Virus record (IMG/VR): IMGVR_UViG_3300017783_000054
Location: 1-43,758 of that record
Source: a virus
DNA: 43,758 nt
Direction: 5' to 3' (one strand)
A program made the translations under genes and the position numbers. Numbering within the stretch: position 1 is the stretch's first letter; each line of letters opens with the position of its first letter. The notes beneath the pieces were generated by a model. That model was given only the letters and a program-made list of their open reading frames with translations, made no database searches and had not been told where the DNA came from. Of the stretch, positions 1-43,758 are shown piece by piece.

Positions 1-419
1 CCTGCATGTTGTCTACAACTATCACGACCCAAGATAAACTCTTTGATGTCGGATTTGGTTGCCCACCAAATACTTATACTATCAGGATTGATACCAACAA
101 AGATCAAACGATCGTAATCTTGATCTCTAATCTGTTGCCAAGTCCAGTTACTAAGTACCTCATTCCATGTTGTAGATAGTTTTATCTCAGTCTTATATCC
201 ATCGATGATTCTGTCATGATCAGTATTCTTGGGTTTAGTTACTTTGTATCCAAAATGTTCCATAAACTGTTGTACCAGTTTCTCACCTTGCGACCCTTTA
301 GATTTAGGCGATGGGATGTTACGAAAGGACTGGAACTTACTGCCCTCCCATATACTTTGCTTGCTGCTCTCCCACTTCTCATAAATGGGCAGAGATTGAA
401 CGGTGTTAGTGTAATCCAT
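1..419 (-). CDS. PD-(D/E)XK nuclease-like protein, partial (C-terminus beyond the window)
   Basis: The reading frame opens with ATG at 419 and stays open to the window edge (139 codons seen). It resembles a restriction-type nuclease core: an early conserved-looking acidic residue in GSQGEKL (about residues 42-48), then HDRIID followed by TEIKLS. D69 (or D73), E78 and K80 would be the metal-binding D...ExK set. This is followed by a hydrophobic strand (DRLIFVGI) and WWATKSDI, typical of the alpha/beta core. It starts 2 nt after the stop of the upstream SF2 helicase gene, so the two are very likely co-transcribed and may work together on DNA. The exact family (MutH/Sau3AI-like, homing or recombination nuclease) cannot be decided from this fragment. 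The nuclease assignment is inferred from motif order only. Confidence 0.6.
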   Translation of the reverse strand, partial: MDYTNTVQSLPIYEKWESSKQSIWEGSKFQSFRNIPSPKSKGSQGEKLVQQFMEHFGYKVTKPKNTDHDRIIDGYKTEIKLSTTWNEVLSNWTWQQIRDQDYDRLIFVGINPDSISIWWATKSDIKEFILGRDSCRQHA

Positions 420-421
420 GA

Positions 422-1663
422 TTAGCAAAATGCGAGAGGAGGAACACCTTCGATGAAGATGCTATCAACAACACGCTGCAATCGTGCTGCAATGGCGTTA
501 CCCATCTTATACCCTGTTGGCATAGTTACGACGCCTTCTTGCTTCTTATAGAGGTGAAAGGCACCAGCAGGAATGCGACCCTCAGCAACAGCAATGCGGT
601 CATCTTTGTGGACACGGATAACACGACCGATTGTCTGTGCCATCTCTACGATGGGCAGATTACGCAGCAAGATTGTATGCGTCAGACCTGGCACATTGAT
701 ACCTTCAGAAAGAATGCTATAGTGAAAGATAACAAACTTCTTAGTGTCATCACCGCCCCATTCTTGCAAGACATTGAAGAACTCATCGCGTCCTACTTTC
801 TTGTCATCGATGATAGCACCGAACTTAGAGGTGATGTGCATGACGTGATATCCTTTACGATAGAAGAAATCAAGGATGTCAGTCTGTCCGAGCATGTTAC
901 CCAGCACTTTGCTAGATGGTGCTGCAATCAGAACTTTAGGTTTCTGAAACACATCGAGTTGAGCAAACATGTCCTTGAGGTTGTCTGCATCAACGTCATG
1001 GGCGTTGTACTTGTTACGAGTGCGATTGGTCTCGAAAGGAACAACACGAGGAGGAACGATTGCACCACCGTCGATGAGTTCTTTGGCAGCAACATTGCAC
1101 AGCACACCGCCATAAACAGCAGTGTTATTCATGCCACGAGATACACTCACACCACGACCAGTCTTAGGGGTAGCAGTGAAATAGTAACGACGCTTGGCAT
1201 ACTGAGCAGTTGCAAACAATGCCTGGAAGTGACTACGACCACAACCATTGTGTGCCTCATCGAAATACATACAATCGATATTGATGCCACTGTCTACAAT
1301 ACGACCGAGAGAATGATAGGTCGTAAAGAGTATTTGATGACGCATGTTTGCTTGCCACAGTGTGACAGCAGACATGATTTGATCTGGTTTTGTGGTGCTG
1401 AAAAGATCAGTCTCACCACTGTGAATATGACCGAACATTGCATCGGTGATAAACTCACCGAACTCACATTGGAGTTGATTAGCGAGGAGAATACGTGGGG
1501 CGACAACAACAATTGTCTGAGGTTTTGTAGCAGCACTCAACAATGCACGAGCATGTGCAATCATAATGTATGTCTTACCACCGCCAGTGGGGACATAGAT
1601 TTGACCACAGTCTGTCGCTTGCATCGCAGTGAGAGCGCGTTCTTGATGGGGGCGCAGTTGCAT
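422..1663 (-). CDS. SF2 DNA helicase (UvsW / type III restriction Res-like)
   Basis: An ATP-dependent DEAD/DEAH superfamily 2 helicase of about 413 residues. Visible motifs in order are LRPHQ at residues 3-7 (Q-like motif), Walker A PTGGGKT at 25-31, VVVAPRILLANQ (motif Ia region), YFDEAHN at 133-139 (Walker B), FTATP at 162-166 (motif III), and Q..GR..R near the C-terminus (motif VI). A longer frame beginning with GTG at 1696 abuts a terminator T-tract. I chose ATG 1663 because a consensus promoter ends 23 nt upstream of it and because LRPHQ then lies at the N-terminus, as is usual for this family. It is shorter than T4 UvsW (587 residues) and looks closer to Res/ComF-type helicases. It is followed after 2 nt by a PD-(D/E)XK-like nuclease gene. 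Role: branch migration, recombination repair or a restriction-like function; the sequence does not distinguish these. Confidence 0.85.
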   Translation of the reverse strand: MQLRPHQERALTAMQATDCGQIYVPTGGGKTYIMIAHARALLSAATKPQTIVVVAPRILLANQLQCEFGEFITDAMFGHIHSGETDLFSTTKPDQIMSAVTLWQANMRHQILFTTYHSLGRIVDSGINIDCMYFDEAHNGCGRSHFQALFATAQYAKRRYYFTATPKTGRGVSVSRGMNNTAVYGGVLCNVAAKELIDGGAIVPPRVVPFETNRTRNKYNAHDVDADNLKDMFAQLDVFQKPKVLIAAPSSKVLGNMLGQTDILDFFYRKGYHVMHITSKFGAIIDDKKVGRDEFFNVLQEWGGDDTKKFVIFHYSILSEGINVPGLTHTILLRNLPIVEMAQTIGRVIRVHKDDRIAVAEGRIPAGAFHLYKKQEGVVTMPTGYKMGNAIAARLQRVVDSIFIEGVPPLAFC

Positions 1664-1686
1664 TACGATTGCTTGACTATGAATGT

Positions 1687-1715
1687 AGTATGACACAAAA
1701 AAGGGATCCTGTCAA
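1687..1715 (-). promoter_or_regulatory. sigma70-like promoter nested in a terminator
   Basis: TTGACA (1715..1710), 17-nt spacer, CATACT (1692..1687, 4/6 match to TATAAT). The -35 hexamer is exactly the six-base loop of the terminator hairpin, and the spacer is the hairpin's 3' arm plus T-tract. The -10 ends 23 nt before the helicase ATG at 1663, the same geometry as the other sigma70-like promoters in this window. Confidence 0.65.
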
Positions 1716-1722
1716 GGATCCC
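1697..1722 (-). terminator. Rho-independent terminator of the small-gene operon
   Basis: A perfect 7-bp stem GGGATCC/GGATCCC (1703..1722) with a 6-nt loop is followed on the minus strand by TTTTTT (1702..1697). It lies 8 nt beyond the stop of the gene ending at 1730 and closes the operon of small genes running from about 2973 to 1730. Confidence 0.85.
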
Positions 1723-1729
1723 GACCAGT

Positions 1730-2032
1730 TCATCGACTGTCCATAGCAGGTAACATCTCGTTACCTGGATGATCATGTTGTAAAGGAGGAAATTTGTGCT
1801 TAGGATTATTCTTCCAATAGAAATGTGTGTCGTCTATCTCTAAATTATCCCAGTCATCGAAGGTGATAAGCATACAGAACTCATCACAACATACACCAAT
1901 ATAATCATCACTGACATATTGAATTGTTCCTAGTGTTCCATTATATCTTGCAGGTGATCCTATTTGTAAACTGTCAAGAATATGTGCGATCTCTCTCGGT
2001 ATACTTTCTGACAGGAGAATAGGGATTGTCAT
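1730..2032 (-). CDS. conserved cyanophage hypothetical protein (100 aa)
   Basis: A 100-residue soluble acidic protein with no signal peptide or membrane segment. The central part (GSPARYNGTLGTIQYVSDDY, then a beta-rich stretch and FDDWDNLEIDD.HFY) looks like a small beta-barrel fold and resembles a short conserved protein seen in T4-like cyanophages, but I cannot assign a function. It is the last gene before the terminator at 1697-1722. Its start overlaps the preceding gene by 59 nt, which is long for this genome. No later ATG is available before the conserved part, so the overlap is probably real. Confidence 0.65.
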   Translation of the reverse strand: MTIPILLSESIPREIAHILDSLQIGSPARYNGTLGTIQYVSDDYIGVCCDEFCMLITFDDWDNLEIDDTHFYWKNNPKHKFPPLQHDHPGNEMLPAMDSR

Positions 2033-2213
2033 GATGTGATAATTTTAGGCGAGATACTATACCTGCGATCGATTCCATCTGCTCGTTATACTCCAGTTTA
2101 GTAATACTCTTGTCTTTGTAATAACTGGATTGAAGTTCTTGGATGTATAACAAGAGTGCATCTCTTGTTATTGATTTCTGTATGTTGTCCAGAATAGGAT
2201 CATGCAGGAACAT
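1974..2213 (-). CDS. small hypothetical protein (79 aa)
   Basis: A predicted helical protein of 79 residues, charged, without membrane segments. It starts 6 nt after the stop of the 57-aa gene upstream and ends inside the next gene, overlapping it by 59 nt. No family is recognised. The tight spacing on one side supports it as a real member of the small-gene operon; the long overlap on the other lowers confidence. The C-terminal 20 residues lie entirely inside the overlap. Confidence 0.5.
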   Translation of the reverse strand: MFLHDPILDNIQKSITRDALLLYIQELQSSYYKDKSITKLEYNEQMESIAGIVSRLKLSHHDNPYSPVRKYTERDRTYS

Positions 2214-2219
2214 TTAGTG

Positions 2220-2393
2220 TCACTGTCGTAGGGTTTTCAAATAATCCAGTACAAATGATCTAATATACATCAACTCATGATAACATTGTTGATTGTGAGC
2301 ACATTGTCTCAGTTTGTTGTCTGGTTTGAGCACTGATTCTGTAAAGAGATCAAGTCCACGATTGAACTTGTCTGTTTCGGTTTCGTGTTCCAT
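2220..2393 (-). CDS. small hypothetical protein (57 aa)
   Basis: An ATG at 2393 opens a 57-codon frame ending in TGA at 2222..2220. It begins MEHETETDKFNRGLDLF and ends in a helical LDYLKTLRQ, with two Cys (CAHNQQC) in the middle. It fills an otherwise empty 250-nt gap between two genes of the operon and has 6-nt spacing to the next gene. A perfect hairpin (2410..2437) lies 16 nt upstream of its ATG, in the leader. No function is recognised. Confidence 0.55.
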   Translation of the reverse strand: MEHETETDKFNRGLDLFTESVLKPDNKLRQCAHNQQCYHELMYIRSFVLDYLKTLRQ

Positions 2394-2409
2394 CTAATTA
2401 TAGTAATTG

Positions 2410-2437
2410 TCGTGACAGATTATCTAGTCTGTCACGA
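2410..2437 (-). other. perfect 10-bp hairpin in an intergenic leader
   Basis: TCGTGACAGA and TCTGTCACGA pair perfectly around an 8-nt loop. On the minus strand the hairpin is not followed by a T-tract, so it is not a classic terminator. It sits between the basic 62-aa gene and the 57-aa gene and could be a processing, stability or protein-binding site. Confidence 0.7.
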
Positions 2438-2520
2438 TATGAACAAGGAGTAAATCTAAAGATTATTCAGTTTCAAATGAACAATCATTTTCAATGTCAT
2501 ACTCGTAGGAATCATCATAT

Positions 2521-2709
2521 TCAGGATAATCCATAATTTCTGTCATCGTATTGGGTGCTATCAGTGTCCCAATTTTTGTTCCTTCGCTTTTTAGGTTGTG
2601 ATTCGTAAGAATCATCCTTGCTGCGAACTGATCCACGTTGGCGTTTTTCTCGGAGTGATTTTCCATAAGAACTGTAATCGTCTCCATTACGGCGATAAGT
2701 ACGACCCAT
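2521..2709 (-). CDS. small basic protein (62 aa), possible +1 frameshift extension
   Basis: An Arg/Lys-rich protein beginning MGRTYRRNGDDYSSYGKSL and continuing with KRQRGSVRS and PKKRRNKN; a nucleic-acid-binding role is possible but unproven. Its codons (CGT, CGC, GGA, GGT) fit the surrounding genes. A second frame, 2687..2463 (74 codons), overlaps it and ends with an acidic tail (DDSYEYDIENDCSFETE). Either that is a separate gene, or the two are joined: the 62-aa frame ends at TCC-TGA (2526..2521), and a +1 slip there would append the acidic tail ending at 2463. I list the 62-aa frame as the main call because it starts first and has the better codon use. Confidence 0.5.
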   Translation of the reverse strand: MGRTYRRNGDDYSSYGKSLREKRQRGSVRSKDDSYESQPKKRRNKNWDTDSTQYDDRNYGLS

Positions 2710-2748
2710 TAGTCTGTGTGTAAAATGAATAAACTTCAGTAATATGTA

Positions 2749-2973
2749 TCAGCGATCGAATGTTTCCTGCAAATAAACGCTGCGGCGCTCATCAGGATTA
2801 TAACTATCCTCACTAGGTGGTTCTTTTACCACCTCAAGTTGCTCAAAATAATAACCACAACCGCGCAAGAAATCGCTAGCGAGATCTACTGCCTCGTCAA
2901 GAAGTACGACTGACTCTGATTGCTTGATGGTCACAGTGCCATCGTCGTCGATGGACTTGAAGATGAATTTCAT
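2749..2973 (-). CDS. conserved cyanophage hypothetical protein (74 aa)
   Basis: Starts MKFIFKSIDDDGTVTI and contains FLRGCGYYFE near the middle, a pattern I associate with a short protein conserved in T4-like cyanophages; function unknown. The frame extends upstream to an ATG at 3012 (87 codons). I prefer 2973 because the family-like MKFIFK start is there and a candidate -10 box (3001..2996) ends 22 nt upstream of it. It would head the small-gene operon that ends at the terminator near 1700. Confidence 0.65.
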   Translation of the reverse strand: MKFIFKSIDDDGTVTIKQSESVVLLDEAVDLASDFLRGCGYYFEQLEVVKEPPSEDSYNPDERRSVYLQETFDR

Positions 2974-2995
2974 GGTAGTGTATGAATACTTCAGT

Positions 2996-3025
2996 AGTCT
3001 AACACCATTCACCTCAGAAATGCAA
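2996..3025 (-). promoter_or_regulatory. weak candidate sigma70-like promoter
   Basis: TTGCAT (3025..3020), 18-nt spacer, TAGACT (3001..2996). The match is only 3/6 and 4/6, but the -10 ends 22 nt before the ATG at 2973, the same distance as in the four better promoters, and it stands at the head of the small-gene operon. Confidence 0.35.
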
Positions 3026-3040
3026 CCCCTGTGACACTTG

Positions 3041-3520
3041 TTAGTCTGGTTTAGGTAGTTGGTCTTTCACTTGCTGGTTCAAGAACGCGAAACGACCGTT
3101 CTTTGCATCTTCGCCAAACTTACCATCCTTGATGTCATCAAACAACGCACCAAGTTGTTGATCTAAACTTGCATAGCGTTTGATTCTCTCACGCTGATAG
3201 TTATCTCTGTTCCATCTTGCGATGAGTTCATCCTTTCTTGCTACTGCTTCATCGTATGAGAATGGTGGCACTCCACTCACCAGATTCCAAGGGTCTCCAG
3301 TAGTAGGATCAATGCCACGATTTAGTCCTTGAATATCATCGGGGATACCATCATCGTTCATGTCAGTATCAAAGAACTTGAATGCTGACGCCCAATTATC
3401 TCTAGTGATGTCATACCATGACAACATATTAGTGAATTCATACTTTTCACTATCTCTACAAAGAGATGCAACAGCGTCCACAATGTCAGGTTCTTGGAGT
3501 TCTAAAGGATTATAAAACAT
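3041..3520 (-). CDS. tail-fibre-associated protein (159 aa)
   Basis: Follows a fibre-type gene by 1 nt. The N-terminal half is helical. A calcium-loop-like stretch DTDMNDDGIPDD lies near residues 51-62, followed by DPTTGDPWNLVSGVPPFSYDEA and a C-terminal YASLDQQLGALFDDIKDG segment. The last part resembles the short SLxxQLxxLxxDIKxG domain found in many phage tail-fibre and structural proteins. It is likely a fibre-tip, connector or assembly protein, but no precise T4 equivalent is recognised. Confidence 0.55.
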   Translation of the reverse strand: MFYNPLELQEPDIVDAVASLCRDSEKYEFTNMLSWYDITRDNWASAFKFFDTDMNDDGIPDDIQGLNRGIDPTTGDPWNLVSGVPPFSYDEAVARKDELIARWNRDNYQRERIKRYASLDQQLGALFDDIKDGKFGEDAKNGRFAFLNQQVKDQLPKPD

Positions 3521-3521
3521 A

Positions 3522-4247
3522 TCAATATCTCGTGAGGTTGTACGTTGTAAAGTTTGCGGTACTAATCTCCCAAACCTCTATACATGAGTTGTTCCAACCA
3601 TTCCGCCTGTAGTCATCACCAATGCCACAATTTACACGATAGTTCACATCATTGTGTCTATCCATATAGATTCTATACTTGTGGTTCTGTGTGTTATTTA
3701 CAACAGGAACATAAGCAAAGAATGAACCAACCTCATACCAGTCACCAAGACCGTTTACATAGTTTGAGTGAGATCCCATGTCTAGGATTCTATTCCAACC
3801 AGCACCATTGACGTTTCTGAATAGTCCGAAACCAAATCCGTCAGGGTTAGATGCACCACCAGAGTCATCAACAACACTAGACCAATATACTCTGTGCCAG
3901 TTGCTAGCATTCTCAGGAGTACCACAGTCTATCTCAGTACCATTGATGAACATCATGTTTGATGTACTGCTACCACGACGACTAGAGCAGACTTGGTTTA
4001 CTGTAGTACCACCATTTGCCCACACCTTTACAATATTCTGCTGAGATGTTTGTGGCACCCATGCAGAACCATTCCAGGTTAGTTGTTGATTGACCCCAGG
4101 TGTTCCTGCACTCAAGTCATTCAAATCATTGAGTGTCATGCTACCAATCGCAGAAGATGACTGGGTAGTTCCATCATGGAACTGAACACCCGTTGCACCT
4201 GTTGTGATTGTAGTAGCGTTTACTGTTCCTACATTTAGTTGGGACAT
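3522..4247 (-). CDS. tail fibre / adhesin-like structural protein (241 aa)
   Basis: The N-terminus MSQLNVGTVNATTITTGATG has the short beta-repeat opening shared with other fibre proteins in this window (MSRLNV..., MSKLYV...). A GSAWVPQ segment near residue 65 resembles the ExYxGxxW module end. The rest is a Ser/Asn/Gly-rich beta head ending in WEISTANFTTYNLTRY. A late promoter lies 24 nt upstream of its ATG, supporting a virion role. The receptor specificity cannot be read from sequence. Confidence 0.65.
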   Translation of the reverse strand: MSQLNVGTVNATTITTGATGVQFHDGTTQSSSAIGSMTLNDLNDLSAGTPGVNQQLTWNGSAWVPQTSQQNIVKVWANGGTTVNQVCSSRRGSSTSNMMFINGTEIDCGTPENASNWHRVYWSSVVDDSGGASNPDGFGFGLFRNVNGAGWNRILDMGSHSNYVNGLGDWYEVGSFFAYVPVVNNTQNHKYRIYMDRHNDVNYRVNCGIGDDYRRNGWNNSCIEVWEISTANFTTYNLTRY

Positions 4248-4271
4248 TGCGCTTTGATTCTTCTATGAATC

Positions 4272-4279
4272 TATTTATG
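4272..4279 (-). promoter_or_regulatory. late promoter CATAAATA
   Basis: A T4-type late -10 motif 24 nt before the ATG of the 241-aa fibre gene. The TAA inside it is the stop codon of the U32/methyltransferase gene. Confidence 0.75.
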
Positions 4280-6065
4280 TCTCAGGGATCTCTTCTTCAT
4301 AGTCTTTCTCATAGTGTACTGGTGTTTTATGAATTGCAAACTCATTCTTACCAATAACCATTACAGCAACACCATTCCACCATCCCATACTATCCTCAAT
4401 CTCTTGAGAACGTAGGACTTTCTTGTATAGTACAGCGAAATTACGATCTTTGCACAGTTTATCTACTGCTGCCATCACACCATCAAAGTTACAATCATCC
4501 ACCACAAGTGTGAATGGATCAGTTGCAAACTGATAGAACTGTGTCAGGTTTTGATATGTTGCCTGTGGATCATGATCAGCATCATAGAAGATAACCTCAG
4601 GTGGATACTTAGCATTCAATTCATTGATTGTAAAGATGTCCTGATCTTTGAACAGTACAGCATTAGTTCCCATATACTTCTTACCATTCTCTTGGAATGT
4701 AGCAATAGGATCATCAATTGGTTCCCATGGAATATCATCACGAGCAGGTGCAATATTCTCTTGACTAAAGTTGTCAATAGCATATGCTTTTACATCATTG
4801 CCCATCATTGCTGCCCACAATGTGCTGCCAACATAACAACCAAGGTCAGCATATACTACTGACTCACCATCTAAAGACTTGCATAGGTTGTTGAGAAGAT
4901 GACGAACCTTATTAGATGATAGTCCAGGCACATCATATCCTTCCTCTACAAAGTTAGATTGATGCAGCAATGCGTCTTCTACTGCTTTCTGTGCTCTCAA
5001 TACTTGTGGATGTAACATTCTATTTTGTTTACGATAGTGTGCATCAACAACTGACTCACAGTAATTACAATCCCAGCACTCAAACTTACAGGTCTTGATC
5101 TTATCTCGCCAGATGTCAATAGGTTTATCTTCTAAACCAATATCCTCAGTATACTTATCAAACTCAGGGAATAACATTGGTTCATTCTTACTCCAACGTT
5201 CAACAATATCCATAGATTCTTTCAAACGCATCATATCTTCACGACCGTGCATCTTGAAACAATCAATACCATAATAGTTGATGAACTCCTCCCAATCTTC
5301 CTTCCATGGTGGTAGGTTTGCTGCTTTTAGTGAGGTAGAACTATCAAAGGTGTCCCACTTTTCGCATGACTGAATACTAATCTCATTGGCAAAGTATTGC
5401 ACATCATTATTTGGACCTTTAGAGCAGTTATATTGATAGTGCTCATCCATCATAGGACATCCACCCCAGCATCCTTCATTTGTCAGGATAGACAACTCTA
5501 CTGGCATACCTTCACGGATACAGTATTCTTTTGCCTGCTTGATTCTATACAAAGTATCTGCATCACGCATCAAATCGCGATCCAGATTGATGTAATGAAA
5601 CCCTGCCTTTGCTAGGTTTACAATATCACGAGGTTTGTCTACATTCCTCAGAATAGTATTCTTGATGAATAGATCTGGAAAGATCTTCTGGATCATACCA
5701 GATGCTACCCAATGAGTATGTGGTAGCGTAACAATACGAACACCAGCATCATAAATTGGTTGAAAGTATTGACACCATGTTCTCAAGTTATCCATCGATG
5801 GATCAACATGAATGTTATTGAAGGTGGCAGACAATGGAATATCACTGAGTTCACCAACCTTCAACGCATTGATAGTTGCTGCCTGATACATCTCAGACTC
5901 AGTATAAACATCCCCCATCGCATCTTGAATGAATGGAGGAATGCGACAGGTGAAATATAAATCCCTGATATATTGGTGATTCAGATTTAGAAACGGTACA
6001 AATGTCTCCAACATAAATCTCTCATCCATCTTGGGATTGATGGGGAGACTAAACACCTTCTTCAT
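4275..6065 (-). CDS. fusion of U32-like Fe-S TIM-barrel protein and SAM methyltransferase
   Basis: A 596-residue two-part protein. Residues about 30-345 resemble the peptidase U32/UbiU-like family: alternating beta strands (LSATFNNIHV, GVRIVTLPHTHW, YINLDRDL), then ELSILTNEGCWGGCPMMDE with C199, C203 and C214, and a second cluster C326-x3-C330-x2-C333-x2-C336. Such cysteines could hold a [4Fe-4S] cluster, as in UbiU/UbiV, RlhA and TrhP. Residues about 395-575 look like a class I SAM methyltransferase (TylF/Methyltransf_24-like): YADLGCYVGST at 405-415 is the SAM-binding loop, followed by IDNFSQ, VIFYDADHD at 491-499 and VVDDC at 521-525, which may bind metal. Family knowledge suggests an oxygen-independent hydroxylation or RNA/small-molecule modification coupled to O-methylation, but the substrate is unknown. 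Its stop is embedded in the next late promoter. Confidence 0.6.
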   Translation of the reverse strand: MKKVFSLPINPKMDERFMLETFVPFLNLNHQYIRDLYFTCRIPPFIQDAMGDVYTESEMYQAATINALKVGELSDIPLSATFNNIHVDPSMDNLRTWCQYFQPIYDAGVRIVTLPHTHWVASGMIQKIFPDLFIKNTILRNVDKPRDIVNLAKAGFHYINLDRDLMRDADTLYRIKQAKEYCIREGMPVELSILTNEGCWGGCPMMDEHYQYNCSKGPNNDVQYFANEISIQSCEKWDTFDSSTSLKAANLPPWKEDWEEFINYYGIDCFKMHGREDMMRLKESMDIVERWSKNEPMLFPEFDKYTEDIGLEDKPIDIWRDKIKTCKFECWDCNYCESVVDAHYRKQNRMLHPQVLRAQKAVEDALLHQSNFVEEGYDVPGLSSNKVRHLLNNLCKSLDGESVVYADLGCYVGSTLWAAMMGNDVKAYAIDNFSQENIAPARDDIPWEPIDDPIATFQENGKKYMGTNAVLFKDQDIFTINELNAKYPPEVIFYDADHDPQATYQNLTQFYQFATDPFTLVVDDCNFDGVMAAVDKLCKDRNFAVLYKKVLRSQEIEDSMGWWNGVAVMVIGKNEFAIHKTPVHYEKDYEEEIPET

Positions 6066-6074
6066 AATAACCTT

Positions 6075-6266
6075 CTACTTGTTGTATGTAGCACTCGTCT
6101 GTAGCAGTTCTTTTACACTGTCAGACATCGAATGATACCCAGTACCGATATAAATTTGTCCTGAAACTACTGCTACAGTAGCAACACCCCAGAAATAATA
6201 ATACCAGTTTGATTTTACTTGATGTATCCTACTAGTTACCACATGATGATGTTTTTTCTTACTCAT
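6075..6266 (-). CDS. small single-span membrane protein (63 aa)
   Basis: A basic, His-rich N-terminus (MSKKKHHH) is followed by one hydrophobic segment at about residues 20-41 and a polar C-terminus, so a single membrane anchor is expected. It overlaps the preceding 70-aa gene by 8 nt and precedes the fusion gene by 9 nt. No family is recognised. Confidence 0.55.
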   Translation of the reverse strand: MSKKKHHHVVTSRIHQVKSNWYYYFWGVATVAVVSGQIYIGTGYHSMSDSVKELLQTSATYNK

Positions 6267-6471
6267 TGTTCTCCTTGTTGAACTTCTTGCGGCATTTTTT
6301 GACCTCTTTGAGTTCGTCTTTGATCATCTTGTAAGCATCTTCAGGTAAGATTTTACGTGCCATTTCCATGGCAGTAATGATCTCCACTCTTGTGCCAAAA
6401 TGCTGTAACGCTCTCTCAAAGCAGTCTAGTTCTTCATACATCAGTTTATGTAACCATTTTGTTGTAACCAC
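6259..6471 (-). CDS. small helical hypothetical protein (70 aa)
   Basis: Soluble, almost entirely alpha-helical by composition, with a Lys/Glu-rich C-terminal half (ELKEVKKCRKKFNKENNE). It overlaps the preceding metalloprotease-like gene by 31 nt and the following membrane gene by 8 nt, as expected for a coupled operon. No function is recognised. Confidence 0.55.
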   Translation of the reverse strand: MVTTKWLHKLMYEELDCFERALQHFGTRVEIITAMEMARKILPEDAYKMIKDELKEVKKCRKKFNKENNE

Positions 6472-7115
6472 TCCCGTGTCATTGGAGTAGGATCATAGTC
6501 CGTCCACATAGTACCAGCGGCACAAGATTCAAGTGCTGCTTGAGTCATACCTTCAGTTTTACCTGCCCAAGTTGCTTCCTTCTCCCATGGTCTTGCAGCA
6601 GGTGGATATGTTCTATTCACCATTTCTTGCCAGATCATAGGTACTTCATCCTCAGGTTTGATGATAGCAATCATACTGTTATCAATAGTTCCTGCCATAC
6701 AATCTTGTGCAGCGTGCCATCCTTCATGACGCATTACACTCATCAGAACATGAGGACGGTGCATAAATGCATCATTCAGATAGAAGTTATTAGATACAGT
6801 ATGATATACACCACGATGTCCTACAGGGAAATACTTTTGTGGTGCAAGATATACTTGAACATCGACAAGTGTCAGTGCATTCAAAATTCTAGAGAATTCT
6901 AATTCTACTGGACTCCAATCTGCTTCTGGATACTGTTGCTTTAGGTAACCAATACCCCAGATTGCTTCCACTTGATCAGTACACTCACCAAGAAGCATAC
7001 ATCCCATAGAGTGATTGGTGTTGTAATTAGCAGGAGTGATGTTCTCCATCGCAGATACGGCAACACCGCCCGTTAGAGTTAGGAATAACCCACTCAAAAT
7101 AGCATTACGGATCAT
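6441..7115 (-). CDS. exported HExxH metalloprotease-like protein
   Basis: 224 residues. The N-terminus (MIRNAILSGLFLTLTGGVAVSA) is a signal peptide, with likely cleavage after VSA at 20-22. The core holds a zinc-metallopeptidase motif HEGWH at residues 130-134 within VMRHEGWHAAQDC. A third zinc ligand is not obvious; a Glu in the C-terminal WEKEATW region is a candidate. Cys residues (C39, C45, C139 and a C-terminal one) may form disulfides, consistent with export. The likely site is the periplasm or thylakoid lumen, but the substrate is unknown. A consensus sigma70-like promoter ends 21 nt upstream of the ATG, so it is probably expressed early by host polymerase. Confidence 0.6.
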   Translation of the reverse strand: MIRNAILSGLFLTLTGGVAVSAMENITPANYNTNHSMGCMLLGECTDQVEAIWGIGYLKQQYPEADWSPVELEFSRILNALTLVDVQVYLAPQKYFPVGHRGVYHTVSNNFYLNDAFMHRPHVLMSVMRHEGWHAAQDCMAGTIDNSMIAIIKPEDEVPMIWQEMVNRTYPPAARPWEKEATWAGKTEGMTQAALESCAAGTMWTDYDPTPMTREWLQQNGYIN

Positions 7116-7136
7116 AATAATCTCTGATACCCTTTT

Positions 7137-7165
7137 ATCCTAGCACTAATTATGCTTCTTGTCAA
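7137..7165 (-). promoter_or_regulatory. sigma70-like promoter
   Basis: TTGACA (7165..7160), 17-nt spacer, TAGGAT (7142..7137). The -35 lies in the end of the 56-aa gene and its TAG stop falls in the spacer. The -10 ends 21 nt before the metalloprotease-like ATG at 7115. Confidence 0.7.
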
Positions 7166-7316
7166 ATGGTTCCCAATGTTGCCAACCATTCTTATGAACC
7201 ATGTGCATACCAATAATAGGTACGACTATTAGTGTCAGACTTAGTGTGCCAATCCCAAAAGGATTGTTGAGTGTGGCGGCAGCAAAGTGTGCTGCTTTTA
7301 GTGCTAGATTGGTCAT
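7146..7316 (-). CDS. small membrane protein (56 aa)
   Basis: Reads MTNLALKAAHFAAATLNNPF then a hydrophobic segment (TLSLTLIVVPIIGM) and a polar, Trp/His-containing tail ending FDKKHN. One membrane span is expected. Its ATG overlaps the TGA of the upstream mini-ORF as ATGA, which supports coupled translation. No family is assigned. The end of the gene contains the -35 of the next promoter. Confidence 0.5.
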   Translation of the reverse strand: MTNLALKAAHFAAATLNNPFGIGTLSLTLIVVPIIGMHMVHKNGWQHWEPFDKKHN

Positions 7317-7420
7317 CGTTTGTTACTCCATGTTAGTTCCATACCAAACACAAGCAATATCACAAAAACAAATACAAATATGCCTGACATCATAATCCAT
7401 ACCCATTTAGTAAACTCCAA
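7313..7420 (-). CDS. candidate mini membrane protein (about 35 aa, TTG start)
   Basis: A frame reading EFTKWVWIMM, then a strongly hydrophobic run, then FGMELTWSNKR and TGA that overlaps the next gene's ATG (ATGA). The start is unclear: TTG at 7420, or ATG at 7393/7390 giving about 25 residues. The membrane-like composition and overlap are the only support. Confidence 0.35.
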   Translation of the reverse strand: MEFTKWVWIMMSGIFVFVFVILLVFGMELTWSNKR

Positions 7421-7422
7421 TG

Positions 7423-7450
7423 GATACTAACTATCACTGATGTTAGTATC
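7423..7450 (-). other. perfect 9-bp hairpin
   Basis: GATACTAAC and GTTAGTATC pair around a 10-nt loop. It lies 2 nt upstream of the TTG start of the mini membrane ORF and 15 nt downstream of the 101-aa gene. There is no T-tract on either side, so a leader or processing role is more likely than termination. Confidence 0.6.
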
Positions 7451-7465
7451 ACTGTTGCGAAAAGA

Positions 7466-7771
7466 CTAGTCTTGAGGTTCATCTCTTTTCTTCCAAAGTT
7501 CTAGAAAATATCGATCAACTAGATACAAATCACCTTGAGGTGGTTGGTCTTCAATCATAGACCATTCATTACAAAGTGCCCTCATCTCAAATGATATTTT
7601 ACCAGGGGAAAACATTCTAGCGAAAGAAGACATAGCGAATGCAAATCGCATTCTAATGCGCTGTTCCATTTCCTCCGTAGGCGTCGGTTTCATAATAGTT
7701 ATTTTCACCTCTTCTGTGCCCGAAATATACGGTGGCACATATAAAGGGTAGTGATCCGAAAAGTAAGACAT
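7466..7771 (-). CDS. hypothetical protein (101 aa)
   Basis: A soluble protein without cysteine clusters or membrane segments. The N-terminus is rich in Tyr/Pro (YPLYVPPYISG), the middle helical and basic, the C-terminus YFLELWKKRDEPQD. It follows gnd by 9 nt, so it probably belongs to the petE-gnd transcript. No family is recognised. Confidence 0.5.
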   Translation of the reverse strand: MSYFSDHYPLYVPPYISGTEEVKITIMKPTPTEEMEQRIRMRFAFAMSSFARMFSPGKISFEMRALCNEWSMIEDQPPQGDLYLVDRYFLELWKKRDEPQD

Positions 7772-7780
7772 GTGCTAGGG

Positions 7781-8803
7781 TCATCTTACGTTGTGTCCTC
7801 CAAACATATACCTCATACCATTCAAAACGCGATTAGCAAAAACACTCAATCTTCTGCTATTGAATCTCTCAAATAAGGCAGCAGATATAACAGGAGTGGG
7901 TACACCAAGATCCACAGCAGTGTGCAAAGTCCAACGACCTTCACCACTATCTGATACGCCCCCGTCAAACTGTCCGAGATCGTCATGATCATGCCGTAAT
8001 ACGTCAGCGGTAAGATCAAGTAACCAAGAACCAACCACAGAACCCCTGCGCCATAACTCAGCAACTTCAGTGCAGTCAATGTCATAGCAATAATCCTCAG
8101 GACACTCCATTGGAGCAACCTCAGCATCTCCTTCTTTGACATACTTAGCACCTGCATTTGCTTCATGAAGTACATTGAATCCTTCAGCATATGCTTGCAT
8201 GATTCCATACTCAATGCCGTTGTGAACCATCTTCACAAAATGACCTGCACCTGGTGGTCCACAATGTAACCAACCATACTCGGCAGATGTTGCTATAGAT
8301 TTTGGATCTGTTCGTGGTTCAGCACCAATACCAGGAGACAATGCTCTGAAGATAGGTGAACAAACTTGTACGGCAGATGTTTCACCACCAACCATTAGAC
8401 AATACCCACGATCCAAACCATATACACCACCAGATGTGCCACAGTCAATATATTGGATACCCAATTTACTGAGACGATTAGCACGGCGTCTAGAATCCTT
8501 GAAGTTGCTATTACCATGGTCTATGATAATATCTCCCTCTGTAGCACTCTCTAGGATCTCCTGGAGGGTGTTCTCAACGTTCTCTGCTGGTACAACCATT
8601 TGATAGATTGCTGGTCCATCCTGATGCAAAACTCTAGATAATTCTTCGATACCATATACAATGCCAGAAACATATCCTTTTTCATATGCTTCTTCTGCTG
8701 CTTCTCGGTTTCTCCGATAACCCCAAGTTTCGATGTCCTGTTTCATCATGCGGCGAGACATGCCCTCACCCATGCGTCCAAGACCGATAATTCCGACTTT
8801 CAT
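7781..8803 (-). CDS. gnd: 6-phosphogluconate dehydrogenase (decarboxylating)
   Basis: Oxidises 6-phosphogluconate to ribulose-5-phosphate and CO2 with reduction of NAD(P)+, the second oxidative step of the pentose phosphate pathway. 340 residues, matching the short (YqeC-type) class rather than the 470-residue class. Visible features are the Rossmann motif GLGRMG at residues 7-12, IIIDHGNS at 92-99, the signature YIDCGTSGG at 118-126 and GAGHFVKMVHNGIEYG at 185-200 with K191 and N195 as expected catalytic residues. It starts 1 nt after petE. gnd is a known cyanophage auxiliary gene, acting with talC and cp12 (also in this window) to supply NADPH and pentoses for phage DNA. Confidence 0.96.
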   Translation of the reverse strand: MKVGIIGLGRMGEGMSRRMMKQDIETWGYRRNREAAEEAYEKGYVSGIVYGIEELSRVLHQDGPAIYQMVVPAENVENTLQEILESATEGDIIIDHGNSNFKDSRRRANRLSKLGIQYIDCGTSGGVYGLDRGYCLMVGGETSAVQVCSPIFRALSPGIGAEPRTDPKSIATSAEYGWLHCGPPGAGHFVKMVHNGIEYGIMQAYAEGFNVLHEANAGAKYVKEGDAEVAPMECPEDYCYDIDCTEVAELWRRGSVVGSWLLDLTADVLRHDHDDLGQFDGGVSDSGEGRWTLHTAVDLGVPTPVISAALFERFNSRRLSVFANRVLNGMRYMFGGHNVR

Positions 8804-8804
8804 T

Positions 8805-9128
8805 TTAGTTTACGTGAACTGTTCCAATCATGCCTGCTCCCTTATGAGGAGCACACCAGTAAGTATACTCCCCTGAGTCAGTAAAAACAACATCAAATTC
8901 CTCTCCTGGCAACATTGCAAGGGATTCATGACCTAAATCTGGACGACCTTCCACAATAACATTATGTGGGGGAAGCATATTGTTGACAAAATGAACTGAT
9001 TCACCTGATGAGATTGTAACCTCATTAGGTTCAAAAACTAGGTTCCCATTAGAACCCATTTGCACATCTACTGCCCATACTGGTGCAGAGAAAAACAATG
9101 CAACAAACAACGTGATGATAAATTTCAT
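8805..9128 (-). CDS. petE: plastocyanin
   Basis: A 107-residue blue-copper protein that carries electrons from cytochrome b6f to photosystem I in the thylakoid lumen. The signal peptide spans residues 1-19 (ends PVWA). The four copper ligands are visible: H55 (PPHN), C92 and H95 (YWCAPH) and M100 (KGAGM). It is slightly shorter than host plastocyanins but complete. It is the first gene of a petE-gnd pair; an A/T-rich TATATAAA stretch upstream could be a promoter but matches neither motif class well. petE is a recognised cyanophage auxiliary gene expected to keep photosynthetic electron flow going during infection. Confidence 0.96.
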   Translation of the reverse strand: MKFIITLFVALFFSAPVWAVDVQMGSNGNLVFEPNEVTISSGESVHFVNNMLPPHNVIVEGRPDLGHESLAMLPGEEFDVVFTDSGEYTYWCAPHKGAGMIGTVHVN

Positions 9129-9156
9129 AGATCAATGTGTAGACGTTTTATATAGT

Positions 9157-9804
9157 TTATATACCTACTAATGTTACCTTTGAACTGTCATCTAAAGCAC
9201 ACTCAGTTAGAATGTCAACACCTAATGCAATCCTTGGTACGACTGAGTTTTTATGTTGATCTGTCCAGTAAGTAAGATACTCTGGAAACAGAGTTAGTGT
9301 TCCTGCTTCATCCTTATAACTGATAGCGTTGTTACCAAATGGATTTTGATAATATGTGGATGTAGTCTCACTTTGTAAGATGATACTAGCAGAGAGAAAA
9401 CTATACTCATCAAAGTTATGATGGTGTGGTTTGATTGCCTGCCCACGTCTTAGAATAGTACCCCACATTCTTCCATAGAGAGGTTCATCATAGTCAGGAT
9501 ACATGTCCTTGACACAATGCTTTATCACGTTCTTGATATGCTTACACGTCTCATCTTCCCATGCAAACATATTATATGCTCTGAACTTAGCAGCAAGAGA
9601 AAACTCACCAAGACCAGTACCACCATCATCAGTGTGATCCATATGCTCTTTGATTAGATCTCCTTCCCTTGATAGCACTAACTGTGCTAACTGCAAGGAT
9701 TCTTGAGGACTAATACATTTACCATGCCATGCCTTAGCACTAAACTGAACCGCTACTGGTGTTCTTGCTGGATTAGGTTGCTCAAATAGTGTGATATTAC
9801 TCAT
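9157..9804 (-). CDS. 2OG-Fe(II) oxygenase-like protein 1
   Basis: About 215 residues. The motif PHHHNFDEYSFLSASI matches the H...S.(L/I)SG pattern of the 2OG-FeII_Oxy_5/TIGR02466 family, and downstream LFPEYLTYWTDQHKN...RIALGVDI supplies the distal His and the 2-oxoglutarate-binding Arg. Iron- and 2-oxoglutarate-dependent hydroxylation is therefore likely. A frame from 9828 exists, but ATG 9804 gives an 8-nt overlap with the upstream gene, typical here, whereas 9828 would overlap by 32. It is the last of four consecutive oxygenase-type genes. Substrate unknown. Confidence 0.7.
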   Translation of the reverse strand: MSNITLFEQPNPARTPVAVQFSAKAWHGKCISPQESLQLAQLVLSREGDLIKEHMDHTDDGGTGLGEFSLAAKFRAYNMFAWEDETCKHIKNVIKHCVKDMYPDYDEPLYGRMWGTILRRGQAIKPHHHNFDEYSFLSASIILQSETTSTYYQNPFGNNAISYKDEAGTLTLFPEYLTYWTDQHKNSVVPRIALGVDILTECALDDSSKVTLVGI

Positions 9805-10513
9805 TTTGATTACGGATTCCCATGCCAACTAATGAATATCTATGTTCATCCAAAAATGCTAACTCAGGAACGTATGCAGAATGAAAGAATCCTCCATCAT
9901 ATACTAGACAACTATTATATTCAATAGGTGCAACAGTATCAAGTTTCCAATCCTCATTACCACGGAAACATTTCCATGGAACGGTAGTATTAGTATTGGT
10001 TTCAGGGAATAGTTCTTCATACTCTTCCCTATTCAATTCAGTGACATACTTCTTATCTCTCCACTTCCAGAATGCAGTGCCGCCAATACCCTCACACATC
10101 CAAAGATTGAATACGAAGTTGATAACATTCAACTGACCTTCAGGATCAACAAACACGTCAGCATGTGGTTGTTCAGAGTTCTCAATCATAGGCATATCGC
10201 CTGTGAATACATTAGTGAACACACGAACTGGTGCAAAGTCTACATCCTTACGAATGCGATCAACAATAGTTGCAGCAGCATATGGTGGGATTTCTTGACG
10301 CCAACCAGGTGCAAATCCTCCTGTACGTTTCCATTGTGTAGAGATTACAGGAAACTGTTCCATTACCTCAACATATAGTTCAGGATTCTTTAGAAAGTTT
10401 CTATACATCTTGAAGGAGTTCATACCATCAATCTGTACTGTAGATAATTCAGTATCAGGATTTATCTGTACTGCTTTGAGAAATTTCTCTTCGTCAATCC
10501 AATTGAAACTCAT
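9797..10513 (-). CDS. 2OG-Fe(II) oxygenase-like protein 2 (DUF6445-like)
   Basis: 238 residues. EQPHADVFVDP holds an HxD pair, FNLW.CEGIGGTAFWKWRD follows, and SCLVYDGGFFHSAYVPE supplies the distal His, with RYSLVGMGI carrying the Arg. This is the jelly-roll HxD...H arrangement in a DUF6445-like protein. It differs clearly from its three neighbours, so it is not a recent duplication of them. It overlaps the upstream oxygenase gene by 4 nt (ATGA). Confidence 0.65.
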   Translation of the reverse strand: MSFNWIDEEKFLKAVQINPDTELSTVQIDGMNSFKMYRNFLKNPELYVEVMEQFPVISTQWKRTGGFAPGWRQEIPPYAAATIVDRIRKDVDFAPVRVFTNVFTGDMPMIENSEQPHADVFVDPEGQLNVINFVFNLWMCEGIGGTAFWKWRDKKYVTELNREEYEELFPETNTNTTVPWKCFRGNEDWKLDTVAPIEYNSCLVYDGGFFHSAYVPELAFLDEHRYSLVGMGIRNQNE

Positions 10514-11190
10514 TGCTTTACCACCTTGAATGAATATGTACCTCTACAATCGAGTACCTCAGGAAGAACATTGAATGAGATACTTACACGATTGTCTGCA
10601 TGACTATTCTCATATCCATGCAGTAGATTAGATTGCCACAATAGCAGATCACCTTCCCCATTAGGAATAATAGCACCAGTAGAATTATACTTAGTCTGCT
10701 TAGATTCTGTCAGTTCTAAGTATGGTTTGCTCATGGCACCAGGGACACCACCAGGGAACTGAAATCCTAGATGTGGATGCTTACCAGTCTCAAAGTTGAC
10801 ATAGTATGTACCACTGATGAATGAATTACTATGGCAGTGCATGAACTGATACCCAGCATAATCACACTTGTTCAACCAGCAATCAGTGACAACAACAGAC
10901 TCACACTTATATCCTAGTGTGTTAGTAACATAATCTAAAGTACACTCTTTGATCCATGAATGAAACTTATCCCACCCAGGTTCATCGAGAAGACATTGAC
11001 CACCACTATTGAAGAAGTGTTGTAGATCAATACTATTACCGTTCATCCTAGAGACATTAGTATCAGCATTATACTGATCTATTACTCCAAAAGATTTTTC
11101 TTTTACATCATCAATGCCATTCTGAGGCATACGATAAACACCAATTGCTTGAGGGAATACCTCAATCACATTACTACTTGTTTGTTCCAT
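10510..11190 (-). CDS. 2OG-Fe(II) oxygenase-like protein 3 (TIGR02466-like)
   Basis: 226 residues. The family signature is clear: MHCHSNSFISGTYYVNF (iron-binding His and the SGxYYxN strand) and GDLLLWQSNLLHGYENS followed by NRVSISFN (distal His and 2-oxoglutarate Arg). A putative iron/2-oxoglutarate hydroxylase. It lies 1 nt after oxygenase 4 and overlaps oxygenase 2 by 4 nt. Substrate unknown; a protein or cell-surface target is possible given the neighbouring fibre genes, but that is inference. Confidence 0.75.
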   Translation of the reverse strand: MEQTSSNVIEVFPQAIGVYRMPQNGIDDVKEKSFGVIDQYNADTNVSRMNGNSIDLQHFFNSGGQCLLDEPGWDKFHSWIKECTLDYVTNTLGYKCESVVVTDCWLNKCDYAGYQFMHCHSNSFISGTYYVNFETGKHPHLGFQFPGGVPGAMSKPYLELTESKQTKYNSTGAIIPNGEGDLLLWQSNLLHGYENSHADNRVSISFNVLPEVLDCRGTYSFKVVKQ

Positions 11191-11191
11191 G

Positions 11192-11863
11192 TCAAAATTC
11201 TAATCGATTTAGGGCGAAGTCATGTCCAAGTTTACCTGTCATCCAAATATTGAATGAGATACTGTATCTTGGTTTATCTAATGTTGATGGAACTGTACAA
11301 TGTTCCAACCATGAAGGAAAAATGAGTAACATATTCTTCTTAGGACGAATAACAATTTCGCCTGAGTTGAACTTACCAGTTTTCCTGATCCTTGGCATAA
11401 TTTGATATCGAGATGATAATGGATCGATGAACTTTACACATCCACCACCCATGTCATCAATCTCTACATCATTAGGATACCATACTCCAGAGAAAAATGA
11501 ATTGCTATGTGCATGAGGATGAAGAGAACCACCAGTATTCAATGAGTTGCCCCACATTGACGTGATATATGGTTCGATATCCATATAACCACACTTGTCC
11601 CATACATTATTGACTGCGGTAACTACTTTGGTACTAAAATTCTTGAATAGTGGTTCTTGATTTAGTGTATCACGAGATGAAAATGCATCTTGCTCTTCAC
11701 CTTGTGGTGTAAAATGCTGGTTTTCTAAAGGTTTTTCCAGTTCTTTTACAATATCACGCTGTTCCTCAACAGCACATGTAAACTCAAACAATGGCACAGA
11801 AAAAATTTCATGCACAAATGAATCCATCGGAGCGGATGGACCATCATAACTAAAGTATGACAT
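11192..11863 (-). CDS. 2OG-Fe(II) oxygenase-like protein 4 (TIGR02466-like)
   Basis: 223 residues. HPHAHSNSFFSGVWY is the iron-binding and SGxxY motif, LLIFPSWLEHCTVPST the distal His, and RYSISFN the 2-oxoglutarate Arg strand. It is clearly related to oxygenase 3 but diverged through most of its length. It shares one base with the stop of the upstream coiled-coil gene (TGATG), so translation is coupled. It is the first oxygenase of the run. Confidence 0.75.
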   Translation of the reverse strand: MSYFSYDGPSAPMDSFVHEIFSVPLFEFTCAVEEQRDIVKELEKPLENQHFTPQGEEQDAFSSRDTLNQEPLFKNFSTKVVTAVNNVWDKCGYMDIEPYITSMWGNSLNTGGSLHPHAHSNSFFSGVWYPNDVEIDDMGGGCVKFIDPLSSRYQIMPRIRKTGKFNSGEIVIRPKKNMLLIFPSWLEHCTVPSTLDKPRYSISFNIWMTGKLGHDFALNRLEF

Positions 11864-12621
11864 CAGTCCTCAGATCCTTGCAACAGGTTGGTGATGGCAT
11901 CACTACCACCAGTGATCATATCATGGAGAGGAATATTCATTGTGTCCTCAATACCTTCCCAACTAGGAAGTGTAAAGTTATTAGGATCACGCAGCAATTC
12001 GTTAGCAGCAGGTTTCAATGCTCTCTCAATCTTCTGTAACTGTGAACCTAACAAGTTACTGTATTGGAAACCAATTGACAATGCTTTTAGTTGATCCTCC
12101 TCAGGCATCATTGAGATAGAATCTAAATTACCAACACTAATACGACCGAATGACATCATGTCAAGTGCTGCCTGTTTGCCCATACGAGCGATCCAATATT
12201 TCTTCTCTTCTTCCTCATCATCATTCCAATAGCGCAGAAGATCTTCTTCTGTCTCACATGAATCTTGAACCATCTTGATAAAATGATCAGATTCTTTTAC
12301 CTGGCGCTTATACTTACGCTCTGCGATCTCAATATCGATGACCTTATCTTTGTGATCGATCTGTAGCAACTCACGCTCATAGTCATCTTCGCACTCTTCA
12401 AGACGCCTCTCGATATGCTTCTGATGAACTTTCTCACGTTCAATTTCAAATTCAATTTTCTTCAGTGAATGGGTTCTGTTCTCAAGTTCAAGCAATGCTT
12501 GTCTTACTTGACGATATTTTGTGACATGCGACTTACCAACAAAAGTTTCATTTTGATACTTTGTTTGACCGCTTGCATATTTCACAGAATAGTCAATAAT
12601 CTGATCAGCGGATAATGACAT
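11863..12621 (-). CDS. coiled-coil protein, likely virion-associated (252 aa)
   Basis: Residues about 35-130 are strongly heptad-like and highly charged (LENRTHSLKKIEFEIEREK and onward), indicating a long coiled coil. The C-terminal half is more globular (IARMGKQAALDMMSFGRISVGN). It stands between a structural-type gene and the oxygenase run and is coupled to the latter by TGATG. I recognise no named family; a scaffold, chaperone or tail-associated role is possible. Confidence 0.55.
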   Translation of the reverse strand: MSLSADQIIDYSVKYASGQTKYQNETFVGKSHVTKYRQVRQALLELENRTHSLKKIEFEIEREKVHQKHIERRLEECEDDYERELLQIDHKDKVIDIEIAERKYKRQVKESDHFIKMVQDSCETEEDLLRYWNDDEEEEKKYWIARMGKQAALDMMSFGRISVGNLDSISMMPEEDQLKALSIGFQYSNLLGSQLQKIERALKPAANELLRDPNNFTLPSWEGIEDTMNIPLHDMITGGSDAITNLLQGSED

Positions 12622-12648
12622 AATGATTAGTTACCTAAATTATATAGT

Positions 12649-13557
12649 TCAGAAAGCGAAACCGATTCCTAACTCCTTAGTTCGGGTCTCTTTACCAGTT
12701 TCTTCATCGATGACAAGTCTGCCCATCTCAACTGCCTGTGTTTGTGGCATTTCAATGTTGAAGTAGTCTTCATAAAAAATGTTCATCTCTTTGATTGTAG
12801 CGCAGTTCTTGTATGCCTGCTTTACTTGTGCCATCTTCTGAAGCAGAGTAGTTACTCTAGTCCTGTGATTGACCCTTGCAGTGTTGACTTTAGCAACGAT
12901 CTCCTCAACTGTCAAGCCCCTAGCAGTAGCAAGTGCTGTCAAGATGGGTACATCAGCAGTATTATCTGCTGCCCATGCTTGTGCTTCTTCCCATTGATAC
13001 TCAAATGTTACTTGTTCTAACGTATTGTTCAGATCAAGTTTTGCAAGACGCTTATCCATTTCTTCTTCAACAACTGCCTTAGCGACTGCTTTCATTGCCA
13101 GAACAGTTGCATCCTTTCGTTGCTGATCAAAGGGAAGTGTGACCTTCTCACCAGGATTTTGAGTTGGTTGAGTAACAGTAAGGAATTTTAGTTGTGGATC
13201 AAATGCAAATGTTGTGGGTTCCCAAGAGTTATTCACAGAACTCACGTTATCTTCATCAGTATCAACACCACCAGCAGCAGTGTTATCAATGATCTCACCA
13301 CCTTCAAGATCAGTTCTGATTACTTTGATATTATCTCTAACCTCAGCAAAGGATCTAAATCCTTTACTTGCTACCATTTCATTCAGAATGTAGAATCTAT
13401 TCTGAGGATTAGACATCTGATAGGTATCTTCAAAGATGGTCTTGTTATCTGTTGCGACAGAGAACGAGATCCAATCTAAGACAGAATAATAGTTGACGAA
13501 CTCATCTGGCATCGAGTTCATCCATTTGCCTGCTTTTGCGAGATAGTATGTACGCAT
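12649..13557 (-). CDS. hypothetical structural-region protein (302 aa)
   Basis: Begins MRTYYLAKAGKWMNSMPDEF. The middle (FAFDPQLKFLTVTQPTQNPG) is beta-like, and the C-terminal half is helical and Ala/Glu-rich. It starts 12 nt after the stop of the adhesin gene upstream and probably shares its late transcript. No family is recognised; it may be a fibre-associated or connector protein. Confidence 0.5.
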   Translation of the reverse strand: MRTYYLAKAGKWMNSMPDEFVNYYSVLDWISFSVATDNKTIFEDTYQMSNPQNRFYILNEMVASKGFRSFAEVRDNIKVIRTDLEGGEIIDNTAAGGVDTDEDNVSSVNNSWEPTTFAFDPQLKFLTVTQPTQNPGEKVTLPFDQQRKDATVLAMKAVAKAVVEEEMDKRLAKLDLNNTLEQVTFEYQWEEAQAWAADNTADVPILTALATARGLTVEEIVAKVNTARVNHRTRVTTLLQKMAQVKQAYKNCATIKEMNIFYEDYFNIEMPQTQAVEMGRLVIDEETGKETRTKELGIGFAF

Positions 13558-13569
13558 TGTTATTTCCTA

Positions 13570-15063
13570 TTAGTAAGAACCGAAACCACCATATGCACCA
13601 GTGCCATCAGCAAGTGGTTCACCGCCGATTGCCTGATAACCAGAACCTGTATAAGTCATGTAGGAACGTGGAACAATACCAGCACCAATCATGTCTCCTG
13701 CCTCACGTCCTACACCAGAGGATGATCCAGGAATACCTTTTCTGTATGTGATAGTTGAGTCAGCGAAGAGGATAGTATCAACGTAATAGTAATAGATCCA
13801 AGAGTTGTTGTTCTGTGCTCCGTTATAGTTAGAGATACAGTAACCTTTGTTCATGCCAGTGTGCTGGTTCTCTTCACCACCAGATTCTGGTTTTGTGATA
13901 CCAGAACGTAGAATGACAGCATCAGAGTCACGACGCTTCGTGATCGCTCTGTTTCTGTTTCTACCCTCAGAGCAATAGAAGAAACCAATTCTAGTCCTAA
14001 GGTGCTTATTCAGACCACCAGTGTTAGGTGTTGGTGCATAGTTAGACCAGGCAGTATATGATTCACTAGAGAATTCAAATCTATAGTGACCTTCAGACAC
14101 CCAGGAGTAATACTCACCTTCAGCGTGTGCAACACGGTTGATAGATCCACTGATATCGCTCAGCATCACCTCAGTATTGAGATCGTGACGATCAGTGTTA
14201 CCATTACCTGAAGTAATATATGCTCTGTTTCTACCGTTGTTTGTATACCATTGGTTGCCAAGGAAGTCAGTCCATGCACCAGAGTAAGATCTGTTTCTCA
14301 GTGTATTCCAGTTGCTATTCTGACCACGGTTTGTTTCCGTAATCATTGAATATGAACAGGTGTTTGCAACAGCAGGCAACCAAGAGTTAGCACAGTTATA
14401 AACAAAGAGGTTGACACCGTTTGCTGATCCGCCAATGTATGCAGCAGATCTATCAATAACATCACCTAGTGACAGTGTAACGTCAGCAGAGTGAGTAGTA
14501 CGGTTACCATTACGATAAGGAGCAGCGTTCTTATATCCACCGATCGTATATCCACGGTTGATAATAAATCTGAAGGGCCACTGTGTGAGGTTTTCTAGTC
14601 TATAGTTTGCGTCTAGATCGTGTGTCCAATATGCTTCGTAAGTATCATTATTTCTAGTAGTATCATCGTCATATGCATTACCATTAGCACGACGACAACG
14701 TAGGACTGATCCTGAAGTATCATCATTCATCTCAGGAATGCCACCACCCACATCTGCCCAGGTGTTGGATGCGTCGTAGACCTCAACCTTGCCTGACGTA
14801 GTGTTATACCTCAGCATACCTGTTGCGGGTGATCCAGGTCTCTGAGCGTCTGTGCCCTTAGGGAGAACCATGCCATCAGTAGCACCACCCATGTCCATAG
14901 ACACGCTTGGAGTCTGAGTACCAACACCCACTCGATTATTCACCGAGTCAACATACAGAGTACCGCTATCGAAATTGAAACGACCACTACTGTCAATCTC
15001 TAGTTCGGGAGCACCCGTTCCAGCAGTTAGACCTGAGATTCTATCAACATTTAGTCTAGACAT
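13570..15063 (-). CDS. modular tail fibre/adhesin A (497 aa)
   Basis: N-terminus MSRLNVDRISGLTAGTGAPE, a short beta repeat (SVNNRVGVGTQTPS), then the shared module GTDAQRPGSPATGMLRYNTT...KVEVYDASNTW at about residues 74-105. The remaining roughly 390 residues are an Asn/Tyr/Ser-rich beta domain with scattered Cys. The head does not resemble a family I know. A late promoter 24 nt before the ATG supports expression with the virion genes. Confidence 0.75.
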   Translation of the reverse strand: MSRLNVDRISGLTAGTGAPELEIDSSGRFNFDSGTLYVDSVNNRVGVGTQTPSVSMDMGGATDGMVLPKGTDAQRPGSPATGMLRYNTTSGKVEVYDASNTWADVGGGIPEMNDDTSGSVLRCRRANGNAYDDDTTRNNDTYEAYWTHDLDANYRLENLTQWPFRFIINRGYTIGGYKNAAPYRNGNRTTHSADVTLSLGDVIDRSAAYIGGSANGVNLFVYNCANSWLPAVANTCSYSMITETNRGQNSNWNTLRNRSYSGAWTDFLGNQWYTNNGRNRAYITSGNGNTDRHDLNTEVMLSDISGSINRVAHAEGEYYSWVSEGHYRFEFSSESYTAWSNYAPTPNTGGLNKHLRTRIGFFYCSEGRNRNRAITKRRDSDAVILRSGITKPESGGEENQHTGMNKGYCISNYNGAQNNNSWIYYYYVDTILFADSTITYRKGIPGSSSGVGREAGDMIGAGIVPRSYMTYTGSGYQAIGGEPLADGTGAYGGFGSY

Positions 15064-15087
15064 TTCGTATAGTTACCTCTTCTTGTT

Positions 15088-15095
15088 TATTTATG
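15088..15095 (-). promoter_or_regulatory. late promoter CATAAATA
   Basis: Ends 24 nt before the ATG of adhesin A. Its TAA is the stop codon of the fibrinogen-like adhesin gene. Confidence 0.75.
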
Positions 15096-16167
15096 AGAAT
15101 CCAGGTTCTTCCTCTCGGAAATAGAACTCCATATCCTGTACTGAATTATCAGGACCACGAGATGCTGCTAAATGCATTGGATCAGCGTGGAACCACTGGT
15201 TTGCCTGATATCCATTTTCCTGTGTCTCCCAGTACAAAATAGAGCGACGTACTAAGAATTGCTCAAAATTACCACTGTTATCATTATTAGCATTGAAACT
15301 AGAGTTCCATGCAATACCAGGATACGATGGTCCGTTTTCATAACGTACGCGATCTGCTTCACCTGCAATGTAATCCCTAGAGACCAGACCCATAGGTCCT
15401 TTATTGCTCATTCTGCATTTACGAATAACAGTACCAATATTGTTAGAAGGAAATGTCCAGTTTACATTCGCCGTCGTGTCAAATCTATTCAGTTCAGTTA
15501 CTTCCCAAATAAAGATTTTACTCTGACATTCAGTACGGCGTGCCATCAACTGACTCGTATCACCTGCACCTTCAATTGCTTTTGCAAAGTCCATGCGTGA
15601 AAACGCAGTTCTATTAGTTTTTGCAGTAGAAGATAACGTACCATATGTATTGAATAATGGTAGATAGTTACTGCCAACAGTGTTTGTTTTATTGGTGTTG
15701 ATATTACCTGCATATGCGACCATCATCCAACCACCACCATCGGTAGTCATGTCACAATATACTTGAGTAGGACCAAAGGCATCACCACCAGTTCCAGATG
15801 GATCGATCCAATAGACACCATCAGGTGCATTAGGATACTGTCTCTTGATAGCAAGTGCAGATGAGGCAGGATTTCCCTGTGTTCCTAAATCTACATAACT
15901 ACCTGATGCTGTAGTCTCTCCAAAATTGATCCAGTTAGCACCTGTATAGACCTCAATAAATCCTACATCAGTATTGAATCTAATCATGCCTGTTTGTAAT
16001 GCCTGACCAGTAGGTCTTTGTGCAGTAGTACCTACAGGAATTGATAAAGTTGCATCACCACCAAACTCTAGTCCACCACCAATAATTAGGTTGCCATCAC
16101 TAGGTACGACAACGACAAAATCGTTATCAGATGTTCCTTCAATACTCGCTGTTTTTACTGTACTCAT
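15091..16167 (-). CDS. modular tail fibre/adhesin B with fibrinogen-like head (358 aa)
   Basis: N-terminus MSTVKTASIEGTSDN, shared module GTTAQRPTGQALQTGMIRF...FIEVYTGANWINFG at about residues 47-86, then a fibrinogen-C-like start: GVYWIDPSG near residue 117 and VYCDMTTDGGGWMMV near residue 136. These are the opening strands of FReD/lectin-type domains that bind carbohydrates, suggesting recognition of host polysaccharide. The gene shares one base with the upstream adhesin stop and contains its own stop inside a late promoter. Confidence 0.75.
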   Translation of the reverse strand: MSTVKTASIEGTSDNDFVVVVPSDGNLIIGGGLEFGGDATLSIPVGTTAQRPTGQALQTGMIRFNTDVGFIEVYTGANWINFGETTASGSYVDLGTQGNPASSALAIKRQYPNAPDGVYWIDPSGTGGDAFGPTQVYCDMTTDGGGWMMVAYAGNINTNKTNTVGSNYLPLFNTYGTLSSTAKTNRTAFSRMDFAKAIEGAGDTSQLMARRTECQSKIFIWEVTELNRFDTTANVNWTFPSNNIGTVIRKCRMSNKGPMGLVSRDYIAGEADRVRYENGPSYPGIAWNSSFNANNDNSGNFEQFLVRRSILYWETQENGYQANQWFHADPMHLAASRGPDNSVQDMEFYFREEEPGFS

Positions 16168-17309
16168 TAGATTCTATACCTGATAATTACTACACCAGTA
16201 CCGCCTGCGCCGCCACCGCCACCGTTGCCAGAGTTGGTTGAACCTCCTCCACCACCACCGCCAGTGTTATCGACACCACCTATACCCCCGTTGTTTCCTC
16301 CAGGAGCACCGCCATTTCCCCCGCCACCAGGACCACCAAAACCTCCAGTATGAGCGGGGTCGTGTGATCCTCCACCACCGCCTCCTGCATAATACTTATT
16401 AGCACCAGAAATTTTATACTGAAGACCAATACCACCATCACCACATTCACCAGAGACGGAGTTGTTACCACCAGTAGATGGTCCCCAACCTCTGTTACCA
16501 GGCATCAAAGCACCACCGCCTCCACCTGCATTCCAGGTGTTCGATGTACCATATCCACCATTAGTGCCAAAACCACCAGTAACGAACGTAGGTTGCTGTC
16601 CAGTACCACCGTTTGCATCATATCTACCACCGCCACCAGATCCACCATTAGACCCGTTGTTCTGCCCGTCAGCACCGCCTCCACCACCGCCAATAGCAGT
16701 GATATTTACAAATGATCCAGGACCACTGATAGTAGTGTCACCACCATTATTACCAGGGACGCCAGTACCACCTCCACCACCACCAATAATTCCTACAGTA
16801 ACAGTGTGATTACCAGTAGTAGGAAAATGCTTTTCTGTACCAATTCTAGGTTGTTCGGCACCATAATAGACGAGACCACCGCCTCCTCCACCACCGCCAG
16901 AGCGACCTCCGCCGCCTCCGCCGCCACCAACCATCAATACCTCAGCATATCCTGCGGCAGTAACGTTGAATGTACCGTTGCTAGTAAATGTATGAATGCG
17001 CCAACCATCATAGTCGTAAGTAAAGTTACCACCAGTAGCACTCATACCAGCAGAAAGTTCAGTCGATACACTAACAGCAACCCAAGTGGCACCATTGTAT
17101 ATCTCAGCCCTGTTTTGTTCACTATTATAACATAACTGACCTGCAACAGGATTAGAAGGTCTCTGACTATTAGTAATAGCAGGAAGTTTCAGGGCACCAT
17201 TACCACATTGAGCATCTAACTCAATGTTGATCTTCATGGTGGTTCCTGCTTGAGTTCTTACAACACCAAGAATAGGACCTGCTATATCTCCAACGTATAA
17301 CTTACTCAT
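16167..17309 (-). CDS. modular tail fibre/adhesin C with polyglycine head (380 aa)
   Basis: N-terminus MSKLYVGDIAGPILG, shared module ITNSQRPSNPVAGQLCYN...AEIYNGATWVAV at about residues 45-79, then TFTSNGTFNVTAAGYAEVLM leading into many GGGGG blocks separated by short variable loops, ending GGTGVVIIRYRI. This layout matches glycine-rich phage adhesins (polyglycine sandwich type, as in S16 gp38), in which loops between Gly runs contact the receptor. The opposite strand shows long proline-rich frames that are shadows of the Gly codons. Confidence 0.8.
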   Translation of the reverse strand: MSKLYVGDIAGPILGVVRTQAGTTMKINIELDAQCGNGALKLPAITNSQRPSNPVAGQLCYNSEQNRAEIYNGATWVAVSVSTELSAGMSATGGNFTYDYDGWRIHTFTSNGTFNVTAAGYAEVLMVGGGGGGGGRSGGGGGGGGLVYYGAEQPRIGTEKHFPTTGNHTVTVGIIGGGGGGTGVPGNNGGDTTISGPGSFVNITAIGGGGGGADGQNNGSNGGSGGGGRYDANGGTGQQPTFVTGGFGTNGGYGTSNTWNAGGGGGALMPGNRGWGPSTGGNNSVSGECGDGGIGLQYKISGANKYYAGGGGGGSHDPAHTGGFGGPGGGGNGGAPGGNNGGIGGVDNTGGGGGGGSTNSGNGGGGGAGGTGVVIIRYRI

Positions 17310-17310
17310 G

Positions 17311-18237
17311 TTATTTTACCCAGAACCATCCGTTTGCTTCACCTAAACTATCCTGTCTGAATCCACATTGGTTCCCTTGCTCAGGATGCCTGCCGTAAGC
17401 GAAATAAGTAGTCCCACCTGTATGGTGATCTCCCATACCGCGAGTACCCGTGTTTGGGTTTCTATCATTGAATTGTCCTTCATATTGCAAGGCAATGTTT
17501 GTACGAGCATTTTGACCACTTGCACTACTGAGTAGATCAATAGTCATAGCAAATGGAAAGAACTGATTGATAGGACCATAGTTACTAGTCCAATGACCAG
17601 ACTCTAACCAATATGGTGTCTGCCCTCTATATAGACTACTATTCCTCAGGTTTTGAATAAAAGTATCTGCCATCTTGATAGTAACCTGAGCATCATAGAT
17701 TGGACCCTGTAGATAACCATCAGTTCTGGTAAATGTACCGTACTGACCGTTAGTTACATGAGATTGACAATCTTCTCTTCTAACAACAACAGCACAAGTC
17801 CAACCACCAGCATATCTACGATTGTCAACATACATTCTGTATGCTAAACTTTCGTTATTAGGTTGAATATAGTAATATCCCGTCTCAAATCCAGCATAAT
17901 TTAGATGCTGTCCGCTAGGAGCAGGATTAGAGGGAAGTCCTAATGTTGTTGCAGCAGTAGCACCAGTTCCAGATGCTACCCAATTAGTGCCATCCCATGC
18001 TTCAACTCTGTTCTCAGTTTCATTATAAAATAAAGAACCAACTCTTTTACCTTTGACTGGTCTTTGATTTACAGGTGCGTTAGGAATACTTAGAGTCTTC
18101 GCTCCAGATTCCATTTGTAATGTTCCATCAACACGTAATGGATCATTCACATGCACATTGAACTGAGGTATAGTTACACCTTCAACTGTTGCAGAAGTAT
18201 CTAGTCCCGCTATGTTTGTTACATTTAGGCGACTCAT
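17311..18237 (-). CDS. modular tail fibre/adhesin D, fibrinogen-like remnant (308 aa)
   Basis: N-terminus MSRLNVTNIAGLDTSATVEG, shared module NAPVNQRPVKGKRVGSLFYN...VEAWDGTNWVASG at about residues 54-92, then GYYYIQPNNESLAYRMYVDN and AGGWTCAVVVRRE. The latter resembles a diverged fibrinogen-like domain: the GxYxI and GGW landmarks are kept but the CDM motif is lost. It is 1 nt from adhesin C and overlaps adhesin E by one base. Confidence 0.7.
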   Translation of the reverse strand: MSRLNVTNIAGLDTSATVEGVTIPQFNVHVNDPLRVDGTLQMESGAKTLSIPNAPVNQRPVKGKRVGSLFYNETENRVEAWDGTNWVASGTGATAATTLGLPSNPAPSGQHLNYAGFETGYYYIQPNNESLAYRMYVDNRRYAGGWTCAVVVRREDCQSHVTNGQYGTFTRTDGYLQGPIYDAQVTIKMADTFIQNLRNSSLYRGQTPYWLESGHWTSNYGPINQFFPFAMTIDLLSSASGQNARTNIALQYEGQFNDRNPNTGTRGMGDHHTGGTTYFAYGRHPEQGNQCGFRQDSLGEANGWFWVK

Positions 18238-18671
18238 TATCTAACGCTCCACGCTGCTCCTGACTGAACCGTAACTGTGAAACCTTGTGAAATTGTAATT
18301 GGTCCTGCACTCAAACCATTGGCAAATTCAGGTCCATTGTTAGTACCTGTCGTTCCAACAGTCAAGTTTTCATCAATTGTAGCAGCATTAGTTCTGATAA
18401 CACTTTTCTCACCAATGGAAGGACCACCACCAGCAAGAGGGAACCAACCCCTAGCACCAGATCCAGGTGCAGTTTCTCTATAAATCTCTGCCCCGAGTTC
18501 TGTAGTATTGAAACGCAAAGTACCATCGTCAGGTGATCCTGGTCTTTGCGCCGAAGTTCCAATAGGTAACGTCAGAATTGCGTCACCATTAGTGTTCAGG
18601 AACCGTAAGGCAGAAATCGTGGCATCAGTTGCCTGAGATATATTATTGCCATTGATTTGAGTAAGTGCCAT
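18237..18671 (-). CDS. short modular fibre protein E (144 aa)
   Basis: Carries the shared module GTSAQRPGSPDDGTLRFN...GAEIYRETA at about residues 38-68, but almost no head: only a short beta C-terminus ending ITISQGFTVTVQSGAAWSVR. It could be a fibre-shaft or base element to which the headed paralogues attach, or a headless relic. A late promoter ends 24 nt before its ATG, making it the first gene of the adhesin D/C/B run. Confidence 0.65.
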   Translation of the reverse strand: MALTQINGNNISQATDATISALRFLNTNGDAILTLPIGTSAQRPGSPDDGTLRFNTTELGAEIYRETAPGSGARGWFPLAGGGPSIGEKSVIRTNAATIDENLTVGTTGTNNGPEFANGLSAGPITISQGFTVTVQSGAAWSVR

Positions 18672-18695
18672 TTCTCGTTCTTATACCCTGTGTAC

Positions 18696-18702
18696 TATTT
18701 AG
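18696..18702 (-). promoter_or_regulatory. late promoter CTAAATA
   Basis: Ends 24 nt before the ATG of fibre protein E. Its TAA is the stop of the 1271-aa structural gene. Confidence 0.75.
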
Positions 18703-21700
18703 ATAGGCAGCTCAATAATGTGAACTGTATCACCTGCCTGTGGAATTGTGCCTGTATCAAACACAACGTTGGTGCCATTACTATCAACGTTGAAGTTGAC
18801 ACCACCAATTTGTGCAACACCATTGATGTACACAAGCACTGAACTTGCAGTATGAGTAAGACTGCTATAACCAGTAATTGCAAATGTACTCTGTGCTACC
18901 GTTAGAACTGTAGATCTTGTAATATACTTAGCAGGAGAAACTGCGCCGCGGCCAGTAACAGTAAGATCACCATCGATGTAGGTGTTACCCTGCACCTCAA
19001 GTCTGTTATTAGCATCGTTAGATGCTGCAGTTCTGCCGAGACCAACGTTACCACCAGCAGTCAGATCGATTGCACCAGTATTAGTTAGTCCAAACTCATA
19101 CCAGTTTTGCTGCCAACGAATCCAACCAAGTGAATCGCCAAGTTCCCAGTTTTCATTATAAATGATATCACCATCATCAGGTGTATCATATGTTCCAGTA
19201 GTAAATGCCGAGAAGTCAGGTAAACCATTAGAATCTTTTGGTGCTAACAGCGTCTGCTTCAGGATTGTACCATCCTGGTTGTTGTATGTCAGTTTACGTG
19301 CAAGTATATTACCCGTAGATGACAAAGTATTCTGGAATGTGACTGGACCAGAGAATACTGATTCCAGTGCGTTGGAACCACCACCGATAACAGTTAGTTT
19401 ATCAGTCAGCACCAACTCAGAGAACGTTTGAATGGTTGTGTTCTCTTCACCAACAACATTCAACTGTGCAATATCTTCGTTAGTGATCTGACCAGTAACT
19501 GGGTTGATAACCTGGTTACCAATGAATAGGTCACCGTTAGAGTTTAGACCTGAGTAGAATGCAACACCTGCATCTTCCTTGATTGACTGGGAGAACTTGA
19601 TCTGATCATCAGTAAGTGTCTCAACCTGTGTCTGTGGGAATGCTGTAGAATAGTTACCAGGACCGAAACCAGTATATTCAAAGGTGTGGTTACCAGAACG
19701 TAGAATAGAGTGTCTTCTCAGTTCTACAGGAATTGGTGCAAGGTTGCCCTCGCCATCAACACGAATAGGAATCTTACGAGTTTCAGCATCACCTAAGCGT
19801 GCGGTCAGTGGAATACCAGACAACTGAATGTTTGCTGCATCCCAGTTAGGCGTAGTACCAGGTTGTGACCAACCACTATCAGCAACCAGTTTCAGAACCG
19901 ATTCTTTAGTGATAGAACGCTGAGGATCTTTGTTATTGATAGCAGGTGTAGCACCGTTGGTAGAATATACCAAACCGATAATTCTCTTATCAGCAACAGA
20001 TACTGCTGCCTCAGGATCTGCTACAGGGTTGTCTCTGTCAAACGATGGATATACCTCATTGACGTTCTGAGAGAATCTCTTATCATCATAGTTACCAACA
20101 GGAGATCCTGCTTCACCAGGAATAACAGATGCCCAAAGCAGTGTCAGATAGTAAACACCATCGCTCTCACCTCTAACAAACTTAGTAACAGTTTCAATAT
20201 CATAAAGATAGAATGTCTGAGTAAGTTCGTATCTAGTAGTATCTGTATTCAGTGGTTGTAGAACAAAACCTGAGATAGGTGAACGTGGCAATGGCAACTG
20301 CTGATCTTGTGGGATCACCATTCGTACACGATAAGTTCTGTCAACCAGGTTTCTTGCGTCAGGAACACGAGAGATGAACGTAGTTGGTGTGAAGTTTACA
20401 CTATCGTACTTAGTTCTACCCGTCTGGATAGAAGCATAGATCTGGTTATCAGTTGGACTTGTAGCAATATACCAACCAGCAGGATTGTAGATTGGGTTAC
20501 CGTTAGCATCAGTACCAGTTTGACCAAATGCACCACCATAAGTGCCTTCATCATATTGGAATGGGGATCCTGCTTCACCAGCAGTAGAAGTAGAAACAGT
20601 AGGACCGAATGGTGAAATTGCTGCACTTCTTACTGATGCAGTGGTTGCACTGTTATCAGCAAACAAGAGACATTTTACTTTATCTGCAACTGCTGAACCA
20701 CCAGTACCATCTTGTCTAGCACCTACTGCATAACCCTGAATACGAGTTGGAGGAGTAGAATCTGATGCAGTATAACCATAAAGATATAATCTACTACCAG
20801 CAGTCTGACCAATGTTATTCAACTGTCCATTCACTTGTCTAGTACGAGTGATGTCAATGTTTACCCAGTTGACTGATACTTCTTCCACGTCTGCAAGAGA
20901 CTTAGGTGGAACAATATGCGTAAGTTGTCCAGACTTATCTTTAGTAAATGATTTTAGTTTGAAACCTTTAGATCTAAGAGCTGTTGAACCAAAGTTAGAG
21001 TTTGAGTTCGTGATTGACATGTCAGCGCCACGGAAACCAGCAAAGTGGTCGGCGTAACCCACAGCAAACACAGAAACGACCTGAATAAACGAGTCGTTAG
21101 AACACATAACGTGGGTGTGTTCCCATCCCTTTCTATAACGTGCGAAACCGTCTAAGTGAGCACCATCTCCAGATGTTGCTGCAAGATAGTTACCTGTAGA
21201 TTCATCATATCGTACGAATGCTCTATCATCTTTTTGAAGACTCAATCCCGTGAATTGAGCCACAACCATTGATTTGAAACCAGTTGCTTTGGAACCATCA
21301 GCGTGCATTCCATTCATGCCCCAAACCGATCTCAAGGATAGGTTGAACATGTATGGTGATGCAGAGTCAACTGTATCAATCTCAACTTTGACAACAATGT
21401 TTGAACCAATTGCAGTACCAGTTGGTTCCTGAATCATCTGGTAAGTAAAGACATTACCTGATGCAGATGTAACTTGGAACGAACCATTATACAATGATGC
21501 ATCCACTTCACCAGATGTACCAGTAGATGATGTAACACCACTGATGTTGACGTTCACACCAACAGAGAAACCATGGTTTCGTGGGTTACCAAACTCGTCA
21601 ACAGTAACTGCTGTAGCAGTTTGACCGTTACGAGTGATTTGTGAAATACGATATTCGTCGGAAATAGGACCCACAATCCTGTTTTCCTCAACCCTTGCCT

Positions 21701-22514
21701 GAATCTGGTCGGTATCAGGATCTCCAGAAGTATCAGGAATTGTAGCAAATGCCTTCGATACTTTCTGATAGTAGATATCGAGGTCAGTTCTGTCAAGAAT
21801 ATTAGCAACAGCAGAGTAATCACTATTAGGAACTCTGCCGTCTTCAATCAACTTGGAAAGACTGTTTACACCGTCAGCAAAACCAAATGCTGTTACTTTA
21901 TGGTGTGAATACGATGGAGGAATAGTTTCAGTAGAGTCTGGTCTAAAATATACACCAGTGTCATCACCATCGAAGAATGAGAACTGCCAGAAATAGCAAC
22001 CACCAGTTACACTAAAGATATTTACAGGAGCAGGAACCTGGTCCTCAGTATTGATATTCTTTGCAGCGTAGATAGTAGGATAAGGAATGTACTTAGGAAT
22101 AATCTTAGTACGACGGAGGTCAGAACCAACAATGGAACAACCTCTAGGAACAATAACACCACCCTCAATAGAATTGTACTTATACAGTACATTATTAGGT
22201 GAGGTAACATCAAAGTTAGAGTTAGCGTCAAGTGGCGCTACATTAGTATAGAGAACGTCACCAGGTCTGTTATCGATAACATACTCAGAAGGATAGAGAT
22301 AGATCGAAAATGCGTCAAATTCGTCGTTCGATAGACCAACACGATACGAGAACCTTGCCACCTCAAGAAATGCACGCTGCAGACTCTTGAAAGGTCTCAA
22401 TGAAGAGTTGCCTCTGTTGTCAATCGCATCCGAAGCATCGAAATCATCGGGGTTGACGTAGATAATACGTCCCGTACGGGACGTGATAATATTCTTGAGT
22501 CTTGTTAGTGACAT
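18699..22514 (-). CDS. large virion structural protein (1271 aa), fibre/baseplate type
   Basis: The N-terminus (MSLTRLKNIITSRTGRIIYV, then SLRPFKSLQRAFLEVARFSY and SIYLYPSEYVI) resembles the opening of a conserved large cyanophage structural protein with beta-helix character. The middle is a long beta-rich region. The C-terminus contains fibre-like repeats (NVGLGRTAASNDANNRLEVQ, TYIDGDLTVTG) and ends in a small beta domain (VLVYINGVAQ...GDTVHIIELPI) common at phage fibre tips. It is likely a long fibre or peripheral baseplate component. The exact T4 counterpart (gp10-like or other) is not established. It has its own late promoter, 24 nt before the ATG. Confidence 0.75.
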   Translation of the reverse strand: MSLTRLKNIITSRTGRIIYVNPDDFDASDAIDNRGNSSLRPFKSLQRAFLEVARFSYRVGLSNDEFDAFSIYLYPSEYVIDNRPGDVLYTNVAPLDANSNFDVTSPNNVLYKYNSIEGGVIVPRGCSIVGSDLRRTKIIPKYIPYPTIYAAKNINTEDQVPAPVNIFSVTGGCYFWQFSFFDGDDTGVYFRPDSTETIPPSYSHHKVTAFGFADGVNSLSKLIEDGRVPNSDYSAVANILDRTDLDIYYQKVSKAFATIPDTSGDPDTDQIQARVEENRIVGPISDEYRISQITRNGQTATAVTVDEFGNPRNHGFSVGVNVNISGVTSSTGTSGEVDASLYNGSFQVTSASGNVFTYQMIQEPTGTAIGSNIVVKVEIDTVDSASPYMFNLSLRSVWGMNGMHADGSKATGFKSMVVAQFTGLSLQKDDRAFVRYDESTGNYLAATSGDGAHLDGFARYRKGWEHTHVMCSNDSFIQVVSVFAVGYADHFAGFRGADMSITNSNSNFGSTALRSKGFKLKSFTKDKSGQLTHIVPPKSLADVEEVSVNWVNIDITRTRQVNGQLNNIGQTAGSRLYLYGYTASDSTPPTRIQGYAVGARQDGTGGSAVADKVKCLLFADNSATTASVRSAAISPFGPTVSTSTAGEAGSPFQYDEGTYGGAFGQTGTDANGNPIYNPAGWYIATSPTDNQIYASIQTGRTKYDSVNFTPTTFISRVPDARNLVDRTYRVRMVIPQDQQLPLPRSPISGFVLQPLNTDTTRYELTQTFYLYDIETVTKFVRGESDGVYYLTLLWASVIPGEAGSPVGNYDDKRFSQNVNEVYPSFDRDNPVADPEAAVSVADKRIIGLVYSTNGATPAINNKDPQRSITKESVLKLVADSGWSQPGTTPNWDAANIQLSGIPLTARLGDAETRKIPIRVDGEGNLAPIPVELRRHSILRSGNHTFEYTGFGPGNYSTAFPQTQVETLTDDQIKFSQSIKEDAGVAFYSGLNSNGDLFIGNQVINPVTGQITNEDIAQLNVVGEENTTIQTFSELVLTDKLTVIGGGSNALESVFSGPVTFQNTLSSTGNILARKLTYNNQDGTILKQTLLAPKDSNGLPDFSAFTTGTYDTPDDGDIIYNENWELGDSLGWIRWQQNWYEFGLTNTGAIDLTAGGNVGLGRTAASNDANNRLEVQGNTYIDGDLTVTGRGAVSPAKYITRSTVLTVAQSTFAITGYSSLTHTASSVLVYINGVAQIGGVNFNVDSNGTNVVFDTGTIPQAGDTVHIIELPI

Positions 22515-22538
22515 TTGCTATCTACTATCCTTCTTTGT

Positions 22539-22546
22539 TATTTATG
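22539..22546 (-). promoter_or_regulatory. late promoter CATAAATA
   Basis: Ends 24 nt before the ATG of the 1271-aa structural gene and lies 8 nt past the stop of the 492-aa gene. Confidence 0.75.
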
Positions 22547-22554
22547 AGCGACGA

Positions 22555-24033
22555 TCAACCGCCACCTGACGCACCATCAGCAGCGATAATAGCATTGACA
22601 TCAAAGGATCGTACAGAGAAGTCTGAAGAACTATCTTGAAATCCACTATAGTCAAAACTGATATTTTGCGTTGCGGCATATACCATCAGGACTTGACCAG
22701 GACCAATGATCAGTGAGGTCAGTCTTTCTGCAGCATCAACTTCGTTATCATGCATAATTTGATCTACAGAATCAATAGCATTTGCTGCTGTATCAATGCT
22801 ACTAATTGTTGCAAGAGACCTAGATGCAGTACCAATTTTAGGTACATCATAGAATGTGTCAGCACCTGCAAAGTCTGCAGATCCAAGACCAGTTACAATA
22901 TTTACTGATGTTCCAGAAACTTCTTGAACATAACCCCATTTAGATCCTGCATTAGAGGTTAGAGTAAATGTAGTTTGACCCAAAGTAATAGCATCACTTG
23001 CATTAGTCAGAGTACCTTGAAGGTCATAGATGTAGATGGTGTCATAAGAATAATCAACTGACAATTGCAGTGATTGATCACTACCACCTAGGGTGCCATC
23101 GGCAGTGTCAAAGTAATAGTAAGTAGCATCGCCACCACCATTAGCACTCATATCATACTGAACATATGCTCCACTAGCACCAGCAGTGCCGCTACTTGTC
23201 TTGCCACTTACATACTCAGTTCCATCATCAGATGTTCCTGCAGTTTGGTCAATACCAAATGTACCGTTGATGGTTGTAGATAATGCAAAACCTACTCCAG
23301 ACATTGAAGCATCTTGTACAAAGAACTTATAAGTTCTATCCAAGAACAATGTCACACTTGCCGATCTTTGCAGACTATAAGTACCGCCAGCACCATTACT
23401 AGAGAATACGAATTCATCACGGGAAACACCAACACCACCAGCAGCGATATCGCCAGTTGCAGAAGATGTACCACCAGTTAGAGTTTCGCCCTCAACAAAA
23501 GTGGTTCCAGTTACAGGACCGAGATAGAGAGTAGAACCACCGAGAGAACCGTCAATAATATCATAGATAACTGCTGTACCATTTCCAGTACCACCAGTTA
23601 GTGTTTCACCAACGGAGAAACTACCAGTTTGGTTCTCAATACTATATGTAAGAATACCAACCTTCTTTACATAAAAGTCAGTTGAGGGTGGAACATAATA
23701 CGATTCCCATTTGAATGTGGTTTCGCCATCATTCATTGTTATCAACTGACCAGGAGTAAATGTATCCTGCTGATCAGTAATGATAGGAATTGAAGTATCG
23801 AATGTTAGAGTTTTATTTGTAACCACATCTCCAGGGTGGAGAAGATAAGTAGATGCATCCAGCGTTGCTGCGATGTCATACTTTTTCACACCAACACGAA
23901 CATTAGCAGCAGTACCGTCGCTGACCATGTTTAGAACGCCACTCGCAGAAGAGTCGATAGGCGCTCTATACAGGGCAGTCCATGTAGTTGCAGCTGGTTT
24001 CGCTGATGCTAGTTTTCCTGTTTGCGTTGCCAT
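22555..24033 (-). CDS. virion structural protein (492 aa)
   Basis: A beta-rich, Ser/Thr/Gly/Asp-rich protein. The N-terminus is MATQTGKLASAKPAATTWTA. It contains two copies of a short module around GETLTGGT (about residues 142-150 and 181-189), a motif seen in phage fibre and structural proteins. It ends in a Gly/Ser tail. It starts 6 nt after the preceding fibre gene and probably shares that transcript. A neck, fibre or baseplate-decorating role is likely, but no specific assignment can be made. Confidence 0.65.
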   Translation of the reverse strand: MATQTGKLASAKPAATTWTALYRAPIDSSASGVLNMVSDGTAANVRVGVKKYDIAATLDASTYLLHPGDVVTNKTLTFDTSIPIITDQQDTFTPGQLITMNDGETTFKWESYYVPPSTDFYVKKVGILTYSIENQTGSFSVGETLTGGTGNGTAVIYDIIDGSLGGSTLYLGPVTGTTFVEGETLTGGTSSATGDIAAGGVGVSRDEFVFSSNGAGGTYSLQRSASVTLFLDRTYKFFVQDASMSGVGFALSTTINGTFGIDQTAGTSDDGTEYVSGKTSSGTAGASGAYVQYDMSANGGGDATYYYFDTADGTLGGSDQSLQLSVDYSYDTIYIYDLQGTLTNASDAITLGQTTFTLTSNAGSKWGYVQEVSGTSVNIVTGLGSADFAGADTFYDVPKIGTASRSLATISSIDTAANAIDSVDQIMHDNEVDAAERLTSLIIGPGQVLMVYAATQNISFDYSGFQDSSSDFSVRSFDVNAIIAADGASGGG

Positions 24034-24039
24034 TTTTTA

Positions 24040-25359
24040 TTAGAATCCAGCGTAGAAGAATTGTTGTTGTCTTGTTCTACCCGTCAGGGTAGCAGCACCG
24101 ATACCAGCACCGAAGGTAACGTCATCTAGCGTAACGTTATCTGTAGAAAGCAGAGTTGCATCTGCATCAGGGAACGAGATTGTTCTGGTTGCCTGTAGAT
24201 TATCTAGGTTGAAGATAACCGCGCCTGCTCCACCAAATGCAGGTCTAACAACGGGAGATAGTAGAGTTTTGTTTCTAAGATCCTGTGCTGCTCTTTCGGT
24301 AACAAGAATGTTATTACCACCTGCATTATTTAGTATTCCATTAGATGGGAACTGATACGTCTCGTTTGTATTCTCAAGCAGATTGTCAAGGTCAAAGTTG
24401 ATCTTCTTAGAGATCGTTGTACCAGATGCAAAAATAGCATCGGAGTATACTTTGTTAGTAATAGTTTGAGTTGTATCTCTTCCCAACAATGTCAGACTCA
24501 GATCAGGAACCGTAATAATACGATTAGCAGTCAATTCTGATGTATTGATATTAGCACTAAACTCAGAGTCAAATGTCTGTTGGAATTTGACTGAAACAAA
24601 AGTCTTATTGAGAGAAATTTGTTCTGTCTTAGTATCTAACAGTGTAGAGTGGTTAGCATTTGCTTCTGCTGTAGTGGTAATTGCACCAGCATCAGGTAAG
24701 AAGTAAGAACGTCTAGCAGCAGCAGTTTCATCCCAGTTGATCTGGAATACTGCTTCTTCATCACCATCAACCAAAACAAAGTTGTCTTCATCAACCAAGA
24801 TAGTTTTGTTTCTCAGTGTTTGCTGAGAGTCATCACCTACAAGAACTGTACCATTTCCAGCAGTAACTGGTGGGAGGTTGAAGATTCTGATAGCAGTACC
24901 ACTGCCAATACCAGAAATCTCAAATCGTGCTTTTTGACCTTGAGAATCCTCAAGAATCATTGCAGTATCGTCAATCCTAAACTGACCTGTAACTCGTACA
25001 GATCCAGTACCTTTGGGTGCAAGAACAAGGTCGGAGTTATCTACTAAATCATCTAGTGCAGTCAAATAGTTTGATGTACTGCCATCAGAGTTCAAGAGAC
25101 GTGTGAAATACACTCCTCCAGCACCCCATGATAGACCAAGTTGGTCATATGCATTCTGGTACACTCCAGAATTACGGTCCAAATCAAAGGCAATACCAGG
25201 TTCTGCTTTAGACCCCGCACCCACGCCTTTGAATAACTGGTTGATCCTCGCTTTCCTGTTAGGAATAAGCGGGTCAGATACTACGACAGGCAGAATTGCT
25301 TCACCCGATAAGGCAGCATCTGCAATGTCCTCTAATTGCGAAATCTTTTTGGTTCCCAC
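24040..25359 (-). CDS. repeat-containing tail fibre protein (439 aa)
   Basis: Starts MGTKKISQLEDIADAAL, a common N-terminus of cyanophage fibre proteins. It carries several TLxNKT-type repeats (TLRNKTILVD, TITNKVYSDA, DLRNKTLLSP), each followed by a beta segment ending in (R)xIxxPDAxxTLL, typical of a trimeric fibre shaft. A perfect TATAAATA late promoter lies 28 nt upstream. It is the first of the large structural genes downstream of the halogenase. Confidence 0.75.
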   Translation of the reverse strand: MGTKKISQLEDIADAALSGEAILPVVVSDPLIPNRKARINQLFKGVGAGSKAEPGIAFDLDRNSGVYQNAYDQLGLSWGAGGVYFTRLLNSDGSTSNYLTALDDLVDNSDLVLAPKGTGSVRVTGQFRIDDTAMILEDSQGQKARFEISGIGSGTAIRIFNLPPVTAGNGTVLVGDDSQQTLRNKTILVDEDNFVLVDGDEEAVFQINWDETAAARRSYFLPDAGAITTTAEANANHSTLLDTKTEQISLNKTFVSVKFQQTFDSEFSANINTSELTANRIITVPDLSLTLLGRDTTQTITNKVYSDAIFASGTTISKKINFDLDNLLENTNETYQFPSNGILNNAGGNNILVTERAAQDLRNKTLLSPVVRPAFGGAGAVIFNLDNLQATRTISFPDADATLLSTDNVTLDDVTFGAGIGAATLTGRTRQQQFFYAGF

Positions 25360-25387
25360 GGACTGACGATATAGTTCTTACAAAAGT

Positions 25388-25395
25388 TATTTATA
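25388..25395 (-). promoter_or_regulatory. late promoter TATAAATA (perfect T4 consensus)
   Basis: Matches the T4 late consensus exactly, 28 nt before the ATG of the 439-aa fibre gene. The TAA in it is the stop of the halogenase-like gene. Confidence 0.85.
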
Positions 25396-26470
25396 CTGGT
25401 TTGTAGATGCGTCCTAGATTATCATACATGTTCATTACCGACTGAGATGTATGGAAACCATAAGTAACCATATTTGTACGGATGTCGCCATCAATTATGT
25501 TCTGAATAAATGAGTCGCTGAGTTCTAAACTCTTTGCATAATCCCAAAATGGCGTATCATACTTAGATCCAAACTTATAATGATACAGGATAAAGTTAGC
25601 ATTCTCTTTGATCGAGCGTTGCATGTCATACTCAATTTTCTGTATTGGTCTTTCTCCCCATACTGCTTCCATCGTAAGTTCAATCCACTTCATATATCCA
25701 GCAACAGATGTTGCTTCCATAGGTTCGATAAAGAAGTATCTGTTACCGTTTAGGAATACTCGGTTATCAATAATAGGACTTTTGGCATAATAGTTCCTGA
25801 ACGGGAATGTTGCAGTAATATTATCTACACCAAATTGTTCTTTGAAATTTACCTCTGCTTCAGTGTCACTAGTAATATCACCATTATATAAGTATCCATA
25901 TTGCACACGATCTTGCAAATGGATTACAAATGTCCATCCATCTGGTGTTGTAACAGTTCTAGTCCATGGAACATTATCTGGATTGGGCATGTTAGATAAC
26001 ATTACCCGATTCAAAGGGTTAGTAATTATATTATAGTCTGTATAATCTGTAGGAAATCCTCTACAGTCATACACATAGTCTGCGTCACATTCATCATAGG
26101 TCTCAATATGCTTCTGAGTTACCTTGAAGATGCCTGTATCGCATATAAAATCTTGAAATAGATGAGGATCTAGGTGCATACCTACCTCATCAAAGTTGAA
26201 TGGGTGGAACCATTCAGGTTTATCTCCCCACCCCTCATATTTGATACCAAACTTAGGAGTTGCTTTCCAAGGATTATCGTGCCAGTTTAGACTCCACCCA
26301 AATGTATCTGCCAGAAAACCTGTCAGACCAGGAAAGGATCCCGACCCAACAGGTTCTGTATCAATCTCTTCATCATAATACAGTTCGACTTCAGTCTTAG
26401 GTGAGTAATGTCGCCAATATAATGCTGTAAGGACTCCCGCTAGACCTTTGCCAAGAACTGCAACTTTCAT
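25391..26470 (-). CDS. flavin-dependent tryptophan halogenase-like protein
   Basis: About 359 residues from ATG 26470, which overlaps the talC stop as ATGA; a longer frame from 26494 is less likely. FAD-binding GKGLAG is at residues 7-12. K73 in ATPKFGIKYEGW aligns by eye with the catalytic Lys of PrnA-type enzymes. DCRGFPTD (about 135-142) and FFIEPMEATSVAG match the family landmarks DCxGF and FIEPLExxxI. The WxWxIP motif typical of halogenases is degenerate (W179-T-F-V-I-H184), and the protein is much shorter than PrnA (about 540 residues). It may therefore halogenate a different substrate or act as another flavin monooxygenase. Confidence 0.75.
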   Translation of the reverse strand: MKVAVLGKGLAGVLTALYWRHYSPKTEVELYYDEEIDTEPVGSGSFPGLTGFLADTFGWSLNWHDNPWKATPKFGIKYEGWGDKPEWFHPFNFDEVGMHLDPHLFQDFICDTGIFKVTQKHIETYDECDADYVYDCRGFPTDYTDYNIITNPLNRVMLSNMPNPDNVPWTRTVTTPDGWTFVIHLQDRVQYGYLYNGDITSDTEAEVNFKEQFGVDNITATFPFRNYYAKSPIIDNRVFLNGNRYFFIEPMEATSVAGYMKWIELTMEAVWGERPIQKIEYDMQRSIKENANFILYHYKFGSKYDTPFWDYAKSLELSDSFIQNIIDGDIRTNMVTYGFHTSQSVMNMYDNLGRIYKPV

Positions 26471-27129
26471 AGTTTTTCTTTGAGTGATTTCCAATCTTCT
26501 TTGAACTTTTCAAGACCAGCGTCTGTCAGTGCATGTTTATACATTTTCCAGAATAGTGCTGGTGGCATAGTAACCACATCAGCACCATATAAGAATGCTT
26601 TCTCGATATGCTCTACAGATCTGGTCGATGCTGCTAGCACCTCAGTATCGTGAACTGCATGAGTTTCAAACGTTCCCACAATACCCTTGATAAGACCTAA
26701 AGCATCAAATCTTTGATCTTCTACTCTACCAATAAATGGAGATACAAAAGAAGCACCTGCTTTTGCTGCTAGAATTGCTTGTGAGATTGAGAATACTAGA
26801 GTTACGTTTACTCCAACTCCGAAGTCGGATAGATTCTTACATGCCAAAAGACCATCATAGTTACATGGCACTTTGATGGTAATATTTTGTGAAATATGAT
26901 AGAAAGGTTCTGCTTCTATAAGCATATCTTCTGCATTCTCTGAATTTACTTCTGCGCTAATACTAGCGTATTGTCCTTCAAAGATATCTGCAATTTCTTT
27001 GATTACTTCTTTAGGTTCTTTACCTTGAGCAAGCATCAAAGATGGATTTGTGGTTACACCGTCAATCAATCCTGTTTTATATGCTGACCTGATAAGATCG
27101 GGATCAGATGTATCTAAAAAGATTTTCAT
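26467..27129 (-). CDS. talC: transaldolase (TalC / F6P-aldolase-like)
   Basis: 220 residues, the short TalC/FSA-type class found in cyanophages. It transfers a dihydroxyacetone unit between sugar phosphates in the non-oxidative pentose phosphate pathway. Visible features: MKIFLDTSDP at the N-terminus, DGVTTNPSL at 23-31, NITIKVP at 82-88 with K86 as the Schiff-base lysine, and SPFIGRVED. It complements gnd and cp12 in this window, redirecting carbon from the Calvin cycle to NADPH and ribose synthesis. The 153-nt region upstream has a TTGACA (27183..27178), but no good -10 follows at 17 nt; TATGAT (27169..27164) is an alternative -10 without a consensus -35. Confidence 0.96.
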   Translation of the reverse strand: MKIFLDTSDPDLIRSAYKTGLIDGVTTNPSLMLAQGKEPKEVIKEIADIFEGQYASISAEVNSENAEDMLIEAEPFYHISQNITIKVPCNYDGLLACKNLSDFGVGVNVTLVFSISQAILAAKAGASFVSPFIGRVEDQRFDALGLIKGIVGTFETHAVHDTEVLAASTRSVEHIEKAFLYGADVVTMPPALFWKMYKHALTDAGLEKFKEDWKSLKEKL

Positions 27130-27282
27130 GGCATACCCTCATATTTTTTCTATGTATCTCACTATCATAAGACCTAATGTCAACAAAGGTCAGGGTTTGG
27201 ATATAAGGTATTGTATTTTGCAAACCTGTTGACATTTGGTGTTACATCTAGAGACTCACAGGCAAACCTATAACTCATCCAC

Positions 27283-27543
27283 TCAGTCAAGAAAGTCGAG
27301 ATTTGAGAGTGATTCTCCACGGTTTGGGTGGATGAGATCGAGGAATTGTTGTGCTTTTGTGAGTTGCTTTTGGTGGTAGTCTCTCCAGTCGATCGCTTCC
27401 GAGAGCATTTCCTCGTATGCTTGCCTCGCTTCCACTTTATCATCACTTAGATAGTCTCCAATAGCGTCACCCATTCGATCTTTGCGCTGACAGGCATATG
27501 CAGTTTGCCAATGTTCCATTTCAGGGCGTCCTTCAATTGTCAT
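27283..27543 (-). CDS. hypothetical protein (86 aa)
   Basis: Soluble, helical and acidic (CQRKDRMGDAIGDYLSDDK). Its ATG overlaps the upstream gene's stop as ATGA, which supports this frame over a competing frame at 27180..27446. It is the last gene of the seven-gene cluster started by the promoter at 28893-28921. No family is recognised. Confidence 0.6.
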   Translation of the reverse strand: MTIEGRPEMEHWQTAYACQRKDRMGDAIGDYLSDDKVEARQAYEEMLSEAIDWRDYHQKQLTKAQQFLDLIHPNRGESLSNLDFLD

Positions 27544-27836
27544 AGAAGTAGTTTACCTGCTCTACGAGTGGGTTTGATAATTGTACTAAAAGTAGTAGTA
27601 TAATAATCGTAAATATCTTCGTTGACTTCTCCTCGGAAGACAACAAATTTCTTAGATACCTCTAGTTTCTTAGTAGACTCGTCCGCCAAGAAGGGTGCCC
27701 AAGATACAAAACCGATTTTGTTACCTTCACCAGGAACGGCAACAATCGGGTTTGATACAGTGATAGTGTCATCAGTTTCGTCGAGGATTTCAGTAATAAC
27801 CTCCTCACCCGACGCCATTCGCATTAGTTGGATCAT
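27540..27836 (-). CDS. conserved cyanophage protein, Lsm-like beta fold (98 aa)
   Basis: Begins MIQLMRMASGEEVITEILDE, followed by DDTITVSNPIVAV and FVSWAPFLAD. This is the strand pattern of a small Sm/Lsm-like barrel and resembles a short protein conserved in T4-like cyanophages. RNA binding is only a structural guess. Its stop overlaps the next ATG by 4 nt. Confidence 0.65.
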   Translation of the reverse strand: MIQLMRMASGEEVITEILDETDDTITVSNPIVAVPGEGNKIGFVSWAPFLADESTKKLEVSKKFVVFRGEVNEDIYDYYTTTFSTIIKPTRRAGKLLL

Positions 27837-27871
27837 GATAATAAGTCAAGTTTTCAAAAGGGGCGCTCTTT

Positions 27872-28093
27872 CTATTCAGAGTTCTTTTGTACTCCCCTTT
27901 GTTTTTCTTCTTTTAGAAGTTTGAAGTACAGTTTGTAATACGGTTTTTTCATTTGATCGAGGACTTGCATGTCCTCTTCAAAACCCATATACTTACAGAG
28001 TTGATAAGATCCCTCTAATTCACTAAGTAATCTCAGTATATTAGCAGGAAGTCTTTCAAGTCCTCCTGGTTGATACTGCTTGGGGATCGTCAT
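27872..28093 (-). CDS. small conserved hypothetical protein (73 aa)
   Basis: A helical protein, MTIPKQYQPGGLERLPANIL, with a basic C-terminal half (YYKLYFKLLKEEKQRG). It overlaps the upstream gene by 38 nt and is 35 nt from the next. No function is recognised. Confidence 0.6.
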   Translation of the reverse strand: MTIPKQYQPGGLERLPANILRLLSELEGSYQLCKYMGFEEDMQVLDQMKKPYYKLYFKLLKEEKQRGVQKNSE

Positions 28094-28244
28094 CGATACT
28101 ATATGTAGGTGGGTGAAAATTACAGTATTCGTTGAAGGTAATTTTCATTTCCTTCTCAGTGAGATTAGCATGTTTTGCTGCTTTTGGCAAGTTCCACTTT
28201 GCTGACCACAGCATTTCCATTGATCGACGGGTTTCAGGTCTCAT
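28056..28244 (-). CDS. small helix-turn-helix-like protein (62 aa)
   Basis: Reads MRPETRRSMEMLWSAKWNLP, then KAAKHANLTEKEMKITFNEY. The AAKHANLTEKEMK stretch has the spacing of a helix-turn-helix recognition unit, so DNA binding is possible. ATGA overlap with the upstream membrane-protein gene. I recall similar short proteins in cyanophages, with no proven function. Confidence 0.6.
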   Translation of the reverse strand: MRPETRRSMEMLWSAKWNLPKAAKHANLTEKEMKITFNEYCNFHPPTYSIDDDPQAVSTRRT

Positions 28245-28453
28245 GGATATAATTTAGATAACGAAATGAACAATAGGAATGCTAGCATTATAACTACATC
28301 CCACGATTTTGTCTTTATAAAGTATGGAATTGAAATTAGATCTGCAACAAAGTGTGCAGTCACACCAACTAATACATTTACATGAAGGACAATAAAGTAG
28401 GCAATAATAACAAGAGCACTACCTAAGACCCTTAGACGAATTAGATTTGCCAT
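28241..28453 (-). CDS. small membrane protein (70 aa)
   Basis: Hydrophobic segments at about residues 8-30 and 52-66 with basic residues at the N-terminus (MANLIRLRVLG) predict two membrane spans. It starts directly after the stop of the 74-aa gene and overlaps the next by 4 nt. A short conserved SIPYFIKTKSWDV loop lies between the spans. Function unknown. Confidence 0.6.
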   Translation of the reverse strand: MANLIRLRVLGSALVIIAYFIVLHVNVLVGVTAHFVADLISIPYFIKTKSWDVVIMLAFLLFISLSKLYP

Positions 28454-28678
28454 TTAGTCACGGGTGTCATTATTTTCGATAAATTGGGATTTGAATTCAT
28501 TCACCATGTCAAGGATATCAGGTTCGACAGGTGCAGCACGTTCAGCAACAGGTACGCACATGACATACTTTCCGCTTTCCAAACGTACTTTCCACACAAT
28601 GTTTTCCCTACCAGTGAGTTCAATGCAGAATTCTAGATTCTTCTCGAACTCTTCATAAGAGATTTCGTATTGATTCAT
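28454..28678 (-). CDS. small acidic hypothetical protein (74 aa)
   Basis: MNQYEISYEEFEKNLEFCIE, then a short beta pair (VWKVRLESGKYVMCVPV) and an acidic C-terminus. ATGA overlap with the first gene of the cluster. No family is recognised. Confidence 0.6.
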   Translation of the reverse strand: MNQYEISYEEFEKNLEFCIELTGRENIVWKVRLESGKYVMCVPVAERAAPVEPDILDMVNEFKSQFIENNDTRD

Positions 28679-28869
28679 AGTCTTACAGAATACATTTCAT
28701 CAGGGACAAATGCTTTGATCATGTTCCAGGTATCAGTGAATCCTTCACGTCCTTCCTCATCCCAGAGGAACTGAACTTCTTCGTAGTCACCACGATCAGA
28801 AGTCATCTCGATCTTGCGTTGTGCCACGTTTATGACCACATGCTCAAGGAACTGGGTGGTTTCTTCCAT
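28675..28869 (-). CDS. small acidic hypothetical protein (64 aa)
   Basis: MEETTQFLEHVVINVAQRKI, then an acidic stretch (SDRGDYEEVQFLWDEEGREG) and AFVPDEMYSVRL. It heads the seven-gene cluster. A near-consensus sigma70 promoter ends 23 nt before the ATG, pointing to early expression. No function is recognised. Confidence 0.6.
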   Translation of the reverse strand: MEETTQFLEHVVINVAQRKIEMTSDRGDYEEVQFLWDEEGREGFTDTWNMIKAFVPDEMYSVRL

Positions 28870-28892
28870 GGAGGTGTTTCGCTTACCCCCTG

Positions 28893-28921
28893 ATCATAGC
28901 ACACCCAGAGAGCATTGTCAA
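28893..28921 (-). promoter_or_regulatory. strong sigma70-like promoter
   Basis: TTGACA (28921..28916), 17-nt spacer, TATGAT (28898..28893): 6/6 and 5/6 matches. The TGA in TTGACA is the stop codon of gp5. The -10 ends 23 nt before the ATG at 28869. This is the best host-type promoter in the window. Confidence 0.85.
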
Positions 28922-31401
28922 TTCAGGTTGATCGCACCACCCAGGATGTTTACGATTGCACCCTTCATCGTGACGGTTGCACCACCAGTGATATCCACTG
29001 CAGCACTTGCTTTTAGTAGGACCGCACCAGCAGCAACACTAGCAACAAATGCGCCAGCACCAACCTTGAACAAAGCACCACCTGCTTTACAGGTTACCAA
29101 GAATGGACCTGGTGTAACAACAGAGAACCTAGGAATAGGATCAATTGATGGTGATGGACCTAGGATAATATCATAGGGTCCATTACACTGCCAGAATACA
29201 CCCGATTTTGCCTTAGGCAATGGTGGTACGTTTACAAAGTGCCACTGAGCAGATGAATATGTTGTCAATGTATTGTTAGCACTCATAACAATATCACCAC
29301 CACGAATATTCACTGATGGAGCATTGATCTCAGTATTACCTGTTGGAGCACCAACAGAGGTGTTCATAGTATTGATTTGACCATCAGTAGCATTCAATTT
29401 GAATGTACCACCAGATGAACTGATATCTACATCAGATTCAAATTTGATTTGGTGCTTTTGAATCTTATCTGCTTTACCAGGATTTTTACCATTGGCATCT
29501 TTCTGCTGTGGAGCACCAACAGCAGTAACCATCATGGCACCACCTACCTCAAGATGGAAGTTACCTGTCACTTTTAGGTGATAATCACCATTGATAGTAT
29601 GAACTTCATCGCCTCGGATGTTATAACAAAGATCTTTAGCAACATCAACGGTATATGCGTTTGCATATTGACTATGGTCACCTGCTACTGGTTTCTTCTC
29701 GGTTTTACTTTTATCTCTAGAAAGTGCTTTCTTTTCATCTGCTCCTGCTTCTGTAGAAAGATACTTCTTATATGCATTATCATCGACATAAATTGATGTA
29801 TGCACAGTACCAGAAGGAGTTCTTTCAGTCTGGGATTGTCTACCAGGAACACCAGTGTGTTGTCTCCAACCACCACTCATGAAAGTTTCTGCCTGAGTCA
29901 GATAAGGACTAGCATCGTTATAAATTTGTGAGACAAAATCTGATGCAACATTACGACTACCTTGAGCAAATCCACTTCCTAAGTCACCACATTTACGGTT
30001 TCCTAATTTATCTGCAAGTCCTTCTGCATCACAATAAGTAGTACCTAGGAATGGAATGAATGCCTTTGTTCTATTATCTTGTCTGGTTCTATCACACCCA
30101 AAATCAAAGAGGTTGAACAAGAACAAAACAATTTGCAAGAACCCTTCAAAACCAACTGACGCAAGATCAAATCCATCAGCAAAAATTGTAGATCCTTCTT
30201 TCCAAGTATCAATAATCTTCTTTGCAGCACCAATACCAGAAAGAATACCTTCAGCAGCAGATACAATATTCTTTACAGCACACAGAAGACTATCCATTGC
30301 TGACAAAATGCCTTGCCCAAGTTTATCAATACCCTGATTGATAAAATCGCCAGCAAAGTCCAATGCTTTATCGAGAGCAGATTCAATAAATGAACTGAAT
30401 GGTGACATCACCATGTCAATAAAACTACCGATCTGATCATCAAGAGTACAGATCTGAGACAAAATCAACTGAATACCAGTTTTCACAATTGCCATTGTTG
30501 CAGTTGGAATACCAGTAAATGATGCAATCATAGCACCACCAGAAGTTAGTTTTCCTGCAAGTTCTGTCAAAAACTCTCGCATAGCAGCAATTGCTTCACC
30601 GCCAATCGCCGCAATTGCGTTTTCTACAGATCCAATGATATTATCAAGTGCAACTGGAGCACCTGTAGCAACACTGACATATCCATTACCTTGAGACTTG
30701 ATTCCAGACAGTTCTTTTGCTGCTGTATCAAGAACAGATTCTAGATGCACCGTAAGGGTCTTAGAAGGTCCACCAACGCCGTCTGCAGCAGCGACTGGGG
30801 GTCCAATACTCTTTGCAGCGCCTGCCGTACCAGTTTTGACGCCAACGCCCTGCGGGTTCGCTGGTGCGCTTTGAGAGTCCTCTTTAGTTCCTGCAGTTTG
30901 GACTGAATTATTTCTATTTGCGTTTTGCTCGTCCCCCTCCATAGTTGCCGTATTATTGGAACCTGAGGCAGTAGTGTAATTGACTACTTTACGCATTTCG
31001 CCGCCAGTTAGGGCAAAAAGTGGTTCCTTACGTGATTCTCCACCTTTGATAGTACGAAGAACTCCCATAACACAAGGCATCTGTGCTTCTTCACCGTCTA
31101 GGAAGAAACCTAGAACAATAGCACCAGATTGCAATTGACCAGAAGACTGTCCCTGACCATCATTACCTGGTTGGTTTGTAGGTTGTAAAACTAACGCCCA
31201 TGGCAAATCATCTGTTGGTAGTGTCTCCATAGAACCACCATCAGCATCTGTATACCAACCCAAAATTCTTACTTTGACACGGTTGATCTGCAGGGGATCT
31301 TGGTTATCTTCAACCTCACCGATCCACCATTGCATTCCGTCCTTACCAAAGAAGTCATTCTGACGTTCTTTTACATATCCTTCAACTTGGGACGTTGCCA
31401 T
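28918..31401 (-). CDS. gp5-like baseplate central spike/hub protein without lysozyme domain
   Basis: 827 residues. About 24-115 form the gp5/VgrG OB-fold (WWIGEVEDNQDPLQINRVKV, PWALVLQP, GAIVLGFFLDGE, CVMGVL). In T4 gp5 a lysozyme domain follows; here there is instead a Ser/Gly/Asn linker and a long amphipathic helical, partly hydrophobic region (about 225-450), including FLQIVLFLFNLFDF. The C-terminus has the spike beta-helix repeat (GDYHLKVTGNFHLEVGG, V.G at 8-residue spacing) and an Asn/Gly/Ala-rich needle. The lysozyme function is probably supplied by the two large proteins upstream. It is preceded by a late promoter and the repeated hairpin. Confidence 0.85.
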   Translation of the reverse strand: MATSQVEGYVKERQNDFFGKDGMQWWIGEVEDNQDPLQINRVKVRILGWYTDADGGSMETLPTDDLPWALVLQPTNQPGNDGQGQSSGQLQSGAIVLGFFLDGEEAQMPCVMGVLRTIKGGESRKEPLFALTGGEMRKVVNYTTASGSNNTATMEGDEQNANRNNSVQTAGTKEDSQSAPANPQGVGVKTGTAGAAKSIGPPVAAADGVGGPSKTLTVHLESVLDTAAKELSGIKSQGNGYVSVATGAPVALDNIIGSVENAIAAIGGEAIAAMREFLTELAGKLTSGGAMIASFTGIPTATMAIVKTGIQLILSQICTLDDQIGSFIDMVMSPFSSFIESALDKALDFAGDFINQGIDKLGQGILSAMDSLLCAVKNIVSAAEGILSGIGAAKKIIDTWKEGSTIFADGFDLASVGFEGFLQIVLFLFNLFDFGCDRTRQDNRTKAFIPFLGTTYCDAEGLADKLGNRKCGDLGSGFAQGSRNVASDFVSQIYNDASPYLTQAETFMSGGWRQHTGVPGRQSQTERTPSGTVHTSIYVDDNAYKKYLSTEAGADEKKALSRDKSKTEKKPVAGDHSQYANAYTVDVAKDLCYNIRGDEVHTINGDYHLKVTGNFHLEVGGAMMVTAVGAPQQKDANGKNPGKADKIQKHQIKFESDVDISSSGGTFKLNATDGQINTMNTSVGAPTGNTEINAPSVNIRGGDIVMSANNTLTTYSSAQWHFVNVPPLPKAKSGVFWQCNGPYDIILGPSPSIDPIPRFSVVTPGPFLVTCKAGGALFKVGAGAFVASVAAGAVLLKASAAVDITGGATVTMKGAIVNILGGAINLN

Positions 31402-31423
31402 ATTATGAAATCAAATCGTACAT

Positions 31424-31431
31424 TATTTATG
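31424..31431 (-). promoter_or_regulatory. late promoter CATAAATA
   Basis: Ends 22 nt before the gp5 ATG at 31401. Confidence 0.75.
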
Positions 31432-31456
31432 GAAAAACCTTATAGGTCTCATTTTT

Positions 31457-31475
31457 GGCGGAGTTTTTTTCCGCC
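31457..31475. repeat. repeated GGCGGA hairpin, copy 1
   Basis: GGCGGA/TCCGCC stem with a 7-nt loop, flanked by A/T runs. Copy 2 is at 41829-41847; the 19-nt core is identical, and both copies lie 25-27 nt upstream of a late promoter. The T-tract (31477..31481) follows the stem on the plus strand, so as a terminator it would stop rightward, antisense transcription. Confidence 0.75.
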
Positions 31476-31500
31476 CTTTTTCAGAATCAAAAGTTCGTTT

Positions 31501-31947
31501 TCATTTACGCCTTTTGAATTCATAGAATTGACAACCACCAAAGACATACTCGCCATATTGATCGGTGCCTCTATCATATACTCTATACAAATCAGGAAGT
31601 AATTCCATCTTTGTAGCAATTAGCGTACCATTCTTAGTTTGGCAATTACCATTATCTTGTCCAAACCACCCATTTCTACGTGGTGTCAAGACAATAGCAC
31701 AGTTACCTTTTCTTGTCCAATCTGTGTTATAAGTTTCCATAACAACAGACCCATCATCATACTCTACGAATTTGTGTAAGGTATGGCGATAGGCATTTTC
31801 TTTACCTTCTGGATGTTTCCATTGCCAAGATTCATATCCGTCTGGGATCTTGATCCATTCAACAATGATTCTAGAAAATTCTGTAGGATACATTGAACAT
31901 TGCTCAATATTATCCCAAACACCTAGAACATAATCTTCAATCTTCAT
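31501..31947 (-). CDS. cpeT: CpeT-like phycobiliprotein lyase homologue
   Basis: 148 residues. It matches the CpeT/CpcT (DUF1001) layout by eye: an N-terminal Trp/Asn helix (VWDNIEQCSMYPTEFSRI), a central GNCAIVLTPRRNGWFGQD strand pair with conserved Cys, and a C-terminal DRGTDQYGEYVFGG...FYEF motif typical of the family. CpeT-type lyases attach bilins to phycobiliproteins; cyanophages carry short versions as auxiliary genes. It overlaps cp12 by 11 nt and so shares its early/late dual promoter. The enzyme activity of the short phage form is not proven. Confidence 0.75.
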   Translation of the reverse strand: MKIEDYVLGVWDNIEQCSMYPTEFSRIIVEWIKIPDGYESWQWKHPEGKENAYRHTLHKFVEYDDGSVVMETYNTDWTRKGNCAIVLTPRRNGWFGQDNGNCQTKNGTLIATKMELLPDLYRVYDRGTDQYGEYVFGGCQFYEFKRRK

Positions 31948-32164
31948 ATACTAAACATTCTGGTTCCGAAGGGTTTGCGTCACAGAATAGTTCTAGGTAG
32001 GTTGGATCATGATGATCGCCTGCTTCAATCTCTTTCTTGTGATGCTCTGCATACTCCTCCAATTCATGCAACTCACCTTCAATGTGGCGACGTTGATTAG
32101 GTGAAGTTAGAGGGTTGTCAAGGATCTCCTTGTCCTTTTCAATATGCTTTTCAATTGATTCCAT
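31937..32164 (-). CDS. cp12: CP12-like Calvin-cycle inhibitor
   Basis: 75 residues. The C-terminal CP12 signature LELFCDANPSEPECLVYED has the redox pair C61 and C70 (C-x8-C). Host CP12 ties GAPDH and phosphoribulokinase into an inactive complex, shutting down the Calvin cycle. The N-terminal part is a charged coiled coil without the second cysteine pair of plant-type CP12. Phage CP12 is a known auxiliary gene and works in the same direction as gnd and talC here. It is inserted between the hub genes gp27 and gp5, with its own overlapping early and late promoters. Confidence 0.85.
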   Translation of the reverse strand: MESIEKHIEKDKEILDNPLTSPNQRRHIEGELHELEEYAEHHKKEIEAGDHHDPTYLELFCDANPSEPECLVYED

Positions 32165-32189
32165 AGAAATACGTCTGAGGGAATGTACT

Positions 32190-32197
32190 TATTTAGT
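32190..32197 (-). promoter_or_regulatory. late promoter ACTAAATA
   Basis: Ends 25 nt before the cp12 ATG. It shares bases with the -10 of a sigma70-like promoter, giving a fused TATACTAAATA. Confidence 0.7.
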
Positions 32198-32223
32198 ATA
32201 ATATTGATACCCTCTAGTGTCAA
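32195..32223 (-). promoter_or_regulatory. sigma70-like promoter for cp12-cpeT
   Basis: TTGACA (32223..32218), 17-nt spacer, TATACT (32200..32195): 6/6 and 5/6. The TGA in TTGACA is the gp27 stop codon. The -10 ends 30 nt before the cp12 ATG. Confidence 0.8.
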
Positions 32224-34010
32224 CGGTTTTTGTTCTTACGCCGACGATTGCGTCTCTTGTTCTTCTTATTGTTCCGTTTCTTAGTACGAGTTCCTCCAGA
32301 ACCCTTGCGGCCACCGCGATTCTTTCTCCGTGCCTTTCTATCCTTACGACGGATCGCTCTCCGTCCCGCCGTAGACCTCTTCTTGTTACGCCGCTTTCTT
32401 CTTTCGAGATTGCTGACATTCTTACCACGTTTTTTAGATCTCCGCCGTCTCTTCTTCCTGCTACCCAGTCCACGTCCAACGGCAGGTCTTGCACCACGGC
32501 GTCTAAGTCCTCTACGCTTCTTACGAACACGTCCCTTACGTTTCCGTCTACCACTAGAATTACCAGCAATAGTTGCGGTACTCTCATTATTTTTAGAACT
32601 TGCACCACCAGAATCAGGTGTAGAATCTCTAGTCAATAGAAGAATCGTTATCATTCTTCCATCATGATACTTATGCTCAGCACTAGCAATGATCCAAAGA
32701 CCACTCCAACGTTGATCTGTGGGAATATTTGTACTGTTTGGTTTGTCTGGTAGTGCCTTCGGGATCGTGATATGAATACCATGACCTGCCATCAAATCTA
32801 AGTTACCTGGTACAGTAACTTGAAGTTGTTGATATAAAAGACTCTTCAGTCTTAGGAAATTGTATGATCCTGCTTCAACAATAGACTTCACACTCTGTCC
32901 ACCAATTGGAGCAGACTGTTTAGATTCTTTCTTCTCCATGTTGCCATAACCACGAGTCATGACTGGTTTCAGTCTTACTCGTCTAGGAGTATCAACCATC
33001 GATGGTTCACCCTGAGGTGCCAACTTACTCATATCAAATGGTGGTTTTCCTTTTGGATTGACATGTGACATGTCTTTCCAGTTTCTTCTAATAGCATACT
33101 CATCCAATGCTAATGGTAGATCACCTGATTGATCTCCACTAGAACTCTTAGCAAGATCAACAGGATCAAATCCTTGTGTATATCCTGCCCATGTACCATG
33201 CCTGAGATTTTCTAGCAGGTTATAAGACTTAGGAAATGAAATCGTTTGGATAATAAAGTCTTTAGTTTCTTCTGCCATACTTGGCAGGTTTGCTTGACCA
33301 TATCCATAGTAATACAGTTGTGGTAGTGGTCTCTTACCAGCACCTTTCGATTCGCCTTTCGGTTTCTGCTTATTTGCATCTTCAATCATCGCATCGATTG
33401 TGATGTAATGATATCCAGATGTGTTCTCGTAGAAAATATATCCACTCTGACGTAGTTTACCTGTCTGTTTCTTGCGAAGAGACTTCTCTGCTAGGTAATT
33501 GATAGCATTGAATGGTCTCCAGTTTGGACAAACATAAGAAAACTTCTCATCAGTTGGTTCTGAATACAACTCTTTGTCGGTGTTGATATAGTCTGAACCT
33601 AGATACTCACCAACATAATCATCAGTCTTTTTACCTTGGAATGAACCAAATACATTGACAAGTTCATTCCTCAGAAACTCTTCTGAACAGAGGTGTAAAT
33701 TATATACGTTACGTTTTTCAAATCTAACACGATCAGTGATCTTATAAAGTTGAAGATTATACTCAACTTTCTTTCCACTAACATCGTTTTCTAATGTAAG
33801 GAAGAATGTTTCACCACCTGCTAATCTACTGATGACATCACCAGAGTCATCAAATGCTATAATTGCTCTGATAGAAGGGGAATCAATCCCCTCCATGATT
33901 CTAACTTCGTTTACATACTCATCAAACTTATTAGTTTTGTTATCTGGTCCTGCAACGCCTTCAATCTCAAGACTAAAACCCGTTGTGCCCTGTCCTCCTT
34001 TTACGTCCAT
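32220..34010 (-). CDS. gp27-like baseplate hub protein with polybasic C-terminal tail
   Basis: 596 residues. Residues 1 to about 484 look like the gp27/tail-hub family: GFSLEIEGV, YVNEVRIMEGIDSPSI, ETFFLTLEND, VYNLHLCSEEFLRNE, FEN/YENTSGYHYITID and a C-terminal beta domain (LQVTVPGNLDLMAGHGIHIT, GLWIIASAEHKYHDGRMITI). The last roughly 112 residues (about 485-596) are an extra tail in which 63 are Lys or Arg, mixed with Gly, Asn and Ser and nearly free of hydrophobic residues. T4 gp27 (about 390 aa) has no such tail. The ATG overlaps the upstream stop as TGATG. The tail could contact DNA, membrane or the tape region inside the hub. Confidence 0.8.
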   Translation of the reverse strand: MDVKGGQGTTGFSLEIEGVAGPDNKTNKFDEYVNEVRIMEGIDSPSIRAIIAFDDSGDVISRLAGGETFFLTLENDVSGKKVEYNLQLYKITDRVRFEKRNVYNLHLCSEEFLRNELVNVFGSFQGKKTDDYVGEYLGSDYINTDKELYSEPTDEKFSYVCPNWRPFNAINYLAEKSLRKKQTGKLRQSGYIFYENTSGYHYITIDAMIEDANKQKPKGESKGAGKRPLPQLYYYGYGQANLPSMAEETKDFIIQTISFPKSYNLLENLRHGTWAGYTQGFDPVDLAKSSSGDQSGDLPLALDEYAIRRNWKDMSHVNPKGKPPFDMSKLAPQGEPSMVDTPRRVRLKPVMTRGYGNMEKKESKQSAPIGGQSVKSIVEAGSYNFLRLKSLLYQQLQVTVPGNLDLMAGHGIHITIPKALPDKPNSTNIPTDQRWSGLWIIASAEHKYHDGRMITILLLTRDSTPDSGGASSKNNESTATIAGNSSGRRKRKGRVRKKRRGLRRRGARPAVGRGLGSRKKRRRRSKKRGKNVSNLERRKRRNKKRSTAGRRAIRRKDRKARRKNRGGRKGSGGTRTKKRNNKKNKRRNRRRKNKNR

Positions 34011-37000
34011 CAGAAACCTCCAGCAAACAGACCAAATCCAGGACGATAATTGTATATATCATCACTAGATAACCGACCACCGTCGCCACCTTTCGGGATA
34101 GGAACTTTGACTGGTTTATCTGGTATTGGTTTAGACATTGCTTGTACTTGTTTTTGTGCTGCTTGATTCTGCTGTGATGTTTGTGCAATTGCGGCAGCTG
34201 CTCCTGTTTTCTGTTTTGTTTTTACCGCACTCTTTGCTGTAGCAACATTATTAGTTTGAAGTTGTACTTGCCGTGGTTGTACAGTAGGAGGTTTGATATT
34301 TGCAGGTACTACCTCCCCTTTCGGTTCAGGACTGCCACCTTTTACCAAACGTTCCAGAGAACGTTCCTTCTGCTTGTACGCTCTATATTGATTTTCTAAA
34401 TTTGCTGCACTGACTAGACCACCAGTACGAGGATCTTTGAACATCCCGAGTGATTTTGGTCCTACTGGTGAGCTCATCGCTGCCCTAATGTAATCTCTTT
34501 GATGCTTGAGTTGCATCATCTGTTGTTGGAATTGTTTTTTGAATGCTGGACTCTGCTGAGTACCACCAGCAGAGAGACTTTTGACTAACTTGATAGGTCC
34601 ACCGTGTGATGCAAAAGAAATACCAGCACGCTTACTAGTTCCAGTTTCCATCACACCTGCTTCATCATTACGACGCCAGTTATTGATACCACCGTTATGA
34701 CTTGCTAATCTAGTACGATATGCATCAATAACTGGGGCATAATTACCACTGCTCAGTGACTGTTTCACAGTATCTTTTATACCAGCACCAGACAAAGATC
34801 CATAGTTGAAGACTACAGACTCTAGTCCTGCCTTTACTCTATTCGGTGCCTTATTATAGTCACTGCCAACCTCATCGGTGAGACGCTTGCGGTGCTCAAT
34901 AATATGCTTAGACTTGATCCAATATGCTTCATCGTCAGTAATCGTGTCACCCTTCTGAACCTTACCAGACTTACGGAATCCCTCTGGATAGTAAGTTGCA
35001 CCAATACCAATCGTAGGAATCTCCCACCCATAATTAGCATCAGCATATGCCTTTAGTCTTAGACCTTCATAATTACCTAGCAGTGCTGCAAACTTCTTAT
35101 CAAATCCACCACTGACTGATGTTGAACCACCTGCTAGTTCTCCCGTTGCAGAGTCTCTGGTTCCAGCTTCAGTACCAGGACCTGCAGTAGATCCATCTTC
35201 TGTACCCCCGAATGTAGCTGCACTGAGTTTTCCACCTGTATACTTTTTATTACCATCAACTGCATGAGCACCCTTTAGTAAGAGGTTACCCAGGTTAGCA
35301 AGCAATGACTCGACAGACTCTTTTGGTTTTACATCAGCACCAGTAGAGTTTGTGCCACCATCCTGTGATGTTTCGCTTGTAGTTTGTACATCACTATTGA
35401 TTGATCCACCAGGAGCAACACCACCTTTACCAGGTACAACAATCCTACCAGTCCCAGGACCACGGTCAACCCAGATGCCATCCATCAATGACTTAGGATA
35501 TACAACACCCTTACCTTTAGTATCTGATGCACTAGTGAGATTACTTTGTGCCCATCCACCCTTGGGAGTTGGGTTCAGTTTTCCATAGGGATCGTTTACA
35601 ACGATGTCATTACCTCGGTAACCAATACCAGCAACCATGTGACCACTGCCACTGTTATGTTGCAGACCTAGGACAACAGGTTTACCTGCATTGATTGCTG
35701 ATTTATATGCCTTATATGATCCAAAATCACCACCAGATGCAGGAACACCAAACTTTTTCATTGCTGGTGGGTGTGCTCCCATACTAGTGGACTTACCATG
35801 CTGCGAACGAACCTTATTATATTCGTCAGGCATGACATTCTTTCCTAAGATTGCCGAGACAACCATTGCAGCAGAAGTGGAGAAACATTGTGAGTCTCCA
35901 CCAGTACCTAGAGCATCAGTTTTGTTTGATCTCTGGTTGAAATATGGTACGCTTAGGATTTTACCACCGCCAGCAGGAGGTGCTTTTTCTTCAGTATTCT
36001 TCGATTGACCTTCTGCAATCTTTTCTGCTGGAATCTCTGCACCCCCAGATGCCTTCAGTGTTCTACCTAAAGGACCACCATTAGAAAAGAAACCTGCATG
36101 TTGTGCTTCAGAATTACGACGTGCTGTTAGACCTTTATTACCTCTAGTAGCAGGAGTGTCATAAGGAACAACGAATGCAGACCCACCTGGTTTTGAGTAC
36201 ACCATTTCGGTGCCATGACCGATGAATGATGTTGACTGTCCACCATCTAGTGATACAGGATACCCTGTCTGTGGTCCTTGAATGATACCACCGTTAGCAA
36301 ACCCACGAAGAGATCCACCTGTTGCCATCTTAGGCATAGCAGTAGCTTGCTCTCCCTGATCAAAGAAAGATCTACCACCAAGAATATTTCCAAACCCTGC
36401 CTGAGCAGAATTGAAAGCACTAATAGCACCTTCTTTCAGATTTGTTGCTGCTTGCCTAGGATCTTTTATAGCCTCTTGAACGCCGCGGCCAATATTACCT
36501 ACCTGTTGACCTGCATATTCTTGTAGATTTTTAGGTGGTTCTGGAGCAGGTTGAGGACTTCCTGCATTCTGTCCTGTTGGTGCAGTTGGTTCTTGTGTAG
36601 TGCCAACACTTTCTGCTGGTCCACCCGCTCGCGTATCTCCTGCTGCAGCAGTTGTGGCAAGTCCAAACGCTGATGTTAGTTGATCTAATTTTGATTGTAT
36701 CTCAGGACTAAGACCTGCAATCTCACTTTCCTGCTCATCTTCCTGATCAGTTAGATCTTCTTCTGCCTGTTGCAGATCCTTACCAGTGACACCATCATTA
36801 TTCATGGCATCTAATGCCATACCAGTGCCAACGATAGCACCACTGAATAGCAATGCCTTACCAGCTTTACTACCAAATAGTTTACCTAATCCTCTTCTCA
36901 GTCCTTTAGAAGTAGCAAGTTTTAGTAACTTCTTACTAAACCACACCAAAGATTTGAAGAAACCTTTGAATACTTTGAAGACCATCTTGACGACGAACTT

Positions 37001-37627
37001 GATCGCCTTGCCGCCAAATAGTTTCTTGAATGCTAAGAATCCTGTTCCTAATGCAATCAAGAACAATCCACCCTTCAGGATCTCCTTCCAGAAAGGCATC
37101 TCAGTAAACTTAGCAATCAAATCTAGGGTAGTCATTACGATACCCGTAGTCACATTGAATAGGAACTTACCTACACCAATGATACCTGCAATAATTTTTT
37201 GTAACTTCTCACGATTCTCTTCCTTGCTCATCCACTTCATCAGTGGAACTAGAACAAATAATTTGAACATCCCACCGAGTAGATCTAGGATACTACCAGC
37301 ACCCTTTGCTACTAGTGCTGCAATACCACCGAGAACCATACCACCGAATGGATCTCTTTTCTTTTTCTGTACTCCAGGTTTATCTCTTCTCTGATTATCC
37401 TTTTCAATTTTCTGCTGTTTTAGAAAGTTCTGTGCAGATATATTTTTGAACTTTTCAAACTCAGAAGCAATAGCATTGACAGAAGTGCCTAAGTTATTGA
37501 GACCTTCAACAACTTTATCATTACCTACCGAAACTATTCCAGGTTGACTTTCAACCCTTCCTACAAATTTGTAGAAATTGATCTTTTGCTTACGCTTTTC
37601 CTTATTGACTTTTTGATCTGCCATCAA
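34010..37627 (-). CDS. giant tail protein with C39-like peptidase and GH24 lysozyme domains (1205 aa)
   Basis: N-terminal helical part with hydrophobic segments (about 95-135, 150-200) related to the same region of the next protein, then low-complexity linkers. Residues about 555-735 resemble a C39_2/papain-like peptidase: KILSVPYFNQRSN, SQCFSTSAAM with C581, SGHMVAGIGY with H663, and IVVNDPYG with N678/D679. Residues about 840-1000 match phage lysozyme GH24: E854 in NYEGLRLKAYAD, D863, and T872 in IPTIGIGATYYPEG. A role in cutting peptide and glycan bonds of peptidoglycan during DNA entry is likely. It is coupled by ATGA to the upstream gene and by TGATG to gp27, placing it in the hub/tape operon. 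Confidence 0.8.
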   Translation of the reverse strand: MMADQKVNKEKRKQKINFYKFVGRVESQPGIVSVGNDKVVEGLNNLGTSVNAIASEFEKFKNISAQNFLKQQKIEKDNQRRDKPGVQKKKRDPFGGMVLGGIAALVAKGAGSILDLLGGMFKLFVLVPLMKWMSKEENREKLQKIIAGIIGVGKFLFNVTTGIVMTTLDLIAKFTEMPFWKEILKGGLFLIALGTGFLAFKKLFGGKAIKFVVKMVFKVFKGFFKSLVWFSKKLLKLATSKGLRRGLGKLFGSKAGKALLFSGAIVGTGMALDAMNNDGVTGKDLQQAEEDLTDQEDEQESEIAGLSPEIQSKLDQLTSAFGLATTAAAGDTRAGGPAESVGTTQEPTAPTGQNAGSPQPAPEPPKNLQEYAGQQVGNIGRGVQEAIKDPRQAATNLKEGAISAFNSAQAGFGNILGGRSFFDQGEQATAMPKMATGGSLRGFANGGIIQGPQTGYPVSLDGGQSTSFIGHGTEMVYSKPGGSAFVVPYDTPATRGNKGLTARRNSEAQHAGFFSNGGPLGRTLKASGGAEIPAEKIAEGQSKNTEEKAPPAGGGKILSVPYFNQRSNKTDALGTGGDSQCFSTSAAMVVSAILGKNVMPDEYNKVRSQHGKSTSMGAHPPAMKKFGVPASGGDFGSYKAYKSAINAGKPVVLGLQHNSGSGHMVAGIGYRGNDIVVNDPYGKLNPTPKGGWAQSNLTSASDTKGKGVVYPKSLMDGIWVDRGPGTGRIVVPGKGGVAPGGSINSDVQTTSETSQDGGTNSTGADVKPKESVESLLANLGNLLLKGAHAVDGNKKYTGGKLSAATFGGTEDGSTAGPGTEAGTRDSATGELAGGSTSVSGGFDKKFAALLGNYEGLRLKAYADANYGWEIPTIGIGATYYPEGFRKSGKVQKGDTITDDEAYWIKSKHIIEHRKRLTDEVGSDYNKAPNRVKAGLESVVFNYGSLSGAGIKDTVKQSLSSGNYAPVIDAYRTRLASHNGGINNWRRNDEAGVMETGTSKRAGISFASHGGPIKLVKSLSAGGTQQSPAFKKQFQQQMMQLKHQRDYIRAAMSSPVGPKSLGMFKDPRTGGLVSAANLENQYRAYKQKERSLERLVKGGSPEPKGEVVPANIKPPTVQPRQVQLQTNNVATAKSAVKTKQKTGAAAAIAQTSQQNQAAQKQVQAMSKPIPDKPVKVPIPKGGDGGRLSSDDIYNYRPGFGLFAGGF

Positions 37628-40600
37628 TAATTCTCAAACCTGATTGAGTGATCGGCCTTTCCAGTAACTGTAGCAATTACTCTGGTGCCCCGTGTTCTAT
37701 TTATTGGCATTGGAATGACCTTTGGTATTGGAATGACTACCAAATCTTCCTCTTCCTTCTCATGAATAGCAGCAACAGACTGAGATGCTTTAGCAATACT
37801 ATTTACTCTACCACCACCAGACATTTTTGCTAAGAAACTCTTAGCATATTTTATTCTAGGTCCATCATGTGCTACACCTGCACGTTCCCAGGTTTTACGG
37901 AAATCTACTGTAGCATTTGCAACGTCAGTCTTTTTCTTGAACTCTCCCCAAGATCCAGATGTGCCAGTACCTTTCTTGATAAATCCACCGTTACCTGCCA
38001 TCAACTCAGACATCAGGAACTTGTAGTTGTCTGCATTACTTGGGATCTTATTATAGTCACCACCATAAGAAGCGATGAACTTATCATATCTATCACCAGG
38101 TGCAGAGTTAGTCCACTGTGCCCATCCATATCCCTTTCTAACTGTACCTTGAGGCCATGGTTTACTGTTCTTACCAAAAGGTCCACCTTCTCTGATACCA
38201 GGTATAAATCCAGCAGATTCATGTGCCATGTTACCAGAGATCGCAGCTGCTGCTTGTTTAGTAGCACCAGTGTCACTCATAATCTTTTTAGAAATGTCAA
38301 CACCTTTTGCAGTGACACTACCATTGACTGCTAATGTTCCAGGATCACCTGTATATCCACCTCCACTACTAATACTATTACCTGAATCACTGTCAGTGGT
38401 AGAAGCGGCTGATTTATCTGGTGGTGTAGGAGGTGTTAGAGCATTAGGGAACAATGATTTCATTACTCCCAGTAATATAGTTGCAGCACCACCAGTAGGA
38501 TCTGCTGCTTTCAATACCTTCATACCAATTTCAGTTGGAGGTGGAGGACTTGCTTTTTTATCTAAGTCCTTCTGCTTCTCAACTGTCTCGGATGTTCTTT
38601 TATGAACAGGTTGCTGCTTTAGGAGTGCTGCTTCAGATGCAGCAACAACTCGTTTTTCAACTTCTGCATGGGAAAGACCTTCTGCCCTTGCTTCTGTCCT
38701 TGCTTTCTGTGCTGCTTGCCATACTACCAAGTTAGAAGAACCAGTCTTGGTAGGATCAAGTACAGATCCACCCATAGACATCTTCACATTACGAACTAAA
38801 CCACCTGCAGATCTCTCTGGTACATCATCCTCTGGAGTTGCAGCATTTAGTTTTTTCTCATCCACATTGAATGCATCCATAAATGATACATCTTGTTTGG
38901 GAATGCCAATAACATCAGCAAGTTTATCTGCTAACCATTCTCCACCCCATTGTGTAGCACCAGTGACAACACCAGCAAGGATAGCAGCACCAATACCACC
39001 AGTACCAGCACCAATAGCACCCAAGATAGCAGTACCAGCAACCAAACCTGCAATAGAACCAGCAAGTTTTAGTGCAACACGACGAGGATCTTGACCCGCC
39101 TTCAATTCCATTGCAGCAAACAATGTCTCGACAATAATGTCTAGAGGACCAATTTTGAATGGCGCTGCATCAAGAGCGTTCTTTGTACCTTGGACTGCAG
39201 GTTTTGCTATATTTACAAACTTCTTGAAGAGACCTTCTCCACCTTCTTTTCCTGCCTTACCTTTGAATTTATCAATAAAGAACTTGGTAACAGGGTTCCC
39301 TTCAATTAGATCTTTTGCAGTAGCCTTCAGTGGTGCTAGAAATTTATCAACAACAAACTCTTTTCCTTTTGCAGCAAGGTTTGTAATATTATCACTTAGT
39401 TTATTCCAGTTAGTAGAAACTGTTTGTGGGAATTCTTGTATTCCCTTCAGGAAACTCTCTAGACCCTCCTTATAACTTTTGTATTTGTCAATGGCGAATT
39501 CACTAGTGATGTCCCATGCACCCTTAGCAACATCAATTCCCTGCCCAACTTTCTGACCGAACTTGGTATTAGAAAACCACTTTAGGAGATCACTACCACC
39601 TTGGGCAACAGGATCAATAAATCTTTTCCTTGCCGCGTCTCTAGTTTCTGATAATGCTTGCCTAGGATCTGCTCTAAATCCTTCTACTATATCAAATGCC
39701 TTTTTACCAGCATTTTGTAGTGGTTTTGTGAGTTCATCAGCACGGGTGAGTAATCCTTCACCACCCTTTTTGATGACATCTAATCCATCTGTCAATCGTT
39801 TTAGTACACTAGGCGGCAAACTGTTCTTGAATGCCTCAACTGCAGCTGCAACTGCCTTTGCAATCTTAGGTTTGACTACATTTTTGAAAAAGTTTGCACC
39901 CCATCTAGCAATCTTTGCTGCAAGATCACTAATGAATGTGCCAACAATACTGAATACAAGTAAAACTTTCTTCAACCAACGTCCTTTCAGACGTTTGAAC
40001 ATGATCCTAACTCTTTGTCTTAGTTTTCCTAACCAAGTCTTATTTTTTAGTTTGTTGCCAGGTTTGTTTGGTCCATCTGCATCAGGTTTACTACGATCTA
40101 AACCACCACCATCATCTGATGACATCATTCCTAGAAGATCTAGGATACCACCCATCAAACTGAATGGGTTCAGGAACATCGCTAAACCCTTGAGAGCAAG
40201 GAATCCTACCAGAAGTTGACCGAATCCCATTATGGATTCCCAGACCCCTCCCAGGTCCCCCTTCATGATCTTACTAATACCACCGAACAGTCCTGCTAGA
40301 CCGTCCATAAGATTAGTTACACCAAATGTACCCCATTTCCATAGGAAATCAAAGATTACTTTGGTAAACTCTACAAGTTTCTTTACTTTTTCTTGATTTT
40401 TTTCATCTGAAAACCATTTCATGATGCCAATAATGGCAGCAAACTTGATGAATGGTGATATCAGATTCCAGATAGGTGTCAGCAATTGCTGCAAAAAACT
40501 ACCTTTCTTCTTTAGTTTCTTATCCTTCTTCCCTACTTCCTTACCAACTTTCTTTTCATCTATAGGTTTGACTGCAGCACCACGCTCTTGACTTGCTTCT

Positions 40601-40869
40601 TTTTGGTCAAGTTGTCTGTCTCTATCTGCTCTACGTTCTTCAACCTCTTTACTTCTTAGAGATATTGCACGAACTTCCTCAATAGATGTCAGTCCTCGGA
40701 TTGAATTGTAAATACTATCCGTTGCTGCACCAAGTCTATTGATGCCAAGAACAATCTTACCGCTAGGCAGTTTTTTGGCGTTCGGCGTTTTCACGCCACT
40801 AGACTTCAAGGTCTCCTTATCCTTGGAAGTAAGACTTGGGTTTACAAATTTGTAACCTAGCTTTGCCAT
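37624..40869 (-). CDS. giant tail protein with C-terminal tail lysozyme domain (1081 aa)
   Basis: The N-terminus (SGKIVLGINRLGAATDSIYN, then a charged coiled coil and IGIMKWFSDEKNQEKVKKLV) is paralogous to the 1205-aa protein. The middle is helical with hydrophobic segments (about 210-250, 600-640: a Gly/Ala-rich membrane-like stretch). Residues about 856-1015 resemble the phage tail lysozyme domain: AAAAISGNMAHESAGFIPG with E884 as likely catalytic Glu, and RKGYGWAQWTNSAPG. This suggests a tape-measure or hub protein that enters the cell wall on injection. An AATAAATA late-like motif inside its end (37698-37705) is about 70 nt before the next gene and is not convincing as a promoter. Confidence 0.75.
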   Translation of the reverse strand: MAKLGYKFVNPSLTSKDKETLKSSGVKTPNAKKLPSGKIVLGINRLGAATDSIYNSIRGLTSIEEVRAISLRSKEVEERRADRDRQLDQKEASQERGAAVKPIDEKKVGKEVGKKDKKLKKKGSFLQQLLTPIWNLISPFIKFAAIIGIMKWFSDEKNQEKVKKLVEFTKVIFDFLWKWGTFGVTNLMDGLAGLFGGISKIMKGDLGGVWESIMGFGQLLVGFLALKGLAMFLNPFSLMGGILDLLGMMSSDDGGGLDRSKPDADGPNKPGNKLKNKTWLGKLRQRVRIMFKRLKGRWLKKVLLVFSIVGTFISDLAAKIARWGANFFKNVVKPKIAKAVAAAVEAFKNSLPPSVLKRLTDGLDVIKKGGEGLLTRADELTKPLQNAGKKAFDIVEGFRADPRQALSETRDAARKRFIDPVAQGGSDLLKWFSNTKFGQKVGQGIDVAKGAWDITSEFAIDKYKSYKEGLESFLKGIQEFPQTVSTNWNKLSDNITNLAAKGKEFVVDKFLAPLKATAKDLIEGNPVTKFFIDKFKGKAGKEGGEGLFKKFVNIAKPAVQGTKNALDAAPFKIGPLDIIVETLFAAMELKAGQDPRRVALKLAGSIAGLVAGTAILGAIGAGTGGIGAAILAGVVTGATQWGGEWLADKLADVIGIPKQDVSFMDAFNVDEKKLNAATPEDDVPERSAGGLVRNVKMSMGGSVLDPTKTGSSNLVVWQAAQKARTEARAEGLSHAEVEKRVVAASEAALLKQQPVHKRTSETVEKQKDLDKKASPPPPTEIGMKVLKAADPTGGAATILLGVMKSLFPNALTPPTPPDKSAASTTDSDSGNSISSGGGYTGDPGTLAVNGSVTAKGVDISKKIMSDTGATKQAAAAISGNMAHESAGFIPGIREGGPFGKNSKPWPQGTVRKGYGWAQWTNSAPGDRYDKFIASYGGDYNKIPSNADNYKFLMSELMAGNGGFIKKGTGTSGSWGEFKKKTDVANATVDFRKTWERAGVAHDGPRIKYAKSFLAKMSGGGRVNSIAKASQSVAAIHEKEEEDLVVIPIPKVIPMPINRTRGTRVIATVTGKADHSIRFENY

Positions 40870-41051
40870 TATCGTCCGCGTGATTGTTCCTTATAACGAC
40901 GTTCTTCCTCCTTCAAATATTCCATGAGCATCTGGATATAAATATCACGTTCCCAAGGAATCATATTTTCTATACAGTCAAGAGACCATTTATGATATTG
41001 TACTAGCGCGAAGTTAGTTTCATAATAGTTTTTTAGACTATTATGTAACAA
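40869..41051 (-). CDS. small tail/baseplate assembly protein (60 aa)
   Basis: Helical protein MLHNSLKNYYETNFALVQYH...CIENMIPWERDIYIQMLMEYL. The PWERDIYI.ML motif recurs in short tail and baseplate assembly chaperones of T4-like phages. It lies 2 nt after the gp26-like gene and shares one base with the giant tail gene, fitting a role in hub/tape assembly (a position similar to gp51 in T4). The identity with gp51 is not established. Confidence 0.65.
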   Translation of the reverse strand: MLHNSLKNYYETNFALVQYHKWSLDCIENMIPWERDIYIQMLMEYLKEEERRYKEQSRGR

Positions 41052-41053
41052 CG

Positions 41054-41773
41054 CTACCCGAAAAAAGACGCTAGTCCCTCCAGGGTCACCGTAGAAGTCA
41101 CATTAGTATTGGGGTTGACAACTTCAACGTCATGCATCAGTTTAGGCATGGTTTCAAAGAACTTTTGTACCTTCTGAAACTGTTCAGAAGTCAGTTGCTC
41201 AAGAAACTCAATCTTTTCTTGCTTGGTAGAATCAGAACCAGGATAGACTTGATTCTCATCATAAATGTTATCAATACAATCAGATGCAAGGTCAAAGACT
41301 TGAGTGATCTCGTCTCGCTCATCATCACCAGTAATATTCATCTTGACAAAGGTGTCCAAGGAAGGATACCTCATAACCATACCCATAGTATCAGATAGTT
41401 TGATAGTCTTATCGTGCTCATCATCTTCTGAGATTTCAATTGCAGCAAGATTGATCTCAACTTGCACTTCAGTTTCACCATCGTCGGGTGCAGTCAGAAG
41501 AACCTTAGATGATTCACCAACAGACTTAGAACGAATCTTCAAGAAGATGTATTCAATGTCAAACGTTGGCAAAGAATCAATAGGAACTGTAATATTAGTA
41601 CAGTCTTTGATGATCTGTTTGATAGTTTCAATCGTACTATTTTCATCTGATGTTTCCATCGCCATCAGTAAGAGTTTCTCTTCTTTCACAAGAAATGGTC
41701 TAAACTTTATGTTTTTACCAGTCGAAGGAAGTTTCAAAGTATACTGTGGAGTAGCAATCTTTGGTAATGCCAT
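41054..41773 (-). CDS. gp26-like baseplate hub subunit
   Basis: 239 residues. KLPSTGKNIKFRPFLVKEEK, LLLMAMETSDENSTIETIKQ, LPTFDIEYIFLKIRSKSVGE and QLTSEQFQKVQKFFETMP are the landmarks of the T4 gp26 family (PF12322-like). It acts in central baseplate hub formation. It starts 22 nt after a late promoter, downstream of the second copy of the GGCGGA hairpin, and heads the operon leading to gp27. Confidence 0.85.
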   Translation of the reverse strand: MALPKIATPQYTLKLPSTGKNIKFRPFLVKEEKLLLMAMETSDENSTIETIKQIIKDCTNITVPIDSLPTFDIEYIFLKIRSKSVGESSKVLLTAPDDGETEVQVEINLAAIEISEDDEHDKTIKLSDTMGMVMRYPSLDTFVKMNITGDDERDEITQVFDLASDCIDNIYDENQVYPGSDSTKQEKIEFLEQLTSEQFQKVQKFFETMPKLMHDVEVVNPNTNVTSTVTLEGLASFFG

Positions 41774-41795
41774 AGTGTAATCAATTCAGTAATTG

Positions 41796-41802
41796 TATTT
41801 AG
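41796..41802 (-). promoter_or_regulatory. late promoter CTAAATA
   Basis: Ends 22 nt before the gp26-like ATG at 41773. Confidence 0.75.
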
Positions 41803-41828
41803 TAAAAATCTATAGGGGTCAAAATTTT

Positions 41829-41847
41829 GGCGGAGTTTTTTTCCGCC
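41829..41847. repeat. repeated GGCGGA hairpin, copy 2
   Basis: The same 19-nt core as at 31457-31475, with similar flanks (A-run, T-run). It lies between gp54 and gp26 and 26 nt upstream of the late promoter. The T-tract (41849..41854) again follows the stem on the plus strand. Confidence 0.75.
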
Positions 41848-41866
41848 CTTTTTTGGAATAAAAAAG

Positions 41867-42730
41867 TCAATTTCGATCTCGGTTTCGTTTCCTTCTCTCC
41901 CTCCTATTTCTCTTAGACTTATTAGATCTAGGTCCTTTGTTTTTATTGTTTGACTTACGCTGACTACGTGTTCGGTCCTTTATTTTCTTATTCTTTTTGG
42001 TCTTCCCACCAAATTTAGGATCAGCATAGAATCTATAGCGTTCATATGCAAAGGTAACATCCAATGTTACTAGTTCACCAGGGTTATTAGTGAACTGTAA
42101 GGTGCCAACAGATTTAGGGAACACATTATACATGTGCCACATACCTACAACTTTGTTGTACTTAGGCCATGACCTTTCATCACCACCTGCACGCTCATAT
42201 ACTTTCCTGTCTGCAGGAATTATATCTCTTTGACTTCCACGTTCAAACTTATAGATGAAGAATAATGGAGCAACATACTCATTATAGTAATCAACATACT
42301 GGTTGGCATCGTTTGCCATGATGGACATCCATCTTTCAAACACCAATAGGTTGACGTATGATCTAGGAATCAAAAACTGTACACTGATCTCAGAGAATGT
42401 ACTACCAGTTGCATAACTAATCTCAGATCCGACTGCTCGGTATGAACCAGTCGTAACTTGTTTTGTTGGTGTATTGACCTCGTTTGCATACAGAGAAAAG
42501 ATTCTCATGTGATCAATATACTTATCCTTGAACAAACCCCCATGCAATCCACCTTGACCAAGACCACCCGATAGTGCTCTAGGATAGGTCATTTGAAAAT
42601 GCCAGAGTTGTGAAGTAGATACTCCATACTTCTCAGGTCCCATGACATGGGACATAAAGTTCTGTAGAGATCCACCAAGTGTAGACTCTGCTGCTTCAGC
42701 TGATGATCTAAATCGATTTATCTGTGGCAT
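41867..42730 (-). CDS. gp54-like tail tube initiator with polybasic C-terminal tail
   Basis: 287 residues. About 40-240 carry the tail-tube fold: SEISVQFLIPRSYVNLLVFERWM and GTLQFTNNPGELVTLDVTFAYE, closely resembling the end of the T4 gp54 tube domain (TTFDVTFAYR). gp54 starts polymerisation of the tail tube on the baseplate. The final 45 residues (about 243-287) hold 24 Lys/Arg and almost no hydrophobic residues, a tail similar in composition to that on gp27. The ATG shares a base with the gp4 stop (TAATG). Confidence 0.75.
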   Translation of the reverse strand: MPQINRFRSSAEAAESTLGGSLQNFMSHVMGPEKYGVSTSQLWHFQMTYPRALSGGLGQGGLHGGLFKDKYIDHMRIFSLYANEVNTPTKQVTTGSYRAVGSEISYATGSTFSEISVQFLIPRSYVNLLVFERWMSIMANDANQYVDYYNEYVAPLFFIYKFERGSQRDIIPADRKVYERAGGDERSWPKYNKVVGMWHMYNVFPKSVGTLQFTNNPGELVTLDVTFAYERYRFYADPKFGGKTKKNKKIKDRTRSQRKSNNKNKGPRSNKSKRNRRERRKRNRDRN

Positions 42731-43152
42731 TAGACTTTGAGCTCCTTCTCAGTTATCAACATAAACTCCATGGAATTATCATTACAAAATTCTCGTGCTG
42801 CTTTCCACTTTGCTTGATTGACAGCGTAAGTTACAACTTCATTGATATATCTTTTGGTATGTCTTTTTTGTGTCTTAGGTTCTTGCGTTTGATAAAACGG
42901 TTTTACCTCAACCACATACTTACCACGTCCTTTTATTTTCACATAAAAATCTGGAAAATATCTGTGCTTCCTTCCATCAGCAGGTGATGTGTATGGAATA
43001 AAAAACTCTTCACTGCCCCATTCTAGGACTGACGGTGTAATATCACACCATTTCATAAACTTATATTCCCAAGATGATCTATAAACAATGTTTGTTGTAT
43101 CACCTTTATACTTCATCGGAAAAGACGGTCGGTACTTTCCCTGGTATCTCAT
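42730..43152 (-). CDS. gp4-like head completion nuclease
   Basis: 140 residues from ATG 43152. Y-KGDTTNIVYRSSWEYKFMKW near the N-terminus and HRYFPDFYVK...KYVVEVKP are the gp4 landmarks; D68, E82 and K84 form a PD-ExK nuclease signature. In T4, gp4 completes the packaged head before tail joining. A longer frame from 43167 exists, but the late promoter at 43178-43184 would then leave almost no leader; 43152 gives the usual 25-nt spacing. gp4 next to a tail gene follows T4 gene order. Confidence 0.85.
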   Translation of the reverse strand: MRYQGKYRPSFPMKYKGDTTNIVYRSSWEYKFMKWCDITPSVLEWGSEEFFIPYTSPADGRKHRYFPDFYVKIKGRGKYVVEVKPFYQTQEPKTQKRHTKRYINEVVTYAVNQAKWKAAREFCNDNSMEFMLITEKELKV

Positions 43153-43154
43153 CA

Positions 43155-43161
43155 CTAAATA
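43155..43161 (+). promoter_or_regulatory. late promoter CTAAATA (rightward)
   Basis: Ends 31 nt before the gp48-like ATG at 43193. It faces the leftward promoter at 43178-43184 as an inverted repeat, CTAAATA-N16-TATTTAG. Confidence 0.65.
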
Positions 43162-43177
43162 GTACATAGACTGAAAG

Positions 43178-43184
43178 TATTTAG
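43178..43184 (-). promoter_or_regulatory. late promoter CTAAATA (leftward)
   Basis: Ends 25 nt before the gp4 ATG at 43152. It supports 43152 rather than 43167 as the gp4 start. Confidence 0.65.
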
Positions 43185-43192
43185 GTTCTCAC

Positions 43193-43758
43193 ATGGCTAA
43201 TCTAATATATCCTGTTGGCGTGCCTGTGCCTGGTGACTTTGATGATTATAATGAGGACTCGCCTACTGGTGCAGTCGATTACTTGAGGATTCGTAGATTT
43301 CGTGATAAGAAAGCAACCAATGCTAAGAACAAAGGTTTCTTTTATAACAGGGCAGGTGGTTATCAAGGAGGAAGGAAACAAAATGGTACTATTTGCTTCT
43401 TAGCATGTCCTCCTGACATCAAAACAAATTATGTAAGTAAATATAGTGAGGTCAAGTTTGGTGCTGTAGGTATGGCTGCTGCTGGAATGTTAGCAGAAGG
43501 TTCTAATTTGACTACCGAGAGTGCTACAGCATCTTTGCAGAAGTTGGCAGGAGATCAACTACCTCAGACTGTCCTGGATACCATCTCAAAAGGAACCCAG
43601 GCCGTTGGTAATGCACTTGGATCACAATTTAGTGGCGGAGCTAACGACTTACTTGCAGTCTCTCAAGGTAAAATCTTCAACCCATATGAAGAGAATATAT
43701 TTCAAGGTATGTCATTTAGATCGCATACATTCTCATTCAAAATGGTAGCACGAAGTGA
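43193..43758 (+). CDS. gp48-like baseplate tail tube cap protein, partial
   Basis: The only real plus-strand gene. It opens MANLIYPVGVPVPGDFDDYN and remains open to the window end (188 codons). DYLRIRRFRDKK, then a helical Ala/Gly/Ser region, and NPYEENIFQGMSFRSHTFSF (about residues 163-182) resemble gp48/tail-tube-cap proteins of T4-like cyanophages. gp48 joins the tape/hub to the tail tube. It diverges from gp4 with two late promoters between them. The C-terminal tube domain lies outside the window. Confidence 0.7.
   Translation, partial: MANLIYPVGVPVPGDFDDYNEDSPTGAVDYLRIRRFRDKKATNAKNKGFFYNRAGGYQGGRKQNGTICFLACPPDIKTNYVSKYSEVKFGAVGMAAAGMLAEGSNLTTESATASLQKLAGDQLPQTVLDTISKGTQAVGNALGSQFSGGANDLLAVSQGKIFNPYEENIFQGMSFRSHTFSFKMVARS

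What the first reader, a model, noticed from the sequence alone, without database searches (positions are those of the whole stretch)
4275..6065. U32-like Fe-S protein fused to a SAM methyltransferase
Seven or more cysteines in two clusters (C199/C203/C214 and C326/C330/C333/C336) sit in a TIM-barrel-like half, followed by a complete methyltransferase half. U32 proteins of this type perform oxygen-independent hydroxylations; the fusion suggests hydroxylation then O-methylation of one substrate, perhaps a quinone, RNA or surface sugar. It lies next to fibre genes and an exported metalloprotease-like gene.
Basis: partly seen in the sequence, partly recalled or inferred. Interest (0 to 1): 0.75.

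Follow-up and report, generated by a model that had tools for sequence, protein, structure and literature searches.

The report
Phage fusion of hydroxylase-like and methyltransferase domains
Viruses of marine cyanobacteria carry, beside their tail-fibre genes, one protein that joins a probable iron-sulphur hydroxylase to a methyl-transferring enzyme, which may add a hydroxyl group and cap it with a methyl group on a viral protein.

Summary
The feature is real and lies on the minus strand (4275-6065, 596 aa) of a T4-like cyanophage. Residues 1-281 form a U32-type barrel: the lone-domain model's best PDB match is U32 protein 5D88, Z 16.3, next fold 13.2. Sequence intermediates link it to Pfam U32. 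Residues 369-575 form a class I, metal-dependent-type O-methyltransferase. Seven cysteines are invariant in the N half: C199, C203, C234, C326, C330, C333, C336. The pattern differs from the published four-Cys U32 motif, so this is a divergent seven-Cys branch, fused to a methyltransferase in phages and standalone in a few bacteria. In 84 of 92 loci with enough flank a phage gene (GC353) lies within 1.5 kb upstream, next to tail fibres. GC353 occurs in 123 phage records with the same organism totals as the fusion; where the fusion is duplicated, GC353 is too. Some bacterial homologues sit beside secretion genes and hydroxyl-capping enzymes. Best reading: hydroxylation then O-methylation of a tail-fibre-associated protein (35%). 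Rivals: glycan or small molecule, tRNA (as in B. subtilis YrrN/O plus TrmR), phage DNA. No substrate, Fe-S cluster or activity could be tested.

The parts
4275..6065 (-). Whole gene: U32-like / O-methyltransferase fusion, 596 aa
   Evidence: PHROG 1458 E 1.1e-264
5016..6065 (-). N-terminal U32-like domain with C-terminal cysteine extension (residues 1-350)
   Evidence: AlphaFold2 pLDDT 90.5, pTM 0.90; 5D88 best hit, Z 16.3, 219 residues, 3.1 A
5457..5471 (-). C199-x3-C203, just after barrel strand 7
   Evidence: 50 of 50 rows; strand 190-194
5364..5366 (-). C234, between barrel strands 7 and 8
   Evidence: 49 of 49 non-gap rows
5058..5090 (-). C326-x3-C330-x2-C333-x2-C336 in the extension behind the barrel
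   Evidence: 48 of 48 non-gap rows each; also invariant in bacterial and Pfam-recognised U32 relatives
4341..4961 (-). Class I SAM methyltransferase domain (residues 369-575)
   Evidence: Z 16.5 to MeT1 6g80, 184 residues, 3.1 A
4827..4841 (-). G409-x3-G413, SAM-loop-like
   Evidence: 42 of 42 non-gap rows each
4581..4583 (-). D495, first of a D..DD triad like the metal site of TylF/COMT-type O-methyltransferases
   Evidence: 42 of 42 non-gap rows; aligned with the FIDAAK region of YrrM; role as metal ligand recalled
4494..4499 (-). D523-D524, rest of the triad
   Evidence: 42 of 42 non-gap rows each; aligned with TDN of YrrM
11863..12621 (-). GC353-type gene (252 aa), constant companion of the fusion
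   Evidence: phrog_1409; 123 records with the same totals as the fusion
12649..13557 (-). GC352-type gene (302 aa), second companion
   Evidence: phrog_10301 and phrog_1604; query of the same family in 117 records

Best explanation
The gene makes a two-step tailoring enzyme. Shown by computation: the N-terminal half is a divergent seven-cysteine member of the U32 barrel superfamily, and the C-terminal half is a class I SAM methyltransferase with a D..DD triad typical of metal-dependent O-methyltransferases. Inferred: the N half binds one or two [4Fe-4S] clusters and hydroxylates its substrate without O2, perhaps with prephenate as oxygen donor as proposed for TrhP, RlhA and UbiU/UbiV; the fused C half then methylates the new hydroxyl. 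Inferred more weakly: the substrate is a polypeptide, most likely GC353, GC352 or a tail-fibre protein that they help to build, so that the phage modifies its own host-recognition apparatus.
For: Fold: 5D88 (U32) is top for the lone N domain, Z 16.3 against 13.2 for the next fold. Homology chain: the family profile hits further bacterial proteins at E 1e-7 to 1e-23, five of which pass the PF01136 cut-off; hhalign against a set of those probability 99.5; a mixed profile reaches TrhP at 97.4. Seven cysteines invariant in all 14 mixed sequences. MTase fold Z 16.5; triad 42/42. Serial precedent YrrN/O then TrmR, and YrrM/TrmR is the best PDB sequence match of the MTase profile, E 0.0032. Partner: GC353 within 1.5 kb upstream in 84 of 92 loci; same 123-record totals against 223 for neighbour denV; pair duplicated together in 3 of 3 loci with a second fusion copy, L045, L046, L094. 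Bacterial homologues beside export genes: in L126 and L127 the start overlaps the stop of an upstream ORF and a type I secretion set follows; L158/L164 beside SecA-like, M50/HlyD, Trp halogenase and APH-like genes; L129 near a GLUG-repeat protein, sulphotransferase and APS kinase.
Against: No substrate, cluster or activity was tested. The published U32 cysteine motif and catalytic Glu are absent. Direct profile comparison of the phage/bacterial N domain with TrhP alone is weak (28%). Only 29 of 75 loci with enough flank have an oxygenase neighbour within 1.5 kb. Two of seven bacterial contexts are not secretion or peptide modification (L128 behind type III CRISPR genes; L125). The bacterial set is small (3 of 397 and, at high score, 1 of 297 genomes). 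The RTX-like label on the ORF ends in L126/L127 is mine by eye; Pfam gave only a sub-threshold DUF5776 match for L126 and nothing for L127. GC352 and GC353 match no Pfam family above its curated cut-off, so their link to fibres rests on position. The 123 records are many isolates of few species and the sets were compared by totals, not accession by accession.
Confidence: 0.35

Rival explanations
1. It modifies a small molecule or glycan: hydroxylation and O-methylation of a sugar, lipid or quinone that ends up on the fibre or the host surface.
For: The structural neighbours of the MTase half include sugar O-methyltransferases MeT1, SpnH and MycF (Z 15.0-16.5) and catechol-type ones, nearly tied; UbiU/UbiV act on a quinone precursor (PMC6747719, passages); the L129 homologue lies near a sulphotransferase and sulphate activation genes.
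Against: No glycosyltransferase was seen among the neighbours that I examined; the constant partner GC353 is a protein with no enzyme match.
Confidence: 0.25
2. The fusion is a one-piece version of B. subtilis YrrN/YrrO plus TrmR: it hydroxylates and O-methylates a wobble uridine (mo5U34) or another RNA base to tune translation during infection.
For: Exact serial precedent (PMC6599085, passages); YrrM/TrmR is the best PDB sequence match of the MTase profile, E 0.0032; cyanophages carry tRNA genes (recalled).
Against: The N half lacks the TrhP cysteine motif and Glu; the MTase domain is strongly acidic (median pI 4.57 over 42 rows), though TrhP itself is 5.8, so charge is weak evidence; the closest standalone relatives occur in few genomes (3 of 397), unlike a core tRNA enzyme; fixed linkage to GC353 and fibre genes is unexplained; no tRNA gene in the window.
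Confidence: 0.2
3. The barrel half is not a redox enzyme: the cysteines bind zinc or a structural cluster and the protein is a methyltransferase with a targeting domain.
For: CX3CX2CX2C-like motifs also occur in zinc sites (recalled); no cluster was shown.
Against: All seven cysteines are invariant also in standalone bacterial proteins that have no methyltransferase, and charged barrel residues such as D162, R163, R167 are invariant, which suggests catalysis.
Confidence: 0.12
4. It hypermodifies phage DNA bases, as RlhA and TrhP hydroxylate pyrimidine C5 in RNA.
For: Phage RB69 ORF050c is listed with a Pfam U32 match in a table of T4-like novel ORFs (PMC1524935, passage); cyanophage DNA hypermodification has been reported (PMC12783734, search listing only); denV is near in 15 of 75 loci.
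Against: RB69 is not among the 123 records found even at E 10; denV is far more widespread than the fusion (223 against 123 records); position with fibre genes.
Confidence: 0.08

Closest known systems
U32 oxidases TrhP, RlhA, UbiU, UbiV (Pfam PF01136)
   Same: Same barrel fold as the U32 protein 5D88; a mixed profile aligns to TrhP with probability 97.4, barrel strand before the first cysteine included
   Different: CX3C-X30-C plus CX3CX2CX2C instead of CX6CX15CX3/4C; E162 of TrhP aligns with S192; no direct Pfam match; fused methyltransferase
B. subtilis YrrN/YrrO with TrmR (YrrM), the mo5U34 pathway
   Same: U32-dependent hydroxylation followed by SAM-dependent O-methylation; YrrM is the best PDB sequence match of the MTase domain
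   Different: Separate proteins there, one fused here; substrate here unknown
Metal-dependent O-methyltransferases MeT1, SpnH, MycF, COMT-type
   Same: Fold, Z 14-16.5 over 165-191 residues; D..DD triad
   Different: Sequence identity 9-16%; Pfam Methyltransf_24 only at E 0.16, under its cut-off
PHROG 1458 / T4-GC 354
   Same: It is this family: full-length match E 1.1e-264; T4-GC 354 in GenBank notes
   Different: Listed as unknown function; no description of the two domains found in the searches

Membership tests
U32 oxidases / Peptidase_U32 | TIM barrel like 5D88 | tested here: met
   Foldseek E 5.9e-7, rank 1; VIA Z 16.3, 219 residues, 3.1 A, next fold 13.2
U32 oxidases / Peptidase_U32 | Match to PF01136 above its cut-off | tested here: not met
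   No PF01136 match for the window protein or the close standalone relatives; more distant relatives L143, L144, L145, L146, L151 pass it
U32 oxidases / Peptidase_U32 | CX6CX15CX3/4C cysteine motif (PMC6747719) | tested here: not met
   Invariant pattern is CX3C-X30-C and CX3CX2CX2C
U32 oxidases / Peptidase_U32 | Essential Glu (E162 of TrhP, PMC6599085) | tested here: not met
   E162 aligns with a Lys of L143 in the hhalign output and, carried over through the family alignment, with S192 of the window protein
U32 oxidases / Peptidase_U32 | [4Fe-4S] cluster and prephenate-dependent hydroxylation | not testable with these tools
   needs protein
Metal-dependent class I O-methyltransferases | Class I fold | tested here: met
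   Z 16.5 to MeT1
Metal-dependent class I O-methyltransferases | D..DD (or D..DN) metal triad | tested here: met
   D495, D523, D524 in 42 of 42, aligned with YrrM D..DN; metal role recalled
Metal-dependent class I O-methyltransferases | Curated Pfam match | tested here: not met
   Methyltransf_24 13.3 bits against 26.3
mo5U34 synthesis (YrrN/YrrO/TrmR) | tRNA substrate | not testable with these tools
   needs nucleoside analysis
Radical SAM | CX3CX2C in the loop after the first barrel strand (position recalled) | tested here: not met
   First strand is 5-8; the only invariant CX3CX2C is at 326-333, behind the barrel

The most novel reading that the evidence does not exclude
Seven-cysteine U32 proteins are an undescribed class of oxygen-independent maturases of fibrous or exported proteins, carrying two Fe-S clusters (one possibly with an open site, seven cysteines being 4+3). 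Bacteria place them beside capping enzymes such as a sulphotransferase or kinase, and cyanophages have fused one to an O-methyltransferase to decorate GC353 or the tail fibre, alongside 2OG oxygenases and a Trp halogenase in some genomes.
Probability: 0.22. Interest if true: 0.85.

Novelty: new variant of a known kind. Interest (0 to 1): 0.57.

Why it matters
The fusion is common and unannotated: 123 phage records carry it, while 376 records with cyanophage-type names carry a relative of the window's baseplate hub, so it is present in the order of a third of such genomes. If the protein reading is right, it would extend U32 chemistry from RNA and quinones to proteins, reveal post-translational modification of phage host-recognition parts, and give a tractable single-chain system for the unsolved U32 mechanism.

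Tried and rejected
Radical SAM: rejected by position of the CX3CX2C motif. Plain peptidase reading of U32: not pursued; the characterised members cited here are involved in hydroxylation. Direct sequence match of the whole family to PDB: nothing significant; a profile that includes Pfam-recognised intermediates does reach 5D88 at E 1.6e-16, which leans on those intermediates. Charge as a sign of RNA binding: N domain median pI 5.51 (48 rows), MTase 4.57 (42 rows), but TrhP is 5.8 and UbiV 5.17, so it decides little. Plasmids: no relative. Phages other than cyanophages: none, even with a bacterial query. NCBIfam: nothing for the window protein. Wider bacterial search: 2 of 135 genomes in one genus and 2 of 200 in one family, the same two genomes. 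Metal-dependence of the MTase from literature: search listing only, not read. Literature on U32 in phages or on such a fusion: searches gave no description; the library lacks most subscription journals. PMC13191261 and PMC1524935 were checked for U32 by passages; the first means a nucleotide position, the second lists RB69 ORF050c. PMC3037559 (passages) has no mention of GC 352, 353 or 354 in its main text. Fold searches were limited to PDB; the viral structure library was not used. Z lists do not show every family, so absent families are not excluded.

Full report
What is there. The stretch 4275-6065 holds one 596-aa ORF on the minus strand. The plus strand of the same stretch does not code. 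The window is a cyanophage fragment: its genes match cyanophage PHROGs, and the nearest isolates are S-SSM2, S-ShM2 and S-RIM14 (protein identity 94.6-94.8%). Relatives covering at least 80% of the protein occur in 123 of 50,697 phage records, all with Synechococcus, Cyanophage or Prochlorococcus names; raising the limit to E 10 added none. It is PHROG 1458, unknown function, and T4-GC 354 in GenBank notes.

Conservation. In 27 full-length rows and then 50 rows including bacterial homologues seven cysteines are invariant where the row has no gap: C199 and C203 (50 of 50), C234 (49 of 49), C326, C330, C333 and C336 (48 of 48 each). D162, R163 and R167 are 50 of 50.

N-terminal half. For the lone domain the U32 protein 5D88 is Foldseek's first hit (E 5.9e-7, TM 0.47/0.64) and stands out in the VIA list with Z 16.3, 219 residues at 3.1 A, against 13.2 for the next fold, MTHFR. 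Pfam gives no U32 match for the protein itself nor for close standalone relatives. The link by sequence runs through intermediates: a profile of phage and bacterial N domains hits further bacterial proteins at E 1e-7 to 1e-23 (14 of 297 genomes besides the query's own). Of eight proteins then tested, five pass the PF01136 cut-off (L143, L144, L145, L146, L151) and three have no U32 match (L156, L140, L141). Profile against profile gives probability 99.5, E 4e-22; a mixed profile reaches TrhP with 97.4, E 1e-11, while the phage/bacterial profile alone against TrhP gives only 28%. In the mixed 14-row alignment all seven cysteines are invariant. So this is a branch of the U32 superfamily with its own cysteine pattern. 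The published four-Cys motif (PMC6747719, passages; review PMC11574389, passages) is visible in TrhP, RlhA and, in variant form, UbiU/UbiV but not here. By count, seven cysteines could hold a 4+3 pair of clusters; that is inference.

C-terminal half. Residues 369-575 match class I methyltransferases: MeT1 Z 16.5, TomG 16.2, 5x7f 16.0, SpnH 15.8, MycF 15.1, tied or nearly so by the tool's margin. G409, G413, D431, D495, D523 and D524 are present in 42 of 42 rows that reach the domain. The best PDB sequence match of its profile is B. subtilis YrrM, E 0.0032, with D495 and D523-D524 set against the D and DN of YrrM. YrrM is TrmR, which methylates the hydroxyl on tRNA U34 whose formation needs the U32 proteins YrrN and YrrO (PMC6599085, passages). 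Hydroxylation then O-methylation is therefore a known order of events for such a pair; here it is in one chain.

Neighbourhood in phages. I scanned 122 loci (L001-L122; 34 and 80 from the two IMG/VR scans, 8 named phages) for relatives of 14 query proteins. Among 92 loci with at least 1.5 kb upstream, a GC353 gene lies within 1.5 kb upstream in 84, GC352 in 72. Among 105 with 1.5 kb downstream, a 2OG oxygenase (PF13759 type) is found in 22, denV in 20, a DUF6445 gene in 17; among 75 with both flanks, 29 have one of the two oxygenase kinds nearby and 46 do not. In named genomes with notes the order is tail fibre or other structural-type genes, GC351, GC352, GC353, fusion. GC353 queries from Syn33 and from the window each find 123 records with the same split by name (77/38/8) as the fusion and the same leading host totals; I did not compare the accessions one by one. 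GC352 finds 117, denV 223, the Trp halogenase 50, and the baseplate hub 620, of which 376 bear Synechococcus, Cyanophage or Prochlorococcus names. In the window's own lineage the two genes are 5.8 kb apart, with oxygenases, plastocyanin, gnd and others between, yet both are kept. Three loci (L045, L046, L094) have a second fusion gene, and in all three a second GC353 precedes it; L044 shows the second GC353 before its contig ends. GC353 and GC352 match no Pfam family above its curated cut-off.

Standalone bacterial relatives. Six genome-contig loci (L125-L130) hold a ~350-aa protein with the same seven cysteines and no methyltransferase; two further hits, L123 and L124, carry the phage-type sequence in MAGs and are probably phage contigs (inference). 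A seventh, more distant one is L140/L158. Contexts: L126 and L127, start codon inside the end of an upstream ORF, then OEP, ABC with C39-like and HlyD-like genes (HlyD by my reading); L158/L164, near SecA-like, M50/HlyD, Trp halogenase and APH-like genes; L130, with a DUF6445 gene and a radical SAM/SPASM maturase-like gene; L129, 3.7 kb from a GLUG-repeat protein and near a sulphotransferase, with APS kinase behind; L128, directly behind type III CRISPR genes; L125, no clear theme. Five of seven thus have export, surface-protein or peptide-modification neighbours and two do not; the sample is too small for a test, and I chose the categories after seeing the contexts.

Reading. The pattern that fits most of this is a maturase of fibrous or exported protein, hydroxylating a side chain that a partner enzyme then caps; in phages that partner is fused. 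The constant partner GC353 is the first candidate substrate or adaptor. This is an inference from position. The tRNA rival has the best biochemical precedent, the glycan rival the closest methyltransferase folds, and the DNA rival a loose phage precedent. I give 0.35, 0.25, 0.20, 0.12 and 0.08 to protein, glycan or small molecule, RNA, non-redox, and DNA. Confidence that the two halves are a U32-type barrel and a class I methyltransferase is about 0.95.

Limits. Coordinates of the models are not returned, so cysteine distances were not measured. Nothing biochemical could be tested. Loci are capped samples, best-scoring first, and many phage records are near-identical isolates.

Noticed in passing
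window 25391-26494 (-): Tryptophan halogenase gene (phrog_2928) near the tail-fibre genes of the window; a Trp_halogenase also lies near the standalone U32 gene of bacterial locus L158.
   Followed up: partly
window 9157-11863 (-): Run of three 2OG-Fe(II) oxygenase genes and one DUF6445 gene between GC353 and the fusion.
   Followed up: partly
window 7781-9128 (-): 6-phosphogluconate dehydrogenase and plastocyanin genes, named so in the close isolate S-SSM2.
   Followed up: no
window 6441-7115 (-): 224-aa ORF with apparent signal peptide and HEGWH motif, phrog_591, no Pfam match.
   Followed up: no
L128 7998-9065: Standalone seven-Cys U32 gene starts 22 bases behind a type III CRISPR gene run (Cas10 and RAMP matches).
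   Followed up: no
L141, L142: Proteins of about 545 aa with two successive matches to the U32-like profile, encoded in tandem.
   Followed up: no
L129 8744-9520: A second, 258-aa protein with a CX3CP motif follows the U32-like gene; no Pfam or NCBIfam match.
   Followed up: no
L035 8001-8148: GenBank start of the S-SSM2 gene (CPLG_00038) is 49 codons inside the conserved N terminus.
   Followed up: no
L123, L124: Phage-type sequences in MAGs labelled Dehalococcoidia and Euryarchaeota, probably misbinned phage contigs.
   Followed up: no

Follow-up and report, generated by a model that had tools for sequence, protein, structure and literature searches.

The analysed window is a viral contig of 43.8 kb, here taken over its full length, whose closest named relatives are the Synechococcus phages S-ShM2, S-RIM14, and S-SSM2; the records of S-ShM2 and S-RIM14 are assigned to the genus Ahtivirus, family Kyanoviridae. 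On its minus strand, genes for gp4, a gp54-like protein, gp26, a gp51-like protein, two large tape-like proteins, a gp27-like protein, CpeT, and gp5 follow each other in this order (Table 1). The gene for gp53 is situated just beyond gp48, past the contig end, a position that was seen in relatives. Based on gene order, size, and hydrophobic segments, the 1081-aa and 1205-aa proteins are presumed to be tape measure proteins. The former carries a tail lysozyme domain, while its neighbor combines a C39-type peptidase and a phage lysozyme domain. Elsewhere in the window, a tryptophan halogenase-like gene (25391-27129, minus strand) adjoins a transaldolase gene. In S-ShM2, the interval 61318-79914 (L022/L023) encodes a single annotated structural protein of ~6,200 aa.

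Table 1. Position and assignment of hub, tube, and neighboring features in the window
Feature	Position	Strand	Basis
gp54-like tail tube initiator, 287 aa	41867..42730	-	phrog_45 tail tube, E 3e-52; fold match; neighbors gp4 and gp26
gp54 basic C-terminal tail, residues 243-287, 24 K/R, net ~+21	41867..42004	-	
gp54 tail-tube core, ~residues 1-241, ordinary charge	42007..42730	-	
gp27-like baseplate hub, 596 aa	32220..34010	-	phrog_350; model matches T4 gp27
gp27 basic C-terminal tail, ~residues 469-596, 64 K/R, invariant motif RKGRVRKKRRGL	32220..32606	-	
gp26-like hub assembly protein	41054..41773	-	PF12322
Tape-like/ejected protein, 1081 aa, net +53	37624..40869	-	
Tape-like/ejected protein, 1205 aa, lysozyme and C39 domains, net +48	34010..37627	-	
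gp4 head closure protein, upstream neighbor of gp54	42730..43167	-	phrog_218
gp48 tail tube cap, N-terminal part; contig end cuts gene	43193..43758	+	
gp5, near gp27-like gene	28918-31401	-	

A preliminary description of the window had assigned the 287-aa protein as the tail tube initiator gp54. This assignment was corroborated by its phrog_45 membership and by an AlphaFold model (mean pLDDT 74, higher in the core) whose best matches were tail-tube chains. The second- and third-ranked Foldseek matches, 9f4b_BQ and 9f4a_BQ, are gp54 chains by sequence relation to T4 gp54. A search of PDB chains by sequence yielded no match, a Pfam search detected no domain and hence no LysM domain as in Mu gp43, and alignment with T4 gp54 by hhalign gave a probability of 0.7%, although undetectable similarity does not exclude homology. 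No direct sequence relation to T4 gp54, T4 gp48, or PDB chains was detected. In S-ShM2, gp48 is encoded separately from gp54 (3309-4268; PF11091, phrog_230) and an annotated gp19 occurs elsewhere in the genome (112613-113320). Because similarity to T4 gp54 was undetectable by sequence, the protein was assigned by its fold, by exclusion, and by its place in the gene order; it is very probably gp54. In T4, gp54 forms a hexameric ring between gp48 and gp19. The window protein resembles it in its tail-tube fold, in having a gene separate from gp48, and in belonging to the hub/tube gene set, but differs in its lack of detectable sequence similarity and in its basic tail. The S-ShM2 record (GU071096, L009) splits gp54 into two annotated parts (4731-5039 and 5074-5589, within 4731-5589), whereas S-RIM14 has one intact ORF; the split is a frameshift or sequencing error.

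The model of the gp27-like protein matched the T4 gp27 chains 9mkb_iC, 2z6b_D, and 1k28_D (E 4e-17 to 2e-16) over nearly the whole T4 chain, and this fold search supports its assignment as gp27. T4 gp27 is a trimer bound to gp5. Proteins of the tailed clade described below differ from T4 gp27 by an additional basic tail of 128-164 aa, which was missing from all cyanophage homologues inspected outside this clade. In the window, this companion tail, also noted previously, was confirmed, with 64 Lys/Arg in ~128 residues. The motif RKGRVRKKRRGL was invariant across every tailed gp27 homologue aligned.

The last 45 residues of the gp54-like protein contain 24 Lys/Arg, exactly the number counted in the preliminary description. 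They are encoded by 41870-42004, followed by the stop codon at 41867-41869, so that the end originally placed at 42002 was 2 nt short. The same description held that such tails are not expected by chance, and this was upheld: at a background of ~10.5% K/R, the binomial probability of 24 K/R in 45 residues is 1.3e-12 per 45-aa window and that of the gp27 tail is far lower. When 40-aa stretches were ranked by net charge, the gp27 and gp54 tails came first and second in the window, and the same two tails were the most basic stretches among the 359 ORFs of the complete S-ShM2 genome (179.6 kb). The gp54 tails of four related loci (L005, L006, L007, and L026) contain 20-29 K/R; in L007 and L026, identity to the window tail drops to 36-47%, with net charge retained. 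Codons for K/R in the tails are mixed, which rules out a DNA-repeat artefact as their origin, and dN/dS was ~0.2-0.6 in the tails versus mostly 0.1-0.3 in the cores. At the level of sequence, the basic tails thus look like selected protein features. Near-neutral drift, by which weakly constrained terminal extensions would have turned basic with little function, would be consistent with the large differences in length and sequence of gp54 C-terminal extensions across genera. However, the signature of purifying selection, the retention of charge at low tail identity, the invariant motif, and the occurrence of tails on two proteins of one clade make drift very improbable. AGA is one of the Arg codons used by the basic tails; the only annotated tRNA of S-ShM2 is a tRNA-Arg for AGA (164010-164082; L024 44611-44683).

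The distribution of the tails was analyzed in loci (numbered with the prefix L) from isolate genomes and IMG/VR contigs, of which 181 contained gp54, 145 a gp27 homologue with a complete end, and 93 both genes. Among these 93 loci, 11 encoded both tails, 82 neither, and none a single tail. The 11 two-tailed loci include several near-copies or overlapping loci and represent three distinct lineages (window-like, S-ShM2/S-RIM14-like, and L106). In a tree of gp27 cores, the tailed proteins formed one branch (SH-aLRT 99), to which the untailed L108 and L109 were closest. The gp54 of two sister contigs, L109 and L211, stops 9 residues past the core. Outside the tailed clade, gp27 ends at the core and gp54 is usually extended at its C-terminus by a neutral or acidic segment (median 48 aa, net -3). 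The tails are thus confined to one clade, consisting of Ahtivirus and close relatives, and sequence comparison indicates that both were, most simply, gained together in a single event. A correlation between the two tails among homologues, which the preliminary description had suggested checking, is evident in the counts, but it reflects one clade and one gain, so that their co-occurrence does not amount to several independent signs of coupling. These sequences show the gp54 tail to be a real, selected, lineage-specific polycationic extension, most simply gained once with the longer gp27 tail. In several other cyanophages (L010, L220, and L175), gp54 ends in a common motif, NPR(A/G)LLDxRQRIGPGN, which suggests that the gp54 C-terminus may have a binding partner in other clades too.

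Within the clade, pairing of the tails was weakened by L106, which has nearly lost its gp54 tail (19 residues, +6) and has the longest gp27 tail (164 residues, +89). A frameshift masking a longer L106 gp54 tail was rejected, as the DNA past the gp54 stop codon contains no basic frame that could encode a hidden tail. With gp27 and gp54 set at three and six copies, as in T4 (PMC3004832), the summed tail charge was 309 for the window, 273 for L005, and 303 for L106. The tails of gp54 and gp27 thus look like a common pool of charge, with three lineages being a small sample for this comparison.

The hub channel of T4 has a length of ~60 Å. Its width is 25 Å (PMC3004832), and we estimated the volume of the hub cavity, which also holds the tape, at ~29,500 cubic ångströms, versus ~51,500 for three 128-residue gp27 tails. 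In solved structures, C-terminal additions to tube proteins sit outside the tube (PMC8718954). In Mu and simple myophages, C-terminal domains of the tube initiator pass down to the wedge on the outside (PMC11915804), and an initiator C-terminal domain located outside, towards the wedge, has also been described elsewhere (PMC10966104). Because solved C-terminal extensions lie outside and three gp27 tails would overfill the cavity, a location of the tails outside the channel appears, by analogy, likelier. The earlier proposal that both tails line one passage was consequently not borne out. In its wider form, with both tails in the lumen as a lining or plug acting on tape or DNA, that reading fits the rings that gp27 and gp54 form around the channel, the usually negative tube lumens of phages (PMC8718954), and the Mu hub C-terminus, which bends inward at the distal end, near spike and tape (PMC11915804). 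It is nevertheless highly unlikely in view of the structural and volume arguments and of the net positive charge of both tape-like proteins (+53 and +48). This charge also disfavors neutralization of the tape, another of the roles suggested beforehand. A search for literature on lysine-rich tails in the context of tape or ejection returned no reports.

A scan of S-ShM2 for acidic stretches led to the wedge protein gp53 as a candidate partner of the tails. In gp53, the most acidic 40-mer had a charge of -13 to -15 in 10/10 loci of the tailed clade, as compared to -5 to -11 in 137 other gp53 proteins, -9 in the sister L211, and -8 in the sisters L213/L183. The patch occupies one aligned site, which reads DYDDNEDLEDDGAPL in S-ShM2, AYEEHEELEEDGAPL in the genome of L106, and AYQNNSDITTGNQGAPL in the L109 sister. 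As gp53 was picked post hoc, after inspection of approximately ten neighbor proteins, and its negative charge falls short of the positive charge on the tails, confidence in a link between them is less than even, and the association of gp53 with the tails may be due to chance. Other neighbors showed different patterns. The acidity of gp26 was -8.4 to -9.2 per 100 aa in the tailed clade versus -4.6 and -6.8 in sisters, although other clades span similar values. As a putative chaperone of hub assembly, gp26 might keep the basic tails shielded while the hub is built. No acidic shift relative to the sisters was present in gp4, the gp54 core, or the gp27 core of the tailed clade. More basic gp48 proteins occurred in part of the tailed clade only, and the basic N-terminal stretch of gp48 was not retained as a module part, since it is missing from the remainder. 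The 1081-aa tape-like protein contains a basic amphipathic stretch at residues ~268-308, WLGKLRQRVRIMFKRLKGRWLKKVL, which could be membrane-active; it was rejected as a third co-gained part because the untailed L109 has the same stretch. Similarly, an acidic stretch of the 1205-aa protein was rejected as a partner, since it also occurs in the untailed L108 and, more weakly, in L109. The presence of both stretches in untailed sisters points to charged segments as a frequent feature of the operon.

Support for a position of gp53 near the tails comes from cyanophage A-1(L), in which a LysM protein likened by the authors to T4 gp53 occupies the hub-wedge gap, where it is in contact with both hub and initiator (PMC10966104). 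This protein, gp16, is comparable to gp53 of the tailed clade as a candidate hub-wedge partner, here acidic; a charged-tail link does not feature in the part of the description of gp16 on which the comparison is based. A second parallel is the tube initiator of Mu, gp43 (N protein), which combines a tube-like domain with a C-terminal extension and is reported to stabilize the wedge-hub connection (PMC11915804). In Mu, this extension is a folded, helix-rich LysM domain, whereas gp54 of the window ends in a 45-aa basic tail with a low-confidence model, and the Pfam search detected no C-terminal LysM domain of the gp43 type.

Because gp53 is acidic in the tailed clade and the A-1(L) gp53-like protein fills the hub-wedge gap, the best-supported specific mechanism is an outward-facing, electrostatic link from hub and tube to wedge via the basic tails, which we put forward tentatively and with less than even confidence. 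The tails would be placed outside the channel, between the tube/hub and the wedge ring. During assembly, they may be shielded by gp26 and, in the unfired tail, they would form a flexible, charge-based connection to acidic surfaces on partner proteins, mainly gp53. Upon sheath contraction, departure of the tube from the wedges could free the tails and expose them at the penetrating tip, where they might hold anionic envelope components or emerging DNA. The charges are mismatched for such a link, with ~+300 for the tails versus ~-80 for the gp53 patches (six copies), and its evolutionary support consists of one clade and one event. The fuller scheme of a clade-specific baseplate charge module, in which the gp53 patch latches the tails at rest and firing frees ~300 positive charges at the tip, is somewhat unlikely.

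Two further readings bear on the freed tails. Outside tails might bind anionic host lipids or glycans after contraction, thereby docking or sealing the tube end. Such envelope contact would be consistent with the location of gp27 and gp54 at the leading tube end, with the suitability of long polycations for anionic surfaces, and with the proposal that T4 gp27 acts as a terminal pore, perhaps meeting a receptor in the cytoplasmic membrane (PMC3004832). It is nonetheless an unlikely explanation, as it leaves the acidic shift of gp53 unaccounted for and the tails contain few hydrophobic residues. Alternatively, the tails might bind phage DNA leaving the tube or after its entry, in line with their charge and length, which resemble those of nucleic-acid-binding tails, and with the invariant motif RKGRVRKKRRGL in the gp27 tail; the Mu initiator gp43 accompanies the DNA into the host and circularizes it (PMC11915804). 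T4 DNA, however, probably does not pass the neck before ejection (PMC3004832), which argues against this reading and disfavors retention of DNA in the virion, a role considered in the preliminary description. In addition, gp54 lacks a Pfam domain such as the LysM domain of gp43, and L106 retains only a short gp54 tail. DNA handling was consequently judged rather unlikely.

The three-protein charge pattern of gp54, gp27, and gp53 is a new feature of otherwise known proteins. Direct testing is possible in the cultured phages S-ShM2, S-RIM14, and S-SSM2, with the tail-less sister viruses as a natural comparison. If the electrostatic link is real, tube, hub, and wedge would be coupled in this clade by flexible charged tails instead of folded interfaces, and this could reveal how firing or entry through the envelope is adjusted in a single phage lineage.
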